DNA from: Cyanobium sp. FACHB-13342
GTDB lineage: Bacteria; Cyanobacteriota; Cyanobacteriia; PCC-6307; Cyanobiaceae
NCBI RefSeq assembly: GCF_014697415.1
Contig: NZ_JACJRT010000007.1
Coordinates: 1 to 64,000 of the forward strand
Direction: 5' to 3'
DNA: 64,000 nt
Below, piece by piece: positions 1-64,000 of the stretch; position 1 is the stretch's first letter, and each line of letters starts with the position of its first letter. Below the pieces are notes generated by a model. It was given only the letters and a program-made list of their open reading frames with translations. It did no database searches and had not been told where the DNA came from. The position numbers and the translations under genes were made by a program.

Positions 1-272
1 TCGGGCTGCACCTGCTGGATGATCCGAATCAGGTTGGTGCTGTCCGTCAGGTCGCCGTAGTGCAGCAGGAGGCGCGGGTCGCTCTCGTGGGGATCCTGGT
101 AGAGGTGATCGATGCGAGCGGTGTTGAAGCTGCTGGCGCGGCGCTTGATGCCGTGCACCGTGTAGCCCTTCTCCAGCAGCAGTTCCGCCAGGTAGCTGCC
201 GTCTTGCCCGGTGATGCCGGTGATCAGGGCGACACGCCCTTTGCAGTCAACGAACGTGGGGCTGAGGGTCAT
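1..272 (-). CDS. gmd: GDP-mannose 4,6-dehydratase, N-terminal part
   Basis: Partial gene running off the left edge; the first 90 residues are present. GDP-mannose 4,6-dehydratase makes GDP-4-keto-6-deoxymannose, the precursor of GDP-fucose or GDP-rhamnose for surface polysaccharides. The protein starts [19 protein letters not shown] and shows the Rossmann signature [19 protein letters not shown], then [18 protein letters not shown] and [15 protein letters not shown], all diagnostic of Gmd. Start is the ATG at 272. It is divergent from the polysaccharide-export operon about 1.1 kb away, so it may supply sugar nucleotides to that pathway (inference). Confidence 0.93.
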
Positions 273-489
273 CGGCTGGGGGAAGAGGCTTGAGTGGAAA
301 CAGTGGTGTCGTTGGCGATGCCAAGTCGCTCAAAAACAGCCTTTGAGGTTCTGTACAGGCTGTACGGAAGTCTGGACAGTGCTTGGAGAAGTGATGGTGG
401 TGCTCATCGCAGCGCCATCGGTAGAAGACGAGAAACGCTTGGCGGCTCAGTGGAGCAACCCCATATCCTCCGATGTGGTGGATGACCGG

Positions 490-702
490 TCAGCGATAGA
501 CCTCGCGACGATGGCCGACGCGCACCACCAAGATCATCAGTTCGCTGCGCTGCCATTCGTAGACGACGCGGTAGCGCCCTACACGCAACCGCCGCAGTCC
601 CTCAAATTCACCCTTGAGTGAAGAGCCGGCGGCTGGGGTGTCGCAGAGCAGGTCGATGGCCTCAACCACCCGCAGCCGGTCAGCTTTCGGCAGCGCGGCC
701 AA
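490..702 (-). CDS. RelE/ParE-type toxin, start unclear or frameshifted
   Basis: Seventy residues from the TTG at 702, with a ParE/RelE-like core: KADRLRVVEAIDLL, a central LKGEFEGLRRLRVGRYRVVYEW and a basic end VGHRREVYR. Such toxins are usually 80-95 residues ribonucleases or gyrase poisons. The reading frame stays open upstream and reads WSLSKSRSAAKALAALPK, which looks like the missing N-terminal helix, but it has no ATG, GTG or TTG. An ATG at 742, overlapping the antitoxin end, reads MLVAE in another frame and would join this one after a one-base shift. The gene follows the RHH antitoxin directly. It may be a disabled toxin or use a CTG start at 732. Confidence 0.6.
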   Translation of the reverse strand: MAALPKADRLRVVEAIDLLCDTPAAGSSLKGEFEGLRRLRVGRYRVVYEWQRSELMILVVRVGHRREVYR

Positions 703-728
703 CGCCTTCGCCGCAGAACGGCTCTTGC

Positions 729-959
729 TCAGCGACCAGCATCCGCAGCGAACAGCGCATTTCGAACCTCAAGCCAGTCGAGCACAGGGTCGGCAGGGTC
801 CTTCAAGGCTGCCACCCCGGAGCGCAAATCCTCGATGTCGTCGAGGTAGTACTCGATGGCCTGGCGAATGATGTCGGCCCGGCAGCGGTTGAGCTGCTGG
901 GCCGCTGCATCAAGCTCGGCGCCGCGGGTGTCGGGGAGGCGGGCCGTGACTTGAACCAT
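729..959 (-). CDS. Ribbon-helix-helix antitoxin
   Basis: Seventy-six residues. The start MVQVTARLPDTRGAELDAAA followed by RCRADIIRQAIEYYLDD is the beta-strand plus two-helix pattern of CopG/RHH DNA-binding antitoxins; the acidic tail DPADPVLDWLEVRNALFAAD would bind the toxin. ATG 959 is preferred over the GTG at 968 because it places the beta strand at residues 2-8, as usual for the family. It is first in a two-gene unit with the RelE-type toxin. An 11-base palindrome at 985-995 lies 26 bases upstream of the start and could be its own operator. Confidence 0.72.
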   Translation of the reverse strand: MVQVTARLPDTRGAELDAAAQQLNRCRADIIRQAIEYYLDDIEDLRSGVAALKDPADPVLDWLEVRNALFAADAGR

Positions 960-984
960 GGGAGTCACTGCGAGATCGCGGAGA

Positions 985-995
985 TGTCAATGACA
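985..995. promoter_or_regulatory. Palindrome upstream of RHH antitoxin, candidate operator
   Basis: TGTCA-A-TGACA is a perfect 5-base dyad around a central A. On the minus strand it contains TTGACA, the consensus -35 hexamer, so a repressor bound here would cover the promoter of the toxin-antitoxin unit. RHH antitoxins commonly repress their own operon through such short palindromes; the assignment here is by position only. Confidence 0.4.
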
Positions 996-1131
996 TTTTT
1001 CTAGGCTGCGGCCCCAGGCATCAGGCCTTGATCAGCTGGAACGGCTCTTGGTGCACCGAGGCCCCTCCAGGCTGGCAGGGTGTGCGCCAACTACGTCGAA
1101 CCGGATCCGGCGGACGTGGCTTTACGGATAA

Positions 1132-1152
1132 TTAGTCGCACTTTTCGACTAA
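1132..1152. promoter_or_regulatory. Dyad TTAGTCG-N7-CGACTAA, candidate operator
   Basis: Two perfect 7-base arms, TTAGTCG (1132-1138) and CGACTAA (1146-1152), are separated by seven bases. The 14-base centre-to-centre spacing is not far from one helical turn and a half, and no T-run follows, so a protein-binding site is more likely than a terminator. It lies about 210 bases upstream of the polysaccharide-export operon, in the A+T-rich part of the intergenic region where a promoter would be expected. Confidence 0.4.
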
Positions 1153-1362
1153 AACGCTGTGTGAAGGGGAGGAATCCTCAACCCTCTCGCCTCAGCACAA
1201 CAAAGATCGCACAGCGAAGCCCTCAACTCCAGGATGCAGAAAACGCATAATTTGCAGATTTGAAGCTTTGCCTTGGCCGCTTCCAGTGCGTCCAGCGGCC
1301 ACTCCGCTGCAGATCAGCACGCTCCGGGGCGGTAGGGTCGCTCCAGGAAATTTTCCATCCCG

Positions 1363-2514
1363 GTGCAACCGTTGCGACGACGAGTTTGGTGGGTGGGCAC
1401 GGCCGTGGCATTGGCCGTTCTGGGCCTACAACCCAGCCTAGCCAACACCCCATCAAACCCGGCAGCCGCCAGTCGCAGCCGGGTCGTCTACGACAGCTAC
1501 ATCCTCGGCCCGGGCGACACCCTGCAGATCGAGCTGCTCGACATCCCCGAGCTCAGCGGCACGGTGTCGATCGGCCCCGACGGCACCCTCTATCTGCCCC
1601 GCCTGCGTGCTCTCTACGTGGAAGGGCTCACGGTGGAGGAGCTGCGCTACTTCCTCACCGAGCAGTTCAAGCGCTACGTGCGCCAGCCCGAGATCTACAT
1701 CCGCCCGGTGGGCTACCGCCCGATTCGCATCTACGTGGGCGGAGAGGTGAAGCGGCCGGGCTATTACACCCTGAGTGGCGTGCAAGCCACTACGGAAGAC
1801 CTCACAGATCCCAACACCACCCCTGAGGTGGCCAGCGGCTCGGCAGCCCTGGGACAGGGACTCACCACCCGCAAGAGCAGCAGCGCCGGCGGCAGCAGCT
1901 CCGCCACCCTGTTCCCCACCGTGTTCGACGCGATCCGCACCGCCCAAGGGATCACCCCCTACTCCAACCTGGCCGAGGTGCAAGTCACCCGGCGCCAGCC
2001 CGTGAGTGCCGGCGGCGGCAAGATCCGCACCCAGCTCAACTTCCTCACCTTGATCACCGAGGGGGATGAATCCCAGAACATCCGCCTCTTTGACGGCGAC
2101 GTGGTGAGCGTGGCCAAGAGCCCCGTGGTGCTGCGCGAGCAGGTGCTCAAAGCCGGGCAAACCAACCTCAGCCCCCAGTTCATCCAGGTGTACGTGAGTG
2201 GCCGGGTGAAGACCCCCGGCGGCGTCACCCTGCCCCAGGGCTCCGCCCTCAACCAGGCCCTCAACCTCGCCGGCGGTCCTTCCCTGCTGCGCGGCAAGGT
2301 GGAATTCATCCGCTTCACCCGCGAAGGCGAACTGGATCGCCGCCTGTTCACCTACAACCCCAACGCCGCTAGCGATTCGACGGCCAATCCCATCCTGATG
2401 GCCGGCGACATCATCCGCGTGCAGGATTCGGCCCTCTCCGCCAGCATCAGCGTGATGAACGAGCTCACCGGCCCCTTCGTGGGGGTGTACTCGGTGTACA
2501 GCCTGTTCCGCTGA
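1363..2514 (+). CDS. Outer-membrane polysaccharide export protein (Wza-like, SLBB)
   Basis: 383 residues. Residues 1-28 are a basic-hydrophobic signal peptide (MQPLRRRVWWVGTAVALAVL). A polysaccharide-export domain follows at about 45-115 (YILGPGDTLQIELLDIPELS, with GPDGTLYLPRL), then SLBB segments at about 120-255 (RIYVGGEVKRPGYYTL) and 265-360 (QVYVSGRVKTPGGVTLPQGS). The family forms the periplasmic and outer-membrane conduit for capsule or exopolysaccharide. GTG 1363 was chosen for the signal peptide; AGGA lies about 12 bases upstream. The insert at about 142-190 is long, Ser/Ala/Gly-rich and probably disordered. First gene of a tight operon; its TGA overlaps the next ATG by one base. Confidence 0.88.
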   Translation: MQPLRRRVWWVGTAVALAVLGLQPSLANTPSNPAAASRSRVVYDSYILGPGDTLQIELLDIPELSGTVSIGPDGTLYLPRLRALYVEGLTVEELRYFLTEQFKRYVRQPEIYIRPVGYRPIRIYVGGEVKRPGYYTLSGVQATTEDLTDPNTTPEVASGSAALGQGLTTRKSSSAGGSSSATLFPTVFDAIRTAQGITPYSNLAEVQVTRRQPVSAGGGKIRTQLNFLTLITEGDESQNIRLFDGDVVSVAKSPVVLREQVLKAGQTNLSPQFIQVYVSGRVKTPGGVTLPQGSALNQALNLAGGPSLLRGKVEFIRFTREGELDRRLFTYNPNAASDSTANPILMAGDIIRVQDSALSASISVMNELTGPFVGVYSVYSLFR

Positions 2515-4235
2515 TGAGCCCCTCCCTGCCCCAGGCTCAGCCCCACCCTGCGCCGGCCGACGACGAGATCGACCTTGGCCAGCTGGCTGCCTCCCTGCGC
2601 CGCCGCTGGCGCCTGATTGCCCAGGTGGCCGGCGGCACCCTGCTGCTCTCCGCCGCTGTCACCCTGCTGCAAAAGCCGGTGTGGGAAGGGGAGTTCCAGA
2701 TCGTGCTGGCCAGTAGCGAAGGCTCCGGCGGCAAGCTGGCCCAGCTCGCGGCCGCGAATCCCATGCTGGCCGGGCTGGCGGGCCTCGGCAGCAGCGGTGG
2801 CAAAGACAGCCTCGAAACCGAAGTGAAGGTGCTGGAGAGCCCTTCGGTACTCAAGCCGGTGTTCGACTTCGTCAAAACCAGCAAGCTGCGCGCCGGTGAA
2901 AACGTGGACCGCCTGCGCTATGCCGACTGGCTCAAGGACAACCTCGAGATCAAGCTGGAAAAGGGCACGTCCGTGCTCAACATCGCCTACCGCGACTCCG
3001 ACCAGGCCTTAATCCTGCCGGTGATTGAGCGCATCTCCAAGGCCTACCAGGACTACTCCGGCCGGGATCGCCGCCGCGACATTGCCAACGCGGTGACCTA
3101 CCTCCAAGGACGGATCACCGTTCTCGCCCCCAAGGCGGAGGCCTCCATGCGCCAGGCCCAAGCCTTCGCTCTGGCCAACGGACTGGGCCTTCAGGACGGC
3201 CTGCCCGCCGCCAGCGCTGAGATGGCCGGTGGCGGCGGCGGATCATCAGCAGGCACCGGTGGCTCCGTGGAGGCCAGTCGCATGGCCGCCCAGGCCCAGG
3301 TCATCGCCCTGCGCCAGCAACTCACCAACGCCAAAGCGGCCGGCAGCGCCGTGCTCTTCCAGGCTCCCCAGCTGGAGGCCAACAAGGAGCTCTACACGCG
3401 CTACCAGGATGTGGAGGCTGATCTGGCTGAAAAACGCAGCCGGCTCAAGGAGGGCGACCCCATCATCCGTGCCCTGCTGCGCGAACAGGCGGCCCTGGCC
3501 AGCACCTTGAATCGCGAAACGATTGCCCTGCTGCAAGGCCAGCTGGCCACCGCCGAGGCCCGCCTGCAATCCGCCTCCCGGCCCAAAGACGTGGTGCTGC
3601 AGCATCGCCAGCTGGTGCGCCAAGCCCTGCGCGAAGAGAAGACTCTCACTGAACTGGAAAACCAGCTGCAGTTGGCCTCCCTGGAGCAGGCCAAGCAAAC
3701 CGAACCCTGGGAGTTGATCTCCACCCCCACCCTGCTCGACAAGCCCGTGTCCCCCAGCAAGGGCCGCAACCTGGGCTTGGGGCTCCTGGCCGGCCTGGTG
3801 CTCGGCTCCGGCGCGGCCCTGGTGGCCGAGCGCCGCAGCGGCCGGGTGTTCGCCACCGACGAGCTCCAGGCCGCCCTGCCCGGCCCCCTGCTGGCCCGCC
3901 TCGATCCCGCCGCGCCCGAAGGCTGGGCCCCCACCCTGGCCCTGCTGGCCTCGGGCCCCCTGGCCGGGGCGTCCAGCGTGGCCCTGATCCCAGCGGCCGG
4001 CCCAGGCGAGCCGGAGCTGGCCGAGGCCCTGCAGCGGGCCCTCCAGCAGCGCACCCCCGGCGCCCAGGTGCTCGGCACCAGCGATCTGGTGGCCGCCGGC
4101 GCCTGCCAGGCCCAGCTGCTGGTGGCCCGTCCAGGCGTCATCACCCGCCCCCAGCTCGACGCCCTGCGCCAGCAGCTCCAGCTCCAGGGCAAACCCGCCC
4201 TGGGTTGGCTGCTGCTCCAGAGCCCGGATGCCTAG
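2514..4235 (+). CDS. Polysaccharide co-polymerase (Wzz/Wzc-like) with degenerate kinase domain
   Basis: 573 residues. A membrane helix at about 30-53 (WRLIAQVAGGTLLLSAAVTL) begins a Wzz domain, a long coiled-coil periplasmic arm spans about 190-390, a proline motif DKPVSPSKG precedes the second helix near 418-437 (LGLGLLAGLVLGSGAALV). Wzc-type proteins control chain length and end in a cytoplasmic tyrosine kinase. Here the corresponding stretch, about 440-573, has the fold-like alternation but no P-loop: where a GxGKS/T motif belongs it reads SVALIPAAGPGEPELAEAL. No Walker B aspartates or Tyr cluster are visible. It is coupled to the exporter gene by a one-base overlap and overlaps the next gene by eight bases. 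Confidence 0.85.
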   Translation: MSPSLPQAQPHPAPADDEIDLGQLAASLRRRWRLIAQVAGGTLLLSAAVTLLQKPVWEGEFQIVLASSEGSGGKLAQLAAANPMLAGLAGLGSSGGKDSLETEVKVLESPSVLKPVFDFVKTSKLRAGENVDRLRYADWLKDNLEIKLEKGTSVLNIAYRDSDQALILPVIERISKAYQDYSGRDRRRDIANAVTYLQGRITVLAPKAEASMRQAQAFALANGLGLQDGLPAASAEMAGGGGGSSAGTGGSVEASRMAAQAQVIALRQQLTNAKAAGSAVLFQAPQLEANKELYTRYQDVEADLAEKRSRLKEGDPIIRALLREQAALASTLNRETIALLQGQLATAEARLQSASRPKDVVLQHRQLVRQALREEKTLTELENQLQLASLEQAKQTEPWELISTPTLLDKPVSPSKGRNLGLGLLAGLVLGSGAALVAERRSGRVFATDELQAALPGPLLARLDPAAPEGWAPTLALLASGPLAGASSVALIPAAGPGEPELAEALQRALQQRTPGAQVLGTSDLVAAGACQAQLLVARPGVITRPQLDALRQQLQLQGKPALGWLLLQSPDA

Positions 4236-6189
4236 GCCTCGGGCCCAGCTGCTGCCCCTCGCCGCGGCCCTGCTCAGCCTGGGTTCCAGCGGCCTGGCGC
4301 AGCCCGGCTGGGCCCAGCCCCAATGGCAGCCCCTCGCCCCCTCAGGCGCCGGATCTGGGGTGCCTGCCAGCCCCACCGGCTGGAGCCCCGTGCCACCGGC
4401 CACCGATCCGGCCCTGCCCGGTGCCAGCTGGCAGCCCGTGCCCCCCGGCGACCCCGGCAGCAGCACTCCTCCCCAATGGGCTCCGGTGCCCGCCGGTGAT
4501 CCTTCGCTGGCGCCGCCGGCCGAGGCCAGCTCCGCTCCAGGCTCCGGAGCGAGCCCCCCCACCAGCGCTGCCGAGGCCGAGGCCGTGTTGGCCGGCCTGC
4601 TGCCCAGCCGGGCCGACTACCTGCCCCTGCTGCGCCTGGGCCCCCTACCCACCGCCTGGCTGCTGGATGAAAGCCTGGCCCAGCTCAGCTTCCAGCAGGT
4701 GAGCCCCGGCGATGGCGGTGAGGCCGGCGGCAGCGGCAACCAGAACTATGGCTTCCGCGCCGATGTGGGCCTCTCCAGGGCGCTGCTGGTGTCGCTCACC
4801 TACACCTACGCCGACGACCCCCTGTTTGCGCCCATCCCCAGCCGGCCCAGCCAGCCCGCCAACTACTGGAATGCGGCCGGTGCCAGCCTGCGCGGCCGCC
4901 TCGCCGGAGGCCCCAACTGGCAGCTCGCCGCCGAAGGAGCCCTCGAGCTCTTCACCGTGGGCAGCGGCTGCGGCGGCACCGTGAGCTGCGACGGGCCCGG
5001 CACCCCCAACATCTTCAACGACTCCGGCCAGCTGGTGTTCACCCGCAACTGGGTGGGGGCCCTCTCGCTGCCCCTCACCTGGCAGGCCAGCCGCCAGCTG
5101 CAGCTCTCGCTGGTGCCAGCGGTGAGCTTCTTGCCCGACTTCCAGGGCGCCGACCAGGGCGGCGCTGGGGAGTTCTACGGCACCACCATCAGCCTGGGCC
5201 TGGGGGCCAGCTACCGGCTCGGCAACCAGGTGCAGCTGTTCGGCTCGGCGTTGCTGCCCTTCGGGCCCGGCACCAATGCCTTTGATGGCGATCTGGTGTA
5301 CTCCCGCGTGCCGATCCTCACCGCCGGCGCCAACATCGCGGTGAACCCCCGCATCGGCCTGGAAGCCAGCATCACCAACGGCTTTGGCCTCAGCCCGGCC
5401 ACCGCCATCCTGGCCCTGCCCAGCGCGCCCACCGAGCCCATGCTCAATGGGCGCTTCACCTGGAATCCCGGTGCCATGGATTCCCCCAGCCCCCGCTACA
5501 GCCGCCGCCAGGCCTCCCTGGCCCTCGGGGGCCTCAGCGTCAACACCGCCCTCACCCCCGCCGACGGCACCACCCAGCTCTGGCTCAATGGCGACAGCCG
5601 CGGCAACCTCTTCGGCGGCGCCGGCTACTCGGTGTCCAACGACTTCCAATTCCAGCTGGCGGCCGGTGTGTTCAACGGCATCGAGCCCCGCAACGACTTC
5701 GTGAACACCTACGCCGGCGATGGCGGCCCCAACCTGCGCTTCGGCGGCAAGGCGATGGTGTTCCGCCCCAGCAAAAGCCTGCCCCTCTGGGCCGCTGGCC
5801 GCATCTCCGTGGGCCGCAACGAAGACGCCAGCAGCAAGCAGGGCTACCTCTTCTTCGAAACCATCAACACCTGGGAGGCCAGCCCCACCCTGGCCTTCAA
5901 CCTCAACCCCAAACTGGCCTGGAGCGGATCCGGCACCAGTTGGGGCGTGGGCCTGGGGGCCAACCTGCAGCTGGGGCCCAGCTTTCAGCTGATCCCGGAA
6001 GTGAATCTGGTGGCCACCGATCTGGGCGGCACCAATGGCTCCAACGGCAGCCTGGCCCTGCGCTGGCTCGCCTCCCGCAGCACCACCGTGGACGTCTATG
6101 TGTCCAATGCGGCCGGCCTCTACGACCTCGGCCAGCTGCTCGGCAACGACCAGGTGCGTGTGGGTGCCCGGCTCGGCTTCAGCTTCTGA
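4228..6189 (+). CDS. Predicted outer-membrane beta-barrel protein of the export operon
   Basis: 653 residues, not matched to a named family. Residues 1-28 form a signal peptide (LLPLAAALLSLGSSGLAQPG). Residues about 31-95 are a proline-rich linker with four tryptophan-proline repeats (WQPLAPSG, WSPVPPAT, WQPVPPGD, WAPVPAGD). From about 150 to the end the sequence alternates polar and hydrophobic residues with many Gly, Asn and aromatic positions, such as LSLVPAVSFLPDFQ, RIGLEASITNGFGLSP and QVRVGARLGFSF. The terminal Phe is the classic outer-membrane barrel signature. Overlap with the co-polymerase gene suggests a role in polysaccharide secretion (inference). Confidence 0.7.
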   Translation: MPRPRAQLLPLAAALLSLGSSGLAQPGWAQPQWQPLAPSGAGSGVPASPTGWSPVPPATDPALPGASWQPVPPGDPGSSTPPQWAPVPAGDPSLAPPAEASSAPGSGASPPTSAAEAEAVLAGLLPSRADYLPLLRLGPLPTAWLLDESLAQLSFQQVSPGDGGEAGGSGNQNYGFRADVGLSRALLVSLTYTYADDPLFAPIPSRPSQPANYWNAAGASLRGRLAGGPNWQLAAEGALELFTVGSGCGGTVSCDGPGTPNIFNDSGQLVFTRNWVGALSLPLTWQASRQLQLSLVPAVSFLPDFQGADQGGAGEFYGTTISLGLGASYRLGNQVQLFGSALLPFGPGTNAFDGDLVYSRVPILTAGANIAVNPRIGLEASITNGFGLSPATAILALPSAPTEPMLNGRFTWNPGAMDSPSPRYSRRQASLALGGLSVNTALTPADGTTQLWLNGDSRGNLFGGAGYSVSNDFQFQLAAGVFNGIEPRNDFVNTYAGDGGPNLRFGGKAMVFRPSKSLPLWAAGRISVGRNEDASSKQGYLFFETINTWEASPTLAFNLNPKLAWSGSGTSWGVGLGANLQLGPSFQLIPEVNLVATDLGGTNGSNGSLALRWLASRSTTVDVYVSNAAGLYDLGQLLGNDQVRVGARLGFSF

Positions 6190-6278
6190 GCCGCCCCGCG
6201 CCTCACAAAGCCCCCGCCGCCCCCTGACAAACGCCCGGGCGGCAGGCAGGATCGAAGCAGACCCGCCAGCCGGCCTCG

Positions 6279-6731
6279 ATGACCCCCGCCCCCGACCAAC
6301 CGGCATCCAGCGCCCAAGGCGCCGGCGCCAATGGAGCAGCTCTGGCCTGGGTGCCCTGGCTGCAGGCGGGCGTCACCGCCATGCTCGTGGTGCTGTTTGT
6401 GGTGATCGTGGGCAAAACCCGCCAGCAGAACGCCACCATCCGCCAGCTGCAGGAGCGGGTGCAGGGCCTGGAGAACAGCCGCGCCCTCGACCGCACCACC
6501 GGCCTGGAGGAGCAGCTGCGCACCACCGTGGAACGGCTGCAGGCCGTGGAGCGCAACAGCGCCCGCATCCAGGCCCTCAGCGGCGAAAACGCCAACCTGC
6601 GCCTGGAGCTGCGCCGGCAGCAGGCCACCCGCGACGCCGGCGTTGACACCCTGCCGCCCCTGCCCAAGCTCGATGAGCCCCTGGCGCCGCCTCCCCAGCC
6701 ATCGCCCAAGCCTCCTGCCGCCGCCAACTGA
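6279..6731 (+). CDS. Membrane-anchored coiled-coil protein, unknown function
   Basis: 150 residues. One transmembrane helix at about 24-45 (WVPWLQAGVTAMLVVLFVVI) is followed by a heptad-rich coiled coil at about 48-118 (QNATIRQLQERVQGLENS, LEEQLRTTVERLQAVERN) and a proline-rich tail (PPQPSPKPPAAAN). No enzyme motif is visible. It begins 89 bases after the barrel gene in the same direction, so it is probably the last gene of the export operon. It ends six bases before the convergent regulator gene. A structural or scaffold role across the periplasm is possible but not shown. Confidence 0.6.
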   Translation: MTPAPDQPASSAQGAGANGAALAWVPWLQAGVTAMLVVLFVVIVGKTRQQNATIRQLQERVQGLENSRALDRTTGLEEQLRTTVERLQAVERNSARIQALSGENANLRLELRRQQATRDAGVDTLPPLPKLDEPLAPPPQPSPKPPAAAN

Positions 6732-6737
6732 GCGGGC

Positions 6738-7667
6738 TCAGATCAGCCAGTGCAGGCCGTTCTGGTTGGCGGCAGGCGACTGGCGCAGCTGCCGCGACAG
6801 CTGCTTGAAGTTGGTCTCGAACTGGCCGTCTTCGATCACATCGCGGTGGCCCAACACCGCCCCCACCTCCACGATCTGCAGGGGGTAGGCCAGCGGCTCC
6901 ACCCCATCGGCAGCCGCCACCAGGCCGTCGTGGGGGCCGCCATAGCTGAGCGAGTGGCCGTCGGCCGCGGCGCCTTGCCAATCGCTCCAGCCATAGGTGC
7001 GCAGCGGGGTGGGGCTGGTGGCCAGGCCGTTGTCCTGGAGATGGCGAATCAGCAGGGGCGCCACGCCCACCGGCAAGGACGGGGACGGGAAGCGGCGCAG
7101 CTGCTCCGGGGTCAACGCCGCCGTTTGCCGCAGGGGATGGTTGCGGTGGGCAAACAGCTGCAGGGTCCAGCGGCAGATCGGCACGGCCATCAGGGTCTGG
7201 GTGAGCCCGAGCCGCGTGCTGCGCAGGCGGTTGAAGGGCGTGGGCAACAGCTGGGCAAATTCGAGCAGGCCCCCCAGCCAGAAATCCACCAGCCGCTGCT
7301 CGAGCAGCGAGGCCACCCCCCAGCTGTCCATCTGCCGCAGCGGCAAACAGCGGGCCCCACTCTGGCCATCGGGCTGAAACAGGCTGACCAGCTGCCACCC
7401 CACCCCAAAACGGAATTGGCCCACCCGCACCCGGCGCATCTGGGCGGCCTGGCGCAGGGAGGCGAGCACATCGCCATTGCGGCTGGAGCCATAGCGGCCA
7501 TCCACCCGGTCAAAACCCAGATCAAATTGTTGACTGAAGGCCCGATAACGCCTGGAACAACTGCTTTGGGACATTCCCAGCTCCCGAGCTACAGCCGTGG
7601 TGCTATGGAGCAGCTCGAGATAATCGAGAATGTCAAGATCATCGACAAACGAATCATTGAACGGCAC
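6738..7667 (-). CDS. Atypical LysR-like transcriptional regulator
   Basis: 309 residues. A winged-helix segment lies at about 10-48: ILDYLELLHSTTAVARELG, then MSQSSCSRRYRAFSQQFDL, in the LysR pattern. The rest (about 80-290) resembles a periplasmic-binding-protein effector domain (VRVGQFRFGVGWQLVSLF, LGLTQTLMAVPICRWTLQLF). The start is the GTG at 7667, with GGGGGAG seven bases upstream as ribosome-binding site. LysR proteins usually control a divergent neighbour; here the upstream gene is in the same direction, so the target is unclear. The upstream region is A+T-richer than the surrounding genes, which may indicate transfer. Confidence 0.62.
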   Translation of the reverse strand: MPFNDSFVDDLDILDYLELLHSTTAVARELGMSQSSCSRRYRAFSQQFDLGFDRVDGRYGSSRNGDVLASLRQAAQMRRVRVGQFRFGVGWQLVSLFQPDGQSGARCLPLRQMDSWGVASLLEQRLVDFWLGGLLEFAQLLPTPFNRLRSTRLGLTQTLMAVPICRWTLQLFAHRNHPLRQTAALTPEQLRRFPSPSLPVGVAPLLIRHLQDNGLATSPTPLRTYGWSDWQGAAADGHSLSYGGPHDGLVAAADGVEPLAYPLQIVEVGAVLGHRDVIEDGQFETNFKQLSRQLRQSPAANQNGLHWLI

Positions 7668-7734
7668 CTAAAGCTCCCCCAGGCAAGGGAGCAGCAATCC
7701 CGGAAACTCAACCGTCGAGCAGGGATGAAGCACC

Positions 7735-7764
7735 AATATAAATCAGTCGAAAGAGTATTAACAA
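7735..7764 (-). promoter_or_regulatory. Candidate sigma-70 promoter of the LysR-like gene
   Basis: On the minus strand TTGTTA (7764-7759) and TATATT (7740-7735) are separated by 18 bases, a good -35/-10 pair in an A+T-rich stretch. Transcription would begin near 7728, about 60 bases before the GTG start at 7667. Confidence 0.45.
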
Positions 7765-7787
7765 AAGAAAGGTCGACAATCCAGTGT

Positions 7788-7806
7788 CTATGCAGAAAAA
7801 GCATAG
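7788..7806. repeat. Short hairpin CTATGC-N7-GCATAG
   Basis: Perfect 6-base arms around AGAAAAA, in the region between the permease and regulator genes. It lies just upstream of the candidate promoter and could be an operator or a transcript-end structure. Confidence 0.35.
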
Positions 7807-7888
7807 ATCTATCCAGGCAGGCATTCGGGGCTTGGCGCCGCGATCTCGCAACAATCCCAAGGCACGCCATGCTTGCACACCAACGGCC

Positions 7889-7925
7889 TTAGGAAATGCG
7901 CAAAAAAATGCGCAAAAGTTCCTAA
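7889..7925 (-). terminator. Nested hairpin directly after the permease stop codon
   Basis: Outer arms TTAGGAA (7889-7895) and TTCCTAA (7919-7925) enclose a second perfect pair, TGCGCA (7897-7902) and TGCGCA (7909-7914), around six A residues. On the minus strand this begins at the base after the TGA of the permease gene and has a U-rich loop. It probably ends or stabilises the leuA-permease transcript. There is no trailing U-run, so simple intrinsic termination is uncertain. Confidence 0.5.
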
Positions 7926-8749
7926 TCAGCCCTTCACGGCGTCGCCACTGGCACTGGGCAGGATGTATCTCTGCAAGCCCACAAACAGCACCAGCACCGG
8001 CAGGATCGAGATCACCGAGCCCGCCGCCACCAGGCGCCAATCCAGGGAGAAGCTGCTGGCCAGCTGCTGGAGCCCCAACGGCAGGGTGTAGAGCTCGGGA
8101 TCATCGAGGATCACCAGGGGCCAAAGGAAGTCGCTCCAGGTGCCGATGAACACAAACATCGCCAGGGTGATCAGGTCGGCCCGGGCCGCCGGGATCATCA
8201 CGTTCCACCACTCCCCCAGCGGTGTGCAGCCATCGCAGCGGGCCGCCTCCTCCAGCTCCACCGGCACCCCCAGAAAGCTCTGGCGCAGCAGGAAGATGCC
8301 AAAGGCCGTGGCCGCCTGGGGGATGATCAGGGCCCAGAGGGTGTTGCGCAGGCCGATCTGCACCATCAGCAGATAGAGCGGGATCATCACCACCTGGAAG
8401 GGGATCAGGATCGTGGCCACCACCAGGGCCAGCACCAGCCCCCGCCCCTTGAAGCGCATCCGCGCCAGGGGGTAGGCCGCCAGGGAGCAGAACAGCAGGT
8501 TGGCCAGCACCGCCAGGCCGCTCACGATCGTGCTGTTGAGCAGGTAGGTGCCGATCGGGTTGTCGGTGAACAGGCGCCTGTAGGCCTCCAGGCTGGGCTG
8601 GCTGGGCAGCAGCGCCGGCGGACTGGTGAAGATGTCCTCCGCCGGGCCCTTGAGCGAGGTGCTCACCAGCCAGAGGAGCGGCACCAGCATCGCCAGCGCC
8701 ACCAGCAACAACAGGATCAGTTGGGCGGCAGCCGCCAGGGTGGAGCGCT

Positions 8750-8753
<4 letters not shown>
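7926..8753 (-). CDS. ABC transporter permease, carbohydrate type (MalG-like)
   Basis: 275 residues with about six membrane helices, beginning [20 protein letters not shown]. The ATPase-docking loop [20 protein letters not shown] is near residues 180-205, as in binding-protein-dependent sugar permeases. This subunit normally pairs with a MalF-type permease, a binding protein and an ATPase, none of which is adjacent. GTG 8753 is chosen because GTGA overlaps the leuA stop by four bases and gives a normal N-terminus. A glucosylglycerol-type osmolyte transporter is one possibility in cyanobacteria, but the substrate cannot be read from this protein alone. Confidence 0.85.
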
Positions 8754-10393
<1,640 letters not shown>

Positions 10394-10501
10394 CGGGGGC
10401 TCCTGGGACGAACCAGCCCTTAGGCGGACTGGCTATGAGTTAGGCCCATTGTACGGGGCGCCAGAACGATGCGCCTAGAGTGGTCGCACCGCGGGAAGGT
10501 C

Positions 10502-12094
10502 ATGGCCGCAGGCGATCTGGCCCTCGTCCTCCACGCGCATCTGCCCTACGTGCGCTCGAGCGAGCCCGGATCGCTGGAGGAAGACTGGTATTTCCAAGCG
10601 CTCCAGGAGTGCTATCTGCCCCTGCTGGCGGTGCTGGAGGCCGCTGCGACCGATCGGCGCCAGCAGCCCCGCCTCACCCTCGGCCTCTCGCCCACGCTGC
10701 TGTCCCTGCTGGCCGACCGCCAGCTCAACGCCCGCTTCCTGCCCTGGATCGCCCAGCGCCAGGAGCTGCTGCAGCAGGCCCCCGAGCCCCTCGCTGAGGC
10801 CGCCACCCACCTGGCCCGCCAGCTCGAGGCGGTGGTGGAGCAGTGGATCGAGGCCGGCGGTGCCCTCATCCCCCGCTTCAGGCGGCTGCAGCAGCAGGGC
10901 GTGCTCGACCTGATCACCTGCGGGGCCACCCACGGCTACCTGCCCCTGCTGCGCCAGGTGCCGGAGGCGGTGCGGGCCCAGCTGATCACCGCCGTGCGGG
11001 AGCACGAGCGGCTGCTGGGCGAACGGCCCCTGGGCATCTGGCTGCCGGAATGCGCCTTCTACGAGGGGCTCGACCAGCAGCTGGTGGCCTGCGGCCTGCG
11101 CTACTCGGTGCTCGATGCCCACGGCCTGCTGCACGCCCTGCCCCGGCCCCGCTACGGGGTGTTTGCGCCGATCTGCTCCCCCGCCGGGGCGGCTTTCTTC
11201 GGCCGCGACAGCAGCGCCACCCTGCCGGTGTGGAGCGCCCGCGAGGGCTACCCCGGCGATGGCGCCTACCGGGAGTTCCACCGCGACCTGGGCTGGGACC
11301 TGCCCGAGGCAGAGCTGGCCAGCCACGCCATCCCCAGCCGCCGGCCCCTGGGCCTGAAGCTGCACCGGGTCACGGCCCAGGGCTGTCCGCTCGACCAGAA
11401 GCAGCCCTACCAACCCGCCGTGGCCGCCGAGCGGATCGAGCAGCATGCCACCGCCTACCTGGAGGGCCGCGCCAGCGAACTGGCGGGCCTGGCCCGCTCG
11501 ATGGAGCGCCGGCCCCTGCTGGTGGCGCCCTTCGATGCCGAGCTTTTCGGCCACTGGTGGTTTGAGGGGCCCCAGTTCCTGGCGGCCCTGTTCCGCCAGG
11601 CCGGCGAGGCTGGCGTGCGCCTGGTGACCCTGCGGGAAGCCCTCAGCGGCGGCGATCCCCTGCAGGTGTGCCGACCCTCCCCCAGCAGCTGGGGGCAGGG
11701 GGGCTACCACGACTACTGGCTCAACGACACCAATGCCTGGGTGGTGGCCGAGTGGCAGCGGGCCTCCCGGGCCATGGTGACGCGGGTGCAGCGGGGCGTG
11801 GGCAGCGAGGCCCAGCGCAGCCTGCTCACCCAGGCCGGCCGGGAGTTGCTGCTGGCCCAGAGCTCCGACTGGAGCTTCATCCTGCGGGCCGGCACCACCA
11901 CCGAGCTGGCCAAGGAGCGCATCGAGCGCCACCTGGATCGCTTCTGGCGCCTGCTGGATGCCATCGACAACGGCACTACATTGCCGGCCGAATGGCTCAA
12001 GGCCGTGGCGATCGAAGACGGCCTCTTCCCCCTGCTCAACGCCGCCGATTGGCTGCCCCTGCCGGTGCGCACCCCCGACCCGACGCAGGGCTAG
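10502..12094 (+). CDS. GH57 1,4-alpha-glucan branching enzyme
   Basis: 530 residues. Starts AAGDLALVLHAHLPYVRSSE, the first GH57 region with metal/substrate His residues. The nucleophile Glu lies in GIWLPECAFYEGLDQQL and the acid/base Asp in LLVAPFDAELFGHWWFEGPQ, both typical of GH57 branching enzymes; the C-terminal helical domain contains QSSDWSFILRAGTT. The enzyme would add alpha-1,6 branches to glycogen. ATG 10502 follows GGGAAGG and gives the family N-terminus; an in-frame ATG at 10469 would add eleven residues. The last four bases overlap the convergent lycopene cyclase gene. Confidence 0.88.
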   Translation: MAAGDLALVLHAHLPYVRSSEPGSLEEDWYFQALQECYLPLLAVLEAAATDRRQQPRLTLGLSPTLLSLLADRQLNARFLPWIAQRQELLQQAPEPLAEAATHLARQLEAVVEQWIEAGGALIPRFRRLQQQGVLDLITCGATHGYLPLLRQVPEAVRAQLITAVREHERLLGERPLGIWLPECAFYEGLDQQLVACGLRYSVLDAHGLLHALPRPRYGVFAPICSPAGAAFFGRDSSATLPVWSAREGYPGDGAYREFHRDLGWDLPEAELASHAIPSRRPLGLKLHRVTAQGCPLDQKQPYQPAVAAERIEQHATAYLEGRASELAGLARSMERRPLLVAPFDAELFGHWWFEGPQFLAALFRQAGEAGVRLVTLREALSGGDPLQVCRPSPSSWGQGGYHDYWLNDTNAWVVAEWQRASRAMVTRVQRGVGSEAQRSLLTQAGRELLLAQSSDWSFILRAGTTTELAKERIERHLDRFWRLLDAIDNGTTLPAEWLKAVAIEDGLFPLLNAADWLPLPVRTPDPTQG

Positions 12095-13335
12095 GGCCGG
12101 CGGGCGGGCAAGAGCAGGCCAGCCCGCACGTCGTTGGGGGCCAGAGCAAACAGGCGCAGCATCGCCCCCAGCAGCTGGGGGGTGGTGAGGGTGTTGGTGA
12201 GAAAGCCAAACCACTCCACGGCCGGCAACCGGAAGAAGGCGGCGAAATGGTGGCGCAGCCGGGCCTCCTCAAAGCCCATCAACTTGCCCAGGCCAAACAG
12301 ATAAAAGGCCCGGCGGAACCGCTCCGGCTCGGGCCAGAGGGCCTGCCAGCCGGCCCGGGCCAGGGCCGCCGAAGGCGCCGCGGGGTCGGCCATCGCCGCC
12401 GCCACCGCCGCGGCCACCGCCGGGGCCCGGCGCAGCAGCGAACCCACCATGTAGCCCGAGGCCGGATGCACCATCGCCGCGGCCCCGCCAAAGCCCAGCA
12501 GGGGCTGATCGAGATCCGGCAGGGGCAGGGTCATCGGAAACAGGCAAAACTCCTCGTGCTCCACCGCCGTGATCGCCACGCCGCGGTGGGCCAGGCGCCG
12601 CTCCAGCCGCTGCTGGAGCACCGCATAGGGCACCGGCGGCGCCAGGGCCAGGGAGGTTTCCTCCACGAAGAACCGGCCGCCGCCCAGGTCCATCGCGTAC
12701 AGAAAGGTGGGTGGCTCGCGGCGCTCCTCGTCGCTGAGGTGGTCGGCCCGGTAGTCCATCAACACGAACTGCCCCGGCGCCACCGGCGGCGCCGAAAACC
12801 GCCCCACCACCCCATAGGCCGCCTGCCCCGCCACCGGCCCCCGGTCGGGACGCCGCAGCAGGGCCGAGCCGTGGCCGGTGGCATCCACCACCAGCCGGGC
12901 GTGCAGCACGGAGCCAGCGGCGGTGTGGAGCACACTGCCGCCGCCGGCCGGATCAAGCTCCAAGCGCTCGGCCTGGCCCTGCAGCAACGCCACACCACCG
13001 CGCTCACAGGCCGTGAGCCAGTGCTGCTGGAGCCCCTCCCGGTTAAACAGGCCATAGTCGCGGCCATGGGCCGTGGCGGCATTGGCCGGATCGGCCGGAT
13101 CGGCCGCGCCCGCCCCGAAATAGCTCACCGTGTGGCTCCAGCGGTGCTCCAGTAGGTGGGCCAGCCCCAGGGCCTCCACCTCGTCCACCCAGATGCCGTA
13201 GGTGTTGGGCCAGGGGGCCCGCAGATCGTGGGGGGCCAGCAGGGCCACCTGCAGCGCCTGCTCGGCCAGCGCCGCCGCCAGGCACAACGCGGCCGGGCCG
13301 CCGCCCAGCACGATCACGTCATGGGGAGAGCTCAT
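12091..13335 (-). CDS. crtL: Lycopene beta-cyclase
   Basis: 414 residues. FAD/NAD-binding start DVIVLGGGPAALCLAAALAE, then NTYGIWVDEVEALGLAHLLE, the CrtL-b signature. FVEETSLALAPPVPYAVLQQ, GFGGAAAMVHPASGYMVGSL and LFALAPNDVRAGLLLP match plant/cyanobacterial cyclases. It closes both ends of lycopene to beta-carotene, needed for photosystems. An epsilon cyclase cannot be excluded outright, but the length and motifs favour the beta enzyme. The gene is followed convergently by the GH57 gene and preceded by the TacA/TacT pair. Confidence 0.9.
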   Translation of the reverse strand: MSSPHDVIVLGGGPAALCLAAALAEQALQVALLAPHDLRAPWPNTYGIWVDEVEALGLAHLLEHRWSHTVSYFGAGAADPADPANAATAHGRDYGLFNREGLQQHWLTACERGGVALLQGQAERLELDPAGGGSVLHTAAGSVLHARLVVDATGHGSALLRRPDRGPVAGQAAYGVVGRFSAPPVAPGQFVLMDYRADHLSDEERREPPTFLYAMDLGGGRFFVEETSLALAPPVPYAVLQQRLERRLAHRGVAITAVEHEEFCLFPMTLPLPDLDQPLLGFGGAAAMVHPASGYMVGSLLRRAPAVAAAVAAAMADPAAPSAALARAGWQALWPEPERFRRAFYLFGLGKLMGFEEARLRHHFAAFFRLPAVEWFGFLTNTLTTPQLLGAMLRLFALAPNDVRAGLLLPARRP

Positions 13336-13364
13336 GCTGGATCAGGGGCTTTAAGCAGCATCCA

Positions 13365-13850
13365 TCAGCCTCCAAGGGGCAAATAGAGGCTGTGGGGGGT
13401 GTCCTGAAAGGGACGGAAACCATGGTGCCCGTAGAACGCAACCGCCGCGGCGTTCTTGGCATCCACAACCAGGGCATAGCCCCCAACCGAGCGTTGGGCA
13501 GCGAGGCAACGTTGCACAGCCAGGCCCAGCAACAGGGGGCCCAGGCCCTGCCCTCGCCAGCGCAGATCACGGGCCAACCGCCCCATCCGAAAACAGGGCA
13601 CCGGGTAGGCAGGAAGCGGCTTGGCATCACCAGGCTGGAGGTCGGCCAGGCAGATCTGCGCAGGCGCAAGGGTATAGAACCCGGCGATTTCGGCAGGGGT
13701 GTCAGCCGGGCTGAGAACGAAGGTTTGGCTCACCCCACGGCGCATGTTCTGGTGGGCGTGCTGGTTCAGAAAGCGATCAAGGGCCGGCTCCCCACAACAG
13801 AAACCCTTGCGGTGGTGCCGGGTGGGGTCGAGCTGGTGCTCTTCAAACAC
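13365..13850 (-). CDS. GNAT acetyltransferase toxin (TacT-like)
   Basis: 161 residues. The GNAT fold is shown by AEIAGFYTLAPAQI (beta4), MGRLARDLRWRGQGLGPLLL (beta4-alpha3 with the acetyl-CoA pyrophosphate loop R-x-x-G-Q-G-L-G) and VVDAKNAAAVAFYGHHGFRP (alpha4-beta6). FCCGEPALDRFLNQHAHQN at the N-terminus is characteristic of TacT/AtaT toxins, which acetylate the amino group of charged tRNAs and stop translation. It overlaps the DUF1778 antitoxin gene by eight bases, the usual arrangement. Key acetyl-CoA-binding residues are intact, so it is probably active. Confidence 0.85.
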   Translation of the reverse strand: MFEEHQLDPTRHHRKGFCCGEPALDRFLNQHAHQNMRRGVSQTFVLSPADTPAEIAGFYTLAPAQICLADLQPGDAKPLPAYPVPCFRMGRLARDLRWRGQGLGPLLLGLAVQRCLAAQRSVGGYALVVDAKNAAAVAFYGHHGFRPFQDTPHSLYLPLGG

Positions 13851-14133
13851 CGCTCACCCGGGTGCAGACCTGCTCCAAGGCCTCCCTCAGGGCCGCGTTG
13901 GGCTCAAACGGCCGGGCGATGGCCGCCTGAAAGGCCTTGAAATCCCGTTGGGACAAGCTGATCTGTTGATCGCGCCGGATGGCTTCAGCGGCCCGCTGCT
14001 TGGCCGCCAGGCGCACAAACGCCGCCATGGTCACCCCTTCAATGGCAGCGGCCTGGGCCAGGAGCTGCTTGTCTGCAGCACTGAGCTTGAGATCCAGGCG
14101 CTCATCGACGGCCACGAGCTCGCGTCCAGGCAT
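13843..14133 (-). CDS. DUF1778 antitoxin (TacA-like)
   Basis: 96 residues. AVDERLDLKLSAADKQLLAQ followed by AAAIEGVTMAAFVRLAAKQR is the RHH DNA-binding unit of DUF1778 proteins; the tail SLSQRDFKAFQAAIARPFEP is the toxin-neutralising arm. It should bind and inhibit the acetyltransferase encoded next and repress the shared promoter, often with toxin as co-repressor. ATG 14133 is the start. The palindrome at 14146-14162, just upstream, is a good operator candidate. The pair sits between gyrA and crtL, in a block of core genes. Confidence 0.85.
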   Translation of the reverse strand: MPGRELVAVDERLDLKLSAADKQLLAQAAAIEGVTMAAFVRLAAKQRAAEAIRRDQQISLSQRDFKAFQAAIARPFEPNAALREALEQVCTRVSGV

Positions 14134-14145
14134 GTGAGCTCATGA

Positions 14146-14162
14146 TACGGCAAAAAGCCGTA
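14146..14162. promoter_or_regulatory. Palindrome TACGGC-N5-GCCGTA before the TacA-like gene
   Basis: Perfect 6-base arms around AAAAA, between the gyrA stop (14171) and the antitoxin start (14133). Its position fits an operator for the RHH antitoxin. As RNA it would also form a short hairpin after gyrA, so a weak terminator is the alternative. Confidence 0.45.
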
Positions 14163-14170
14163 CTTACCGC

Positions 14171-16813
14171 TCACTCCTCGCTGCTGGCCGCGGCCTCCTC
14201 CAGGGAAGGAGCGTCTTCAACAGGAGCGTCCTCCTCCTCGGGAGCCGGTGGCACCAGCACCACTTCGGTGAGGCGGTCGCCGGAATCGAGCTTCTGCAGC
14301 CGCACGCCGGTGGCGGCGCGGGACTGCTGGGGGATGGCGTCGGCCTGGGTGCGCACGATCACCCCCTTCTCGCTCACCAGCAGCAGCTCCTCGCCGGCGC
14401 CGAGCACCTTGAGGCCCACCAGCACGTCGCCATCGCGGCGGAACTTCATGCAGCGCAGGCCCATGCCGGCCCGCTTCTGCAGGCGGAACTGGTTCACCGG
14501 CACCCGCTTGCCCAGGCCACTGGCGCTGGCCACCAGCACCCAGGGCCCCTCGCTCGGGGCCACCTCGTCGCCCTCTTCGGCGTCATCGCTGGCGTCGTCC
14601 CCGGCACTGCTGGCCACCTGATCGGCGAGCTCGGCCGGAATCACATCCATGCTCACCAGCTGGTCGCCGGCGCGCAGGTTCATGGCCCGCACGCCGCGGG
14701 CGGTGCGCCCCAACGGCCGCAGCTCCTCATCGCTGAGGCGGAAGTGGATGGTCATGCCGTTGCGCGAGCCGATCAGCACCGAATCGCCCGGCTGGGCCAG
14801 CCGCACCCAGGTGAGGGCGTCGCCGTCCTCCAGGGAGATGGCGATCAGGCCGTTGGAGCGGATGTTGGCGAAGGCCGAAAGGCGGGTGCGCTTCACGTAG
14901 CCGCCGCTGGTGAGCATCACCAGCACGGCGTCTTCGGCGAATTCGCTCACCGCCAGCAGCGAGGTGATCTGCTCCTCGCGGGGAATCGGCAGCATCTGCA
15001 CGATCGGCGTGCCTTTGGCGGCCCGGCTGCAGATCGGCACCCGGTAGGCCGGCACGGTGTACACCACGCCCCGATCCGAGAACAGCAGCAGGTTGTCGTG
15101 GTCGTTGCAGCTGATGAACAGCTTCACGGCTTCTTCGCCCTGGCTGCGGGTGCCGGCCTTGCCGCGGGTGCCGCGGCTGGTGGCTTCAAATTCGCTCACC
15201 GGCATCCGCTTGAGGTAGCCGTTCTCGGTGAGCAGCACCACCGAGCGCTCGTTGGCGATCAGATCGATGTCTTCGAGGCCGCCCTCCAGATCGAGGATTT
15301 CGGTGCGGCGGGGCGAGAGGTAGCGGCTGCGGATCACCCCGAGCTCCTCGGTGATGATCGTGAGCACCCGCTCGCGGTTGGCCAGGATGTCCTTGTAGTC
15401 GGCGATCTTGGCCACGAGATCCTCGTGCTCGAGCCGGATCTTGTCGGCCTCCAGGGCCGTGAGCCGCCGCAGCTGCATCTGCAGGATGGCGTCGGCCTGG
15501 ATCTCGCTGAGGCCGTGGCGCTCCTGCAACTGCTGTTTGGCCGTGGCCGCATCGGAGGCGGCCCGGATCAGGGCGATGATCGGATCGAGCTGGTCGAGGG
15601 CCAGCAGCAGGCCCAGCAGGATGTGGTCGCGTTCTTCCGCCTTGCGCAGGAAGTAGCGGGTGCGGCGCTCGATCGTCTCGACGCGGAAGTCGAGGAACAC
15701 CTGCAGCATCTTGCGCAGGGTGAGCAGCACCGGCTCCCCCTTCACCAGCGCCAGCATGTAGGCACTGAAGTTGTTCTGCAGCGGGGTGAGCTTGAACAGG
15801 TTGTTCAGCACCACCTGGGGGTAGGCGTCGCGGCGCAGCTCGATCACGATCCGCATGCCGTCGCGGTCGGACTCGTCGCGGATGTCGGCGATGCCCTCGA
15901 GCTTCTTGTCGTTCACCAGTTCGGCGATCCGCTCGATCAGCGAGGCCTTGTTGGTCTGGAAGGGCAGCTCGGTGATGATCACCGCATCCCGGTCGGGGCG
16001 GCCCTTCACCTCCACCGTCTCGATCGAGGCCACACCCCGCATCGTCACCGAGCCGCGGCCGGTGGTGTAGGTCTCGCGGATGCCGCGGCGGCCCAGGATC
16101 TGGCCTCCCGTGGGGAAGTCGGGCCCCGGGATGATCGCCATCAACTGCTGATCGTCGATCTCCGGGTTGGCGATCAGCGCCAGCATCCCGTCGATCAGCT
16201 CGGTGAGGTTGTGGGGCGGGATGTTGGTGGCCATCCCCACGGCGATGCCGGTGGAGCCGTTCAGCAGCAGCTGGGGAATCCGCGCCGGCATCACGGTGGG
16301 CTCCTGCTGGGAGCCGTCAAAGTTGTCAACGAAGTCGACGGTCTCGGCTTCGATGTCTTCGAGCAGGCTGTCGGTGGTGAGGGCCTGCAGCCGCGATTCG
16401 GTGTAACGCATGGCGGCCGGGGGATCGCCGTCCACCGAGCCGAAGTTGCCATGCCCATTCACCAGGGGCATGCGCATGTTGAAGTCCTGGGCCATCCGCA
16501 CCAGGGCGTCGTACACCGCCGTGTCGCCGTGGGGGTGGTACTTACCGAGCACCTCACCCACCACCCGGGCGCATTTGCGGTAGGGCCGGTCGCTGGTGAG
16601 GCCCAGCTCGTACATGGCGTAGAGGATGCGCCGGTGCACGGGCTTGAGGCCATCGCGGGCATCGGGCAGGGCCCGACCCACGATCACGCTCATCGCATAC
16701 TCCAGATAGGAGCGCGACATCTCGTTGCGCAGGTCGGTCTGGATGATCCGCGAATCGCCGTTGCCGCCGGAGTCTCCCGGTGAGCCAGCACCGGGTCCGC
16801 TGGGATCCGCCAT
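14171..16813 (-). CDS. gyrA: DNA gyrase subunit A
   Basis: 880 residues. The breakage-reunion domain begins [20 protein letters not shown]; active-site Tyr137 lies in [10 protein letters not shown]. The quinolone-target loop is [16 protein letters not shown], with Thr98 at the place of E. coli Ser83 and Asp102 at Asp87. The C-terminal wheel repeats include [20 protein letters not shown], where the GyrA box would be, and the protein ends in an acidic tail ([20 protein letters not shown]). It introduces negative supercoils with GyrB. ATG 16813 start; divergent from the DUF39 gene, with about 60 bases between. Confidence 0.97.
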
Positions 16814-16876
16814 GAATGACCGCCTTGAGCAAGGGTCAGTTTATCGAAACCCCCGGGGAATGCCCAAATCAGGCCC

Positions 16877-18043
16877 ATGCCCGCCTTGAACGCCCGTGAG
16901 TTCCCGCCGCGCTCGGAAGCGGAGCTGCGCCGCAAGCAAGAGCGGGGCCAGCTGCAGGTGCGCGCCGCCGCCGACTTCCGCAGCCTGGTGCAGCACGCCG
17001 GGCTGGCCGAGGCCTACGCCGCCACCGATGTGGTGGTGGCCGCCGATGCGGGCTTCACCGACCAGGCCAGCCTGCACCTGAGCCTCGGGCCCACGGATCC
17101 ACCGATCCGCCTGCGCGACGGACAGCTGGCCGGCATACCGGGCCTGGCGGGCTGCGGCAGCGGCGAGCTGGTGCTGCCGATCGGCGGCGGGCTGGCCGAC
17201 GCCATGGGCGGGGCCCAGCTGCTCGGCGCCCTGCTCGCGGGCCGGGCGCTGCCCTTCAGCGCCAGCGGCGAGGCCACAGCCCTGCACCCCCGCCGGGAGC
17301 TGCACACCGAGCTCAGCCTCGAGCAGATCGGCGGCGGGCGCCTGCTGCTGCACCGGGCCATCGCCGAAAACGGCGTGGTGGCCCTCAGCCAAGCCGACGG
17401 CCCCTGCCCCAGCCCCTACGGCACCCTGCTGGGGCCGGCCGCCAACGCCCTCTACAGCTGCGGCGGCGCCGGCAGCATCGGCCTCACCATGCCGGGGCTG
17501 GCGCTGCTGGGCCCGGGCTCGCCGGTGCTGGTGGGCGGGGCCCTCGGCTGGGTGGTGGGGGCCGGCAGCGGCCACCAGCCCGGCTGCCGCCGCCAGGCCA
17601 GCGGCCATGCCCGCAGCCCCGGAGCCGCCGCCGCCGTGAGCGTGGATCTGCACGAGCTGCGGCCCGAGTGGGTGCGGCCCTGCGTCTTCGAGGGCCACGG
17701 CAGTGCCCTGCTGATCACGGTGGCCGCGCCGGTGCCCCTCATCAACGCCGCAGTGGCCCGCCAGGCCGCGGCCGGGCCGGACGAGCTGGACGCACCCGTG
17801 CTCGATCTGTCGGTGCCGCGGCGGGTCAAACCCAGCCTGGGATCGGCCAGCTACGGCGAGCTGCTCAGCGGCACGATCACGGTGCAAGGCCGGCCGGTGG
17901 CCTGCGCCCCCTCCCACAGCCCGCGCCTGGCCGCCGCCGCCGCCGAAGCCCTGGTGGAGGCCCTGGCCAACGGCAGCTTCCCGCTGCGGCTGCCCCTGGT
18001 GCCCCTGAGCCCCCGCCCCTGCCTGGTGCCCCTGGAGGCCTGA
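16877..18043 (+). CDS. DUF39 homocysteine-biosynthesis family protein
   Basis: 388 residues. Resembles COG1900/DUF39: VVVAADAGFTDQASLHLSLG, GELVLPIGGGLADAMGGAQL, LHRAIAENGVVALSQADG, SIGLTMPGLALLGPGSPVLV and GWVVGAGSGHQPGCRRQASG. In methanogens a member of this family makes homocysteine from aspartate semialdehyde by sulfide insertion; that role is not established for cyanobacterial members. It has no CBS or ferredoxin-like domain at the C-terminus, unlike many archaeal relatives. It may supply methionine synthesis together with homoserine dehydrogenase at 30070. ATG 16877 is the start. Confidence 0.65.
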   Translation: MPALNAREFPPRSEAELRRKQERGQLQVRAAADFRSLVQHAGLAEAYAATDVVVAADAGFTDQASLHLSLGPTDPPIRLRDGQLAGIPGLAGCGSGELVLPIGGGLADAMGGAQLLGALLAGRALPFSASGEATALHPRRELHTELSLEQIGGGRLLLHRAIAENGVVALSQADGPCPSPYGTLLGPAANALYSCGGAGSIGLTMPGLALLGPGSPVLVGGALGWVVGAGSGHQPGCRRQASGHARSPGAAAAVSVDLHELRPEWVRPCVFEGHGSALLITVAAPVPLINAAVARQAAAGPDELDAPVLDLSVPRRVKPSLGSASYGELLSGTITVQGRPVACAPSHSPRLAAAAAEALVEALANGSFPLRLPLVPLSPRPCLVPLEA

Positions 18044-18133
18044 GCCAAGCCTGCGGCCCAAGCCAAGCCTGGGGCCCACCGCCAAACCCACCTAAGCTCC
18101 CGCGAGCCCCGTGCATCCGCCGCGCCGACCGCC

Positions 18134-18688
18134 ATGGCCGACGACCCCACCACCAGCCCTGCCGAATCCAGCCCTGCCGAGCCCAGTGCGGCCGAGTCCA
18201 GCGTTTCCGAGCTGAGCCCTGCCGAACCGGAGTTGAACCTGCAGGAGCCGGAGACGGCCGAACCCGCAGCTCCCCCCGAACCCAGCGTGGCCGCCACCTT
18301 GACGGTGGAGCCCCTGGAGCCCGCCAGCGCTCCCCTGGTGGCCCCCACCCCCACCAGCGCGGGCGAGGGGGAAGGCGGCGAGTGGGATCTGCTGCTGCAG
18401 AAGCTGGGCCAGTGGCTCAACCAAAACGAGCTCCAGTCCCTCTGGGCCCAGGCCAGCAAGCCCGTCACCGCCCTGGCGGCCCTGGTGGGCCTGCTGCTGG
18501 TGCTGCGCATCTACAGCGCCCTGCTCGGCGCCCTCGACAGCATGCCCCTGGTGCCCGGCCTGCTCGAGCTGGCCGGCGTGGTGTGGGTGGTGCGCTACGG
18601 CGTGCCCAAGCTCCTGCGCAGCAGCGAGCGCGAACGGCTGCTGGGCGGCCTCAGCCAGCGCTGGAAAGCCTTCCGCGGCAAGAGCTGA
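18134..18688 (+). CDS. CAAD-domain (CURT1-like) thylakoid membrane protein
   Basis: 184 residues. The first about 95 residues are acidic and repetitive, with AES/AEP/AEL runs, likely disordered. The CAAD domain at about 95-184 has an amphipathic helix (WDLLLQKLGQWLNQN), two membrane helices (VTALAALVGLLLVLRIYSAL and LLELAGVVWVVRYGVPKL) and a basic end with LLGGLSQRWKAFRGK. CAAD/CURT1 proteins bend thylakoid membranes; the same domain is also found inserted in some cyanobacterial aminoacyl-tRNA synthetases. Here it stands alone. Confidence 0.82.
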   Translation: MADDPTTSPAESSPAEPSAAESSVSELSPAEPELNLQEPETAEPAAPPEPSVAATLTVEPLEPASAPLVAPTPTSAGEGEGGEWDLLLQKLGQWLNQNELQSLWAQASKPVTALAALVGLLLVLRIYSALLGALDSMPLVPGLLELAGVVWVVRYGVPKLLRSSERERLLGGLSQRWKAFRGKS

Positions 18689-18755
18689 GTTCGGATCGCT
18701 TCAGCCAGAACGGGGCAGGTCAGTTGATAGCTTGTCCCGAATCCGTGGATTCCAG

Positions 18756-19919
18756 GTGGACATTCAGCTCGGCCGCTCCCGTACCGTTCGCCGCGCCTAC
18801 GGCATCGACGAGATCGCCCTGGTGCCCGGTGGACGCACCGTGGATCCCGCCGTCACCGACAGCAGCTGGAGCCTGGGCGGCATCACCCGCGAGATCCCGA
18901 TCATCGCCAGCGCCATGGATGGCGTGGTGGATGTGGGCATGTGCGTGGAACTCAGCAAGCAGGGCGCCCTGGGCGTGCTGAACCTGGAGGGCGTGCAGTG
19001 CCGCTACGACGACCCCAACCCCGTCCTCGATCGCATCGCCGCCGTCGACCGCGACAGCTTCGTGCCCCTGATGCAGGAGCTCTACAGCCAGCCGGTGCGG
19101 GAAGACCTGATCCGCCAGCGGATCGCCGAGATCAAGCAGAAAGGCGGCATTGCGGCGGTGAGTGCCACGCCGGTGGCGGCGCTCAAGTTCGGCAAAGCCA
19201 TCGCTGAAGCGGGCGCCGACCTGTTCTTCGTGCAGGCCACCGTGGTGAGCACCGAGCACATCGGCCCCGAGGGCCAGGAGAGCCTCGATCTCGAAGCCCT
19301 CTGCCGCGACTTCGGCGTGCCCGTGGTGATCGGCAACTGCGTCACCTACGACGTGGCCCTCAAATTGATGCGGGCCGGAGCCGCCGGCGTGATGGTGGGC
19401 ATCGGCCCCGGGGCCGCCTGCACCAGCCGCGGCGTGCTGGGCATCGGCATCCCCCAGGCCACCTCCGTGGCCGACTGCGCCGCCGCCCGCTCCGACTACT
19501 TCGCCGAGAGCGGCCGCTACGTGCCGATCGTGGCCGACGGCGGCATCGTCACCGGTGGCGACATCTGCAAGTGCCTAGCCTGCGGCGCCGACGCCGTGAT
19601 GATCGGCTCGCCGATTGCCCGCGCCGCCGAGGCCCCCGGCCGCGGCTTCCACTGGGGCATGGCTACCCCCAGCCCCGTGCTGCCCCGCGGCACGCGCATC
19701 AAGGTGGGCACCACGGGCAGCCTGGAAAAAATTCTGCGGGGTCCGGCCAGTCTCGATGACGGCACCCAAAACCTGCTGGGCTGCATCCGCACCTCCATGG
19801 GCACCCTGGGCGCCCGCACCATCCGGGAGATGCAGCAGGTGGAAGTGGTGGTGGCCCCGTCCCTGCTCACGGAGGGCAAGGTGTACCAGAAAGCCCAACA
19901 ACTGGGCATGGGCAAGTAG
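18756..19919 (+). CDS. guaB3: GuaB3-family IMP dehydrogenase
   Basis: 387 residues, without CBS domains. Starts VDIQLGRSRTVRRAYGIDEI, ALVPGGRTVDP; catalytic loop GIGPGAACTSRGVLGIGIPQ with the cysteine, then VADGGIVTGGDICKCLACGA and GTTGSLEKILRGPASLDDG. GuaB3 proteins of cyanobacteria have IMP dehydrogenase activity (XMP formation in GTP synthesis) and form a branch between IMPDH and GMP reductase. GTG 18756 gives the family N-terminus; a TTG at 18732 would add eight residues. The transcript appears to end at the tandem hairpins at 19935-19994. Confidence 0.88.
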   Translation: MDIQLGRSRTVRRAYGIDEIALVPGGRTVDPAVTDSSWSLGGITREIPIIASAMDGVVDVGMCVELSKQGALGVLNLEGVQCRYDDPNPVLDRIAAVDRDSFVPLMQELYSQPVREDLIRQRIAEIKQKGGIAAVSATPVAALKFGKAIAEAGADLFFVQATVVSTEHIGPEGQESLDLEALCRDFGVPVVIGNCVTYDVALKLMRAGAAGVMVGIGPGAACTSRGVLGIGIPQATSVADCAAARSDYFAESGRYVPIVADGGIVTGGDICKCLACGADAVMIGSPIARAAEAPGRGFHWGMATPSPVLPRGTRIKVGTTGSLEKILRGPASLDDGTQNLLGCIRTSMGTLGARTIREMQQVEVVVAPSLLTEGKVYQKAQQLGMGK

Positions 19920-19934
19920 CTCCTATCGTTGACC

Positions 19935-19994
19935 TGTGTGAGCTTCGGCTCCCACACTCCTCACACCCTCCGGCCCGGCGCGTCCGGGCTTTTT
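19935..19994 (+). terminator. Tandem hairpins with T-run after guaB3
   Basis: Hairpin one (19935-19956) has a nine-pair stem with one mismatch closed by a TTCG tetraloop. Hairpin two pairs GCCCGG (19973-19978) with CCGGGC (19984-19989) and runs into TTTTT (19990-19994), a standard intrinsic terminator. It separates guaB3 from trxA. Confidence 0.85.
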
Positions 19995-20009
19995 GTCTTC
20001 CCCCTCCCC

Positions 20010-20050
20010 AGGAGCGTTGCGGGTCGCTGATAACGGCCTGCAACGCTCCT
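20010..20050. promoter_or_regulatory. 11-base perfect inverted repeat upstream of trxA
   Basis: AGGAGCGTTGC (20010-20020) and GCAACGCTCCT (20040-20050) are exact complements separated by 19 bases. The right arm ends 53 bases before the trxA start. There is no T-run, and a complete terminator already precedes it. It may be an operator pair or a leader stem-loop of trxA. Confidence 0.55.
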
Positions 20051-20103
20051 GTGTGGCCCCCAAATAACCTTGCTAGATTCCCAGGAACCCTGATCCAGCA
20101 AGG

Positions 20104-20427
20104 ATGTCCAGCGCTGCCGCTGTCACTGATGCCTCCTTTGAGCAAGACGTGCTCAAGAGTGATCTGCCCGTGCTGATCGACTTCTGGGCCCCCTGGTGCG
20201 GCCCCTGCCGGATGGTGGCGCCGATCGTCGACGAAATTGCCGCCGAATTCGAGGGCAAAATCAAGGTGTTCAAGCTCAACACCGACGAAAACCCCAACGT
20301 TGCCAGCCAGTACGGCATCCGCAGCATCCCCACCCTGATGATCTTCAAGGGCGGCCAGAAGGTGGACACCGTGGTGGGTGCCGTGCCCAAAACCACCCTC
20401 TCGGGCACCATTTCCAAGTACCTCTGA
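20104..20427 (+). CDS. trxA: Thioredoxin (m-type)
   Basis: 107 residues. Single thioredoxin fold with [20 protein letters not shown]; redox cysteines 32 and 35. [20 protein letters not shown] and [20 protein letters not shown] complete the fold, including the cis-proline. It reduces Calvin-cycle and other target enzymes with electrons from ferredoxin/NADPH-thioredoxin reductase. ATG 20104 follows CAAGG. It is downstream of the guaB3 terminator and the 20010-20050 repeat, so it is likely to have its own promoter. Confidence 0.96.
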
Positions 20428-20454
20428 GCCCATCCTCGGTCTGAGGGCAGAACC

Positions 20455-21528
20455 CTGAGCGCCCCATCCCCCTTCGGCCAGAGCCCCCTGCAGGCCCTGG
20501 CCCAGGAGCTTGAAGACCATCCCCAGCGGCACCTGATTGAGCGGTCCCTGGTGTCCCTGCTGCAGGTGGGTCGCCGGGAACGGGGCCACGGTGAGTGGCG
20601 CTTGATCAGTGGCGCCCTGGCCGATATCAGCGAGGCCCTGGAGGTGTTCCGGCCCCATCGGGACACCCGCAAGATCACCGTGTTCGGCTCGGCCCGCACC
20701 GTGCAGAGCGACCCCTGCTACGGCCTGGCCGAGCAGCTGGCCCACTTCGCCGTCACCGAGGGCTTTGAGGTGATGACCGGTGCCGGCGGCGGCATCATGG
20801 AGGCCGCCAACAGCGGTGCCGGTTGTGAGGCCAGCATTGGGCTCAATGTGGATCTGCCCTTCGAGCAGCACGCCAACCGGTTCGTGAGCAGTTGCGACGG
20901 CCGGCTCCTCCACTTCCGCTACTTCTTCACCCGCAAGCTCTTCTTCCTGCGGGAGAGTGATGCCCTGGTGGTGATGCCGGGGGGATTCGGCACCCTCGAC
21001 GAGCTGTTCGAATCGCTCACCCTGATCCAAACCGGCCGCACGCCGCCCATTCCCCTGGTGCTACTGGCCCCCCCAGGCGACGCCTTCTGGAGCGGCTGGC
21101 AGCGGGATCTCAGCCAGGGCCTGGCCGCCCGCGGGCTGATTTCCCCGGAAGATGGCGATCTGCTGATCGAGGCCCACAGCGCCGAGGAGGCGGTGGCACG
21201 CATCAGCCGCTTTTACCACCGCTTCCACTCTGCCCGCCTGGGCGACAACCGCATCGAGCTGCTGCTCAACGCCCCCCTGCTGGCGGAGCAGCTCGACAGC
21301 CTCAACCGCCAGTTCGACGACCTGGTGGATGAGGGGGTGATCCAGGCCAGCGAAACCGTGGACGACCACGGCCTGCTGCGCCCCTGCCTCCACTTCCACT
21401 TCGACCGGCGCCGCATCGGCCGCCTCTACCAACTGCTCGACACGCTCAACGGTCTGCCCCTGCCGCCCGGCCAGGAGCTGGAGCAGCCACCGGCCCGCCG
21501 CCAACCCAGCAGTCCCCCGGCACCATGA
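20455..21528 (+). CDS. LOG-family Rossmann nucleotide-binding protein, probable CTG start
   Basis: 357 residues from CTG 20455, or 325 from the first standard start, GTG 20551. LOG-type motifs are intact: KITVFGSARTVQ, EVMTGAGGGIMEAANSGAG and VVMPGGFGTLDELFESLTL, the PGGxGTxxE signature shared with cytokinin phosphoribohydrolases and nucleotide 5'-monophosphate nucleosidases. The frame is open back to the trxA stop and reads a plausible N-terminus, APSPFGQSPLQALAQELEDH. CTG 20455 has GAGGG eight bases upstream, while GTG 20551 has no ribosome-binding site, so I favour CTG. Substrate unknown. The stop overlaps hisH (ATGA). Confidence 0.75.
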   Translation: MSAPSPFGQSPLQALAQELEDHPQRHLIERSLVSLLQVGRRERGHGEWRLISGALADISEALEVFRPHRDTRKITVFGSARTVQSDPCYGLAEQLAHFAVTEGFEVMTGAGGGIMEAANSGAGCEASIGLNVDLPFEQHANRFVSSCDGRLLHFRYFFTRKLFFLRESDALVVMPGGFGTLDELFESLTLIQTGRTPPIPLVLLAPPGDAFWSGWQRDLSQGLAARGLISPEDGDLLIEAHSAEEAVARISRFYHRFHSARLGDNRIELLLNAPLLAEQLDSLNRQFDDLVDEGVIQASETVDDHGLLRPCLHFHFDRRRIGRLYQLLDTLNGLPLPPGQELEQPPARRQPSSPPAP

Positions 21529-22148
21529 CGCGCCTTGGCCTGATCGACTACGGCATGGGCAACCTGCACTCGGTGCAGCGGGCCTTTGAGCGGCTGGGGG
21601 CCACGGTGATGCCGGTGCACGAGGCCACCGCGATGGAGGGCTGCACGGCCCTGGTGCTGCCGGGGGTGGGGGCCTTTGATCCGGCCATGGAGCGCTTGCG
21701 CCAGGGCGACCTGGCGGAGGCGATCACCGCCTGGTGCGCCGCCGGCAAACCGCTGCTGGGCATCTGCCTGGGGTTGCAGCTGCTGTTTGAAGCCAGCGAC
21801 GAGGGCACGGCAACCGGCCTGGGCCTTCTGAAGGGCCGGGTGCGGGCCCTGCCGCGCCAGCCCGGCCAGCCGATCCCCCACATGGGCTGGGAGCCGCTGC
21901 TGCCCGCCAGCCCCAGCCCCCTGCTGCCCGCCGGCAGCCCCGACACCTGGGTGTACTTCGTGCATTCCTACGCCGCCGAGCCCAGCGACCCGGCCTGCAA
22001 CACCGCCTTGGTGCGCTTCGGCGACACCGCCGTCACGGCCGCGGTGTGGCAGGGCGCCATCGGTGCCTGTCAGTTTCACCCGGAAAAATCAGGCCCCCAC
22101 GGCGAGGCGATCCTGCGCCGCTGGCTGGCCTGGCTGGCCACCCGATGA
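21525..22148 (+). CDS. hisH: Imidazole glycerol phosphate synthase, glutaminase subunit
   Basis: 207 residues. Class I glutamine amidotransferase: LIDYGMGNLHSVQRAFERLG, LVLPGVGAFDPAMERLR, nucleophile Cys81 in GKPLLGICLGLQLLFE, and the His/Glu pair in CQFHPEKSGPHGEAILRRWL. It supplies ammonia to HisF in histidine synthesis. HisF is not next to it. Its ATG overlaps the LOG-family stop by four bases, and rsmD begins eight bases after its stop. Confidence 0.95.
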   Translation: MTRLGLIDYGMGNLHSVQRAFERLGATVMPVHEATAMEGCTALVLPGVGAFDPAMERLRQGDLAEAITAWCAAGKPLLGICLGLQLLFEASDEGTATGLGLLKGRVRALPRQPGQPIPHMGWEPLLPASPSPLLPAGSPDTWVYFVHSYAAEPSDPACNTALVRFGDTAVTAAVWQGAIGACQFHPEKSGPHGEAILRRWLAWLATR

Positions 22149-22155
22149 GCCCGCC

Positions 22156-22713
22156 ATGAGCCTGCGGCTGAGCGGTGGCCGCCGCCTGCAAAGCCCGCCC
22201 GGCAGCATGGCCCGCCCCACCAGCTCCCGGGTGCGCCTGGCGGTGATGAACCTGCTGGCGGCCGAGGTGCCCGGCTGCGCCTGGCTCGATCTCTGCAGCG
22301 GCAGTGGCGTGATGGCCTGCGAGGCCCTGCAGCGGGGAGCCCGCCGCGTGGTGGCCATCGAGCAAGACCGCCGCATCGCCGCCGTGGCCCGGGCCAACCT
22401 CGAGGCGGTGGCCCCAGGACTGGGCAGCTGGGAGCTGCACTGCCGCGAGGTGGGGCGCTGGCTGGCCAGCTCAACCGCGGCAAACCGCCCGGCCAACCAG
22501 GATTTTGACCTGATCTATGCCGATCCGCCCTACGCCGCAGGGCTCTACGAACCCATTGCCGCTGGCGTGGCCGCAGGGGGCTGGCTCAAGCCCGGCGGCA
22601 CCCTGATCTGGGAATGCGCCAGCGATGCCGTGCCGGGGACTCCTGCGGGCTGGCGGCTCAGGGATCAACGGCGCTACGGAGGCACCAGCCTGGTGCTGCT
22701 GCAGCAGGCCTGA
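22156..22713 (+). CDS. rsmD: 16S rRNA (guanine966-N2)-methyltransferase, RsmD family
   Basis: 185 residues. SAM-binding LDLCSGSGVMACEALQRGAR and VVAIEQDRRIAAVARANLE; catalytic LIYADPPYAAGLYEPI, the DPPY motif of N6/N2 methyltransferases. N-terminal RLSGGRRLQSPPGSMARPTS and SRVRLAVMNLL are RsmD-specific. It methylates G966 of 16S rRNA. ATG 22156 is chosen; the open frame extends further upstream inside hisH without family similarity. Confidence 0.9.
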   Translation: MSLRLSGGRRLQSPPGSMARPTSSRVRLAVMNLLAAEVPGCAWLDLCSGSGVMACEALQRGARRVVAIEQDRRIAAVARANLEAVAPGLGSWELHCREVGRWLASSTAANRPANQDFDLIYADPPYAAGLYEPIAAGVAAGGWLKPGGTLIWECASDAVPGTPAGWRLRDQRRYGGTSLVLLQQA

Positions 22714-22730
22714 GGCGCGAAGGCCCGACC

Positions 22731-22841
22731 TCAGTCGAGCAGGGTGCCGCGGCGATACTGGTTCCAGGCCGCTACAAACAGGCCTGCCAGCGTCACGGGA
22801 ATCAGACCGAGCACGATGCCGCAGAGCAGGGGTTCGATCAT
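22731..22841 (-). CDS. petG: Cytochrome b6f complex subunit V (PetG)
   Basis: Thirty-six residues, [20 protein letters not shown] then [16 protein letters not shown]: one transmembrane helix with a short basic end, the complete PetG protein. It is a small subunit at the edge of the b6f complex needed for its stability. The gene is alone on the minus strand between rsmD and cytM, divergent from cytM with 75 bases between the starts. Confidence 0.95.
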
Positions 22842-22916
22842 GGGAGAGCTGGGGCGGCGATCAGGGCACAATTCTTCCACGGCCCAGGCCCCCACCGCGA
22901 GTCTTCTGCACCAACT

Positions 22917-23306
22917 GTGACCGGCCAACCCCTGACCAGCCCCGAGGCCCCCGGCAATCGCCGCGGTCTGATCGCCGCCCTGTTGGGCATGGCGGCGGCC
23001 GCCTGCATCGTGGCGGTGCTGCTGGTGCTGCCCGCGGCCCGCGCCGATCCCTACACCCGCCAGACCCTGGAGCTGAGCGGCTCCAGTGAACACGGCGGCC
23101 GCCTCTTTCGGCTCAACTGCGCCGGCTGCCACGGCATTGCCGCCCAGGGGTTGGTGGGCCCCAACCTGCACGGCGTCGCCGCGCGCAAAAGCCCCCGCCA
23201 ACTGATCCAGCAGGTGGTGAGCGGCCGCACCCCGCCCATGCCGCGCTTCCAACCCGAGCCCCAGGCCATGGCCGACCTGCTGGCCTACCTCAACGGACTG
23301 GTGTGA
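22917..23306 (+). CDS. cytM: Cytochrome cM
   Basis: 129 residues. An N-terminal membrane helix at about 18-40 ([20 protein letters not shown]) precedes a class I cytochrome c domain: heme attachment C68-A-G-C71-H72 in [20 protein letters not shown] and axial Met in [11 protein letters not shown]. Length and layout fit CytM, a low-abundance cyanobacterial cytochrome proposed to modulate electron flow and repress metabolism under photomixotrophy. GTG 22917 is the only start giving a normal membrane anchor. Its TGA overlaps the GTG of the next gene. Confidence 0.85.
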
Positions 23307-24055
23307 CCCCAGACCTCACCGTGGTGCTGGTGGAGCCTGCCGGGCCGCTCAACGTGGGCAGCGTTGCCCGGCTCTGCGCCAATTTCGGCGTGGCGGAGCT
23401 ACGGCTGGTGGCCCCCCGCTGCGACCACCTGGGCGAAGAGGCCCGCCGCATGGCCGTTCACGGCGCCTGGGTGCTGGAGCAGGCCCGCCTGTTTCCCAGC
23501 CTCAGCGCCGCCCTGGCCGATTGCCGCCGGGTGGTGGCCACCAGCGGCCGGCGCGCCGGCGAACCCCTCCCCCTGCTGGAGCCCGAACCGGCCCTGCGCT
23601 GGCTGCAGCAGGGCACGGCACCGGTGGCCCTGGTGTTCGGCCGCGAAGACCGGGGCCTCAGCAACGACGAACTGCTCCAGGCCGGCCGGCTGCTCACCCT
23701 GGGCAGCGGCGACGCCTACGCCTCCCTCAACCTCTCCCACGCCGCCGCCCTGGTGCTGCACAGCTGGCATGGCCTGGGCGCCCAGGCACCAGCCGCCCAG
23801 CCACCCCTGCCCGAACCCAGCGACCGCGAGAGTTTGGAGGCCATGCTCGGCGACGCGGAAGCCCTGCTGCTTGACGTGGGCTTCCTCCATCCCCACACCG
23901 CCCATGCCCGCATGGCCAAGCTGCGGGGACTGTTGCAGCGGGCCCAGATCTCCAGCGAGGAGGTGGCCCTGGTGCGGGGCATGGTGCGCCAGTTGCGCTG
24001 GGCCAGCGAGCGGGGGCAGGCGGCCCCCCAGGGCAAGGCTGGCCAGACCCCTTAG
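23303..24055 (+). CDS. TrmJ-like RNA 2'-O-methyltransferase (SpoU family)
   Basis: 250 residues. SPOUT motif 1 [20 protein letters not shown], motif 2 [20 protein letters not shown] and motif 3 [19 protein letters not shown] are all present, with a helical C-terminal extension ([20 protein letters not shown]) typical of TrmJ (Cm32/Um32 of tRNA). The exact target position cannot be read from sequence. GTG 23303 overlaps the cytM stop. Confidence 0.88.
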
Positions 24056-24083
24056 CGTCGGTCCACTTCGCCTGCATGGCTCC

Positions 24084-25142
24084 GTGACCGCCGGCCGTCC
24101 GTCCCGCAGCCCCAAGAGCCGCTGGGGCCAGCCCCTGCGCCTGGTGTTACGCCTGGCCGTGATGGGCATCGGCCTGGGGGTGATCACCGGCACCAGCCTC
24201 AAGCTGCTGGCCCCCCGCCTGGCCCAGGGCGCCATCAAGGCCCCCAGCCTCGATGGCGCCACGGTGCGCACGGGCCAGGGCCTCGACCAGGGTCGCTTTG
24301 AGCCCCGCACCGAGCTGCCGGCCCTGAGCCAGCGCTGGTCCGAGCTGGCCGCCGCCCAGAAGGACCTCACCGCCAGCGGCTTCCTGCTGGTGCTCGATGA
24401 CGGCCGCTTCGCCCAACTCCAGCCCGACCTGCCCCTGCCGGCCGCCAGCTCGATCAAGACGCCGATCCTGCTGGCGGGCCTGGAGGACCTCGACAGCGGC
24501 AAGCTGCGCTGGAACGAGCCCCTGCCCCTCACCAAGGAGGTGGTGGGCGGCGGCGCCGGCTGGATGGCCAGCCGGCCCGTGGGCACCCGCTTCCCCTTCT
24601 TTGAGGCGGCCACCGAGATGATCCGGGTGAGCGACAACAGCGCCACCAACCTGCTGATCAAGCGGCTGGGGGGCAAAACGGTGCTCAACGAGCGCTTCAC
24701 CGCCATGGGGCTGCCCAACACGGCGGTGAACAACTGGCTGCCCGACCTCGACGGCACCAACACCACCAGCAGTCGCGACCTGGCCAAGGCGATCGCCCTG
24801 GTGGACACCGGCGACAAGCTCAGCCCCAGGGCCCGGGACCTGTTCCGGGAAATCATGGGCACCTCCCGCACCAACACCCTGATCCCGCTGGGTCTGCTGC
24901 AGGGGCTTGGCAAGGACGCCGCCGACCCGGACAGCGAGCTGCTCAGCTTCGGGATCACCGCCTACAACAAGACCGGCGACATCGGCATCGCCTACGCCGA
25001 TGCGGCGTTGATCCAGCTGCCCAATGGCCAGCGGGCCGTGGCGGCTTTCATGGTGAAGGGTCCCTTCAACGATCCCCGCTCCACCGACCTGATCCGCGCC
25101 ATGGCGGCAGAAGTGGCCAAAACCCTGGTGGGCCGCAAATGA
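24084..25142 (+). CDS. Class A beta-lactamase-like serine hydrolase
   Basis: 352 residues. N-terminal membrane anchor at about 12-40 (LRLVLRLAVMGIGLGVITG). Penicillin-binding fold with Ser122-x-x-Lys125 in PAASSIKTPILLAGLEDL, SDN at 183-185 (RVSDNSATNLLIKRLGGKT), and KTG at 296-298 (YNKTGDIGIAYADAAL). The omega loop reads LPDLDGTNTTSSRDL, without the Glu166 that lets true class A lactamases deacylate, so peptidoglycan peptidase or esterase activity is more likely than drug resistance. GTG 24084 is used; the frame is open further upstream over the previous gene. It overlaps the DUF3370 gene by four bases. Confidence 0.78.
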   Translation: MTAGRPSRSPKSRWGQPLRLVLRLAVMGIGLGVITGTSLKLLAPRLAQGAIKAPSLDGATVRTGQGLDQGRFEPRTELPALSQRWSELAAAQKDLTASGFLLVLDDGRFAQLQPDLPLPAASSIKTPILLAGLEDLDSGKLRWNEPLPLTKEVVGGGAGWMASRPVGTRFPFFEAATEMIRVSDNSATNLLIKRLGGKTVLNERFTAMGLPNTAVNNWLPDLDGTNTTSSRDLAKAIALVDTGDKLSPRARDLFREIMGTSRTNTLIPLGLLQGLGKDAADPDSELLSFGITAYNKTGDIGIAYADAALIQLPNGQRAVAAFMVKGPFNDPRSTDLIRAMAAEVAKTLVGRK

Positions 25143-26617
25143 GCCGCACCCGCCCCAGCCGTCCCAGCCGTCCCACCCCCTGGGCCGGAGCCTTGCTGCT
25201 CACGGGCATACTGGCCCAGCCGGCCCTGGCCCAGGCCCCCAGTCCCAAGCCGGCCCCCGTGCTGCGCCCCCAAACGGTGGCCCCCCTGAGCGGCGGCCTC
25301 GACCGGGTGCTGCTGGTGAACGACAACAACCCGGAGCTGATCCGCGAGCCCGGCATCCTGCTCTCCACCTTTCCCAAGGCCGGGCGAGCGGTGCCGGAGG
25401 CCCACCTGGATGTGGCCCTCAACGGCCGCTTCGACCTGTTCAGCCACCACGTGTACGCGGGCAAGCCCGAAAGCCTCGACTCCACCCTCTGGCTGGCGGT
25501 GCTGGCCGCCCCCCGCGGCTCCCAGCCCGTGAGCCTGAAGCTGCTCAGCGGATCCACCGCCCTCTCCCAGGCCGTGGATCCGGGCCAGGCCGGCGCCCCC
25601 TTCCTGCCCCTGCCCGCCCTGATGGCCCAGGGCAGCACGCCCATCTATGCGGGCCCCGGCAGCCGGGTGGCCACCGAACTGCTGGCCCGCCAGCGCAGCG
25701 CCGAACTGCCCGCCAGCTGGACCCTGGCCCCCGGCGCCCCCACCACCCTGGTGGTGTTGCCCCTGCCGGTGCGGGGCCTCGACCCCCTGCTCAACGGCCG
25801 CAACCTGCAGCTGCGGCTGGAGAGCTCGGGCCCCGTGAGCCTCGCCACCCTGGCCGCCTTCGGCAGCGGCAACGCGCCGCCGCCGGCCGGTGCCTGGGCC
25901 GCGCTGCTGGAGGGGGGCCTCAGCCCCCGGGAGCATGCGCCCACCCCCCGGGGCGCCAAGGGGTCGCTGGTGTATTCGCGGGTGAGTGGGGTGCAGGTGG
26001 GCAGCACCTGGCGCACCCGGCTCACCGATCCAGGCCAGGCCTGGCTGAGCGTGCGCCGGGCACCGATCTCCTGGCCGATCGCCTCCCTGGAGCGGGGCAG
26101 CCTCGGCAGCGGCCAGGTGCAGACCGCCGAGCTGCAGGCCTTCTACCCCGGCACGGCCTGGGCCGCCCACGGCAACTACGGCGTGGAATACGACCTGAGC
26201 ATCCCCCTGCGCAACGACACCGCCAAGCCGGTGGCCCTGCAGCTGGCCCTGGAATCGCCGCTCAAGGGCGATGCCGCGGTGGGCGGCCTGCGCTTCCACG
26301 GCAGCCCCGGCACGCGGCCGGTGATGTTCCGCGGCACGGTGGAGGTGACGGGCCTCGATGGCGATCCCTCCCCCACGGGGGCCCCGGGCCGGCCAGCGGG
26401 GCGGCGCGGCTTCCACCTGGTGCAGCGGGCCGGCGAGCCCGGGCCCGCCCTCGGCACGGTGAGCCTGGCCCCCGGAGCCAGCCGCCAACTGCAAGTGCGG
26501 CTGATCTATCCGGCCGACGCCACCCCGCCCCAGGTGCTCAGCCTGTTGCCCGTGCCGGAGCCGGCGCGACAACAAGCTGTGAAACAATCCGATCTTTCAT
26601 CCACCAGCCGTCCGTGA
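25139..26617 (+). CDS. DUF3370 family secreted protein
   Basis: 492 residues. Signal peptide at about 1-31 (WAGALLLTGILAQPALAQAP). The body is beta-rich: RPQTVAPLSGGLDRVLLVND, LLSTFPKAGRAVPEAHLDVA, RFDLFSHHVYAGKP, YGVEYDLSIPLRNDTAKPVA, RPVMFRGTVEV. These match the cyanobacterial DUF3370 family, of unknown function, probably in the periplasm or envelope. It follows the serine hydrolase with ATGA overlap and ends in a GTGA overlap with chlI. Confidence 0.75.
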   Translation: MSRTRPSRPSRPTPWAGALLLTGILAQPALAQAPSPKPAPVLRPQTVAPLSGGLDRVLLVNDNNPELIREPGILLSTFPKAGRAVPEAHLDVALNGRFDLFSHHVYAGKPESLDSTLWLAVLAAPRGSQPVSLKLLSGSTALSQAVDPGQAGAPFLPLPALMAQGSTPIYAGPGSRVATELLARQRSAELPASWTLAPGAPTTLVVLPLPVRGLDPLLNGRNLQLRLESSGPVSLATLAAFGSGNAPPPAGAWAALLEGGLSPREHAPTPRGAKGSLVYSRVSGVQVGSTWRTRLTDPGQAWLSVRRAPISWPIASLERGSLGSGQVQTAELQAFYPGTAWAAHGNYGVEYDLSIPLRNDTAKPVALQLALESPLKGDAAVGGLRFHGSPGTRPVMFRGTVEVTGLDGDPSPTGAPGRPAGRRGFHLVQRAGEPGPALGTVSLAPGASRQLQVRLIYPADATPPQVLSLLPVPEPARQQAVKQSDLSSTSRP

Positions 26618-27702
26618 CGCCAGTCCGCAAGCGCAGGGTCTTCCCCTTCACCGCGATCGTCGGGCAGGAGGAGATGAAGCTGGCCCTGCTGCTCAACGTG
26701 ATCGATCCGCGCATCGGCGGCGTGATGATCATGGGCGACCGGGGCACCGGCAAATCCACCACGATCCGGGCCCTGGCCGACCTGCTGCCCGAGATCGACG
26801 TGGTGGCCGGCGACCCCTACAACAGCTCCCCCAGCGACCCCGACCTGCAGAGCACGGAGGTGCGCGCCCGCGCCGAGCAGGGCGAGCAGCTGCCCGTGGA
26901 GCCCCGTCAGGTGCCGATGGTCGACCTGCCCCTGGGTGCCACCGAAGACCGCCTCTGCGGCACCATCGACATCGAAAAGGCCCTCAGCGAGGGCGTGCGG
27001 GCCTTTGAGCCGGGTCTGCTGGCCAAGGCCAACCGGGGCCTGCTCTACGTCGATGAGGTGAACCTGCTCGACGACCACCTGGTGGACGTGCTGTTGGATT
27101 CGGCCGCCTCCGGCTGGAACACGGTGGAACGGGAGGGGGTGAGCGTGCGCCACCCGGCCCGCTTCGTGTTGATCGGCTCCGGCAACCCGGAGGAGGGGGA
27201 GCTGCGGCCCCAGCTGCTGGATCGCTTCGGCATGAGCGTGGAGGTGCGCACCGTGCGCAACCCCGAGCTGCGGGTGCAGGTGGTGGATCAGCGCACCGCC
27301 TTCGACAACGACCCCGACGGCTTCAACAACGCCGTGCAGGCCACCCAGGACGCCCTGCAGGATCGGGTGATCGCGGCCCAGAAGCTTCTGCCCCAGGTGC
27401 AGATCGACGACGATCTGCGCATCCGCATCTCCGGCATCTGCGGTGAACTGGATGTGGATGGCCTGCGCGGCGACATCGTCACCAACCGCGCCGCCCGCGC
27501 CCTGGCCGCCTTTGAGGGCCGCACCGAAGTCACCGAAGACGACGTGGCCCGGGTGGTGGCCTGCTGCCTGCGCCACCGCCTGCGCAAGGATCCGCTCGAG
27601 CAGATCGACTCGGGCGACCGGGTGGTGAAGGTGTTCTGCAAGGTGTTCAACCGGCCCGACAGCAGCGACCGCAGCGCCTTCGAGCTCGCCCTGGCGGCCT
27701 GA
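26614..27702 (+). CDS. chlI: Magnesium chelatase ATPase subunit I
   Basis: 362 residues. AAA+ protein: [20 protein letters not shown], Walker [18 protein letters not shown], chelatase insert [20 protein letters not shown], Walker [21 protein letters not shown], sensor 1 [18 protein letters not shown] and arginine finger [15 protein letters not shown]. With ChlD and ChlH it inserts Mg into protoporphyrin IX, the first step towards chlorophyll. GTG 26614 overlaps the previous TGA; the N-terminus matches the cyanobacterial family. Confidence 0.97.
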
Positions 27703-27721
27703 TGCCCAGCCGCCGGCCCGC

Positions 27722-28195
27722 ATGAGGATCCTCGGCATCGATCCCGGTCTGGCCCGCGTCGGCTACGGGATGATCGAGGTGGAGGAGCACCAGGGCGGCG
27801 CCCAGCACCTGCTCGACTGCGGCATCATCCGCACCGATCCGGGCCGCAGCGATGGGGAGCGGATGGTGGAGATCGCCCGCGACCTGCGGGTGCTGGTCCG
27901 CACCTGGCAGCCCCAGCTGGCGGTGGTGGAGAAGTTCTTCTTCTACCGCTCCAGCACCACGATCTCGGTGGTGCAGGCCCGCGGCGTGCTGATGATGACC
28001 CTGGCGCGGCTCAAGGTACCGGTGGTGGAGTTTCCGCCGATGCAGATCAAGCTGGCCCTCACCGGCCATGGCCACGCCCAGAAGGACGACGTGCTCGAGG
28101 CGGTGATGCGGGAGCTCAACCTCGACACCCCGCCCCGCCCCGACGACGCCGCCGACGCCCTCGCCGCCGCCCTCACCGGCTGGTTCCAGCGATGA
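27722..28195 (+). CDS. ruvC: Holliday junction resolvase
   Basis: 157 residues, normal length. Catalytic acids: Asp7 in [18 protein letters not shown], Glu70 in [18 protein letters not shown], and the C-terminal pair in [16 protein letters not shown]. It cuts four-way DNA junctions moved by RuvAB. ATG 27722, nineteen bases after chlI; its TGA overlaps the next ATG. Confidence 0.95.
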
Positions 28196-28782
28196 GCGCC
28201 AAAGCCAGCCTGCGCCAGCAGTTCCGGGCCCGGCGCCTGGCCCTGCTGCCCCAGGCCCAGCCCGCCATCGAGGCCCAGGCCCGGAAGCACTGTCCTGCCC
28301 TGGTGCCACCCGGGCGCCACCTGGGCCTCTACTGGCCCCTGGCCGGCGAAGTCGACCTGGGCGCGCTGCAGGCCCTGCTGCCCCACCAGTTGGCCCTGCC
28401 AGCCATCACCGCCGCCCCCGGCGATCCGGCGGCCCGGCTGGTGTACCGCCCCTGGCGCAGCGGCCAAGCCCTGGTGCCCGATGGCTGCGGCATCCCCGCC
28501 CCCGCCGGAGTGCCCGGGGCCGGCGAGCTGGCACCGGAGCAGCTCGGCCTGTTGTTGGTTCCAGCCCTGGCCTGCGATGCCGCGGGAATCCGCCTGGGCT
28601 ATGGCGGCGGCTGGTACGACCGGCTGCGGGCGACGCCCGGCTGGGCCCAGGTGCCGGCCCTGGCGGTGCTGCCCCGCGGCTGCCGGGTGGAACGCTTGCC
28701 CCGCGATCCCTGGGATGCCCCACTGCAGGGTTGGCTGGATGAGGACGGGCCCGTCTGGATCGGAGCCGGGCTCGGATGTTGA
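28192..28782 (+). CDS. 5-formyltetrahydrofolate cyclo-ligase
   Basis: 196 residues. [19 protein letters not shown] at the start and the diagnostic [19 protein letters not shown] near the end, with [16 protein letters not shown] between. It converts 5-formyl-THF to 5,10-methenyl-THF using ATP, returning a storage folate to the active pool. The ATG overlaps the ruvC stop by four bases. Confidence 0.9.
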
Positions 28783-28851
28783 CAAAGCCTTCATGGAAGG
28801 CGCAGTCAGCCCCACCGTTTGCCAGGATCCAAGCACTGCACCGGCCCTGAT

Positions 28852-29028
28852 TTGGACCTGTCCGCCTCCCGCGTTCCCAGCAGCCGTGCCTCGGCCCCCG
28901 ACCTGGTGCTGGCGGCCGAACTCCAGGATCGCGGCCAGACCAGCGACGCCCTCTCGATGATGGTGAGTTCGATGGTGCGGATGGTGCAGGCCGGCAAAAG
29001 CAGCGATAGTCGCTGGAAAGCCTCCTGA
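28852..29028 (+). CDS. Small hypothetical protein
   Basis: Fifty-eight residues from TTG 28852 (another in-frame TTG at 28819). The sequence SRASAPDLVLAAELQDRGQT and SDALSMMVSSMVRMVQAGKS has a helix-like amphipathic pattern and a basic, serine-rich end. No family is recognised and there is no ATG or GTG start. Without this gene the stretch from 28783 to 29035 would be empty, and codon choice looks like that of the neighbours. Support is modest. Confidence 0.35.
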   Translation: MDLSASRVPSSRASAPDLVLAAELQDRGQTSDALSMMVSSMVRMVQAGKSSDSRWKAS

Positions 29029-29035
29029 TCGCTCC

Positions 29036-29593
29036 ATGAGCCTGCGACCCTTCCCAGCTCTGCCGCGCAGGGCGCTCACCCTGGCGTGCCGGGCGAGCGG
29101 GCTCAGCGCAGCGGCCCTGCTGCTGGCGTCTGCCGCTCCGGTGCACAGCCATGCCATCGAAAGCAGCCTGGAGCGGCTCAGCAGCCTCACCGATCAGTTG
29201 GTGCTGGATAGCCGCTTCGGCAATGGCGAACCCGCCGCCGATGCCGTGGTGCGCCTGATTCCCCCCGGGGGAACGCCGATCGAGGTGGGACGCACCGATG
29301 CCAGCGGCCAGCTGCGCTTCCGGTTGCCCCAGAACGCGACGGCCAGCTGGGAAGTGCAGGTGGATCAGGGGCCGGGCCACCGGGACTACCTGGAGCTGCC
29401 TACCGCCGAGGCCAGCCCCTCCAGCCTTCCCTCTCGGGGCCGGCTCAGTTCCGCTGCCTCCGGCACGGCCCCATCCGGCCTGGCGCCCCTGCTGCTGGGC
29501 CTCTGTGCGGTCGGCGGGCTGCTGGGCTGGACCGGTCTGTTGAGCTGTACCGGTCTGCTGGGCTGGAAACGGGCCAAGGGATGGCGCCGCTGA
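29036..29593 (+). CDS. Secreted Ig-like/carboxypeptidase-regulatory-type protein
   Basis: 185 residues. Signal peptide at about 1-38 ending VHSHAIES. A small beta-sandwich domain follows, LVLDSRFGNGEPAADAVVRL, PPGGTPIEVGRTDASGQLRF and VQVDQGPGHRDYLELP, and a C-terminal membrane helix (LAPLLLGLCAVGGLLGWTGL). Similar proteins are sometimes found beside nickel/cobalt uptake systems, but nothing here shows that function. ATG 29036. Its end overlaps the sufE start by thirteen bases. Confidence 0.6.
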   Translation: MSLRPFPALPRRALTLACRASGLSAAALLLASAAPVHSHAIESSLERLSSLTDQLVLDSRFGNGEPAADAVVRLIPPGGTPIEVGRTDASGQLRFRLPQNATASWEVQVDQGPGHRDYLELPTAEASPSSLPSRGRLSSAASGTAPSGLAPLLLGLCAVGGLLGWTGLLSCTGLLGWKRAKGWRR

Positions 29594-30042
29594 TGGTGGC
29601 CCCCACCGGCAGCCCCGCCCTCGACCAGATGGTGGAGCGCCTGGCCGGCACGGCCGACCCCAAACGGCGCTACGAATACGTGCTCTGGCTGGCCAAGAAG
29701 CTCGAGCCCTTGCCCCCGGAATTCCGCCACGAGGCCTTCCAGGTGAAGGGCTGCGTCTCTCAGGTGTTCGTGGTGGCGGAATTGGTGGACGGCAAGCTGC
29801 ACTGGCGCGGCGACTCGGACGCCGCCATCACCAAGGGGCTGCTGGCCCTGCTGATCGCCGGCCTGGAGGGACTGACCCCGGAGCAGGCCCTGGGCATCGA
29901 TCCGGCCTTCATCGCCGCCACGGGGCTGCAGGCCAGCCTCACCCCGTCGCGGGCCAACGGCTTCCTCAACATCCTGCGGTTGATGCAGAGCCAGGCCCAG
30001 GCGCTGGCCGCCACCTCCGAGGCCGGTCCAGCTGATTTCTAG
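29581..30042 (+). CDS. sufE: SufE-type cysteine desulfuration protein
   Basis: 153 residues. SufE takes persulfide sulfur from SufS for iron-sulfur cluster assembly. Active Cys58 lies in EAFQVKGCVSQVFVVAELVD; DPKRRYEYVLWLAKKLEPLP and RANGFLNILRLMQSQAQAL frame the domain. Start is ATG 29581 after AAGGG; ATG 29593, which touches the previous stop, is also possible and would remove four residues. Confidence 0.92.
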   Translation: MAPLMVAPTGSPALDQMVERLAGTADPKRRYEYVLWLAKKLEPLPPEFRHEAFQVKGCVSQVFVVAELVDGKLHWRGDSDAAITKGLLALLIAGLEGLTPEQALGIDPAFIAATGLQASLTPSRANGFLNILRLMQSQAQALAATSEAGPADF

Positions 30043-30069
30043 GATCGCCGCACTGCAACCCCCCAGCGC

Positions 30070-31380
30070 ATGACCATCGGCATCGGCTTGCTCGGCCTCG
30101 GCACGGTGGGCGCGGGCGTGGCCGGCATCCTGGCGACCCCCTCCGGGCGCCATCCGCTGGTGGGAGAGTTGGCCCTGCGCCGGGTGGCGGTGCGCGACCC
30201 GGCCCGGCCGCGGCCGGTGGAGCTGGCGGCGGAGCTGCTCAGCACCGATCCCGAGGCGGTGGTGGATGACCCGGCGGTGGACATCGTGGTGGAGGTGATG
30301 GGTGGCCTGGAGCCGGCCCGCAGCCTGATCCTGCGGGCGATCGCCGCCGGCAAGCCGGTGGTGACCGCCAACAAGGCCGTGATCGCCCGCTACGGCGAAG
30401 AGATCGCCGCCGCCGCCGCCGCCCAGGGCGTGTACGTGCTGATCGAAGCGGCCGTGGGCGGTGGCATCCCGATCATCGAGCCGCTCAAGCAATCCCTGGG
30501 CGCCAACCGCATCCAGCGGGTGAGCGGCATCATCAACGGCACCACCAACTACATCCTCAGCCGCATGGCGGCCGAGGGTGCCGCCTACGCCGACGTGCTG
30601 GCCGATGCCCAGCGCCTCGGCTACGCCGAAGCCGATCCCGCCGCCGATGTGCAGGGCGGGGACGCCGCCGACAAGATCGCCATCCTGGCGGGCCTGGCCT
30701 ACGGCGGCAGCGTGCCCCGGGCCACCATCCCCACCGAAGGCATCGATCGCCTGGACGCCCGCGACGTGGCCTACGCCGCCCAGCTGGGCTACGTGGTGAA
30801 GCTGCTGGCGGTGGCCCAGGCCATGCCCGGCAGCCAGGCCGAGCAGCTGCTGGATGTGCGGGTCCATCCCACCCTGCTGCCCAAAGTCCACCCCCTGGCT
30901 GGGGTGAACGGGGTGAACAACGCGATCCTGGTGGAGGGGGATCCGGTGGGCCAGGTGATGTTCTACGGCCCCGGGGCGGGCGCCGGGCCCACCGCCTCGG
31001 CGGTGGTGGCCGACATCCTGAACATCGCTGGCATCCGCCAGGCCACCGGCAACGGCAGCAACGCCCGCCTCGATCCCCTGCTGGCCGCGGGCAGCTGGCG
31101 CCCCTGCCGCCTGGTGGACAGCGCCGTCACCAGCCACCGCAACTACGTGCGCCTGCGCACCAGCGACCGGGCCGGTGTGATCGGGGCGATTGGCACCTGC
31201 TTCGGTGAAGCGGGGGTGTCAATCCAGTCGATCGTGCAGTTCGAAACCCAGAGCGCCGGCGATGCCGAGATCGTGGTGATCACCCACGAGGTGTGCGAGG
31301 CCAACTTCCGCCAAGCCCTCGCCGCGATCGAAGCCCTGGCGGACGTGCAGGCCGTGGCCGCCTGCCTGCGCACCCTGTAA
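30070..31380 (+). CDS. hom: Homoserine dehydrogenase
   Basis: 436 residues. NAD(P)-binding start IGIGLLGLGTVGAGVAGIL, catalytic region KPVVTANKAVIARYGEEIAA, EAAVGGGIPIIEPLKQSLGA, GIINGTTNYILSRMAAEGA, and a C-terminal ACT domain at about 350-436 (YVRLRTSDRAGVIGAIGTCF). It reduces aspartate semialdehyde to homoserine for threonine and methionine; the ACT domain implies feedback control by threonine. The gene is monofunctional, without aspartokinase. Confidence 0.95.
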   Translation: MTIGIGLLGLGTVGAGVAGILATPSGRHPLVGELALRRVAVRDPARPRPVELAAELLSTDPEAVVDDPAVDIVVEVMGGLEPARSLILRAIAAGKPVVTANKAVIARYGEEIAAAAAAQGVYVLIEAAVGGGIPIIEPLKQSLGANRIQRVSGIINGTTNYILSRMAAEGAAYADVLADAQRLGYAEADPAADVQGGDAADKIAILAGLAYGGSVPRATIPTEGIDRLDARDVAYAAQLGYVVKLLAVAQAMPGSQAEQLLDVRVHPTLLPKVHPLAGVNGVNNAILVEGDPVGQVMFYGPGAGAGPTASAVVADILNIAGIRQATGNGSNARLDPLLAAGSWRPCRLVDSAVTSHRNYVRLRTSDRAGVIGAIGTCFGEAGVSIQSIVQFETQSAGDAEIVVITHEVCEANFRQALAAIEALADVQAVAACLRTL

Positions 31381-31665
31381 GGCGGGATCTGATCAGCCCC
31401 ATCAGGTCTGCAAATCGCCACCCACTGGCCAGCGGGGCCCATGGCAGGCCACAGTGGCGGAACAATCCGAAAAGAACCTTAAGGATCAACCAGGTCTGGC
31501 CCCGCTCCCTTCCGTGCCGCTGTCGCGATCCCCACACCCGGGCCTCCGTTTGTAGCGAGACAAACAATCTCCAGGTCTGATCCCTCGCAGCATCAATTTC
31601 AGAGATTTCGAGTCGCGCTTCCGTTCTTTCCCGTCCCCGATCCCCCAGTTCTTCGTCATCCCCCT
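31381..31665. other. Intergenic region after hom
   Basis: 285 bases without a convincing gene. It holds a short hairpin at 31548-31565 (GTTTGT-AGCGAG-ACAAAC) and a C/T-rich stretch before 31665. No tRNA or known small RNA motif was recognised. A non-coding RNA or a promoter region for the importer genes is possible. Confidence 0.4.
31548..31565. repeat. Short inverted repeat GTTTGT-N6-ACAAAC
   Basis: Perfect 6-base arms around AGCGAG, about 100 bases before the small gene at 31666. Could be an operator or RNA hairpin; no T-run follows. Confidence 0.3.
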
Positions 31666-31878
31666 ATGACCGGCCCCACCTGCTCCAGTGCCAACCCCGC
31701 CCTTCACCAGGGCGCCTGCGTGCAACTCGAGAGTGATGAGCAGCTCTACCAGGTGATCGGCATCGACGACCACCACGACCGCTGCTGGCTGCGCCGCTGG
31801 CCCCTGGCCCGCCAGGGTTCGGAAGTGTTTGAAATTTCCCTGCAGCAGGTGCGTCCTGCCCGCCCCCATCGGTCTTGA
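31666..31878 (+). CDS. Small conserved-looking hypothetical protein
   Basis: Seventy residues. ALHQGACVQLESDEQLYQVI then GIDDHHDRCWLRRWPLARQG reads like a small beta-barrel (SH3-like) domain: Q-G-x-x-V-x-L-x-S-D near the start, then a strand ending in CWLRRWPL. No function can be assigned. ATG 31666 is the only start; the gene ends 25 bases before the lipoprotein gene and is probably cotranscribed with it. Confidence 0.5.
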   Translation: MTGPTCSSANPALHQGACVQLESDEQLYQVIGIDDHHDRCWLRRWPLARQGSEVFEISLQQVRPARPHRS

Positions 31879-31903
31879 ATGGCCGCCATCTGATGGCCGC
31901 CCC

Positions 31904-33526
31904 TTGCCCCGCGCTCCGCGGCTGAATCCCACACTGGCCGCAGCCCTGCTGATGGCCGGCCTGGGTGGCGCCCTCTCCCTCACCGGCTGCCAGCCGCGCC
32001 CCAACCCTGGCAGCAGTGGCAGCCCCAACCGGCTGGTGGTGGCCAGCAAGAACCGCATCGACACGGTCGATCCCGGCGGCGCTTACACCTTCGGCGCCAT
32101 GCAGCTGCTGAGCGCCATCGGCGATCCCCTCTACGCCATCAATGCCCGCGGCACGCTGGAGCCCCGGCTGGCGGTGGCCCTGCCGGTTCTGAGTGCCGAC
32201 GGTCTCACGGCCCGGGTGGAGCTGCGCCGCGGCGTGCGCTTCCACGACGGCACGCCGTTCAACGCGGCGGCGATGGTGTTCACCCTGGAGCGCTTCCTGG
32301 CGATCGGCAAGCTCAGCTACCTGCTGGGCGACCGAGTGAGCAGCGCGCGGGCCGTGGGGCCCTACACGCTCGAACTCACGCTCAAGCGCCCCTACAGCGC
32401 CCTGGCCGAGCTGCTCAGCGCCGTGAACCTCACGCCGCTCTCCCCCACCGCCTACCAACGCCACCAAAAAACCTTCCTCAACGACCGCTTCGTGGGCACG
32501 GGCCCCTACCGGCTCAGCTTCTTCACCGACCAGCAGCAGCGGCTGGAGCCGTTTGAGGGCTACTGGGGAGCCAAGCCCGCCAACGGGGGCATCGACCTGG
32601 TGGCCCTGAGCAACTCCACCGCCCTCTACGGGGCGCTGCAGAGCGGGGAGGTGGATGTGCTGCTCTCCACCAGCCTGGAGATCGACCAACAGGCCTCCCT
32701 GCGGCGGCGGGCCAGCCAGGGCCAGCTGCGGGAGGGCAGTGGTCCGGCGCTGGAGATCGGCTACCTCACCCTGCTCACCGACCAGCCCCCGCTCAACGAT
32801 CCCCGCCTGCGCCAGGCGGTGGCCTACAGCCTGGATCGCGGCACCATCAGCCGCCGGGTCACCCTGGGGCTACGGCCGCCCCTGCGCGATCTGGTGCCCC
32901 CCAGCCTCAAGGGCTCCGACCCCCAGGCCTGGCCCGGCTACAACCCGGCCAAGGCCCGCCAGCTCTACCGCCAGGCGGGCTATTGCCAGGGGAAACGGCT
33001 GACCCTGCCGCTCACCTTCCGCTCCAACATTCCGGCCGACAAACTGTTTGCCCTGACCTGGCAGGCCCAACTGCGCCAGGATCTGGGCGACTGCGTGGAG
33101 CTGGAGGTGACCGGCATGGAGGCCACCACCGCCTACCGCCAGCTGGGCGAGGGCGCCTTCCCCCTGATCCTGCTGGAGTGGATGGGCGACTTTCCCGACG
33201 CCGACAACTACCTGGTGCCCCTGCTGGGCTGCGACCAGGCCGAAGGGAATCGCTGCCGCAAGGGGGCCGCCGCCGCCAGCGGCAGCTTCTGGGCGCGGCC
33301 CGGGCTGCAGGAGGAGCTGCAGCGCAGTGCCGCCCTGGCGGGTCCGGCCCGCACGGCCCTGCTGCGCCGCATCCAACGCCAGACCGCCGCGGCCAATCCC
33401 TACCTGCCGGTGTGGCTGGTGGCGCCGCGGGCCTGGGCCCAGCGCAGCGTCAGCCAGCCCCGCTTCGATGGCTCCGGCCGGTTGCTGCTCCAGGAGCTGC
33501 GGCACACCAAACGGGGGAAGCCATGA
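31904..33526 (+). CDS. ABC transporter substrate-binding lipoprotein, peptide/nickel family
   Basis: 540 residues from TTG 31904. Signal peptide LNPTLAAALLMAGLGGALS with lipobox LTGC, then SBP family 5: LVVASKNRIDTVDPGGAYTF, RGVRFHDGTPFNAAAMVFTL, FVGTGPYRLSFFTDQQQRLE, LNDPRLRQAVAYSLDRGTIS and LLEWMGDFPDADNYLVPLLG. It would deliver oligopeptides, nickel chelates or similar ligands to the permease encoded next (ATGA overlap). An ATG at 31829 in the same frame is possible but would put 25 residues before the signal peptide. Confidence 0.85.
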   Translation: MPRAPRLNPTLAAALLMAGLGGALSLTGCQPRPNPGSSGSPNRLVVASKNRIDTVDPGGAYTFGAMQLLSAIGDPLYAINARGTLEPRLAVALPVLSADGLTARVELRRGVRFHDGTPFNAAAMVFTLERFLAIGKLSYLLGDRVSSARAVGPYTLELTLKRPYSALAELLSAVNLTPLSPTAYQRHQKTFLNDRFVGTGPYRLSFFTDQQQRLEPFEGYWGAKPANGGIDLVALSNSTALYGALQSGEVDVLLSTSLEIDQQASLRRRASQGQLREGSGPALEIGYLTLLTDQPPLNDPRLRQAVAYSLDRGTISRRVTLGLRPPLRDLVPPSLKGSDPQAWPGYNPAKARQLYRQAGYCQGKRLTLPLTFRSNIPADKLFALTWQAQLRQDLGDCVELEVTGMEATTAYRQLGEGAFPLILLEWMGDFPDADNYLVPLLGCDQAEGNRCRKGAAAASGSFWARPGLQEELQRSAALAGPARTALLRRIQRQTAAANPYLPVWLVAPRAWAQRSVSQPRFDGSGRLLLQELRHTKRGKP

Positions 33527-34554
33527 GCCGTCGCCGCACCCTGCTGCGCTACCTGGCCGCCCGCCTGGCCCTAGCGCCCCTGATGTTGTGGCTGATCTCC
33601 AGCCTGGTGTTCCTGCTGCTGCGGCTGGCCCCCGGCGATCCGATCGATGCCCTGCTCGGCACCCGCGCCCCCGAAAGCGCCCGGGCGGCCCTGCGGGCCC
33701 AACTGGGGCTGGATCAGCCCCTGCTGCAGCAATACGGCAGCTTCCTGGGCAAGCTGCTGCACGGGGATCTGGGGGCCTCCCTCACCAACCAGGAGCCGGT
33801 CACGGCCCTGATCCGCCAGAGCCTGCCGGCGTCCCTCGAGCTGGGCGTTGTGGCCCTGCTGCTGGCCGCGGTGGTGGGGTTGGCGGTGGGTTTCTCCGGC
33901 ATCGCCCGCCCCGAGGGCAAGCTCGACCTCGCTGGCCGTCTCTATGGCATTGGCACCTATGCCCTGCCGCCGTTTTGGGCCGCGATGGTGGTGCAGCTGG
34001 TGTTTGCGGTGTGGCTGGGCTGGCTGCCGGTGGGGGGCCGCTTCCCACCCACCCTGCTCCCGCCGGAAGGCACGGGCTTCTACCTGCTCGACAGCTTCCG
34101 CAGCGGCCTGGCCACCGGCCAGTGGCAGCAGCTGGCAGGCAGCGTGCGTCACCTGGTGCTGCCGGCGGCCACCCTGGGGCTGCTGCTGAGCGGCATCTTC
34201 GCCAATGCCCTGCGGCTCAACCTGCGCCGCGCCCTCGGCTCCGACTACGTGGAAGCGGCCCGCAGCCGCGGCCTCGGCGAGGCCCGGGTGGTGCTGCGCC
34301 ATGCCCTCCCCAACGCCCTGCTGCCGGTGCTCACGATCACGGGCATCACTGTGGCGTCCCTGATCGGCGGCGCCCTGCTGATCGAGGTCACCTACTCCTG
34401 GCCCGGCATCGCCTTCCGGTTGCAGGAGGCGATCGGCCAACGCGACTACCCGCTGGTGCAGGGGATCGTGGTGGTGGTGGCCGGCCTGGTGGTGCTGGTC
34501 ACGGTGGTGGTGGATCTGTTGGTGGCCGTGCTCGACCCGCGGATCCAGTTCTAG
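33523..34554 (+). CDS. ABC transporter permease, DppB/NikB-like
   Basis: 343 residues, six membrane helices. RYLAARLALAPLMLWLISSL, VFLLLRLAPGDPIDALLG, SLPASLELGVVALLLAAVVG, and the ATPase-docking loop YVEAARSRGLGEARVVLRHA, LPNALLPVLTITGITVASL are typical of DppB. The partner DppC-type permease and ATPases are not adjacent. ATG 33523 overlaps the binding-protein stop by four bases. Confidence 0.88.
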   Translation: MSRRRTLLRYLAARLALAPLMLWLISSLVFLLLRLAPGDPIDALLGTRAPESARAALRAQLGLDQPLLQQYGSFLGKLLHGDLGASLTNQEPVTALIRQSLPASLELGVVALLLAAVVGLAVGFSGIARPEGKLDLAGRLYGIGTYALPPFWAAMVVQLVFAVWLGWLPVGGRFPPTLLPPEGTGFYLLDSFRSGLATGQWQQLAGSVRHLVLPAATLGLLLSGIFANALRLNLRRALGSDYVEAARSRGLGEARVVLRHALPNALLPVLTITGITVASLIGGALLIEVTYSWPGIAFRLQEAIGQRDYPLVQGIVVVVAGLVVLVTVVVDLLVAVLDPRIQF

Positions 34555-34560
34555 ACGCCA

Positions 34561-36288
34561 TCAAGGTGCCGGCAGCAACCCCCGCCAGCGGCGAGCCAGG
34601 GAGGGATCGAGCACGTAGGCGCGCACGCCGTCCTGGTCGCGGCGCTGGGGCGAGAGCAGCAGGGGGTGGTCCAGGCCCTGGAGGAATTCACTGGTGAGGC
34701 TGAGCAGCAGGGCCTGCACCTTGAGCGGCTCGATGCCCACCAGGTCTTGACCGAGGCGGAAGAGGGCCTCGCCGCGGTTGTCGACCCGCACCGGCGAGAA
34801 ATGGCTGGCCCCCTCCACCAGCACCAGCCGGCTGCGGGGATGGCGGGCGCGGGCAAACACCGCCAGCTGCTCCTGCTCCGGCGGGGTGACCAGATCGAGA
34901 CCACCCCCCACCAGCAACACCGGCAGGTTGAGGTCTTCCAGGCCCCGGTAGGGCCACAACAGGCTGCCGAAACCATTGAAGGCCACGACCCCCAGCAGCC
35001 CGCCCCCATGGGGCAGGGGGCCCTGGCTGGGTGCCCCATCCCCGGTGACCCGGGGCAATTGGCACTGCAGCAGCCGCGACAGATTGGTGAGGGGCAAGGA
35101 GGCAAGGGCGAGCTCACAGCGGCGGCCCAGGCCCCGCTCCGGCACCAGGCCCGCCCCCATCAGGGCCGCCAGGCCGCCCAGGGAATGGCCCATCAGCACC
35201 ACCCCCGCCTCCCCCGACGGCGCCGGCCCGAGGGGGGGCAACTGCCCCTCCCGTTGGGCCTCGAGCACGGCCTGGAGATCAGCGAGGCGTTGGGGCAGGG
35301 TTTCGGCCCCGGGCGGGGGGGCATCGCCGAGCAGGGAAGCCTGGATCGCCTGCTGGTCACTGCCGGGATGTTCCACCACCAGCACGGGCCAGCCGCGATC
35401 CGCCAGGGCCGCCGCCAGCCAGCTGAGCTGGTCGGGGCTCCCGCCCAGGCCTGGCATCAGCAGCACCCAGGGCCCGCGGCGCGCCTGCTGGCTGGGCCAG
35501 AGCTCCAGCGGCAGGGGCGTGACCCGGTGGGGCACGGCCAACTGGAGCCGCTGGGGCGGGTGGCCCTTCGCCAGGTGCTGGGATCCACTGAAGGAGAGGG
35601 GCCTGGAGCTGCGCTGCGGCAGGGGCAACTGGCGCAACTGGGCCAGGGCACCGTTCTGGCGCTGCAACTGACGGCGCCACTGGCTGGCCAACTCCAGCGC
35701 CCCATCGATGCGCAGGGTGACGCTCGGCGTTGGCAGGGCCCGGAGCAGCTCCAGGGTGGAAATCGAGTTCTGGCGCTGGAGGAGCTGGCGCAGGCTGCTG
35801 AGCAACAGCGGCGCCGTGCTGCGGCCGGGCCCCTGGCCTGGGGAGGCGGTGATGGTGAGCAGGGTGCCGGCCTCCCGGAGCATCTGCTCACCGGTCCAGC
35901 TGTTGAGCAGCTGCACCCCGAAGCTGCGATCGCGCAGCAGGGGCGCCTGGAGCAGCCGGGCTAGATCGCGGCGCCTGCCGGGCTCCAGCAGGTTCAGCCA
36001 CACCGCCAGGTCCTGGGACGCGGCCCGATTCAGACCGTTCTGGTCGCTCTGGCGCGCCCAGGCCTCCAGCTCCACCAGATCGATCGGCAACTCCAGCCCG
36101 TCGAGCTGCAGCCGCAATTCCTCAGCGGCCTGGCCAGGAGTTGGGGCCAGCAGGGGGGCCAGCAGGGGGGCCAGCAGACCAGCCGCCAGCACCAACCCAC
36201 GGGCAGCTGGGCGGCGCCACCCCAGCCGGAACGGACACCTGTGCCGCAGAGGGGGCTTGAGCAGGGGCAGGGGCTGAACCGAAGCCAT
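34561..36288 (-). CDS. Alpha/beta hydrolase with N-terminal DUF1400 domain
   Basis: 575 residues. A long signal peptide (about 1-54) contains a tandem repeat (LLAPLLAPLLAP). DUF1400 follows at about 55-180 (LRLQLDGLELPIDLVELEAW, LRDRSFGVQLLNSWTGEQML). The hydrolase fold is at about 250-560 with nucleophile Ser in VVLMGHSLGGLAALMGAGLV, acid near LLVGGGLDLVTPPEQEQLAV and His in VLVEGASHFSPVRVD. Predicted secreted lipase or esterase of unknown substrate; this domain pair is common in cyanobacteria. ATG 36288; divergent from the MFS gene. Confidence 0.82.
   Translation of the reverse strand: MASVQPLPLLKPPLRHRCPFRLGWRRPAARGLVLAAGLLAPLLAPLLAPTPGQAAEELRLQLDGLELPIDLVELEAWARQSDQNGLNRAASQDLAVWLNLLEPGRRRDLARLLQAPLLRDRSFGVQLLNSWTGEQMLREAGTLLTITASPGQGPGRSTAPLLLSSLRQLLQRQNSISTLELLRALPTPSVTLRIDGALELASQWRRQLQRQNGALAQLRQLPLPQRSSRPLSFSGSQHLAKGHPPQRLQLAVPHRVTPLPLELWPSQQARRGPWVLLMPGLGGSPDQLSWLAAALADRGWPVLVVEHPGSDQQAIQASLLGDAPPPGAETLPQRLADLQAVLEAQREGQLPPLGPAPSGEAGVVLMGHSLGGLAALMGAGLVPERGLGRRCELALASLPLTNLSRLLQCQLPRVTGDGAPSQGPLPHGGGLLGVVAFNGFGSLLWPYRGLEDLNLPVLLVGGGLDLVTPPEQEQLAVFARARHPRSRLVLVEGASHFSPVRVDNRGEALFRLGQDLVGIEPLKVQALLLSLTSEFLQGLDHPLLLSPQRRDQDGVRAYVLDPSLARRWRGLLPAP
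36143..36178. repeat. Three tandem 12-base repeats in a signal peptide
   Basis: GGGGCCAGCAGG occurs at 36143-36154 and 36155-36166, with a third copy (last base A) at 36167-36178. On the coding (minus) strand each unit adds LLAP to the hydrophobic core of the DUF1400 hydrolase signal peptide. Copy-number change by slippage would stay in frame. Confidence 0.9.
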
Positions 36289-36354
36289 GACGCCCCCAGT
36301 CTCCCCTCTGGCGACCCGAGCTGCAGACTGCAGGCCAACCGATCTCCACCCTGC

Positions 36355-37602
36355 TTGATCCCCTCCCGACGCGACGGGCCTGCGGCGCCGGGCTGGTTGG
36401 CCCAGTTTCCGGCGGCCCTGCGCCAGGTGGCCCTGGTGCGGCTGGTGGCCTCGATCGGGGCCGGAGGGGTGCTGTATCTCACCCCGATCGTGTTCCACCA
36501 GGAGGCCTTCAGCGCCCAGGCCGTCACCCAGGGGCTGGCCCTGGCGGCCCTGGCGGGCACGCTGGGACGCTTTGCCAGTGGGGCCCTGCTGGATCGGGGC
36601 CTGGCCTGCTCGATCCCGGTGCTGCTGGCCTCCGTGGCGGCCGTGCTGGGCGACCTGCGGCTGGTGGGCACGGCCAGCTTCGGGGGGTATGTGCAGGGCC
36701 AGCTGCTGCTGGGCATCGCGGCCGGGCTCTACTGGCCGGCGGTGGAGCTGGCGGTGCCGCTCGGCAGTCACGCCGGCCCGTCGCCAATCCCTTCGGCCCG
36801 GGGCTACGCCCTGGCACGCAGTGCCGACGCGGCGGGCATCGCCACCGGGGCCCTGCTGGGGGCGCTGCTGGCGGCGGCCGGACAGCTGCGGGGGATCTAC
36901 CTGATCGATATCAGCTGCGTCGTCGCGGTGGCGTGCCTGCTGCTGCGCCGGCCCCTGCTGCGGCCCCAACGCCACGACGACGGGATGGCGGCCAAGGCCG
37001 CCTGGGGCGACTGGCTGCCGCCGCTGCTGCCGGTGCTGGCGATCAGCCTGCTGGCCACCTCGCTGCCGGCCCTGATGCAGAGCGCCCTGCCCCTGGATCT
37101 GGTGCGCGGCGGCCTGGAACGGGCGGCCATGCCGGAAAGCCTGGGGGCGCTGCTGATCGGCCTGCAGCTGGGCCTGCTGGTGCTGATCCAGTGGCCGGTG
37201 GGTCAGGCCCTCGCCCGCCGGCCCGTGGCCCACGGGCTGGGGCTCGCCCTGGCCTGCTTTGCGGCGGGCACGGTGCTGCTGGCCTTTTCCGCCCTCACCC
37301 GCCAGGGGCTGTGGCTGGTGCTCCTGGCCCAGCTGCCCCTCGCCCTGGGAGAAGCCGCCTTCCTGCCGATCGCCACCGAAGCGGTGATCGAGCTCAGCCC
37401 GCGGGAGCATCAGGGGCTGGCCATGGCCCTGTTCTCCCAGTGCTTTGCCCTCAGCGCCCTGGGGGCGCCGCTGCTGGCGGGACTGGCCCTGGATGCCCAG
37501 CAGCATGCCGGCGGCTTCTGGATCCTGGTGACCCTGCTCTGCCTGGCGGGGCTCAACCTGGTGAAACGGCTCAAGCCGAGGCCGGTGGCTCCGGGGGAGT
37601 AG
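36355..37602 (+). CDS. Major facilitator superfamily transporter
   Basis: 415 residues from TTG 36355. About twelve hydrophobic helices; between helices 2 and 3 ALAGTLGRFASGALLDRGL is the MFS motif A region (G-R-x-x-G-x-x-x-D-R), and GYALARSADAAGIATGALLG is the motif C region. SPREHQGLAMALFSQCFALS is late in the protein. Substrate unknown. The only in-frame starts are TTG 36355 and a GTG at 36241 lying inside the divergent gene. The 3' end overlaps the convergent small-protein gene by 32 bases. Confidence 0.8.
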   Translation: MIPSRRDGPAAPGWLAQFPAALRQVALVRLVASIGAGGVLYLTPIVFHQEAFSAQAVTQGLALAALAGTLGRFASGALLDRGLACSIPVLLASVAAVLGDLRLVGTASFGGYVQGQLLLGIAAGLYWPAVELAVPLGSHAGPSPIPSARGYALARSADAAGIATGALLGALLAAAGQLRGIYLIDISCVVAVACLLLRRPLLRPQRHDDGMAAKAAWGDWLPPLLPVLAISLLATSLPALMQSALPLDLVRGGLERAAMPESLGALLIGLQLGLLVLIQWPVGQALARRPVAHGLGLALACFAAGTVLLAFSALTRQGLWLVLLAQLPLALGEAAFLPIATEAVIELSPREHQGLAMALFSQCFALSALGAPLLAGLALDAQQHAGGFWILVTLLCLAGLNLVKRLKPRPVAPGE

Positions 37603-37762
37603 CGCCATCCTGGGCGGCCTGCCTGGCCACCCAGGCCTCATGGGGCAGGGGCTCGGTGCCGTATTCCCAGTCGTCGTAGTCGGGGTCGTTGCGGATTTTC
37701 TGATGCAGCTCCTTCTGGACCTCAAAGTCGTGGGGGTGGGACTCGGGCTGGGGGGCCGTCAT
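37571..37762 (-). CDS. Small acidic hypothetical protein
   Basis: Sixty-three residues: HPHDFEVQKELHQKIRNDPD then YDDWEYGTEPLPHEAWVARQ and a proline-rich end. Soluble and acidic, not recognised. ATG 37762 overlaps the P450 stop (ATGA), making it the last gene of a coupled three-gene unit; an ATG at 37786 would add eight residues. It could be a P450 accessory protein, but nothing in the sequence shows a redox centre. The gene end overlaps the MFS gene. Confidence 0.6.
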   Translation of the reverse strand: MTAPQPESHPHDFEVQKELHQKIRNDPDYDDWEYGTEPLPHEAWVARQAAQDGATPPEPPASA

Positions 37763-39255
37763 GGCTGGACCGGGTTTTGTTGCCATTCTGGGGCATCCAC
37801 GCGGGGGGCTTCCGGCGCCAACTCCGAGCGGAGAGAGCGGCGCACCAACCGCACCCGGATGCCGTTGCGGGAGCGCAGGGTGAGTCGCGCCACCAGCTCC
37901 GGTTCGTGCTCCGGATCCGGCAACACCTCAAAGCGACGCACCAGCTCGGCCAGCACCAGCAGCGCCTCCTGCTGGGCAAAAGCCGCCCCCGGGCATTTGC
38001 GTGGCCCCAGCCCATAGGGCAGGAAGGCGTCGCGAGCCCAGCGGCGATCGTCAGGGCTGTTGGCTTCGCCAGGCGTGTCCGTCAAGAAGCGCTCGGGCCG
38101 GAACGCATTGGGTTCACTCCAGTGCTGGTCATGGCGCTGAATCACCCAGGGCGAGAGGGTCACCAAGGCCCGCATCGGGCAGCGGCTGCCCGCCAGCTCC
38201 GTGTCGACCTGGGACTCCCGAATGAAGAAGCTCACCGGCGGATAGAGCCGCAGCGTCTCGTTGAACACGGCGGCGCCGTAACTGAGCTGGCGCAGATCCT
38301 CGAAGCCCAGGGGCCGATCCGGCGCGCCGGCCCGGGAGCCCAGCACCTGCAGCACCTCAGCGCGCAGGCGCTGTTGCACCTCCGGAAACCGGCCCAGCAG
38401 ATACACCGCCATGCCGAGGGCACTGGCGGAGGTCTCATGGCCCGCCAGAAACAGAAAGCACACCTGATCCACCAGCCCGTCACGGCTGAAGCCCTCCCCC
38501 GTGTCGGGGTCGCGGGCGGCGATCAAAGCATCCAGCAGATCGGTGGGAGAGGGGGTGTCGTTGGGAGTGGCGTTCTGGCCGGCGGGGGCAGTGAGGCGCC
38601 TGTCGATCGCGGCGGCGATCCAGGCGCGGATCGGCGTGGCATGGGTGGCCAGATACGCCTGCAGGCGCTGTCGCGGCAGCCGCAGGAAGCGCAGCATCAG
38701 GGCCCGACCCGCCCGCTTCTGATAGCGGGCAAAGGCCGCGAAGATCGCCTCAGCCTCCTCACCCTCCAACGGCCGCGACAGGATCGTGCGCACGATCACA
38801 TCGGCCGTCACCAAGGTCATCTCGGCGTCGGCGTCGATGGGGCCTTCATCCACCTGGGCCTCCAGCCGGACCAGGCTGGCCGCCACGGCCCCCTCCATCT
38901 GGGGGTACACCCGCTGCAGCTGGGCCACCTGGAAGGCCTGATCCACCAGGCGCCGCTGCTGGGCCCACTCCGCGCCATTCACCGAGAAGATTGCCCGGCC
39001 GATCAGCGGCTCCAGGATCCAGAGGGTGTAGGGGTGCTTGGGAAAATCCTCCACCGCGCTCACCATCACCTGGCGCACCGCCGTGGGCTCATTCACCAGC
39101 AGCAGGTTGAGGCCCATGAACCGCAGGGCCCCCACCGGGATGCGGAAATCCCATTCATTCAGCAGGCCAAACCAGGAATACAGACCCCGGCGAATGCGGC
39201 GCAGAAAATTGGGGGTGTAGGGCTCCGGATGGGGATAGATCGGTTCATCACTCAT
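37759..39255 (-). CDS. Cytochrome P450
   Basis: 498 residues. Oxygen-activating I helix FLFLAGHETSASALGMAVYL near residue 272, K-helix ExxR in FNETLRLYPP near 333, PERF in NAFRPERFL, and the heme loop FLPYGLGPRKCPGAAFAQQE with ligand Cys421. All catalytic features are intact. No membrane anchor, so a soluble bacterial-type enzyme needing ferredoxin. Its ATG overlaps the upstream hydrolase stop by four bases. Closeness to the polyketide synthase operon suggests a tailoring hydroxylase, but fatty acids or carotenoids are possible substrates. Confidence 0.95.
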   Translation of the reverse strand: MSDEPIYPHPEPYTPNFLRRIRRGLYSWFGLLNEWDFRIPVGALRFMGLNLLLVNEPTAVRQVMVSAVEDFPKHPYTLWILEPLIGRAIFSVNGAEWAQQRRLVDQAFQVAQLQRVYPQMEGAVAASLVRLEAQVDEGPIDADAEMTLVTADVIVRTILSRPLEGEEAEAIFAAFARYQKRAGRALMLRFLRLPRQRLQAYLATHATPIRAWIAAAIDRRLTAPAGQNATPNDTPSPTDLLDALIAARDPDTGEGFSRDGLVDQVCFLFLAGHETSASALGMAVYLLGRFPEVQQRLRAEVLQVLGSRAGAPDRPLGFEDLRQLSYGAAVFNETLRLYPPVSFFIRESQVDTELAGSRCPMRALVTLSPWVIQRHDQHWSEPNAFRPERFLTDTPGEANSPDDRRWARDAFLPYGLGPRKCPGAAFAQQEALLVLAELVRRFEVLPDPEHEPELVARLTLRSRNGIRVRLVRRSLRSELAPEAPRVDAPEWQQNPVQP

Positions 39256-40376
39256 GGCGCCAGCAAAGCCTCGATTAGGTCGAAACCACCGCTGCGCGCC
39301 GGATCGGCGGTGCGCAGGTATTCGAAATGCAGATCAAATTGGTGGCTGAGCAAGGCCCCCAAGCTGGTGAGCCCCTGGCGCTGGGCCAGGGGCATCAGTT
39401 GCAGCTCCGGGTAGGCCCCGGCGCCAGCGCGGGGCACGCCGCAGCTTTGGTACGGGTCCACCGCCGCGAAGCAGAGGTAGTCGTCGCGGGAGGTGATGTC
39501 CCGCCAGGGCAGGCGCGGCTCCTGGGCCAGCAGGGCCAGATCGGCATGGAAGGCCTGGGCCTTGCCATGCACCGCCAGGTTGGCCAGGTTCTGACCCAGG
39601 CTGAGCAGCTGCAGCCGCCCCGACAACGTCTGGTCGGCGCCCTGGCGGCGCAGCGCCGCGGCCAGCATCGCCATCACAAAGGAGCCGCTGCTGTGGCCCA
39701 TCAGCCACACCTGGCCCGCCGGATCGGCCGCCTCCAGCTCCAGGATCCGCGCCGCCAACTCCGCCACCCGTTGGCGCAGATCGCCGTCGCGGGCCTGGCC
39801 CAGCCGATGGGTGAAACGAATCGAGCGGAACAGCCACACCACGCCGAGGGCCTCCGCCAAGCGCCAGGCCTGCCAACCGCCGAGACCCACCAAAGCCAGC
39901 TGCAGGATCCACACCAGCGGGTCAGGCACCGCCAACAGGCCGCCCAGCAGCCCTAGCCCAGCGCAGAGCAAGGCCAGCAGCAGCAACGCCGTGCCGACGT
40001 ACAGCGTGGGATACAGCCCACAGAGCGCCACCCGGGGAGACCAGCGCCGCATGGTGCGATAACCACCTCCAAACAGGTACCAGGCGTAGATCCCAACCCC
40101 GTCGCGGAGCAGCACCAGCGGATTCCTCGGCCAGTGGGCCCGCGCGATGTCATCCCAATGGAGAAAACAGAAGTCGAGATCAGCGCCCCCCAGCTCACGC
40201 ACCTGCCAGCGGCTGATCAGTCGATCCACCTGCTGGCCGCGGCGATGGCTCACCTGCAGCCTGCGGCCACTGCGCCGCTTCAGCTGCCGCACCTGCTCGG
40301 CGAAGAGGCGGTAATAAAAACTGGCCCCGCGGGGATCGAAGCCGCTGAGGAAGTACACCCGCCGTCGCGGGCACAT
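39252..40376 (-). CDS. Membrane-inserted alpha/beta hydrolase-like protein
   Basis: 374 residues. Starts RRRVYFLSGFDPRGASFYYR, a strand-turn like the oxyanion region of hydrolases. Two membrane helices at about 112-160 (LYVGTALLLLALLCAGLGLL and VWILQLALVGLGGWQAWRLA) interrupt the fold before the nucleophile elbow VWLMGHSSGSFVMAMLAAAL (Ser near 229). The C-terminus has conserved-looking HFEYLRTADPARSGGF. Function unknown. ATG 40376. It is the first gene of the unit with P450 and is divergent from the SRPBCC gene, only 33 bases away. Confidence 0.65.
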   Translation of the reverse strand: MCPRRRVYFLSGFDPRGASFYYRLFAEQVRQLKRRSGRRLQVSHRRGQQVDRLISRWQVRELGGADLDFCFLHWDDIARAHWPRNPLVLLRDGVGIYAWYLFGGGYRTMRRWSPRVALCGLYPTLYVGTALLLLALLCAGLGLLGGLLAVPDPLVWILQLALVGLGGWQAWRLAEALGVVWLFRSIRFTHRLGQARDGDLRQRVAELAARILELEAADPAGQVWLMGHSSGSFVMAMLAAALRRQGADQTLSGRLQLLSLGQNLANLAVHGKAQAFHADLALLAQEPRLPWRDITSRDDYLCFAAVDPYQSCGVPRAGAGAYPELQLMPLAQRQGLTSLGALLSHQFDLHFEYLRTADPARSGGFDLIEALLAP

Positions 40377-40409
40377 CTGGTCAACAATGGCCGTATCGCC
40401 TGGAACGCC

Positions 40410-40970
40410 GTGGTCGCGACCCGCCTGCTGCAACGACGCAGTCTCCCGATCACGGTTGGCTTCCTGGCAACCCTACAGGCGTTGCCCTTGCTGGCCGCCA
40501 GCCCCGCTTCCCGGGTGACCCTCTCCGGTCAACAGGGCCAGTACACCGCCTCGGTCATGGTGCCGGTTTCAGCCCCCAAGGCCTGGGCCGTGCTCACCAA
40601 CTACGAATCCATGGCCGGCGTGATGCCCGACATCCAACAGGCCAGGGTGGTGAGCCGCAGCGGCCGCAACCTCGAACTGGCCCAGACCTACAAAGCCCCC
40701 TACACCTTTGGCCTGAGCATCAAGGCGCGCCTGCAGGTGCAGGAAACGCCCCCCAGCAAAATGAGCTATGCCCTGATCAGTGGCGACCGCATCAAGCAGC
40801 TCCAGGGCAGCTGGACGATCACCCCGGTGAAGGGCGGTGTGCTGGTGAAGCACCAGATCCAGGTGGTGCCCCAGATCCCCGGCTTCCTGCTGGGCACGTA
40901 TTACAACCTCACCGAAACCAACCTGCGCCAATCGATGCAAATCCTGGCCCAGCAGATGGTCAAGGGCTGA
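40410..40970 (+). CDS. SRPBCC-fold (START-like) exported protein
   Basis: 186 residues from GTG 40410. Signal peptide LPITVGFLATLQALPLLAAS, then a cyclase/dehydrase-type SRPBCC domain: SVMVPVSAPKAWAVLTNYES, MAGVMPDIQQARVVSRSGRN, GSWTITPVKGGVLVKHQIQV and a final helix NLRQSMQILAQQMVKG. The fold binds hydrophobic ligands such as lipids, polyketides or carotenoids. It is placed beside the polyketide synthase operon, converging on the glycosyltransferase gene with an eleven-base overlap. A lipid-binding role in the periplasm is an inference. Confidence 0.75.
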   Translation: MVATRLLQRRSLPITVGFLATLQALPLLAASPASRVTLSGQQGQYTASVMVPVSAPKAWAVLTNYESMAGVMPDIQQARVVSRSGRNLELAQTYKAPYTFGLSIKARLQVQETPPSKMSYALISGDRIKQLQGSWTITPVKGGVLVKHQIQVVPQIPGFLLGTYYNLTETNLRQSMQILAQQMVKG

Positions 40971-42204
40971 GCGGCCGCACGCCGCGGCCCTCCACCCGAT
41001 AGTGCACCCCGCGCCACTCCACCCGCCGGGCCAGGGCCGCCCGCAGGGTGGCCAGGCCATAGACCCATTGGGCCAGGGGCAGCCAACGCAGCAGCCGCCT
41101 GGCCTCGGCCAGCCCCGGCCGGGGTAAGCCCTCTGCCAGGGGCCTCAGGGCCCGGGAGGCCACCGCCTCGATCAGCACCAGCAGGGCCACGCAGCCCAGT
41201 TCGTAAGCCAACGTCGCCGCCAACAGCACCCCAGCGGCGGCCAGCTGGCCCTGCAGCAGGGCCGCCAGCAGGGCCGCCAGCGCAACCAACAGCAGCAGCC
41301 AGGTGCCCAGCCCATGCAGGGCCACCAGGGGCCAGGCCGGATGGTGGAGCCGCGCGGTGAGCAGCTGACGGCTGATCCAACGGCGCAGCGGCCGCAGGGC
41401 GATGCCATCCTCCCGGTCGAGGGCAATCAACTCTGGCCGGAATTCGTAGCGCCAGCCGCTGCGGGCCAGGGGGGCCGGCAGGGCCGTGTCTTCGCACAGG
41501 CTGGTGGAGAGCACATCGCGCCAGCCCGTGGGCTCGATCAACTGGCGCCGCACCGCCAGGGAGCCCCCCCAGGGAATCCCCAGCAGGGTCATCAGCACCA
41601 GGGCGCCGCCGTTCCAGATGGCGCGCACCATCCCGGCCGGGCTGCCCTGGGCGGGGGCATACCAACGGTTGCCGGACACGGCCCCTACGCCAGCCTGGGC
41701 GCAACCCGCCGCCAGGGCCTCGAGCCAACCGGGAGCCACCACCGCATCGGCATCCACCAACGCCACCAGCTCCGTGGCCCCGTGCAGCGCGCCGAAGGCC
41801 TGACGCAGCGACGCACTTTTGAGCGATCCCGCCTCCGGCATGCCAGCCAGGGGGATCAACCGGGCGCCCTGCCAGCGGGCCAGCCCCCCCTTCTCCAACC
41901 GGGCAATCTGCTGTTCCGCCAGGGGCCAGGCCGGATCCTGCCGGGAATCCACCACGACCAGCAACCGCCAGGGGCCCGGATAGGTCTGGGCGGCCAGGGC
42001 CGCCAGGGCCTCAGCCAGGCTTGGATCGGCGCCCCGCAGGCACAGCACCACCTCCGCCGGCGGTGCCGGCAGGGCCAGCTGGGGACGGCGGGCCAGGCGA
42101 CGGCACACCACCAGGGCAAACGCCAAGGTGAGCAACAGTTGCAAGCCCAGGGTGGCCAGCAGGGCAGCAGCCAGCCCCAAGGAGGCAGCGGTGAAGCCGC
42201 TCAA
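40960..42204 (-). CDS. Membrane glycosyltransferase, family 2
   Basis: 414 residues from TTG 42204, which overlaps the polyketide synthase stop (TTGA). N-terminal helix LGLAAALLATLGLQLLLTLA, then a GT-A domain: EVVLCLRGADPSLAEALAAL, LVALVDADAVVAPGWLEALA (DxD-type metal site), GGSLAVRRQLIEPTGW and CEDTALPAPLARSGW (the catalytic ED). Two or three C-terminal helices at about 295-355 ([20 protein letters not shown]). The domain order resembles HpnB/ceramide-glucosyltransferase-like GT2 enzymes that act on lipid acceptors. Coupling suggests that the synthase product is the acceptor (inference). Confidence 0.85.
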   Translation of the reverse strand: MSGFTAASLGLAAALLATLGLQLLLTLAFALVVCRRLARRPQLALPAPPAEVVLCLRGADPSLAEALAALAAQTYPGPWRLLVVVDSRQDPAWPLAEQQIARLEKGGLARWQGARLIPLAGMPEAGSLKSASLRQAFGALHGATELVALVDADAVVAPGWLEALAAGCAQAGVGAVSGNRWYAPAQGSPAGMVRAIWNGGALVLMTLLGIPWGGSLAVRRQLIEPTGWRDVLSTSLCEDTALPAPLARSGWRYEFRPELIALDREDGIALRPLRRWISRQLLTARLHHPAWPLVALHGLGTWLLLLVALAALLAALLQGQLAAAGVLLAATLAYELGCVALLVLIEAVASRALRPLAEGLPRPGLAEARRLLRWLPLAQWVYGLATLRAALARRVEWRGVHYRVEGRGVRPLSP

Positions 42205-45200
42205 AGCGAGGTCACACCGGTGATCAGGCTGCGGGCATAGGGGCCAATCAGGGCCTCGAAGCCCGGGCAGCGCACGCCCCGGGCCGCCAGGAGCTCTACC
42301 GTGGCTCGGCAGCTCGGTCGCGCCCGCACCCCGGCCTGGTTGAGCTCGGGGTAGGTGAGCTGTTCGTCGCCCCAACGCCGCACGAAGAAGGTGCGGATGC
42401 CGTAGAGGGGATTGGCGGGATCGCCGGCGATCGCCTCCAGCCACCGCTCCATCGACACCAGCTCCAGCGGCGCCCCGCGCTCGATCAGGTTGCCGAGCAG
42501 ATCGGCCAGCAGCATCGGTTCGGGATGTTGCAGGTGAACGTTGCGTCCCACCGCCTCCGGCATCCAGGCCAGGGCCGTGACCGCATCGGCCACGTAATCC
42601 ACCGGCACCAGATCGAGCTCCCAGGGCAGATCCGGAGCCATGCCCAGGGCCAGGCAGCCCCGCAGCAGCCGGTGCAGCAGGTCGTCCTGGTGCCAGGCAC
42701 CGGTTTGGGAGTGACCGCCGATCAGGGGCGGGCGGTACACCGTCACCGGCAGGCCGGCGGCGGCGGCGGCCAGCACCCGCCGCTCACTCACCCATTTGGT
42801 TTGGGAGTAGCCCACATGGATGCCGCGCCACTCGGCCACGTCGTCGCTCTCGAGCACCTCCCGGTTGCGGTAGGCCGCGGCCTCGAAGGCCGCCACGCTG
42901 GAGATCAGCTGCACGGGCACCGGGCCACCGGCGGCGGGGTGGACCGCCAGGTCAAGCATGGTCTGGGTGCCGCCCACGTTGGCGGCCTCCAGCTGGCTGT
43001 AGGGGGCCATCTGGCTGAGTTGGGCCCCGTTGTGCAGGATCCCGCCCAGGCCCTGGGCCAATCCGGCCAAGGCCGACTCCGAGAGGCCGAAGCGGGGCTG
43101 GGCCAGGTCCCCGGGCACCGCCACCAATCGGTTGCTCCAGCTGTCCTGCCAGAGGCCGTAGTGGTCGAGGTTGGCCTGGATCCGGGCCACACCCTGGGCG
43201 GGGTCGCTGGCCCGCACCAGGCAGCGCACCTGCAGCCGCTCCCAGCGCTGCAACTGGCCGGCCAGCAGGTAGGCCCCCAGGAAGCCGGAGGCACCGGTGA
43301 GCAGAATCGCCGCCCCAGGGGGGGATTCTGCAGAAGGAGCTGCGTCCGGCAGGCTCCAGTGGGGCGCCAACTGCGCTTCCCGGCCCAGGTCCAGCACCCG
43401 CTCCGCCCCAGCCTTGGGATCCACCAGGGCCTCCAGCAACACGGCGGCCAGGGCTTCGATCGTGGGATCACCGGCCAGGGATTCCAGCTCCAGCTTCACC
43501 CCCAGGTCGCGCTGGATGCCGGCCGCCAGCTCCACCGCCATCAGCGAATCCAGGCCGATGTGGAAGAGGGAGTCGCCGGGATCCAGGCTGCGGGCATCCT
43601 CCAGGCCCATCACGGTGGCCAGGCGTTGCTGCAGCAGCTCCACCACCAGGGCCAGGCGCTGGTCGTCGTCGACCTGGGCGAGCTGCTGGCGCAGGGCCTC
43701 CCCCTCGGCCCCCTCGTCGGCGGTGGCGGCCGCCTTGAGCAAGGGCTGCAGCACGGCCGACTGGCGGCTGCCGAGCTGGGCCGCCAGCTTGGGCCAGTCG
43801 TTATGCAGCACGGCCACGCATCCCGGTCGCCCCCGCTCCAGCAGCAGGGCCAGGGCCTCCAAAGCCTGGGCGGGAGGCAGCAAGCCCACCCCCAAAGCCG
43901 CGAATCGGCGCTCCAGACCCTCCGCCATCCCGGCACCGCCCCAGGGACCCCACTGCAGCGAGAGCAGCGGCCAGGCCGAGTGGGTGGTGGATGCGGCCAA
44001 GCCATCGAGGGCCCCATTGGCCATGGCGTAGCTGGTCTGCCCCGGCGAGCCGAGCAGAGCGGCCATCGAAGAGAAGGCCACCCCAAACTCCGGCCGGCAG
44101 TCAGCCAGGCGGCAGGCCTGCTCCAACCGCTGCCAGCCGCCCCATTTGGGGGCGATCACCGCGGCCTGCCGGGCCGGAGTCTGCCCCTCCAACAGGCCGT
44201 CATCCAGCAGGCCCCCCCCATGGAACACCCCCACCAGGGGCTTGCCCCGCAGGGCCGCAGCCAGCTGCTCCGGCGGATCGGCCGCCAGATCGAAAGCCAG
44301 GGACTCACAGTCGACGCCCTGGCTCTGGAGCTGCTGAACGAGCTGGGGATCGGGCCGCCGGCCCAGCAGCACCAACGAGCGGGCCCCCTGAGTTGCCAAC
44401 CAGAGACTCAGCTGCTGACCGATGCCGCCAAAGGCACCGGTCACCAGATAGGTGGCCTCTGGGCGGATCGTCCAGGCTGCCGGCCGCTCCGGCTGGGTGA
44501 TCACCACCTTGCCCACATGCCGGGCCTGGGCCATCAGCCGGAAGGCCTCCACGCTGCGCTCGATCGGAAACGCCTGCAACGGGATCGGCGCGTAGTGACC
44601 GGCCTCGAGGTCGGTCAGCAGCTCCACCAGCAGGCCCCGCACCAGGGAGGGGTCAGCCGCGGCCACCTCCAGCAGGTCGAAGGGCAGGTAGGCGGCATCG
44701 GGCCGACGCTGGGCCGCCTCCTCCCGACTCCAGATCTCGATCTTGCCCAGCTCCACAAAGCGGCCGCCGTCGGCCAGGGCGGCAAAACTTGCCTCCACCC
44801 AGTCGCCCTTGAGGCTGTTGAGCACCACATCCACGCCGCGGCCGCCGGTGGCGGCCCGCACCTGCTCACTGAAGGCGAGGCTGCGGGAGTCGAACACCGC
44901 TTCCACCCCCTGCTCCAGCAGGGCCGCCTGTTTGGCCGCACTGGCCGTGGCGAGCACCCGAGCGCCGCAGCGGCGAGCCACCTGCAGGGCGGCCTGGCCG
45001 ACCCCACCGGCGGCCGCATGGATCAGCACGGTCTCGCCCGGGCGCAACTGGGCGAGGGTCTGGAGGCCGTAGATCGCTGTGAGGAAGGCCGTGCTGACGC
45101 TGGCCCCCAGGGCCGGATCGAGGGCCGCGGGCAGGGGGACGCACAGGGCGGCACGGCACACCACGTGGCTGGCCAGGCTGCCCACCGCCAGGGCCGCCAG

Positions 45201-48200
45201 CAGCCGCTGGCCCACCAGGGCTGGATCCACTCCGGGGCCGACCGCCACCACCCGGCCCACGCATTCGCCGCCGTAGGGCAGGCGGGCCTCGGCGTCCATG
45301 CCGAGCTCCCGGCTGTAGCCCGCCAGCAGCCCCAGGGCATTCAAGACATCGCGGAAATTGAGGCCCGTGGCCTCCACCGCCAGTTCCAACTCGCCAGGCC
45401 CCGGAGAGCGTCGCTGCAGGGGAAGGGCCCGCAGGGTTTCCAGGCTGCCGAGGGCACCGCTCTCCAGGCGGAAGGGGGCGTCGGCCAGGGGCTGGAGGCG
45501 CTGCACCCAGGCCCGACCATCCCGCCAGGCCAGCAAGGGCTCCCGCTCCCCGAGGGCGAGCAGGCCCGGCCAGTCCGCCGCGGCCGGAGGGGTGCCATCG
45601 GCCAGGTGCAACACGGTCCAGCCCAGGGCGGGCTGCTCCAGGGCGGCCGAGCGGGCAAAGGCCGCCATGCCAGCCGCCAGGGGGCCACCCCCCTGCAGCA
45701 CCAGCCACACTGGTCGGGCCGGTGCCCCGGCCAGCTGCTGGGCCCAACCGAGCAGCTCCGCCGCCAGATCCTCCAGGGCCAGGGCAGGCCCAGTGAGATC
45801 GGGCCAGAGCAGCAGGGGCTCCGGCCCCGGGGGGATAGGCGCGCCGCCCGTGAAACAGAGCGGTTCCCCGCCGGACTGGGGCAGGGGCTCGAGCGCCGGA
45901 GCCTCTTGCCAGTCGGTTTCCAGCAGCCAGTCCTGGGGGCCAGGGTCGGGCTCCGCCTCCGGCAGGGGGAAGAGCCAGTCGAGGGCCTGGCGCGGCAGAC
46001 GCCGCAGCCGGAATCCCCGGATCCAGCCCAAGGGGGTGGTGCCGTCGTGGAGCACCAGGTTGGCCAGGACAAAGGCCGGCTCCTGGCTGGGCTGGAGCTG
46101 CACCTGGCAGTGCAGACGATCGGGCAGGGGCAAGGCCTTCAGCCACAGCTCCTCCAGTCCCACCGGCAGCAGAAGCTGCCCCTCCCGCGCCGCGGGATCC
46201 AACAACACGGCCACGGCCTGAAAACAGCTGTCCAGCAGGCCCCGGTCCTGGCCCCCCTCCGGACGCTCCAGCTCCGCCCAGGCTTGGCCATCGGCCAGCT
46301 GCAGCTGCCGCAGGCCCCGGTAGGTGGGGCCATAATTCAGACCAACTTGTGCCAGGGCCCCATAGAACCCTGCCAGTTGCACCGACGTCGACGACGCCGG
46401 GGGCTGGGTCAGGGGGAAGGGCGGCTCTGCCGATGGGGCCCCCTCCAGGGCCACCTCCCCATGACGCTGCCAAGGGGAGGTCTCCGGCCCATCCGGGCGG
46501 CTGTGGAAGGTGAGGCCATCGGCCCGCCGGTGACACTGCAGCCGCACGGTGGTGCCGTCGCCGGCCAGCTTCAGCGGTTGATCGAGGCGCATCGACCCCA
46601 GCCGCAGAGGCTGCCCGGCCTGCTCCAGCAACGCCAGCGCCGCCGTGAGGAAGCCCGCAGCGGGGAACACCACTTGGCCGCGAATGCGGTGATCGCCCAG
46701 ATCCGTGCCTTGCTGGCCCAACAGGGCCTGATACACCTCCACATCCCCAGGAAGATCCAGCCGGCTGAAGGAGCCGGCGGCGGCGGACAGGCCACGGGAG
46801 GGCGCCGCCGCAACCGGCCGCAGGGCCGCACTGGCCGGGCCGGTGAGACCGAGATGGTGGAGCCAGGAGCTGGCCGGAGCCGAGGCTTCGCCCTCCCGGT
46901 TCCACCAATAACGCTGCCGTTCAAAGGGGTAGCCGGGCAAGCTGACTCGCCGGAAGGGGTAGGGGCGGTGGAACCCCGCCCAGTCAACGGCGAAGCCACT
47001 GCGCCAGAGGCCGCCGAGGCTGGCGTAGATCACCTCCCAATCGGACTGCCCAGGCACCAGGGAAGGCCAGTAACTGAAGGCGGGCTCCTGGACGCACTGA
47101 CGGGCCATGCCGATCAGGGTGGGGCGGGCCCCAATCTCCAAAAACACCTGGGCCCCCTGGGACACGAGGGTGGCCACCCCCTCCGCAAAGCGCACCGGGC
47201 TGAGCACCTGATCGCACCAGTAGTCGGGCTGGGCCACCTCGGCCCCAGCCAGCAAACCGGTGAGGTTGCTCACCAGCGGCTTGCTGGGCGGCGCAAAGGC
47301 CAGCTGCCGTAATTCGCGCTCGAAGGCTTCCAACATCGGAGCCATCGCCTCGGTGTGAAAGGCATGGGACACCGCCAGCTGGCGGGCGTGGAGTCCGGCC
47401 GCTTCCGCCTCAGCCAGCAGTTGCCGCAGGGCGGCGCTCGGGCCAGCCACCACGGTGTTGGCAGGGCCGTTGTACGCCGCCACACGCATCGCGGGATGGC
47501 GAGCCATCAGCGCTTGCACCCGCTCCAAGGGAGCCAGCAGCGCCACCATGCCGCCCGAGGGCGGTAAGGCCTGCATCAAACGCCCACGGGCCGCCACCAG
47601 GCGACAGGCGTCTTCCAAGGAGAACACCCCGGCCAAGTGGGCAGCCAGCACCTCCCCAATGCTGTGGCCCATCAACAGATCGGGGCGCACACCCCAGCTC
47701 TGCCAGAGCTGGCTGAGGGCGTAGCCCACCGCAAACAGAGCCGGCTGGGCAGCCCCTGTCTGATTCAAGAGGGCTGCGGCCTGGGCCTCATGGCCCGCCT
47801 GGGGCACCACCAGGTCGCGCAGCGGCGTCTCCAGCTGGGGATCGAGCAGGACGGCCACCCGCTCAAAAGCATCCCGGAACGTGGGGTGCTCCAGCAGCTC
47901 CCGCCCCATGCCGAGGGCCTGGGACCCCTGGCCGGTGAAGAGCCAGGCCAGCTTGCCGGGCCGCCGCGATGCGGTGGCGCGCGTCACACCATCGGGGAGG
48001 GGACTCCGCCCACTGGCCAGGGCCTGAAGCTGGCTCAGCAACTGGGCGTGGTCGTGGGCCAGGCACACCGAGCGGTGCCGGAAGCCGGTGCGACCCAGGT
48101 TGGCGGAGGCGGCCAGATCGGCGAGCTTGAGGGAGGGTTTGGCCTGCAACTGCCTGGCCAGATCCCGCGCCATGCAGGCCAGGGCCTCGGGTGTGCGGGC

Positions 48201-49562
48201 CGACAGCGTGAGCAGCTGCAGGGGCATGCGCGCGCCGAACCGCATCGGGGCCGGCTGCTGGGGGGCATCGGCCAGCACCACATGGGCATTGGTGCCGCCA
48301 AACCCAAAGGAACTCACCCCCACCACCGGCGCCCGGTCCGGATGGGGGAAGGGCTCGAGGGTGGTCTGCACCTGCAGCTTGAGGCCGGCGAAGTCGATCG
48401 AGGGATTGGGACGCCGGCAGTGGAGGCTGGGGGGGAGTTGCCGCTTGGCCACACACAGGGCGGCCTTGATCAGGCCGGTAATGCCGGCGGCAGTTTCCGA
48501 GTGGCCCAGGTTGGTCTTCACCGAACCCACCCGACAGGCCTCCCCCTCGGGCCTGCCCTCCCCCAGCACCGTTCCCAGGGCCCGCAGTTCAATCGGGTCC
48601 CCCTGGCGGGTGCCCGTGCCATGGGCCTCCACGTACTGGGTCGCGGCCGGGTCAATGCCTGCCCGGGCAAAGGCCTCCCGCACACAGGCGATCTGGGCCC
48701 TCACATTGGGGGCCACCATGCCGTTGCTGCGGCCATCGGAATTGACGGCCGAGCCGTGGATCACCGCGTAGATCGGATCGCCCGCCGCCACGGCCGCGGC
48801 CAGGGGCTTGAGCATCACCACTCCGGCCCCCTCCGAACGCACGTAACCATCGGCGCTGGCGTCAAAGCTCTTGCAGCGCCCATCCGGTGCCAACAGGCCG
48901 GCCTTGCAGAAGCTCATCTGGATGCCCGGATGAATCAGGGCCTGCACGCCCCCGGCCAGGGCGGCCTCGGATTCCCCCCGCCAGAGGCTCTCGCAAGCCA
49001 GATGCACCGCCACCAGGGAAGAGGAGCAGGCCGTATCCACCGTGAAGCTGGGCCCCTTGAAATCGAAGAAATAGGAGAGCCGGTTGGCGGCGATACAGCC
49101 GGTGTTTCCCGGCAGCACAAAGGGCTCGTTATCGGGAGTGGCGTAGCGCTCCCGCGAAGCCCAGAGCAGGGAGCTGTAGTCAGCGCTGGAGATCCCCATG
49201 AACACCCCGACGGCCTTGCCGCGCACCTGCTCCAGGGGCTGACCCCCATCCTCCAGAGCCCGCCAGGCCACCTCCAGCAACAGCCGTTGCTGGGGATCCA
49301 TGCACACCGCCTCTCGGGGCGTGATGCCGAAAAAGGCCGCATCAAACAGGTCGATGCCCTCCACGAAGCCCCCCTGGCGAACGTGCTGGGTGAGGGGATG
49401 GACAGGATCGGGGTTGTAATGGAGGTCGAGGTCCCAGCGATCGGAGGGCACCTCCCGGATCGCGTCGCGCCCGTCCCGCAGAAATTCCCAGAAGCTTTCC
49501 GGGCCCTCGATCCCTCCAGGGAGCCGACAGCCGATCCCCACAATGGCAATCGGTTCGGGCAT
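42201..49562 (-). CDS. Fully reducing type I polyketide synthase, KS-AT-DH-ER-KR-ACP-reductase
   Basis: 2453 residues. KS at about 1-425: Cys179 in FTVDTACSSSLVAVHLACES, His in VEAHGTGTRQGDP and TNLGHSETAAGI. AT at about 530-830: GHSIGEVLAAHLAGV near 631 and SHAFHTEAM, the malonyl-CoA pattern. DH at about 900-1190: DHRIRGQVVFPAAGF and LLDSCFQAV. ER at about 1290-1630: IHAAAGGVGQAALQVA. KR at about 1690-1870: LVTGAFGGIGQ, GGGLLDDGLL (LDD, B-type), GQTSYAMANGALDG. ACP Ser near 2005 in HIGLDSLMAVEL. C-terminal thioester reductase from about 2085: LLTGASGFLGAYLLA and HVGYSQTKWVSERRVL. Product: probably a saturated chain released as aldehyde or alcohol; the number of extension cycles is unknown. 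ATG 49562 starts 30 bases after the upstream gene. Confidence 0.95.
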   Translation of the reverse strand: MPEPIAIVGIGCRLPGGIEGPESFWEFLRDGRDAIREVPSDRWDLDLHYNPDPVHPLTQHVRQGGFVEGIDLFDAAFFGITPREAVCMDPQQRLLLEVAWRALEDGGQPLEQVRGKAVGVFMGISSADYSSLLWASRERYATPDNEPFVLPGNTGCIAANRLSYFFDFKGPSFTVDTACSSSLVAVHLACESLWRGESEAALAGGVQALIHPGIQMSFCKAGLLAPDGRCKSFDASADGYVRSEGAGVVMLKPLAAAVAAGDPIYAVIHGSAVNSDGRSNGMVAPNVRAQIACVREAFARAGIDPAATQYVEAHGTGTRQGDPIELRALGTVLGEGRPEGEACRVGSVKTNLGHSETAAGITGLIKAALCVAKRQLPPSLHCRRPNPSIDFAGLKLQVQTTLEPFPHPDRAPVVGVSSFGFGGTNAHVVLADAPQQPAPMRFGARMPLQLLTLSARTPEALACMARDLARQLQAKPSLKLADLAASANLGRTGFRHRSVCLAHDHAQLLSQLQALASGRSPLPDGVTRATASRRPGKLAWLFTGQGSQALGMGRELLEHPTFRDAFERVAVLLDPQLETPLRDLVVPQAGHEAQAAALLNQTGAAQPALFAVGYALSQLWQSWGVRPDLLMGHSIGEVLAAHLAGVFSLEDACRLVAARGRLMQALPPSGGMVALLAPLERVQALMARHPAMRVAAYNGPANTVVAGPSAALRQLLAEAEAAGLHARQLAVSHAFHTEAMAPMLEAFERELRQLAFAPPSKPLVSNLTGLLAGAEVAQPDYWCDQVLSPVRFAEGVATLVSQGAQVFLEIGARPTLIGMARQCVQEPAFSYWPSLVPGQSDWEVIYASLGGLWRSGFAVDWAGFHRPYPFRRVSLPGYPFERQRYWWNREGEASAPASSWLHHLGLTGPASAALRPVAAAPSRGLSAAAGSFSRLDLPGDVEVYQALLGQQGTDLGDHRIRGQVVFPAAGFLTAALALLEQAGQPLRLGSMRLDQPLKLAGDGTTVRLQCHRRADGLTFHSRPDGPETSPWQRHGEVALEGAPSAEPPFPLTQPPASSTSVQLAGFYGALAQVGLNYGPTYRGLRQLQLADGQAWAELERPEGGQDRGLLDSCFQAVAVLLDPAAREGQLLLPVGLEELWLKALPLPDRLHCQVQLQPSQEPAFVLANLVLHDGTTPLGWIRGFRLRRLPRQALDWLFPLPEAEPDPGPQDWLLETDWQEAPALEPLPQSGGEPLCFTGGAPIPPGPEPLLLWPDLTGPALALEDLAAELLGWAQQLAGAPARPVWLVLQGGGPLAAGMAAFARSAALEQPALGWTVLHLADGTPPAAADWPGLLALGEREPLLAWRDGRAWVQRLQPLADAPFRLESGALGSLETLRALPLQRRSPGPGELELAVEATGLNFRDVLNALGLLAGYSRELGMDAEARLPYGGECVGRVVAVGPGVDPALVGQRLLAALAVGSLASHVVCRAALCVPLPAALDPALGASVSTAFLTAIYGLQTLAQLRPGETVLIHAAAGGVGQAALQVARRCGARVLATASAAKQAALLEQGVEAVFDSRSLAFSEQVRAATGGRGVDVVLNSLKGDWVEASFAALADGGRFVELGKIEIWSREEAAQRRPDAAYLPFDLLEVAAADPSLVRGLLVELLTDLEAGHYAPIPLQAFPIERSVEAFRLMAQARHVGKVVITQPERPAAWTIRPEATYLVTGAFGGIGQQLSLWLATQGARSLVLLGRRPDPQLVQQLQSQGVDCESLAFDLAADPPEQLAAALRGKPLVGVFHGGGLLDDGLLEGQTPARQAAVIAPKWGGWQRLEQACRLADCRPEFGVAFSSMAALLGSPGQTSYAMANGALDGLAASTTHSAWPLLSLQWGPWGGAGMAEGLERRFAALGVGLLPPAQALEALALLLERGRPGCVAVLHNDWPKLAAQLGSRQSAVLQPLLKAAATADEGAEGEALRQQLAQVDDDQRLALVVELLQQRLATVMGLEDARSLDPGDSLFHIGLDSLMAVELAAGIQRDLGVKLELESLAGDPTIEALAAVLLEALVDPKAGAERVLDLGREAQLAPHWSLPDAAPSAESPPGAAILLTGASGFLGAYLLAGQLQRWERLQVRCLVRASDPAQGVARIQANLDHYGLWQDSWSNRLVAVPGDLAQPRFGLSESALAGLAQGLGGILHNGAQLSQMAPYSQLEAANVGGTQTMLDLAVHPAAGGPVPVQLISSVAAFEAAAYRNREVLESDDVAEWRGIHVGYSQTKWVSERRVLAAAAAGLPVTVYRPPLIGGHSQTGAWHQDDLLHRLLRGCLALGMAPDLPWELDLVPVDYVADAVTALAWMPEAVGRNVHLQHPEPMLLADLLGNLIERGAPLELVSMERWLEAIAGDPANPLYGIRTFFVRRWGDEQLTYPELNQAGVRARPSCRATVELLAARGVRCPGFEALIGPYARSLITGVTSL

Positions 49563-49591
49563 CGGGGCGTTCAGACCAGTCCCATCCTCTC

Positions 49592-50692
49592 CTAAGGGCT
49601 CAAGCGGGAGAGAATCCCAGTGGGGTTCGCCGACAGACGATGCTGCTGATACCGCTGGCGTAAGGCGCAATAGCCCTCAGGGTCAGCCAGCCATTGGCGC
49701 ACCAGTGCTGCCAGCTCCTCCGGCCGTCGGATCGAGGACTCCAATCCCCGGGCGCGGAAATAACGCGGTGCCAACAATTCCTGGGGCATGGTGGTGCCGT
49801 AGTGGTTGAACACCAGGGGGCAGGCCATAAACAGAGCCTCGGTGGCGGTGCGCGCTCCCGGACGACTCACCAGGGCCCAGGCCCGCTGATAGAGAGCAGC
49901 CATCGCCGCCGGATCCTGGTAGCCCAACGCCTGCACCGCCAGCTCCGGGTGCCGCCCGGCCCACGCCTGCAGCTGCTCCCGCACCGCAGGGCGACGACCA
50001 CACAAGGCCACCACCGCCACCTGACCGGCAAAGGGCAACAACTGCTCCAGCAGCGGGATGTGGTTGTTGGCCCCGTTGGAGCCCGTCCCAAGCACGAGAA
50101 GGGGTAGGCCCGCCACGGCCTCCGGAGCGGGGCCGGCGTCGTGATACGCCGGGTAGAGAAGGGGGCCCAGGCCCTCCACCGGCACGCCCGGCCGGCGCTG
50201 CCGCACCTCCCGCACCACCTCCTCGGTGAGGGCCCAGAACAGATCGGTGCGGCGACTGAGCCAGTTGCGGCTGAAGCCGAAGCCACCGTCGAGTTCGGTG
50301 CAGCAGGTGATGCAGCGCAGCTGGGGACCCAACACCCGCTTGGCCAGATCGAAATGGCCCCGGTTGGTGTGGGGATGGGTGGAGATCAGCACGTCCGGCC
50401 GGAAGTTCTGGAGTTCCCGGATCAGGTAGCGGCGCCCAAAGAGCACGGTGCCAGGCTTGATCAGATCTTCCAGTTCCATGGCACGCCAGTAGAGCTGGTG
50501 CAGCCAGGGCCGGCGACGCTGGATCCAGTTGTAGAGCTCCACTCCGCCGCGGTAGGTGCTGCTCGAGTGCTCGAGCACCTGATCCACCCGCACCTCCGCA
50601 TCCGGGCGCACCCGGGCTAACCACTGCTGGATCGCTTCGGCTGCCGCGTCGTGGGCCGTGCCGCCGCTGGAGGTGTAAATCAGAACGCGCAT
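49592..50692 (-). CDS. MGDG-synthase/UgtP-like glycosyltransferase (GT28)
   Basis: 366 residues. MGDG-synthase-type N-domain: RVLIYTSSGGTAHDAAAEAI, YRGGVELYNWIQRRRPWLHQ, PDVLISTHPHTNRGHFDLA. GT28 C-domain with sugar-nucleotide-binding PLLVLGTGSNGANNHIPLLE, ALGYQDPAAMAALYQRAWAL and VSRPGARTATEALFMACPLV. Relatives add galactose or glucose to lipids. It lies between the MFS carrier and the polyketide synthase and is cotranscribed with them, so a role on the synthase product or a membrane glycolipid is likely; galactolipid synthesis is the alternative. ATG 50692. Confidence 0.85.
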   Translation of the reverse strand: MRVLIYTSSGGTAHDAAAEAIQQWLARVRPDAEVRVDQVLEHSSSTYRGGVELYNWIQRRRPWLHQLYWRAMELEDLIKPGTVLFGRRYLIRELQNFRPDVLISTHPHTNRGHFDLAKRVLGPQLRCITCCTELDGGFGFSRNWLSRRTDLFWALTEEVVREVRQRRPGVPVEGLGPLLYPAYHDAGPAPEAVAGLPLLVLGTGSNGANNHIPLLEQLLPFAGQVAVVALCGRRPAVREQLQAWAGRHPELAVQALGYQDPAAMAALYQRAWALVSRPGARTATEALFMACPLVFNHYGTTMPQELLAPRYFRARGLESSIRRPEELAALVRQWLADPEGYCALRQRYQQHRLSANPTGILSRLSP

Positions 50693-50697
50693 CGGGA

Positions 50698-51984
50698 TCA
50701 GACCGGCGAGGGCGCGCGGGCCAGGGCGGCGGCCTGGCGCAACCCCGTGAGGAGAAGCAACCAGCCCGCCAGGCCCATGGCCATGGCCATCGGTCGTCCG
50801 GGGCCCACCCCCAACCCATCCAGCAGCCAGCGCGGCCAGAGCGGCCAGCTGAGGGCAGGGCGCAGAAAGCCATCCACGAGGGCTGCGAGCCCAACAAAAC
50901 CCAGCAGCCGCGCACACCACTCCAGGCTCAGGCGCTGGGCAAAACGCCGCGGCTGGTCGAGGGCGCTCACCTGCTGCTGCCAGAGGCACTGCAGGGCCGC
51001 CAAGCTGATGGGAATGCCGGCGGTGAACACCAGAATCCCCAGCCACCAGATGGGCTGCCACCGCTCAAAAACCACCAGGCCGGCGCCAATCAACACCCAA
51101 CCCTGGACCAGCACGGCGGCCCGCAGCCACGGCAGCGGCCGCACCGGGCGCCGCCAAAGCCACAGCCCCATCCCAAGCCCGTAGCCGATCCCGCCCACGA
51201 GCAAGGCCATGCCCAACCGGTCCGGCCCCATGCCGGCCAGCAGCCAGGCTGGGAAGAGCACCTCACAGCCGGCATACACAAACGCCAGCGCCATCCCAAT
51301 CCAGCCCAGCGGAGCCAGGGTTGGCTCCCGCAGGAGCTGGACAACCTGACGCCGGAAGCTCGCCGGTTTGGCACCTGCGAGTGCCAGCCCACCGGCGCCG
51401 GCAGGGGCCAGGGCGGACGGGGGCCAGGGTGCCAACGCCACACACAGAAAGGCCCACAGAAAACTGAAGCCATCGAGCCACAGCACCCCGGGCAGGCCAG
51501 CCTCTGCTGCCAGCCAAGCCCCCAGGAACGGAGCCACGCTGAGCACCAGCCCATCAGAGCTGGCAAATAGACCAGTCGCGCGGGTCTGGGCCGGCCCCTC
51601 GGGCACCAGGGTGGTGATCAACGAGGAAAAACACAGCACAAGAGCCGCTTCCGCCGCCGCCGAGATGGCCAGCAGGGTCAGCAGGATGGCAACAGGCACC
51701 CGGGAGCCATCCCGCAACAGCAACAGGGCCAGGCCGACGGTGACGCTCCCCCCGATGGCGTTGGCCACCAGCATGGTGCGGCGGCGCGGCCAACGAGCCA
51801 AACGCTGGCCCAACAGCGGCAGGATGGCCAGGCGGGCCAGCTGAACCACCACCGCCACGGCGGCGAAATCCACCACCCGCCATTGCTGCTGAAACAGCCA
51901 CAACCCCATGCCATACAGGCTGGCCTGGGTGCCCAAGTTCGACACCAGCTGGCCCAGCCACAGCAGGGAGAAAGGCCGCCTCAC
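50698..51984 (-). CDS. Major facilitator superfamily transporter, polyketide cluster
   Basis: 428 residues, about twelve membrane helices. LLWLGQLVSNLGTQASLYGM is the typical first-helix motif of the enterobactin-exporter/macrolide-efflux type of MFS; ARWPRRRTMLVANAIGGSVT is the loop 2-3 basic motif. Predicted exporter. GTG 51984 overlaps the ychF stop (GTGA). The following genes are the glycosyltransferase and the polyketide synthase, so product export is a reasonable guess. Confidence 0.82.
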   Translation of the reverse strand: MRRPFSLLWLGQLVSNLGTQASLYGMGLWLFQQQWRVVDFAAVAVVVQLARLAILPLLGQRLARWPRRRTMLVANAIGGSVTVGLALLLLRDGSRVPVAILLTLLAISAAAEAALVLCFSSLITTLVPEGPAQTRATGLFASSDGLVLSVAPFLGAWLAAEAGLPGVLWLDGFSFLWAFLCVALAPWPPSALAPAGAGGLALAGAKPASFRRQVVQLLREPTLAPLGWIGMALAFVYAGCEVLFPAWLLAGMGPDRLGMALLVGGIGYGLGMGLWLWRRPVRPLPWLRAAVLVQGWVLIGAGLVVFERWQPIWWLGILVFTAGIPISLAALQCLWQQQVSALDQPRRFAQRLSLEWCARLLGFVGLAALVDGFLRPALSWPLWPRWLLDGLGVGPGRPMAMAMGLAGWLLLLTGLRQAAALARAPSPV

Positions 51985-53072
51985 ACGTTGAACAGGAACT
52001 CCATCACATCCCCCTCAGCCACCACGTACTCCTTGCCCTCGGCCCGCAGCCAGCCCTTGGTGCGGGCCTCGGCCAGGGAGCCGGCCTCCAGCAGCTGCTG
52101 GGTGCCGATGGTCTGGGCGCGGATGAAGCCGCGCTCGAAATCGGTGTGGATCACGCCGGCGGCCTGGGGGGCGGTCATGCCGGCCTTGATCGTCCAGGCG
52201 CGGGTTTCCTTCTCGCCGGTGGTGAAGTAGGTGCGCAGGCCCAGCAGGGCGTAGGTGGCGCGGATCAGGCTCTGCAGGCCGCCCTCTTCCACCCCCAGAC
52301 CGGCCAGGAACTCGGCGCGGTCTTCCTCGGGCAGCTCGATCAGTTCGGCCTCCACCTGGGCCGAGATGCGCACGGTGCCGGCACCCTCCTGCTCCGCCAG
52401 GGCCGCCACCTCGTCGCAGTAGGCATTGCCGCTGGCCAGATCGTCTTCGCTCACGTTGGTGGCGTAGATGATCGGTTTGGCGGTGAGCAGCCCCAGGGGC
52501 TTCACCATCGCCGCTTCCTCCTCGCTGAGGTCCACCGAGCGGGCCGCACCGCCCTGCTCCAGCACCGCCTGGATGCGCTCGAGGGCGGCGTCTTCCACCT
52601 GGGCCTCCTTGCTGGTGCGCACCTGCTTCTTGAGGCGCTCGCGGCGCTTCTCCACCTGGGAGAGATCGGCCAGCCCCAGCTCCAGGTTGATCACCTCGGC
52701 ATCGCGGGCCGGGCCCACCGAGCCGCTCACGTGAATCACATCATCGTTCTCGAAGCAGCGCACCACGTGCACGATGGCGTCCACTTCGCGGATGTTGGCC
52801 AGAAACTTGTTGCCCAGGCCCTCGCCCTGGCTGGCGCCCTTCACCAGGCCAGCGATATCCACAAACTCCACCTTGGTGGGGATGATCTCCTTGCTGCCGC
52901 TCAGATCCGAGAGCAGCTGCAGGCGGGGATCCGGCACGGACACGATGCCCGAGTTGGGCTCGATCGTGCAGAACGGGTAGTTGGCGGCTTCGGCCTGGGC
53001 ATTGGCCACCAAGGCGTTGAACAGGGTCGACTTGCCCACGTTGGGCAGCCCGACGATTCCGGCTTTGAGCAT
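51981..53072 (-). CDS. ychF: Ribosome-binding ATPase YchF
   Basis: 363 residues. Obg-like GTPase fold: [40 protein letters not shown] and [20 protein letters not shown], then the specificity motif [13 protein letters not shown]-like [15 protein letters not shown], and a C-terminal TGS domain ending [13 protein letters not shown]. It binds ribosomes and hydrolyses ATP rather than GTP; linked to oxidative stress control. Housekeeping gene immediately before the polyketide operon. Confidence 0.96.
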
Positions 53073-53120
53073 GGCTGGAATCTACGGGCCGCAGGTGGAA
53101 CCACCCACCAGCGAAACTGG

Positions 53121-54323
53121 GTGTCTCTGCCCTTCAGGCCGATTCCCACCCTCACCCCCCCAACGGCGGTGCCCAGCCAGTCCGTGGTTCCAGGCCCCTC
53201 CACCAGCACCCGCCCGGGCCCGCGCCGCCCTTGGCGGCGACGGCGCCTTTGGGCTGCTGCTGCCGCTGGACTGGTGCTCGTGGCCGGCCTGGGCCTGGCG
53301 CAGCGCCAGCGCAGCAGTGGCCGGGCCGATCTCACCCCTTACACCGTTGTGGCAGTGTCCGGTGACCTGCCCGGCGTGGTGAGTGCCAGCGGCGAGCTGG
53401 AGGCCGAAAAGCGGGTGAATGTGAGCCCGAAGCGCCAGGGGGTGATCGACGAGCTCTACGTGGAGGAGGGCGACCCGGTGCGCCGCGGCCAGGCCCTGGC
53501 CCGCATGGATCGCGGCGACCTCGATGACCGTCTCGCCGAGCTTCAGGCCCAGCTCACCTCTGCCCAGGCCCAACTGGCCCGCAGCCGCAGCGAGATGGAG
53601 CGCAACCAACGCCTCTACCGCCAGGCCGCCATCAGCCTGAGCGACTACAACACGGTGCGCAGCACCTTCCTGGTGGATCAGGCCGCCGTACGGGCCGCCA
53701 AGATGAGGCTGGAAGCGCGCCAGGTGGAACAGTCCGACCTGGTGGTGCGTGCACCGTTCGACGGGGTGGTGACCCAGCGCTTCGCCGATCCCGGCGCCTT
53801 TGTGACCCCCACCACCACCGCCTCCGCCACCGCCGGTGCCACCAGCTCCTCGATCGTGGAGTTAGCCCAGGGCCTCGAGGTGGTGGCCAAGGTGCCCGAA
53901 AGCGACATCGGCCGGGTGCGCCTGGGCCAGAGCGCCACGGTGCGCGCCGATGCCTTTCCCGACCAACGCTTCGAGGCGCGGGTCAAACGCGTTACCCCCC
54001 GGGCGGTGAAGATCAACAACGTCACCTCCTTCGACGTGGTGCTGCGCCTGGTGGGCGACACCCCCCAGCTGCGCATCGGCATGACCGCCGATGTGGGCTT
54101 CCAGACGGGCCAGGTGCAGGCCGACACCCTGGTGCCCACCGTGGCCATCGTCACCGAAGACGGGCGGCCGGGGGTCCTGCTGGTGGGCAAGAAAAACCAG
54201 CCCACCTTCCAACCGGTGGAACTCGGCATCAGCAGCGGCAAAGACACCCAGATCCTCTCGGGCCTCAAGAGCGGCACCCGGGTGTTCATCGACCTGCCGC
54301 CCTGGGCCCAGAAACGCAAATAA
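53121..54323 (+). CDS. HlyD/MacA-type periplasmic efflux adaptor
   Basis: 400 residues. Basic Pro-rich start, membrane anchor at about 44-62 (LWAAAAAGLVLVAGLGLA), lipoyl half VSPKRQGVIDELYVEEGDPV, coiled-coil hairpin LAELQAQLTSAQAQLARSRS, second lipoyl half VRAPFDGVVTQRFADPGAFV and beta-barrel FDVVLRLVGDTPQLRIGMTA. It would link an ABC or RND pump to the outer membrane; no pump is adjacent. GTG 53121 is the likely start; GTG 53169 is possible. It ends one base before the convergent wecB stop. Confidence 0.85.
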   Translation: MSLPFRPIPTLTPPTAVPSQSVVPGPSTSTRPGPRRPWRRRRLWAAAAAGLVLVAGLGLAQRQRSSGRADLTPYTVVAVSGDLPGVVSASGELEAEKRVNVSPKRQGVIDELYVEEGDPVRRGQALARMDRGDLDDRLAELQAQLTSAQAQLARSRSEMERNQRLYRQAAISLSDYNTVRSTFLVDQAAVRAAKMRLEARQVEQSDLVVRAPFDGVVTQRFADPGAFVTPTTTASATAGATSSSIVELAQGLEVVAKVPESDIGRVRLGQSATVRADAFPDQRFEARVKRVTPRAVKINNVTSFDVVLRLVGDTPQLRIGMTADVGFQTGQVQADTLVPTVAIVTEDGRPGVLLVGKKNQPTFQPVELGISSGKDTQILSGLKSGTRVFIDLPPWAQKRK

Positions 54324-54324
54324 C

Positions 54325-55434
54325 TCAGGCGGCCAGAAACGTGCGGGCCGCCTCCACAATCCGCCCGGATGCCTGGCCATCGCCGAAGGGGTTGTGGGCC
54401 CGGGCCATGGTCGCGTAAGCCTCCGGATCATCCAGCAGGCGACTGGCCTCCGCCACGATGTCGGCACTGTCGGTGCCGATCAGCCGCGCGGTGCCCGCCT
54501 CCACCGCCTCGGGCCGCTCGGTGGTGCGGCGCAGCACCAGCACCGGCTTGCCCAGGGACGGCGCCTCCTCCTGAAGGCCGCCGGAATCACTCAGCACCAG
54601 GGTGGAGCCACGCATCGCCGCCACCAGCTGGTCGTAGTCGAGGGGCTCCACCAGGAAGGCGCGGGGGTGATCCCCCAGCAGCGCCTGCAGCGGTTCGCGC
54701 ACCGTGGGATTGCGGTGCAGGGGCAGGAGCAGGGCCGTGTCGGGATAGCGGTCGAGCAGCTCGCGGAAACCACGGCCGATGTCCTGTAGCCGCTCACCCC
54801 AGTTCTCGCGGCGATGCACCGTGGCCAGAATCACGCGCTGCGTCTCAAAATCCAGGCCCGGCAGCACGTAGGGCGGCGCCTGCTCCGCCATGAGCAGCAG
54901 GGCATCGATCACCGTGTTGCCCGTGGTGAGCACCGTTCCCACCACCCCGGAAGCCCGGCAGTTGGCAGCCGACAGGGGCGTGGGGGCGAAGTGGAGCTGG
55001 GTGAGCTGGGAAATCAAACGCCGGTTGGCCTCCTCCGGGAAGGGATCGAGCAGGTTGTCGGTGCGCAGCCCCGCCTCCACATGGCCCACCGGGATCTGCT
55101 CGTAGAACGCCGCCAGGGCTGAGGCGAAGGCCGTGGTGGTATCCCCCTGCACGAGCACCAGATCGGGCCGGTGGGTGGTGAACTCTTCCTTGAGGCCCTG
55201 CAGGGCCCCGCAGGTGATGTGGGTGAGGGTTTGCTTGGGAGCCATCAGGGCCAGGTCGTGGTCGGCCACTAGGCCGAACAGGCCCATCACCTGGGTCACC
55301 ATCTCCCGGTGCTGGCCCGTGAGCACCACCCGGGTGCGGAAATCCTCGGCCTGCTGGAACGCTCGGATCACCGGCGCCAGCTTGATGGCCTCCGGACGGG
55401 TGCCCAGCACGAGCGTGACAAGGGGCTTGGACAC
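54325..55434 (-). CDS. wecB: UDP-N-acetylglucosamine 2-epimerase (non-hydrolysing)
   Basis: 369 residues. LVLGTRPEAIKLAPVIRAFQ, VLTGQHREMVTQVMGLFG, LVLVQGDTTTAFASALAAFY, HVEAGLRTDNLLDPFPEEAN, TVHRRENWGERLQDIGRGFR and VLSDSGGLQEEAPSLGKPVL are the complete WecB set. It makes UDP-ManNAc for surface polysaccharide. It is divergent from the PilT-type gene, with about 105 bases between the starts. Confidence 0.95.
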   Translation of the reverse strand: MSKPLVTLVLGTRPEAIKLAPVIRAFQQAEDFRTRVVLTGQHREMVTQVMGLFGLVADHDLALMAPKQTLTHITCGALQGLKEEFTTHRPDLVLVQGDTTTAFASALAAFYEQIPVGHVEAGLRTDNLLDPFPEEANRRLISQLTQLHFAPTPLSAANCRASGVVGTVLTTGNTVIDALLLMAEQAPPYVLPGLDFETQRVILATVHRRENWGERLQDIGRGFRELLDRYPDTALLLPLHRNPTVREPLQALLGDHPRAFLVEPLDYDQLVAAMRGSTLVLSDSGGLQEEAPSLGKPVLVLRRTTERPEAVEAGTARLIGTDSADIVAEASRLLDDPEAYATMARAHNPFGDGQASGRIVEAARTFLAA

Positions 55435-55540
55435 CGGGGCGCTGCAGACAGCCGGATCCTACGAACGTTGGCCGGCGGGGATGGCGGGGCTGACAGGAAC
55501 GTCCGCAGCGGCGAAGCTGGAGCCATTCCGGTGGCCGCCG

Positions 55541-56755
55541 ATGACGACCTCGCCCTTTCCCCCCTCCCCCTTCCCCCCTTCCCCTTTCCCGCCGGCAGCC
55601 CCTCCTGAAGCCCCGGCCGCCGCACCGGATGCACCCGCACCGGCCCCCGAGGCGCCGAGCAGCGGTGGTGGCCTGCGGCTCGACAACGGCAGCCAGCCCG
55701 ACAGCCTCGAGGGCATCGTGCGCATCGCCAATGAGAAGGGCTATTCCGACGTCCACCTGGGGGTGGGGGAGGAGCCCCGCTACCGGGCCCGGGGCGAAAT
55801 GGCCGGCACCGGTTGGCCCGTGACCGATGCGGCCACCTTCAACGCCTGGATGCGGGAGATGCTCAGCCCCGCTGAAATCGACGCCTTCCAGCGCGACAAG
55901 GAATACGACGGATCCCACGCCTTCCCGTTCGTGCGGGTGCGGATCAACCTGATGGATTCGCTGCGGGGGCCGGCGATGGTGCTGCGGCTGATCCCCCAGA
56001 AGATCGCCACCCTCGAAGATCTGAACTTGCCGTCGGTGCTCAAGGAGCTCTGCGCCCGACCCAAGGGCATGGTCCTGATCACCGGGCCCACCGGCTCCGG
56101 CAAGAGCACCACGCTCGCGGCGATGATCGACTGGATCAACCGCAACATGAGCCGCCACATCCTCACCATCGAGGATCCGGTGGAATTCGTGCACGAGAGC
56201 CGGCAGTCACTGATCCGCCACCGGGAGGTGGGACAGCACACCAAGGTGTTCCACAACGCCCTCCGGGCGGCCCTGCGGGAAGACCCGGACGTGATCCTGA
56301 TCGGTGAGATCCGCGACCAGGAAACCCTGGCCACCGCCATTGAGGCTTCCCAGACCGGTCACCTGGTGTTCGGCACCCTGCACACCAACTCCGCCGTCAA
56401 GACGGTGGAACGGGTGCTCGGCATGTACCCCCCCAGCGAGCAGGACAGCGTCCGGAGGGCCGTGTCGGAATCCCTGCTGGGCGTGATTGCCCAGGGTCTG
56501 CTGAAAACCACCGACGGCAAACGGGCCGCCTACCACGACATCCTGATCAACACCGACGCCTGCAAGGACTACATCCAGCGCGGCGAACTCGACGAGATCG
56601 AGGAGATCATGAAGCGCAGCGCCTTTGACGGCATGCAGACCTCCAACCAGGCCCTGCTGCACCTGGTGGAAGAGAAGCGGGTCACTCCGGAAGACGCCCT
56701 GGCCCAGAGCCTCAAGCCCAACGAGCTCGCCCAGGCCCTGCGGGGCCGCACCTGA
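55541..56755 (+). CDS. pilT: PilT-type twitching motility ATPase
   Basis: 404 residues. Residues 1-40 are a proline-rich extension (SPFPPSPFPPSPFPPAAPP) not usual in PilT. The PAS-like N-domain starts near 50 (IVRIANEKGYSDVHLGVGEE). Walker A MVLITGPTGSGKSTTLAAM near 183, Asp box ILTIEDPVEFVHE, Walker B REDPDVILIGEIRDQETLAT and His box TGHLVFGTLHTNSAVKTVER. It depolymerises type IV pili. ATG 55541 is used; the next in-frame methionine is inside the conserved domain. A second retraction-type ATPase or PilU is the alternative. Confidence 0.9.
   Translation: MTTSPFPPSPFPPSPFPPAAPPEAPAAAPDAPAPAPEAPSSGGGLRLDNGSQPDSLEGIVRIANEKGYSDVHLGVGEEPRYRARGEMAGTGWPVTDAATFNAWMREMLSPAEIDAFQRDKEYDGSHAFPFVRVRINLMDSLRGPAMVLRLIPQKIATLEDLNLPSVLKELCARPKGMVLITGPTGSGKSTTLAAMIDWINRNMSRHILTIEDPVEFVHESRQSLIRHREVGQHTKVFHNALRAALREDPDVILIGEIRDQETLATAIEASQTGHLVFGTLHTNSAVKTVERVLGMYPPSEQDSVRRAVSESLLGVIAQGLLKTTDGKRAAYHDILINTDACKDYIQRGELDEIEEIMKRSAFDGMQTSNQALLHLVEEKRVTPEDALAQSLKPNELAQALRGRT
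55553..55590. repeat. 38-base uninterrupted polypyrimidine tract
   Basis: Only C and T on the plus strand from 55553 to 55590, within the pilT start region; it encodes the SPFPPSPFPPSPFPP repeat. Such tracts can form triplex DNA and are prone to slippage. Confidence 0.9.
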
Positions 56756-56785
56756 ATCAGGGGCGGCGAGGGCCCTGGTTGGCGA

Positions 56786-57037
56786 TCAGTGGCTCGCCAG
56801 CCGGGCCACCAGCAGCACCGACAGCCCCACCGAGAGCCCGAGCATGGCCAGCCGGCCATTCCAGATCTCGGCCTGGGGGGTGAAGCCGCGGCGCCAGGCG
56901 TTCAGCTCGGTGCCACTGACCAACTCGGAACCGGCGTCAGCGTCAACGCCGGATTCCAAGCGGATGTCAGGTTCCCGCTCGAGGGTCGAACACTCCTGAT
57001 CCTGCCGGACTTCGCGCTCACCGTTGAGGGGGGCCAT
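56786..57037 (-). CDS. hli: High-light-inducible protein (HLIP/Scp family)
   Basis: 83 residues. The chlorophyll-binding helix AEIWNGRLAMLGLSVGLSVL has the ExxNGRxAMxG motif, near residues 58-78. The first 55 residues are acidic and probably on the cytoplasmic side. HLIPs bind chlorophyll and carotenoid during photosystem assembly and dissipate excess energy. ATG 57037 is chosen; it lies 40 bases after the tsaD stop, in the same direction. Confidence 0.9.
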   Translation of the reverse strand: MAPLNGEREVRQDQECSTLEREPDIRLESGVDADAGSELVSGTELNAWRRGFTPQAEIWNGRLAMLGLSVGLSVLLVARLASH

Positions 57038-57077
57038 GGCGCCACACCGATCCCGCAGGAGCACCAGCCTACGGGCA

Positions 57078-58145
57078 TTAAAAGCAAGCCTGCGGTTCAT
57101 ACAGCCGATCCGCCTGCTCCAAGGGCAGCCGGGCCGCCACCGCCAGCTCCAGGGAACTGTGCTGGCCGGCCGCCAGCCGCTGGGCCGCCGCCACCCCGAT
57201 CATGGCGGCATTGTCGGTGCAGTAGGCCAGCGGCGCCACGCGCCAGGCCAGGCCATCCCGCTGGCAGCGCGCCTCGAGCAGGGCCCGCAGCCGCCGGTTG
57301 GCGGCCACGCCGCCCACCAGCACCAGGGTGCCCAGACCCTGCTCCCGGGCGCAGCGACAACTGCGCTCCACCAGCACCTCCGCCACCACCTGCTCAAAGC
57401 TCGCGGCCAGGTCGGCCAGGGGCAGGGGCTCGCCATCCCCCTGGTGCTTAGCCTCCAGCGCCCGCACCTGGCGCAGCATCGCCGTTTTGAGGCCGCTGAA
57501 ACTGAAGTCGTAGGGGTAGTAGCCCCCCTCGGGCCGCGACACCCGACCCTTGGGCAGGGCAAAGCGACGGGGATCCCCGTCGCGGCCGGCCGCTTCAATC
57601 GCCGGACCGCCCGGGTAGCCCAGGCCCAGCAGCCGGGCGACCTTGTCGAACGCTTCTCCGGCCGCATCGTCGTGGCTGCGGCCCAGGCGCTGGTACTGCC
57701 CCGGTCCGTCGACCCGCAGCAGTTCGGTGTGGCCGCCGCTCACCAGCAGCACCAGGTACGGCCCGGGGGGCAGGGGATCGCCGAGCTGCACCGAACAGAG
57801 GTGACCCTCCAGATGGTGCACGGCCACAAACGGTTTGCCATGGAGACGGGCCAGGGTGCGGCCGGTCACCGAGGCCACCAGCAGGGCCCCCACCAGGCCC
57901 GGAGCCGCGGTGGCCGCAATGCCGTCCAGCTCAGCCAGGGCCAAGCCGCTCTGCCGACACACCTGGTCGATCAACTGGGGCAGGGCCTCCACGTGGCGAC
58001 GGGAGGCGATTTCCGGCACCACCCCACCCCAGCGGGCGTGCTCCTCCACCTGGGAAGCCACGGCGCTGGCGAGCACCGTCTGATCCCGCACAATCGCTGC
58101 CGCCGACTCGTCACAACTTGTTTCGAGGGCAAGAACCGTCGCCAT
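57078..58145 (-). CDS. tsaD: tRNA N6-adenosine threonylcarbamoyltransferase
   Basis: 355 residues. [20 protein letters not shown] at the start, metal-binding HxxxH in [19 protein letters not shown] near 110, nucleotide-binding [20 protein letters not shown] and [20 protein letters not shown], and [20 protein letters not shown]. With TsaB/C/E it makes t6A37 in ANN-decoding tRNAs. ATG 58145; divergent from psaF, with 61 bases between. Confidence 0.95.
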
Positions 58146-58206
58146 CCGTTCCGGGGAGCTCCCGTACTGTCCAGTGGTGTCATCCTGCCCCGCGGCCCTG
58201 CGTCCG

Positions 58207-58701
58207 ATGCGCCGTCTTTTTTCCCGCAGACTCTTCGCAGTTCTGCTCTCCGCCTTCCTGCTTCTCGGCTTCGCTCCCGTGGCCAAGGCGGATGTGGCGG
58301 GGCTGACCCCCTGCTCCGAAAGCGCCCGCTTCCAGCAGCGTGCCGCCGGAGCCAAGACCGAGCAGGCCAAGGCTCGCTTCGCGATGTACAGCCAGGCCGT
58401 CTGCGGCGCCGATGGCCTGCCCCACCTGATCGTGGACGGCCGCTGGAGCCACGCCGGTGACTTCATGATCCCGGGTATTGCCTTCCTCTACATCGCCGGT
58501 TGCATCGGCTGGGCTGGCCGCAACTACCTGCGGGCGATCCGCAACGACAAGGATGCGGCCATGAAGGAGATCCAGATCGACCTGCCGCTGGCCTTCAAGA
58601 GCACCCTGGCTGCCGCCACCTGGCCCCTGGCCGCCTTCGGCGAGCTCACCAGCGGCAAGCTGCTGGAATCTGACGACAAAGTCACGGTTTCACCCCGCTG
58701 A
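58207..58701 (+). CDS. psaF: Photosystem I subunit III (PsaF)
   Basis: 164 residues. Thylakoid-lumen signal peptide at about 1-23 ([20 protein letters not shown]), mature start [20 protein letters not shown], lumen domain [20 protein letters not shown], membrane helix [19 protein letters not shown] and [20 protein letters not shown]. In photosystem I it stabilises the donor side. ATG 58207 is chosen by the signal peptide. psaJ follows after 43 bases. Confidence 0.97.
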
Positions 58702-58744
58702 TCGGCAGCTCCCTGCGCCGTTTCAACTCCCCTGAATTCCAGCC

Positions 58745-58861
58745 ATGAAAAAGTTCCTCACCACCGCCCCGGTGTTCGCCGCCATCTGGTTCAGCGTCAC
58801 CGCCGGCATCCTGATCGAATTCAACCGCTTCTTCCCCGACCTGCTCTTCCACCCGCTCTAA
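58745..58861 (+). CDS. psaJ: Photosystem I subunit IX (PsaJ)
   Basis: Thirty-eight residues: [20 protein letters not shown] then [18 protein letters not shown]. One membrane helix and the conserved EFNRFFPD end identify PsaJ, which sits beside PsaF in photosystem I. ATG 58745, TAA 58859-58861. The psaF-psaJ transcript ends at the hairpin at 58901-58924. Confidence 0.96.
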
Positions 58862-58900
58862 GGGAATGGGTGTTGATCGGGCTCCATCCCGAGCACCACA

Positions 58901-58924
58901 AGCGGCCCCGAGGGGCCGCTTTTT
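58901..58924 (+). terminator. Intrinsic terminator after psaJ
   Basis: AGCGGCCCC (58901-58909) pairs perfectly with GGGGCCGCT (58912-58920) across a two-base gap, followed by TTTTT overlapping its end. The best rho-independent terminator in the window. Confidence 0.92.
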
Positions 58925-58953
58925 GATGGCATGGGTTTGCTGGCCCGAGGCGG

Positions 58954-59526
58954 TCAGGCCCGCAGGTCCATCAACCGCTCCAGCTCCTGCACAGCGGCGT
59001 CGAGCTCGCCATTGACCAGCACCGCATCAAACTCCGGCGCCGCAGCCAGCTCGACCCGGGCCCGCTCCAGGCGTCGGGCGATGGCCTCCTCGCTGTCGGT
59101 GCCACGGCCCCGGATGCGCCGTTCCAGCTCCGCAAAGCTGGGGGGCTCCACAAAAATCTGAAAGCCGGCCGCAAAGCTGCGCCGCACCTGGCGGGCGCCC
59201 TCCAGTTCGATCTCCAGCAGCACCGGTCGGCCCGCGGCGAGCTGGGCTTCCACCGGTTGGCGGGGGGTGCCATAGAGATTGCCCGCAAATTCGGCCCACT
59301 CCAGAAAGCCGCCCTCGGCCACCTGCCGCTCAAAGGCCTCGCGGCTCAAGAAGAAGTAGTGCTCACCCTCCACTTCCCCAGCCCGGGGGGAGCGGGTGGT
59401 GGCCGAGATCGACAGCCAGATTTCCGGGTGGTGGGCCAGCAGCCGCTGCACCAGGGTGCCCTTGCCCACCCCACTGGGGCCGGTGATCAGGGTGAGGCGG
59501 CCGGGCGGGGCGCTCATGGCAGGCAT
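58954..59526 (-). CDS. gmk: Guanylate kinase
   Basis: 190 residues. P-loop [23 protein letters not shown]-binding [20 protein letters not shown] and [27 protein letters not shown] and lid region [20 protein letters not shown]. It phosphorylates GMP to GDP. ATG 59526 or ATG 59517 are both possible. It converges on psaJ, with the terminator between, and is divergent from the rqcH-like gene, 39 bases away. Confidence 0.95.
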
Positions 59527-59565
59527 CAGCTCTGGCCAGCAGAGTAGAAGCCAGCCTCGAAGCCC

Positions 59566-61233
59566 ATGGCCCCCTCCCGTCTTCAGGCACTAGACGTCAC
59601 CACACTGCGGGCGGTGCTGGCCGAATGGCGACCGCTGCTGCTGCCGAGCCGGTTTGAGAAGGCCCAACAGGCCAGCCCCCATGCCCTGCAGATCGGCCTG
59701 CGCAGCCTCAGCGGGGCCCATTGGCTGGAGCTGAGCTGGCAGGCGGAAGCGGCCCGGCTGCACACGATCCCGCCGCCGCCACGCCAGGGGGATGGCAGCA
59801 CCCTGGCCCAACAGCTCCAGCACGCCCTGCGGGGCCTGGCCCTGGTGGAGATCCGCCAGCAGGGCTGGGAACGGGTGGTGGAGCTCGGCTTTGCCCGGCG
59901 CCCCGGCGAACCGGCGTTGCGTTGGCTGGTGGCCGAACTGATGGGGCGCCACAGCAACCTGCTGCTGCTGGACGCTGACCGCCAGGTGGTGGCCCTGGCG
60001 CGCCAGGTGAAGCCGCAGCAATCACGGTTGCGGCCGATCGGCACCGGCGACCCCTACCAACCGCCGCCGCCCCTGGCGGGGGAACCGCCGCGGCTGGAGG
60101 AGGGCTTCGAGAGCTGGCAGCGGCGGCTCAGCCTGGTGCCCCTGCCGCTGCAGCAGGCCCTGCGGGAGAGCTACCAGGGCATCAGTCCCGCCCTGGTGCG
60201 CCAGCTGCTGCCCACCGACTGGGGGGATCGGGCCGTCGACACCCTCAGCCCCGCCCAGTGGCAGCAGCTGTGGCAGATCTGGCGTCGCTGGCTCACGGCC
60301 GTGGAGGGCGAGCACTTCGGCTGGCAGCAGAGCGCCGAGGGCTACTGCTGCTGGGGCACGGACACGGCCCCCGGGCCCCTCGCGGTGAACCGGGGCCTGG
60401 CGACCTATTTCGCCGCCCACCTCAGCGCCCAGGACCTGCTGCAACGGCGCCAGCAGCTGCGCCACCGGCTCGAGGCCGCGGCCGCCCGTGAAACCCGCCA
60501 GGCCAGCGAGCAAGAGGCCCTGCTGGCGGCAGTGCCGGAAGGGGAAGCCCTGCAGCGCCGGGCCGATGCCCTGCTGAGCCAGCGACAACCCAGCCGCCAG
60601 TGCATCGATGAGGCCCAAAAGCTCTACAAAACCGCCCGCAAACGGCGCCGTTCCGTGGCGGCGATCACCCCCCGCCTGGAGCTGCACCGGCAGCGGCTGG
60701 CCGGGCTGGAGGCCAGCCTCACCTACCTCGACCAGGCCGACAGCTCCGATCAGGTGGCCAGCCTGGCCCGTGAGCTAGAGGCCCTACTGGGCGATCGCAA
60801 ACACGGCAGCCAGGGGGGCCGGCGCCAGGCCCGTGCCAGCCAGGGCGCCGAGGGGGAGCCCCAGCCCCTGGAGCTGCACACCGCCGCCGGCCTGCCCCTG
60901 CAGGTGGGCCGCAACCACCGCCAGAACGAATGGATCGCCTTTCGCCAGGCCCGCCGCGGCGATCTCTGGTTTCACGCCCAGGAAATCCCCGGCAGCCACG
61001 TGGTGCTGAAGAGCTCCCAACAGCCACCGAGCGAGGGGGATCTACAGGCCGCCGCCGATCTGGCAGCCCACTTCAGCCGGGGCCGCGGCAACCGGCGGGT
61101 GCCGGTGGTGATGGTGCCCACCGAGGAGCTGCAACGCATTCCCGGTGCCGCCCCCGGTACGGTGCGTCATCGGGGCGGCACCGTTCTCTGGGGCGAACCG
61201 CAACGCGCTCTTAGCCTGCTGCCGGAGCCGTGA
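59566..61233 (+). CDS. rqcH: NFACT-family ribosome quality control protein (RqcH-like)
   Basis: 555 residues. NFACT-N at the start ([40 protein letters not shown]), coiled-coil arms at about 290-410 and NFACT-R (DUF814) near 430-520: [33 protein letters not shown] and [19 protein letters not shown]. RqcH adds alanine tails to nascent chains on split 50S subunits. The tRNA-binding Asp-Arg pair seen in B. subtilis is Glu-Arg here ([12 protein letters not shown]). Start ATG 59566; the stop overlaps the tatC GTG. Confidence 0.88.
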
Positions 61234-62072
61234 CCATGAGCCCCGAACCCGACACCCCCTCCCCCAACCCGACCACCGCAGCCCAGCCCCTGGAAGCCCC
61301 AGCCCCGATACGGGTCCCTGTCCCCTCCGGCGCTGGAGACCCACCCGACAACGACTTCCCCGACGAAGTCGAGATGAGCCTGGTGGACCACCTCGAGGAG
61401 CTGCGCCGGCGGGTGCTGCGCAGCCTGCTGGCGGTGGTGGTGGCGGCAGCGGCCTGCCTGCTGGCGGTCAAACCGTTGGTGCGGCTGCTGGAGATGCCGG
61501 CCGAGGGCATCCGTTTCCTGCAGCTGGCCCCGGGGGAGTTCCTGTTTGTCTCCCTGAAGGTGGCGGGCTACGCCGGCCTCACCCTGGCCCTGCCCTACGT
61601 GCTCTACGAGGGGCTGGCCTTCGTGCTGCCCGGCCTCACCCGGCGCGAACGGAACCTCGTGGCGCCGGCGGTGGCGGGCTCAGCCGTGCTGTTCGCCGCC
61701 GGCCTGGCCTTCGCCTGGTGGGCCCTGGTGCCGGCCGCCCTCCGCTTCCTGGTGAGCTACGGCGCCGACGTGGTCGAACCGAGCTGGTCGATTGAGCGCT
61801 ACCTCGACTTCGTGCTGCTGCTGATGGTGGCCACCGCCCTGGCCTTCCAACTGCCGGTGCTGCAGCTGCTGCTGGGCGCCCTGGGCCTGGTGAAGGCCCA
61901 GCCGATGCTGGCCGGCTGGCGCTGGGTGGTGCTGGCCAGCGCCCTGGCGGGCGCCGTGCTGACCCCCTCCACCGATCCGGTCACGATGCTGCTGCTCTCC
62001 GGAGCCATCACCGCCCTCTACCTGATCGGGGTGGGACTGGTGGCCTTCACCGAGCGGCTCCGCCCGGCCTAA
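61230..62072 (+). CDS. tatC: Sec-independent protein translocase TatC
   Basis: 280 residues. A proline-rich N-terminal stretch precedes the TatC signature MSLVDHLEELRRRVLRSLLA and six membrane helices, including YVLYEGLAFVLPGLTRRERN and PVLQLLLGALGLVKAQPML, VLTPSTDPVTMLLLSGAITA. TatC recognises twin-arginine signals. GTG 61230 overlaps the previous stop; ATG 61236 would shorten it by two residues. The Rieske gene petC, a likely Tat substrate, is two genes away. The last four bases overlap the convergent DUF3067 gene. Confidence 0.95.
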   Translation: MTMSPEPDTPSPNPTTAAQPLEAPAPIRVPVPSGAGDPPDNDFPDEVEMSLVDHLEELRRRVLRSLLAVVVAAAACLLAVKPLVRLLEMPAEGIRFLQLAPGEFLFVSLKVAGYAGLTLALPYVLYEGLAFVLPGLTRRERNLVAPAVAGSAVLFAAGLAFAWWALVPAALRFLVSYGADVVEPSWSIERYLDFVLLLMVATALAFQLPVLQLLLGALGLVKAQPMLAGWRWVVLASALAGAVLTPSTDPVTMLLLSGAITALYLIGVGLVAFTERLRPA

Positions 62073-62443
62073 AGCAGAAATTCACTGGCCCGACCGGCGG
62101 GAATCTCCAGGGCCAGCCCCAGGGCCTTGCCGAGCCGCGGTTTGTCCGTGGTGGTGAGCAACCAGCGGCGCACCTGGCCCGCCACCCCCAGCCCGTTGAG
62201 CAGACCCACCAGCTCCTCGAGCTTGGCCCGGTAGCCCTCCTCGCTCAGCGGAAAGGACTGCTGCTCGAGGTAGGCCCACATCACCTGCAGATACACCCTT
62301 CCCCGGCGCTGCACCAGCTGGAGGTCATAGGAGACCTGCCAGCGGGCCTCCAGCATGTCCCACACCTCCTGCGCTGACAGGGGTCCATCGCCGGCGGCGG
62401 CTGGGGGAAGGGGGCTGGGGGGCTGGGACACGCCCGGAGTCAC
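62069..62443 (-). CDS. DUF3067 family protein
   Basis: 124 residues from GTG 62443. [60 protein letters not shown] and [20 protein letters not shown] match the DUF3067 family of cyanobacteria and plastids, whose biochemical role I cannot state. Soluble, mixed alpha/beta. The first 25 residues are proline-rich. Divergent from petC, with 112 bases between. Confidence 0.75.
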
Positions 62444-62521
62444 AGGTCGGATTGCACAACAGCATGTTGCAGGCCCAGCCGCGGCCGGGCAGCGGCGCCC
62501 CGGGGCCGCAGTGGCAAGGTT

Positions 62522-62527
62522 CATAAT
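62522..62527 (+). promoter_or_regulatory. Candidate -10 box of petCA
   Basis: CATAAT lies 29 bases before the petC start in the short A+T-richer part of the petC-DUF3067 intergenic region. No good -35 hexamer is visible, so the call is tentative. Confidence 0.3.
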
Positions 62528-62555
62528 GGGCGCCACGTTGTCCCGGCACGCCGAC

Positions 62556-63113
62556 ATGACCCAGATGCCTGCGAGCGCCTCCAGTGGCGCCAATGGTGAT
62601 GTGCCCGGAATGGGTCGTCGGCAGTTCATGAACCTGCTGACCTTTGGGTCAGTCACTGGTGTGGCCCTGGGCGCCCTCTATCCCGTGGCCCGCTACTTCA
62701 TCCCCCCCAAGGCCGCGGGCTCCGGCGGCGGCACCACCGCCAAGGACGAACTGGGCAACACCGTCACGGCCAGCGGCTGGTTAAGCACCCACAAGGAGAG
62801 CGACCGCAACCTGGTGCAGGGCCTCAAGGGCGATCCCACCTACCTGCTCGTCGAGGGCAGCGACGCCATCGGCAGCTACGGCATCAACGCCATCTGCACC
62901 CACTTGGGCTGCGTGGTGCCCTGGAACGCCGCGGCCAACAAATTCATGTGCCCCTGTCACGGATCCCAGTACGACGCCACCGGCAAGGTGGTGCGGGGCC
63001 CCGCCCCCCTCTCCCTGGCCCTGGCCCATGTGTCGGTCGAGAACGACAACGTGTTCCTCAGCCAGTGGACCGAAACCGACTTCCGCACCGGCGACAAGCC
63101 CTGGTGGGCCTGA
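62556..63113 (+). CDS. petC: Cytochrome b6f Rieske iron-sulfur protein
   Basis: 185 residues. Twin-arginine signal-anchor [20 protein letters not shown] at about 19-50, then the Rieske domain: Cys114, His116 and Cys119 in [20 protein letters not shown], Cys132, Cys134 and His135 in [20 protein letters not shown]. The 2Fe-2S protein oxidises plastoquinol. ATG 62556; two more ATG codons lie downstream and a longer open frame upstream lacks similarity. petA follows 48 bases later. Confidence 0.97.
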
Positions 63114-63161
63114 TCTCCCGACCGTCCGTTCTTCCCATCCCGTCTGTCGCCTGATCCCGTG

Positions 63162-64000
63162 ATGCGTCGTTCCCTCTCCCTGCTGCTCGGCTCCTTGGTG
63201 GGCACCGCCCTGAGCCTGACCGTGCTGCTCGCCGGTGCCAGCCCCAGCTGGGCCTACCCCTTCTGGGCCCAGCAGAACTACGACTACCCGCGTGAAGCCA
63301 CCGGCAAGCTGGCCTGCGCCAACTGCCACCTGGCCAAGAAGCCCACCCACGTCGAACTGCCCCAGGCGGTGTTCCCCGATGAGGTGTTTAAGGTGGAAGT
63401 CGAGATCCCTTACGACACCAAGGTGCAGCAGGTGGCTGGCGACGGCAGCCCCAGTGGCCTCAACGTTGGCGCCGTGGTGATGCTCCCCGACGGCTTCACC
63501 CTGGCTCCGGCCGATCGCCTCAGCGACGAGCTCAAGGAGGAGACCGCCGGGGTTTACGTGACCACCTGGAACGAGGAGAACCCGAACATCCTGCTGGTGG
63601 GCCCGCTGCCTGGTGACGATCACCAGACCATCGTCTTCCCGATCCTCTCCCCTGATCCGGCCACGGACAGCTCCATCCACTTCGGCAAATACCAGCTGCA
63701 CGTGGGCGGCAACCGGGGCCGCGGCCAGGTCTATCCCACCGGTGAGAAGAGCAACAACGGCGTCTTCAACGCTCCCGTGACCGGTCAGGTTTCCGCCATC
63801 ACCGCTGGGGACAATGGGGCCTCTGTGGTCGAAATCACCGCAGCCGACGGCAGCAAGGCCAGCGAAACCGTTCCCGCCGGCCCGACCATCACCGTCGCCG
63901 TGGGTGACGCCGTCACCGCCGGTGCAGCGCTCACTAACGATCCGAACGTCGGTGGCTTCGGCCAGATCGACGCCGAGGTGGTACTGCAGAACCCTGTTCG
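63162..64000 (+). CDS. petA: Cytochrome f, partial
   Basis: First 279 codons; the end is beyond the window. Signal peptide at about 1-31 ([18 protein letters not shown]), mature Tyr32 in [20 protein letters not shown], heme motif C52-A-N-C55-H56, then [20 protein letters not shown] and [20 protein letters not shown], as in all cytochrome f. Tyr32 amine ligates the heme iron. A GTG directly before the ATG (63159) is another possible start. The missing part should hold the membrane anchor. Confidence 0.97.

Follow-up and report, generated by a model that had tools for sequence, protein, structure and literature searches.

To our knowledge, the crossing of the outer membrane by polysaccharides has been little studied in cyanobacteria. 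Composite translocons that pair an OPX protein with a beta-barrel have already been published (PMC9601211, PMC9603273), so a barrel encoded beside an OPX is not new in itself, and the term 'cyanobacter' occurs 0 times in the main texts of these two papers. A double barrel beside an OPX has also been published, namely GfcD beside GfcE. The papers concerned (PMC11494523, PMC9603273) give the E. coli group 4 capsule operon as gfcABCDE-etp-etk, and they propose for GfcD/YjbH a role in the export of (lipid-anchored) polysaccharide. GfcD consists of barrels of 12 + 13 strands, and its middle domain (residues 279-423) is periplasmic. Most EPS genes are described as lost from marine picocyanobacteria (PMC4594306).

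We compared these systems with a locus in a window of 64,000 nucleotides, the whole stretch of DNA analysed, from Cyanobium sp. FACHB-13342. An earlier note had described four open reading frames here, all of which were recovered at the same coordinates. Three of them encode a Wza-like OPX polysaccharide export protein (383 aa; 1363..2514, + strand; PES domain, two SLBB domains), a PCP with a Wzz domain (573 aa; 2514..4235, + strand; PF02706, E 2.9e-13) and an outer-membrane protein (653 aa; 4228..6189, + strand), which the duplication and weak model described below mark as a probable tandem double beta-barrel. These genes overlap head to tail, by 1 base between OPX and PCP and by 8 bases between PCP and barrel. 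The same order is seen again in relatives and the arrangement is therefore not due to chance. The coupling by overlap that had been claimed is thus borne out, and the OPX-PCP-barrel operon is real.

The OPX has the PES + SLBB architecture of class 1 OPX proteins (Wza), with a PF02563 match (E 4.4e-17), the only one in the whole genome, and two SLBB domains (Pfam). It shares with E. coli Wza/Wzc this domain set and the Wzz domain of its PCP, but it differs in that the OPX has no lipobox (its signal segment contains no Cys), the PCP has no kinase motifs and the twin barrel is extra. In an alignment that includes E. coli Wzc and relatives with a kinase, the window PCP lacks Walker A, Walker B and the Tyr-rich tail, and both Walker motifs are seen in the PCPs of L033, L083, L090 and L039 and in Wzc itself. 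Across the family, kinase-less and full BY-kinase PCPs are both found upstream of the barrel. Wza was the top Foldseek match of the OPX, with a strong E-value (1e-17) yet a TM of 0.3 and rmsd of 20-27, which leaves the domain arrangement unconfirmed. Comparison with E. coli Wza by hhalign (99.1%) gave an alignment that enters D4 and reaches Wza residue 366 of 379. At the D4 position lies a predicted C-terminal helix of 26 residues (357-382; 2431..2508, + strand), of low confidence (block pLDDT 38-56). The OPX alignment takes in one OPX of another kind (L033, 38% identity). The OPX thus probably retains a C-terminal helix, in which it would differ from the published short-OPX translocon.

These features bear on whether the locus is a composite translocon of the published EpsX/EpsY or Wzp kind, with the barrel alone forming the outer-membrane pore and the OPX periplasmic. 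The coupling of an OPX gene to an outer-membrane barrel gene, with a PCP nearby, is common to both, and Pfam Wza_C is absent from the OPX matches (E up to 1), which together with the low confidence of the helix suits such a reading. Those systems, however, combine a short, helix-less OPX with one 18-strand barrel, whereas here the OPX has a probable helix, its Wza alignment runs into D4 and the barrel looks duplicated, 12+12. At 383 aa it also exceeds the 280-aa cut-off for a short OPX given in PMC9601211, where 93% of coupled barrels accompany a short OPX and 7% a longer one, a minority into which the window pair could fall. On balance we regard this explanation as unlikely.

The N-terminus of the 653-aa protein is hydrophobic and signal-like, its last residue is Phe, and Pfam and NCBIfam gave no match to it at E up to 1. 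The N- and C-terminal halves of the protein are tandem duplicates of each other (hhalign 98.6%, E 7e-16), against 2.5% for a reversed control, no more than 1.2% for 20 column-shuffled controls and no more than 4.1% for the GfcD/YjbH halves. A low-complexity segment near the N-terminus (residues 33-87; 4324..4488, + strand) carries four W-x-P-(L/V) repeats and is modelled as coil (pLDDT <30). After it come an N-half barrel (residues 151-412; 4678..5463, + strand) and a C-half barrel ending in the C-terminal Phe (residues 449-653; 5572..6186, + strand), each with 12 predicted strands when a 4-residue strand at 283-286 is left uncounted in the N-half. The earlier note had taken the protein for one large barrel and proposed structure prediction as a check. 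The resulting model, weak as it is (pLDDT 43, built on 12 sequences), resembles one or more beta-barrels; the part of the claim that we rejected is the single barrel, given that the protein is internally duplicated and that the weak model has a 12+12 pattern of strands. The protein is probably two tandem barrels of ~12 strands each.

Closed porins of 12 strands can be superposed on the modelled C-half (for example KdgM, 4pr7: Z 19.5, rmsd 1.9, 168/171 residues), and the structural matches that span the N-half are CymA, OmpG and PgaA (Z 12-13). CymA and OmpG have 14 strands, so the predicted strand number is less sure for the N-half than for the C-half. TonB-dependent receptors, at the top of the Foldseek list for the barrel, were discarded as meaningless (TM ~0.2, rmsd ~20). 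By sequence the PDB gave no credible relative, the best matches being immunoglobulin chains with an E of 0.06 or higher. Wzi, GfcD and EpsX do not appear among the 50 structural matches listed, which excludes nothing. An uncharacterised barrel domain, DUF5777 (PF19089), matches 11/53 members of the barrel family weakly (E up to 0.01) and the window protein not at all; its cut-off was exceeded by one of ten relatives scanned (L112).

The nearest parallel in form is GfcD/YjbH, in which one chain likewise holds two predicted barrels (here by duplication and the weak model) and the gene adjoins an OPX gene; GfcE is classed as helix-bearing, while the helix of the window OPX is of low confidence. 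The two barrels of GfcD are mutually dissimilar (0.2%), whereas the window halves are clear duplicates joined by a short linker. Homology was not found by hhalign (0.9% for the whole protein; 4.1, 0.2, 0.1 and 0.6% for halves), and no YjbH model occurs among the Pfam matches of the window protein or its 53 relatives. We therefore rejected a GfcD/YjbH homologue for want of a detectable sequence relation, although a comparison with two sequences on that side leaves remote homology possible.

The barrel family is present in 66/300 Cyanobiaceae genomes, nearly always together with an OPX. Sixty-one of the 66 barrel genomes are OPX-positive, compared with 121/234 of those lacking the barrel (Fisher p 2e-10, an overstated value since the genomes are related and not independent, which a genus-level test corrects only partly). 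Among high-quality Cyanobiaceae genomes an OPX is found in 39/40 with the barrel and 102/157 without it, and by genus in 21/21 barrel-positive against 12/38 barrel-negative (both tallied by hand, in agreement with the computed totals). A sample across the phylum gave 27/27 against 145/265, with one of the 27 barrel matches (G136) weak and partial. Furthermore, in 32/43 Cyanobiaceae loci an OPX gene is no more than 3 kb away from the barrel. These loci represent 41 of the 66 genomes with a barrel (two loci each from G137 and G247; the other 25 genomes left out). In relatives, a sugar transferase (PF02397) and a gene of the epimerase family are found near the OPX. The linkage and co-occurrence tie the barrel genetically to OPX/PCP within Cyanobiaceae.

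Outside Cyanobiaceae, 0/17 barrel loci have an OPX, a PCP or a gene of the polyketide synthase (PKS) block described below in the stretches covered, mostly 6-8 kb each side and in some cases short on one side (L122, L128); one genome (G475) has an OPX 7.6 kb from the barrel, just beyond its stretch. Export is therefore not the barrel's only possible role. A location mostly away from export genes, named beforehand as a refutation, thus fails inside Cyanobiaceae and holds in these outside loci. At seven of them the neighbours are presumably housekeeping genes, and deriving a barrel function from such neighbours was abandoned. Genes that we took to be leuA, an ABC permease, YchF, AcrA, Gmd, Fcl, UGD and psbD/psbC/maf/cobQ were named by the look of their sequences and not through a family search.

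As OPX genes without a barrel are so common among Cyanobiaceae genomes, OPX export does not need the barrel. This, and the capacity a helix-bearing OPX could have to export alone, would suit a twin barrel that acts after export, as a surface-attachment or lectin-like (Wzi-like) protein or as a scaffold for modification, and Wzi barrels occur near OPX genes of all classes in Table 1 of PMC9603273. We nevertheless think such a role decidedly unlikely, given that the window protein lacks any Pfam match and that no capsule-assembly family appears among the Pfam matches of its 53 relatives. The close OPX/PCP linkage favours neither this role nor partnership in export.

The window also holds a PKS block, overlooked by the earlier note, at about 37.8-52.0 kb and 31 kb from the barrel. 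In many relatives this block adjoins the barrel on the side opposite the OPX, with a P450, a lipase-like protein, a START protein, glycosyltransferases and a reductive-release PKS. The window copy begins with a cytochrome P450 (37759..39255, - strand; PF00067, E 5.6e-65), which shares 90% identity with the one that immediately follows the L036 barrel on its 3' side. Next is GenY (39252..40433, - strand), a membrane lipase-like protein with a GHSSG motif invariant in the alignment with relatives; the window copy has no family match, and relatives give a weak Lipase_3 match below cut-off. A START/Polyketide_cyc lipid-binding protein (40134..40970, + strand; PF03364, E 2.2e-10; true start probably internal) precedes a GT2/GT21 glycosyltransferase (40960..42444, - strand; PF13506 at 41.7 bits, over cut-off), whose closest NCBIfam model, HpnI (TIGR03472), scores 58 bits, below the cut-off of 310. 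The type I polyketide synthase itself (2489 aa; 42201..49670, - strand) reads KS-AT-DH-ER-KR-ACP-thioester reductase (Pfam), the last domain reaching 267.8 bits for TIGR01746 Thioester-redct against a cut-off of 213. It is followed by an MGDG-synthase-like glycosyltransferase (49592..51061, - strand; PF06925 at 29.1 bits, cut-off 25; PRK13609 at 57 bits, far under the cut-off of 500; true start probably internal) and, at the block's end, by an MFS transporter (50698..51984, - strand; PF07690, E 1.6e-12), a gene that also adjoins the block in L168, L169 and L172.

Among the 43 Cyanobiaceae barrel loci, a P450 occurs in 22, GenY in 21 and any block gene in 28. These counts are lower bounds, as three loci stop close to the 3' end of the barrel (L073 and L093 no more than 200 bases from it, L091 no more than about 700), and the 28 include L091/L100 and four loci (L076, L080, L081, L086) that match the PKS query only, possibly another PKS. 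Across the 300 genomes the barrel is present in 33/38 with GenY and 33/262 without it (p 2e-20, overstated by kinship). GenY occurs without a barrel match in G032, G068, G108, G109 and G153, of which G108 and G109 match GenY partially. A contiguous export-barrel-block order is found in G158 and G126, pieced together from separate stretches.

The barrel might serve a PKS-derived glycolipid only and merely neighbour OPX/PCP, as loci in which a P450 lies within 100 bases of it (17/43) and L098 and L103, where the block is kept and the stretch examined has no OPX, would allow. We hold this to be highly improbable, since 33/66 barrel genomes have no GenY match and since the window and G214 keep the barrel with OPX/PCP and have the block elsewhere. 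It could instead be a general channel, for small sugars or for other solutes, that a polysaccharide island has carried along; KdgM and NanC, which the C-half resembles, are porins for oligosaccharides, and the outside loci without an export gene and the weak DUF5777 matches point the same way. The near-obligate co-occurrence with OPX, the presence of the barrel in most GenY genomes and its recurrent position between export and PKS blocks make this very unlikely.

What sequence and comparison do establish is the operon structure, the duplication, the OPX/PCP linkage in Cyanobiaceae and the near-obligate co-occurrence with OPX. The best explanation, to which we give about an even chance of being right, is that the duplicated two-barrel protein works with the adjacently encoded OPX/PCP in carrying a cell-surface glycan over the outer membrane or placing it there, and that, in the part of the family with the PKS block, the cargo is probably lipid-linked. 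A polymer would be assembled on a carrier lipid, elongated in the periplasm together with the PCP, and passed through the OPX ring, and its delivery would be by way of the twin barrel or alongside it. Where the PKS block is linked, the cargo would probably be a glycolipid, or else a glycan attached to a lipid that derives from the PKS. The reductive-release PKS may yield a long-chain aldehyde or alcohol, which the P450 would hydroxylate and the glycosyltransferases would join to a sugar, and the barrels may then help to put the product in the outer leaflet, by analogy with the proposal for GfcD. Of the whole scheme the lipid step is the part we are least sure of, and as half of the barrel genomes give no GenY match a lipid cargo cannot be general.

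The PKS can be set beside heterocyst glycolipid clusters, as described in PMC11804610, and the lipid-type PKS Pks2. The likeness, in domain content only, lies in the PKS domains, thioester reductase and glycosyltransferases, whereas the window block has a single reducing module, P450 and lipase-like partners and, in relatives, OPX/PCP adjacency; against the Pks2 model it scores 903 of 2400 bits, far under cut-off. Another paper (PMC4247773) describes CF-20, an uncharacterised PKS family of unknown product that is widespread in picocyanobacteria with conserved gene order; in these traits it is a possible counterpart of the window block. A bolder, tentative proposal, which we think possible and still doubtful, is that the picocyanobacterial twin barrel evolved independently of GfcD and couples an OPX/PCP exporter to a PKS glycolipid pathway, placing a surface glycan on a PKS-made lipid anchor; the widespread orphan PKS (possibly CF-20) would then be a maker of envelope lipid and not of a secondary metabolite. 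Among the literature matches listed, titles and abstract openings did not describe a barrel-OPX-PKS combination, most subscription papers being outside this scope.

The locus thus offers a conserved candidate outer-membrane component whose architecture, a duplicated pair of barrels, is unusual. From its linkage to a PKS block that is itself uncharacterised, one can make a testable guess at what this PKS produces, namely an envelope glycolipid or anchor. An operon with an apparently duplicated barrel, in many relatives beside genes that seem fit for making a sugar-tagged lipid, suggests an undescribed route for (possibly lipid-anchored) surface sugars in some small cyanobacteria. If true, part of the picocyanobacteria would owe their surface chemistry, plausibly of consequence for grazers, phages and sinking, to an undescribed pathway, and double barrels would have arisen two or more times as a solution.

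The fourth open reading frame, a neighbour outside the export unit, encodes a small protein of 150 aa with a TM segment and a coiled coil (6279..6731, + strand) and starts 89 bases past the barrel end. It had been counted as an operon partner and is instead a bystander, matched in 16/16 genomes of the genus (with in-frame stops in 5/16 matches) regardless of the barrel, for which nine of the 16 have no match. We rejected it as a fourth export component on these grounds and because, in the barrel-positive G158 and G126, it lies beyond the PKS block, which separates it from the barrel.

The 653-residue protein encoded at 4228–6189 was described in the earlier note as a single outer-membrane barrel, a description that probably gives way once its two halves are compared: profiles built from 68 relatives aligned the N-half with the C-half over 220 columns (98.6% probability, E 7e-16), against 2.5% for a reversed C-half and a maximum of 1.2% in 20 column-shuffled controls. 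On these profiles the protein is an internal duplication. The AlphaFold model, built with 12 sequences, is weak (pLDDT 43, pTM 0.34) and places 12 strands in residues 151–412, excluding a 4-residue strand at 283–286, and 12 in 449–652. In a structural comparison the C-half aligned with closed 12-strand porins, namely KdgM (4pr7; Z 19.5, rmsd 1.9, 168 of 171 residues), FapF (Z 18.7) and NanC (Z 18.4), and the N-half with CymA, OmpG and PgaA at Z 12–13. Pfam and NCBIfam gave zero matches to the protein at E up to 1; across its family, 11 of 53 members matched the uncharacterised barrel domain DUF5777 (E up to 0.01), which by position falls in the N-half in one distant relative (L112) and in the C-half in another (L125). 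Four W-x-P-(L/V) Trp-Pro repeats occupy the N-terminal segment (4324–4488), possibly a periplasmic docking segment, and W-containing repeats are also present in distant relatives (L104, L108, L115 and L117).

All four open reading frames claimed previously were found where they had been placed, at the beginning of contig C16 of a 2.37 Mb genome in 18 contigs. On the forward strand, the OPX gene (1363–2514; PES and two SLBB domains in Pfam) overlaps the PCP gene (2514–4235; Wzz domain) by 1 base, the PCP gene overlaps the barrel gene by 8 bases, and a gene for a small TM/coiled-coil protein (6279–6731) starts 89 bases further on. The genome holds one PF02563 match and one PF02397 sugar-transferase match, the latter on a different contig. 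In one scan of genome contigs the closest named relative was Cyanobium sp. T1B-Tous, with a barrel 94% identical. A LysR-like regulator (6738–7667), its domains below Pfam cut-offs, is convergent with the coiled-coil gene here and in the related locus L040.

The OPX aligned with E. coli Wza at 99.1% (hhalign) as far as Wza residue 366 of 379, Foldseek ranked Wza structures top at a TM of only 0.3, and the model has a low-confidence C-terminal helix at 357–382; from alignment and model, the OPX looks Wza-like up to its C-terminus. Barrel-assisted OPX export has already been published (available text of PMC9601211 and PMC9603273); the string 'cyanobacter' has 0 occurrences in the main texts of these two papers. 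The composite-translocon survey, as far as its available text goes, limits short OPX to 280 aa, pairs 93% of coupled barrels with short OPX, and draws its dichotomy (either a barrel but no helix, or a helix but no barrel) among short OPX (PMC9601211). As the present OPX has 383 aa, it falls, with its probable helix and its adjoining barrel, into the survey's minority case, for which GfcE/GfcD is the nearest precedent in the available text of PMC9603273. Lateral release of a lipid-anchored glycan is proposed for GfcD in the available text of PMC11494523, and serves as our working model although the proteins have no detectable relation: the halves of the E. coli double barrel GfcD/YjbH matched those of the window barrel at 4.1% at most, and the whole protein at 0.9% (hhalign). 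Moreover, the two barrels of GfcD/YjbH are unlike each other (0.2%), whereas those of the window protein are duplicates.

By alignment, the window PCP is without Walker A, Walker B and Tyr-rich tail; a full BY-kinase region is found in the PCPs of related loci such as L033, L083, L090 and L039, and in the first three of these the OPX and PCP genes are divergently oriented. In both OPX arrangements the barrel gene lies 3' of the PCP gene, and the barrel is, as judged from sequence, common to kinase-less and BY-kinase PCPs.

Among 300 Cyanobiaceae genomes the barrel was present in 66 (E up to 0.001) and OPX in 182 (E up to 1e-5). OPX occurred in 61/66 barrel-positive vs 121/234 barrel-negative genomes (Fisher p 2e-10, too small given genome kinship), in 39/40 vs 102/157 high-quality genomes, and in 21/21 vs 12/38 genera. 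Five barrel-positive genomes had no OPX match; four are 57–85% complete and the fifth (G282) has a barrel fragment. In a phylum sample of 292 genomes, the barrel was matched in 27 (one of these matches being weak and partial), and OPX was in all 27 vs 145/265 barrel-negative genomes. OPX and barrel were at most 3 kb apart in 32 of 43 Cyanobiaceae loci vs 0 of 17 stretches outside the family, where G475 has OPX 7.6 kb away, just beyond the fetched stretch. The fetched stretches of distant relatives in other cyanobacterial families (L112–L128) held no export gene, and OPX was present in 18/18 tested genomes of such relatives. Cyanobiaceae loci with no OPX nearby include the small-genome genera g18, g11 and g4. 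The barrel's neighbours presumably resemble sugar genes in L106, L109 and L111, and psbD/psbC/maf/cobQ in L107 and L108; the latter two, from 1.7 Mb genomes of g18, keep the barrel with no OPX in a 17-kb stretch.

Directly 3' of the barrel, and convergent with it, many relatives carry genes for a P450, the lipase-like membrane protein GenY, a START protein, a GT2 and a reducing PKS. The P450 was found in 22 of 43 Cyanobiaceae barrel loci (within 100 bases in 17) and GenY in 21. GenY occurred in 38 of 300 Cyanobiaceae genomes, and the barrel in 33/38 GenY-positive vs 33/262 GenY-negative ones (p 2e-20, likewise too small). The window has the same block at 37759–51984, 31 kb from the barrel. Its 2489-aa PKS (42201–49670) reads KS-AT-DH-ER-KR-ACP plus a thioester reductase over the NCBIfam cut-off, and the latter domain suggests product release as an aldehyde or alcohol. 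The NCBIfam resemblances of this PKS, found in a 2.4-Mb picocyanobacterial genome, include mycobacterial sulfolipid Pks2, whose model scores below its own cut-off. One block glycosyltransferase passes the Pfam MGDG_synth cut-off and the other GT21, and their nearest NCBIfam models (diglucosyl diacylglycerol synthase and HpnI) stay below cut-off. The pair of a lipid-type glycosyltransferase and an MFS protein adjoining the PKS (49592–51984) reminds us of the glycolipid synthase-flippase YpfP/LtaA of lipoteichoic acid anchors; the matches included no LtaA model. A 2014 survey describes, in its available text, CF-20 as an uncharacterised PKS family that occurs widely among picocyanobacteria and keeps its gene order (PMC4247773); CF-20 may be the present block.

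Literature matches listed (titles and abstract beginnings) held no description of barrel, OPX/PCP and PKS block in combination. By Pfam, genes near the locus in relatives include a sugar transferase (PF02397) and a member of the epimerase family; others nearby we take to resemble Gmd/Fcl and UDP-sugar dehydrogenase. From such sugar genes, the exported polymer would be of Wzx/Wzy type, crossing the periplasm by PCP and OPX with the twin barrel as their putative outer-membrane partner. In block-bearing relatives a PKS-derived glycolipid would be either the anchor or the cargo itself, and may be the simplest reason for the barrel-block linkage.

In genomes G158 and G126 the order, with separate stretches joined, is coiled-coil – MFS – MGDG-like GT – PKS – GT2 – START – GenY – P450 – barrel – PCP – OPX, the coiled-coil gene being preceded by what we take to be leuA and an ABC permease. 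In two genomes without a barrel match, G045 and G183, it adjoins the same two neighbours, presumably leuA and the permease. In the window and G214 the barrel adjoins the coiled-coil gene and the block stands elsewhere, between neighbours common to both (presumably AcrA-like and YchF genes on one side, another MFS opposite). These gene orders argue that the coiled-coil gene, matched in 16/16 genomes of the genus, is genus background instead of the operon member first supposed, and that the window lineage probably relocated the block from an earlier place between the barrel and the coiled-coil gene. The window operon is also a mosaic relative to L040 (barrel 94%, OPX 86%, PCP only 63% identical); its PCP is nearer to those of L037 and L038 (66–67%), whose barrels are 63–64% identical, a pattern that would arise if the PCP had been replaced or if divergence inside the operon had been rapid.
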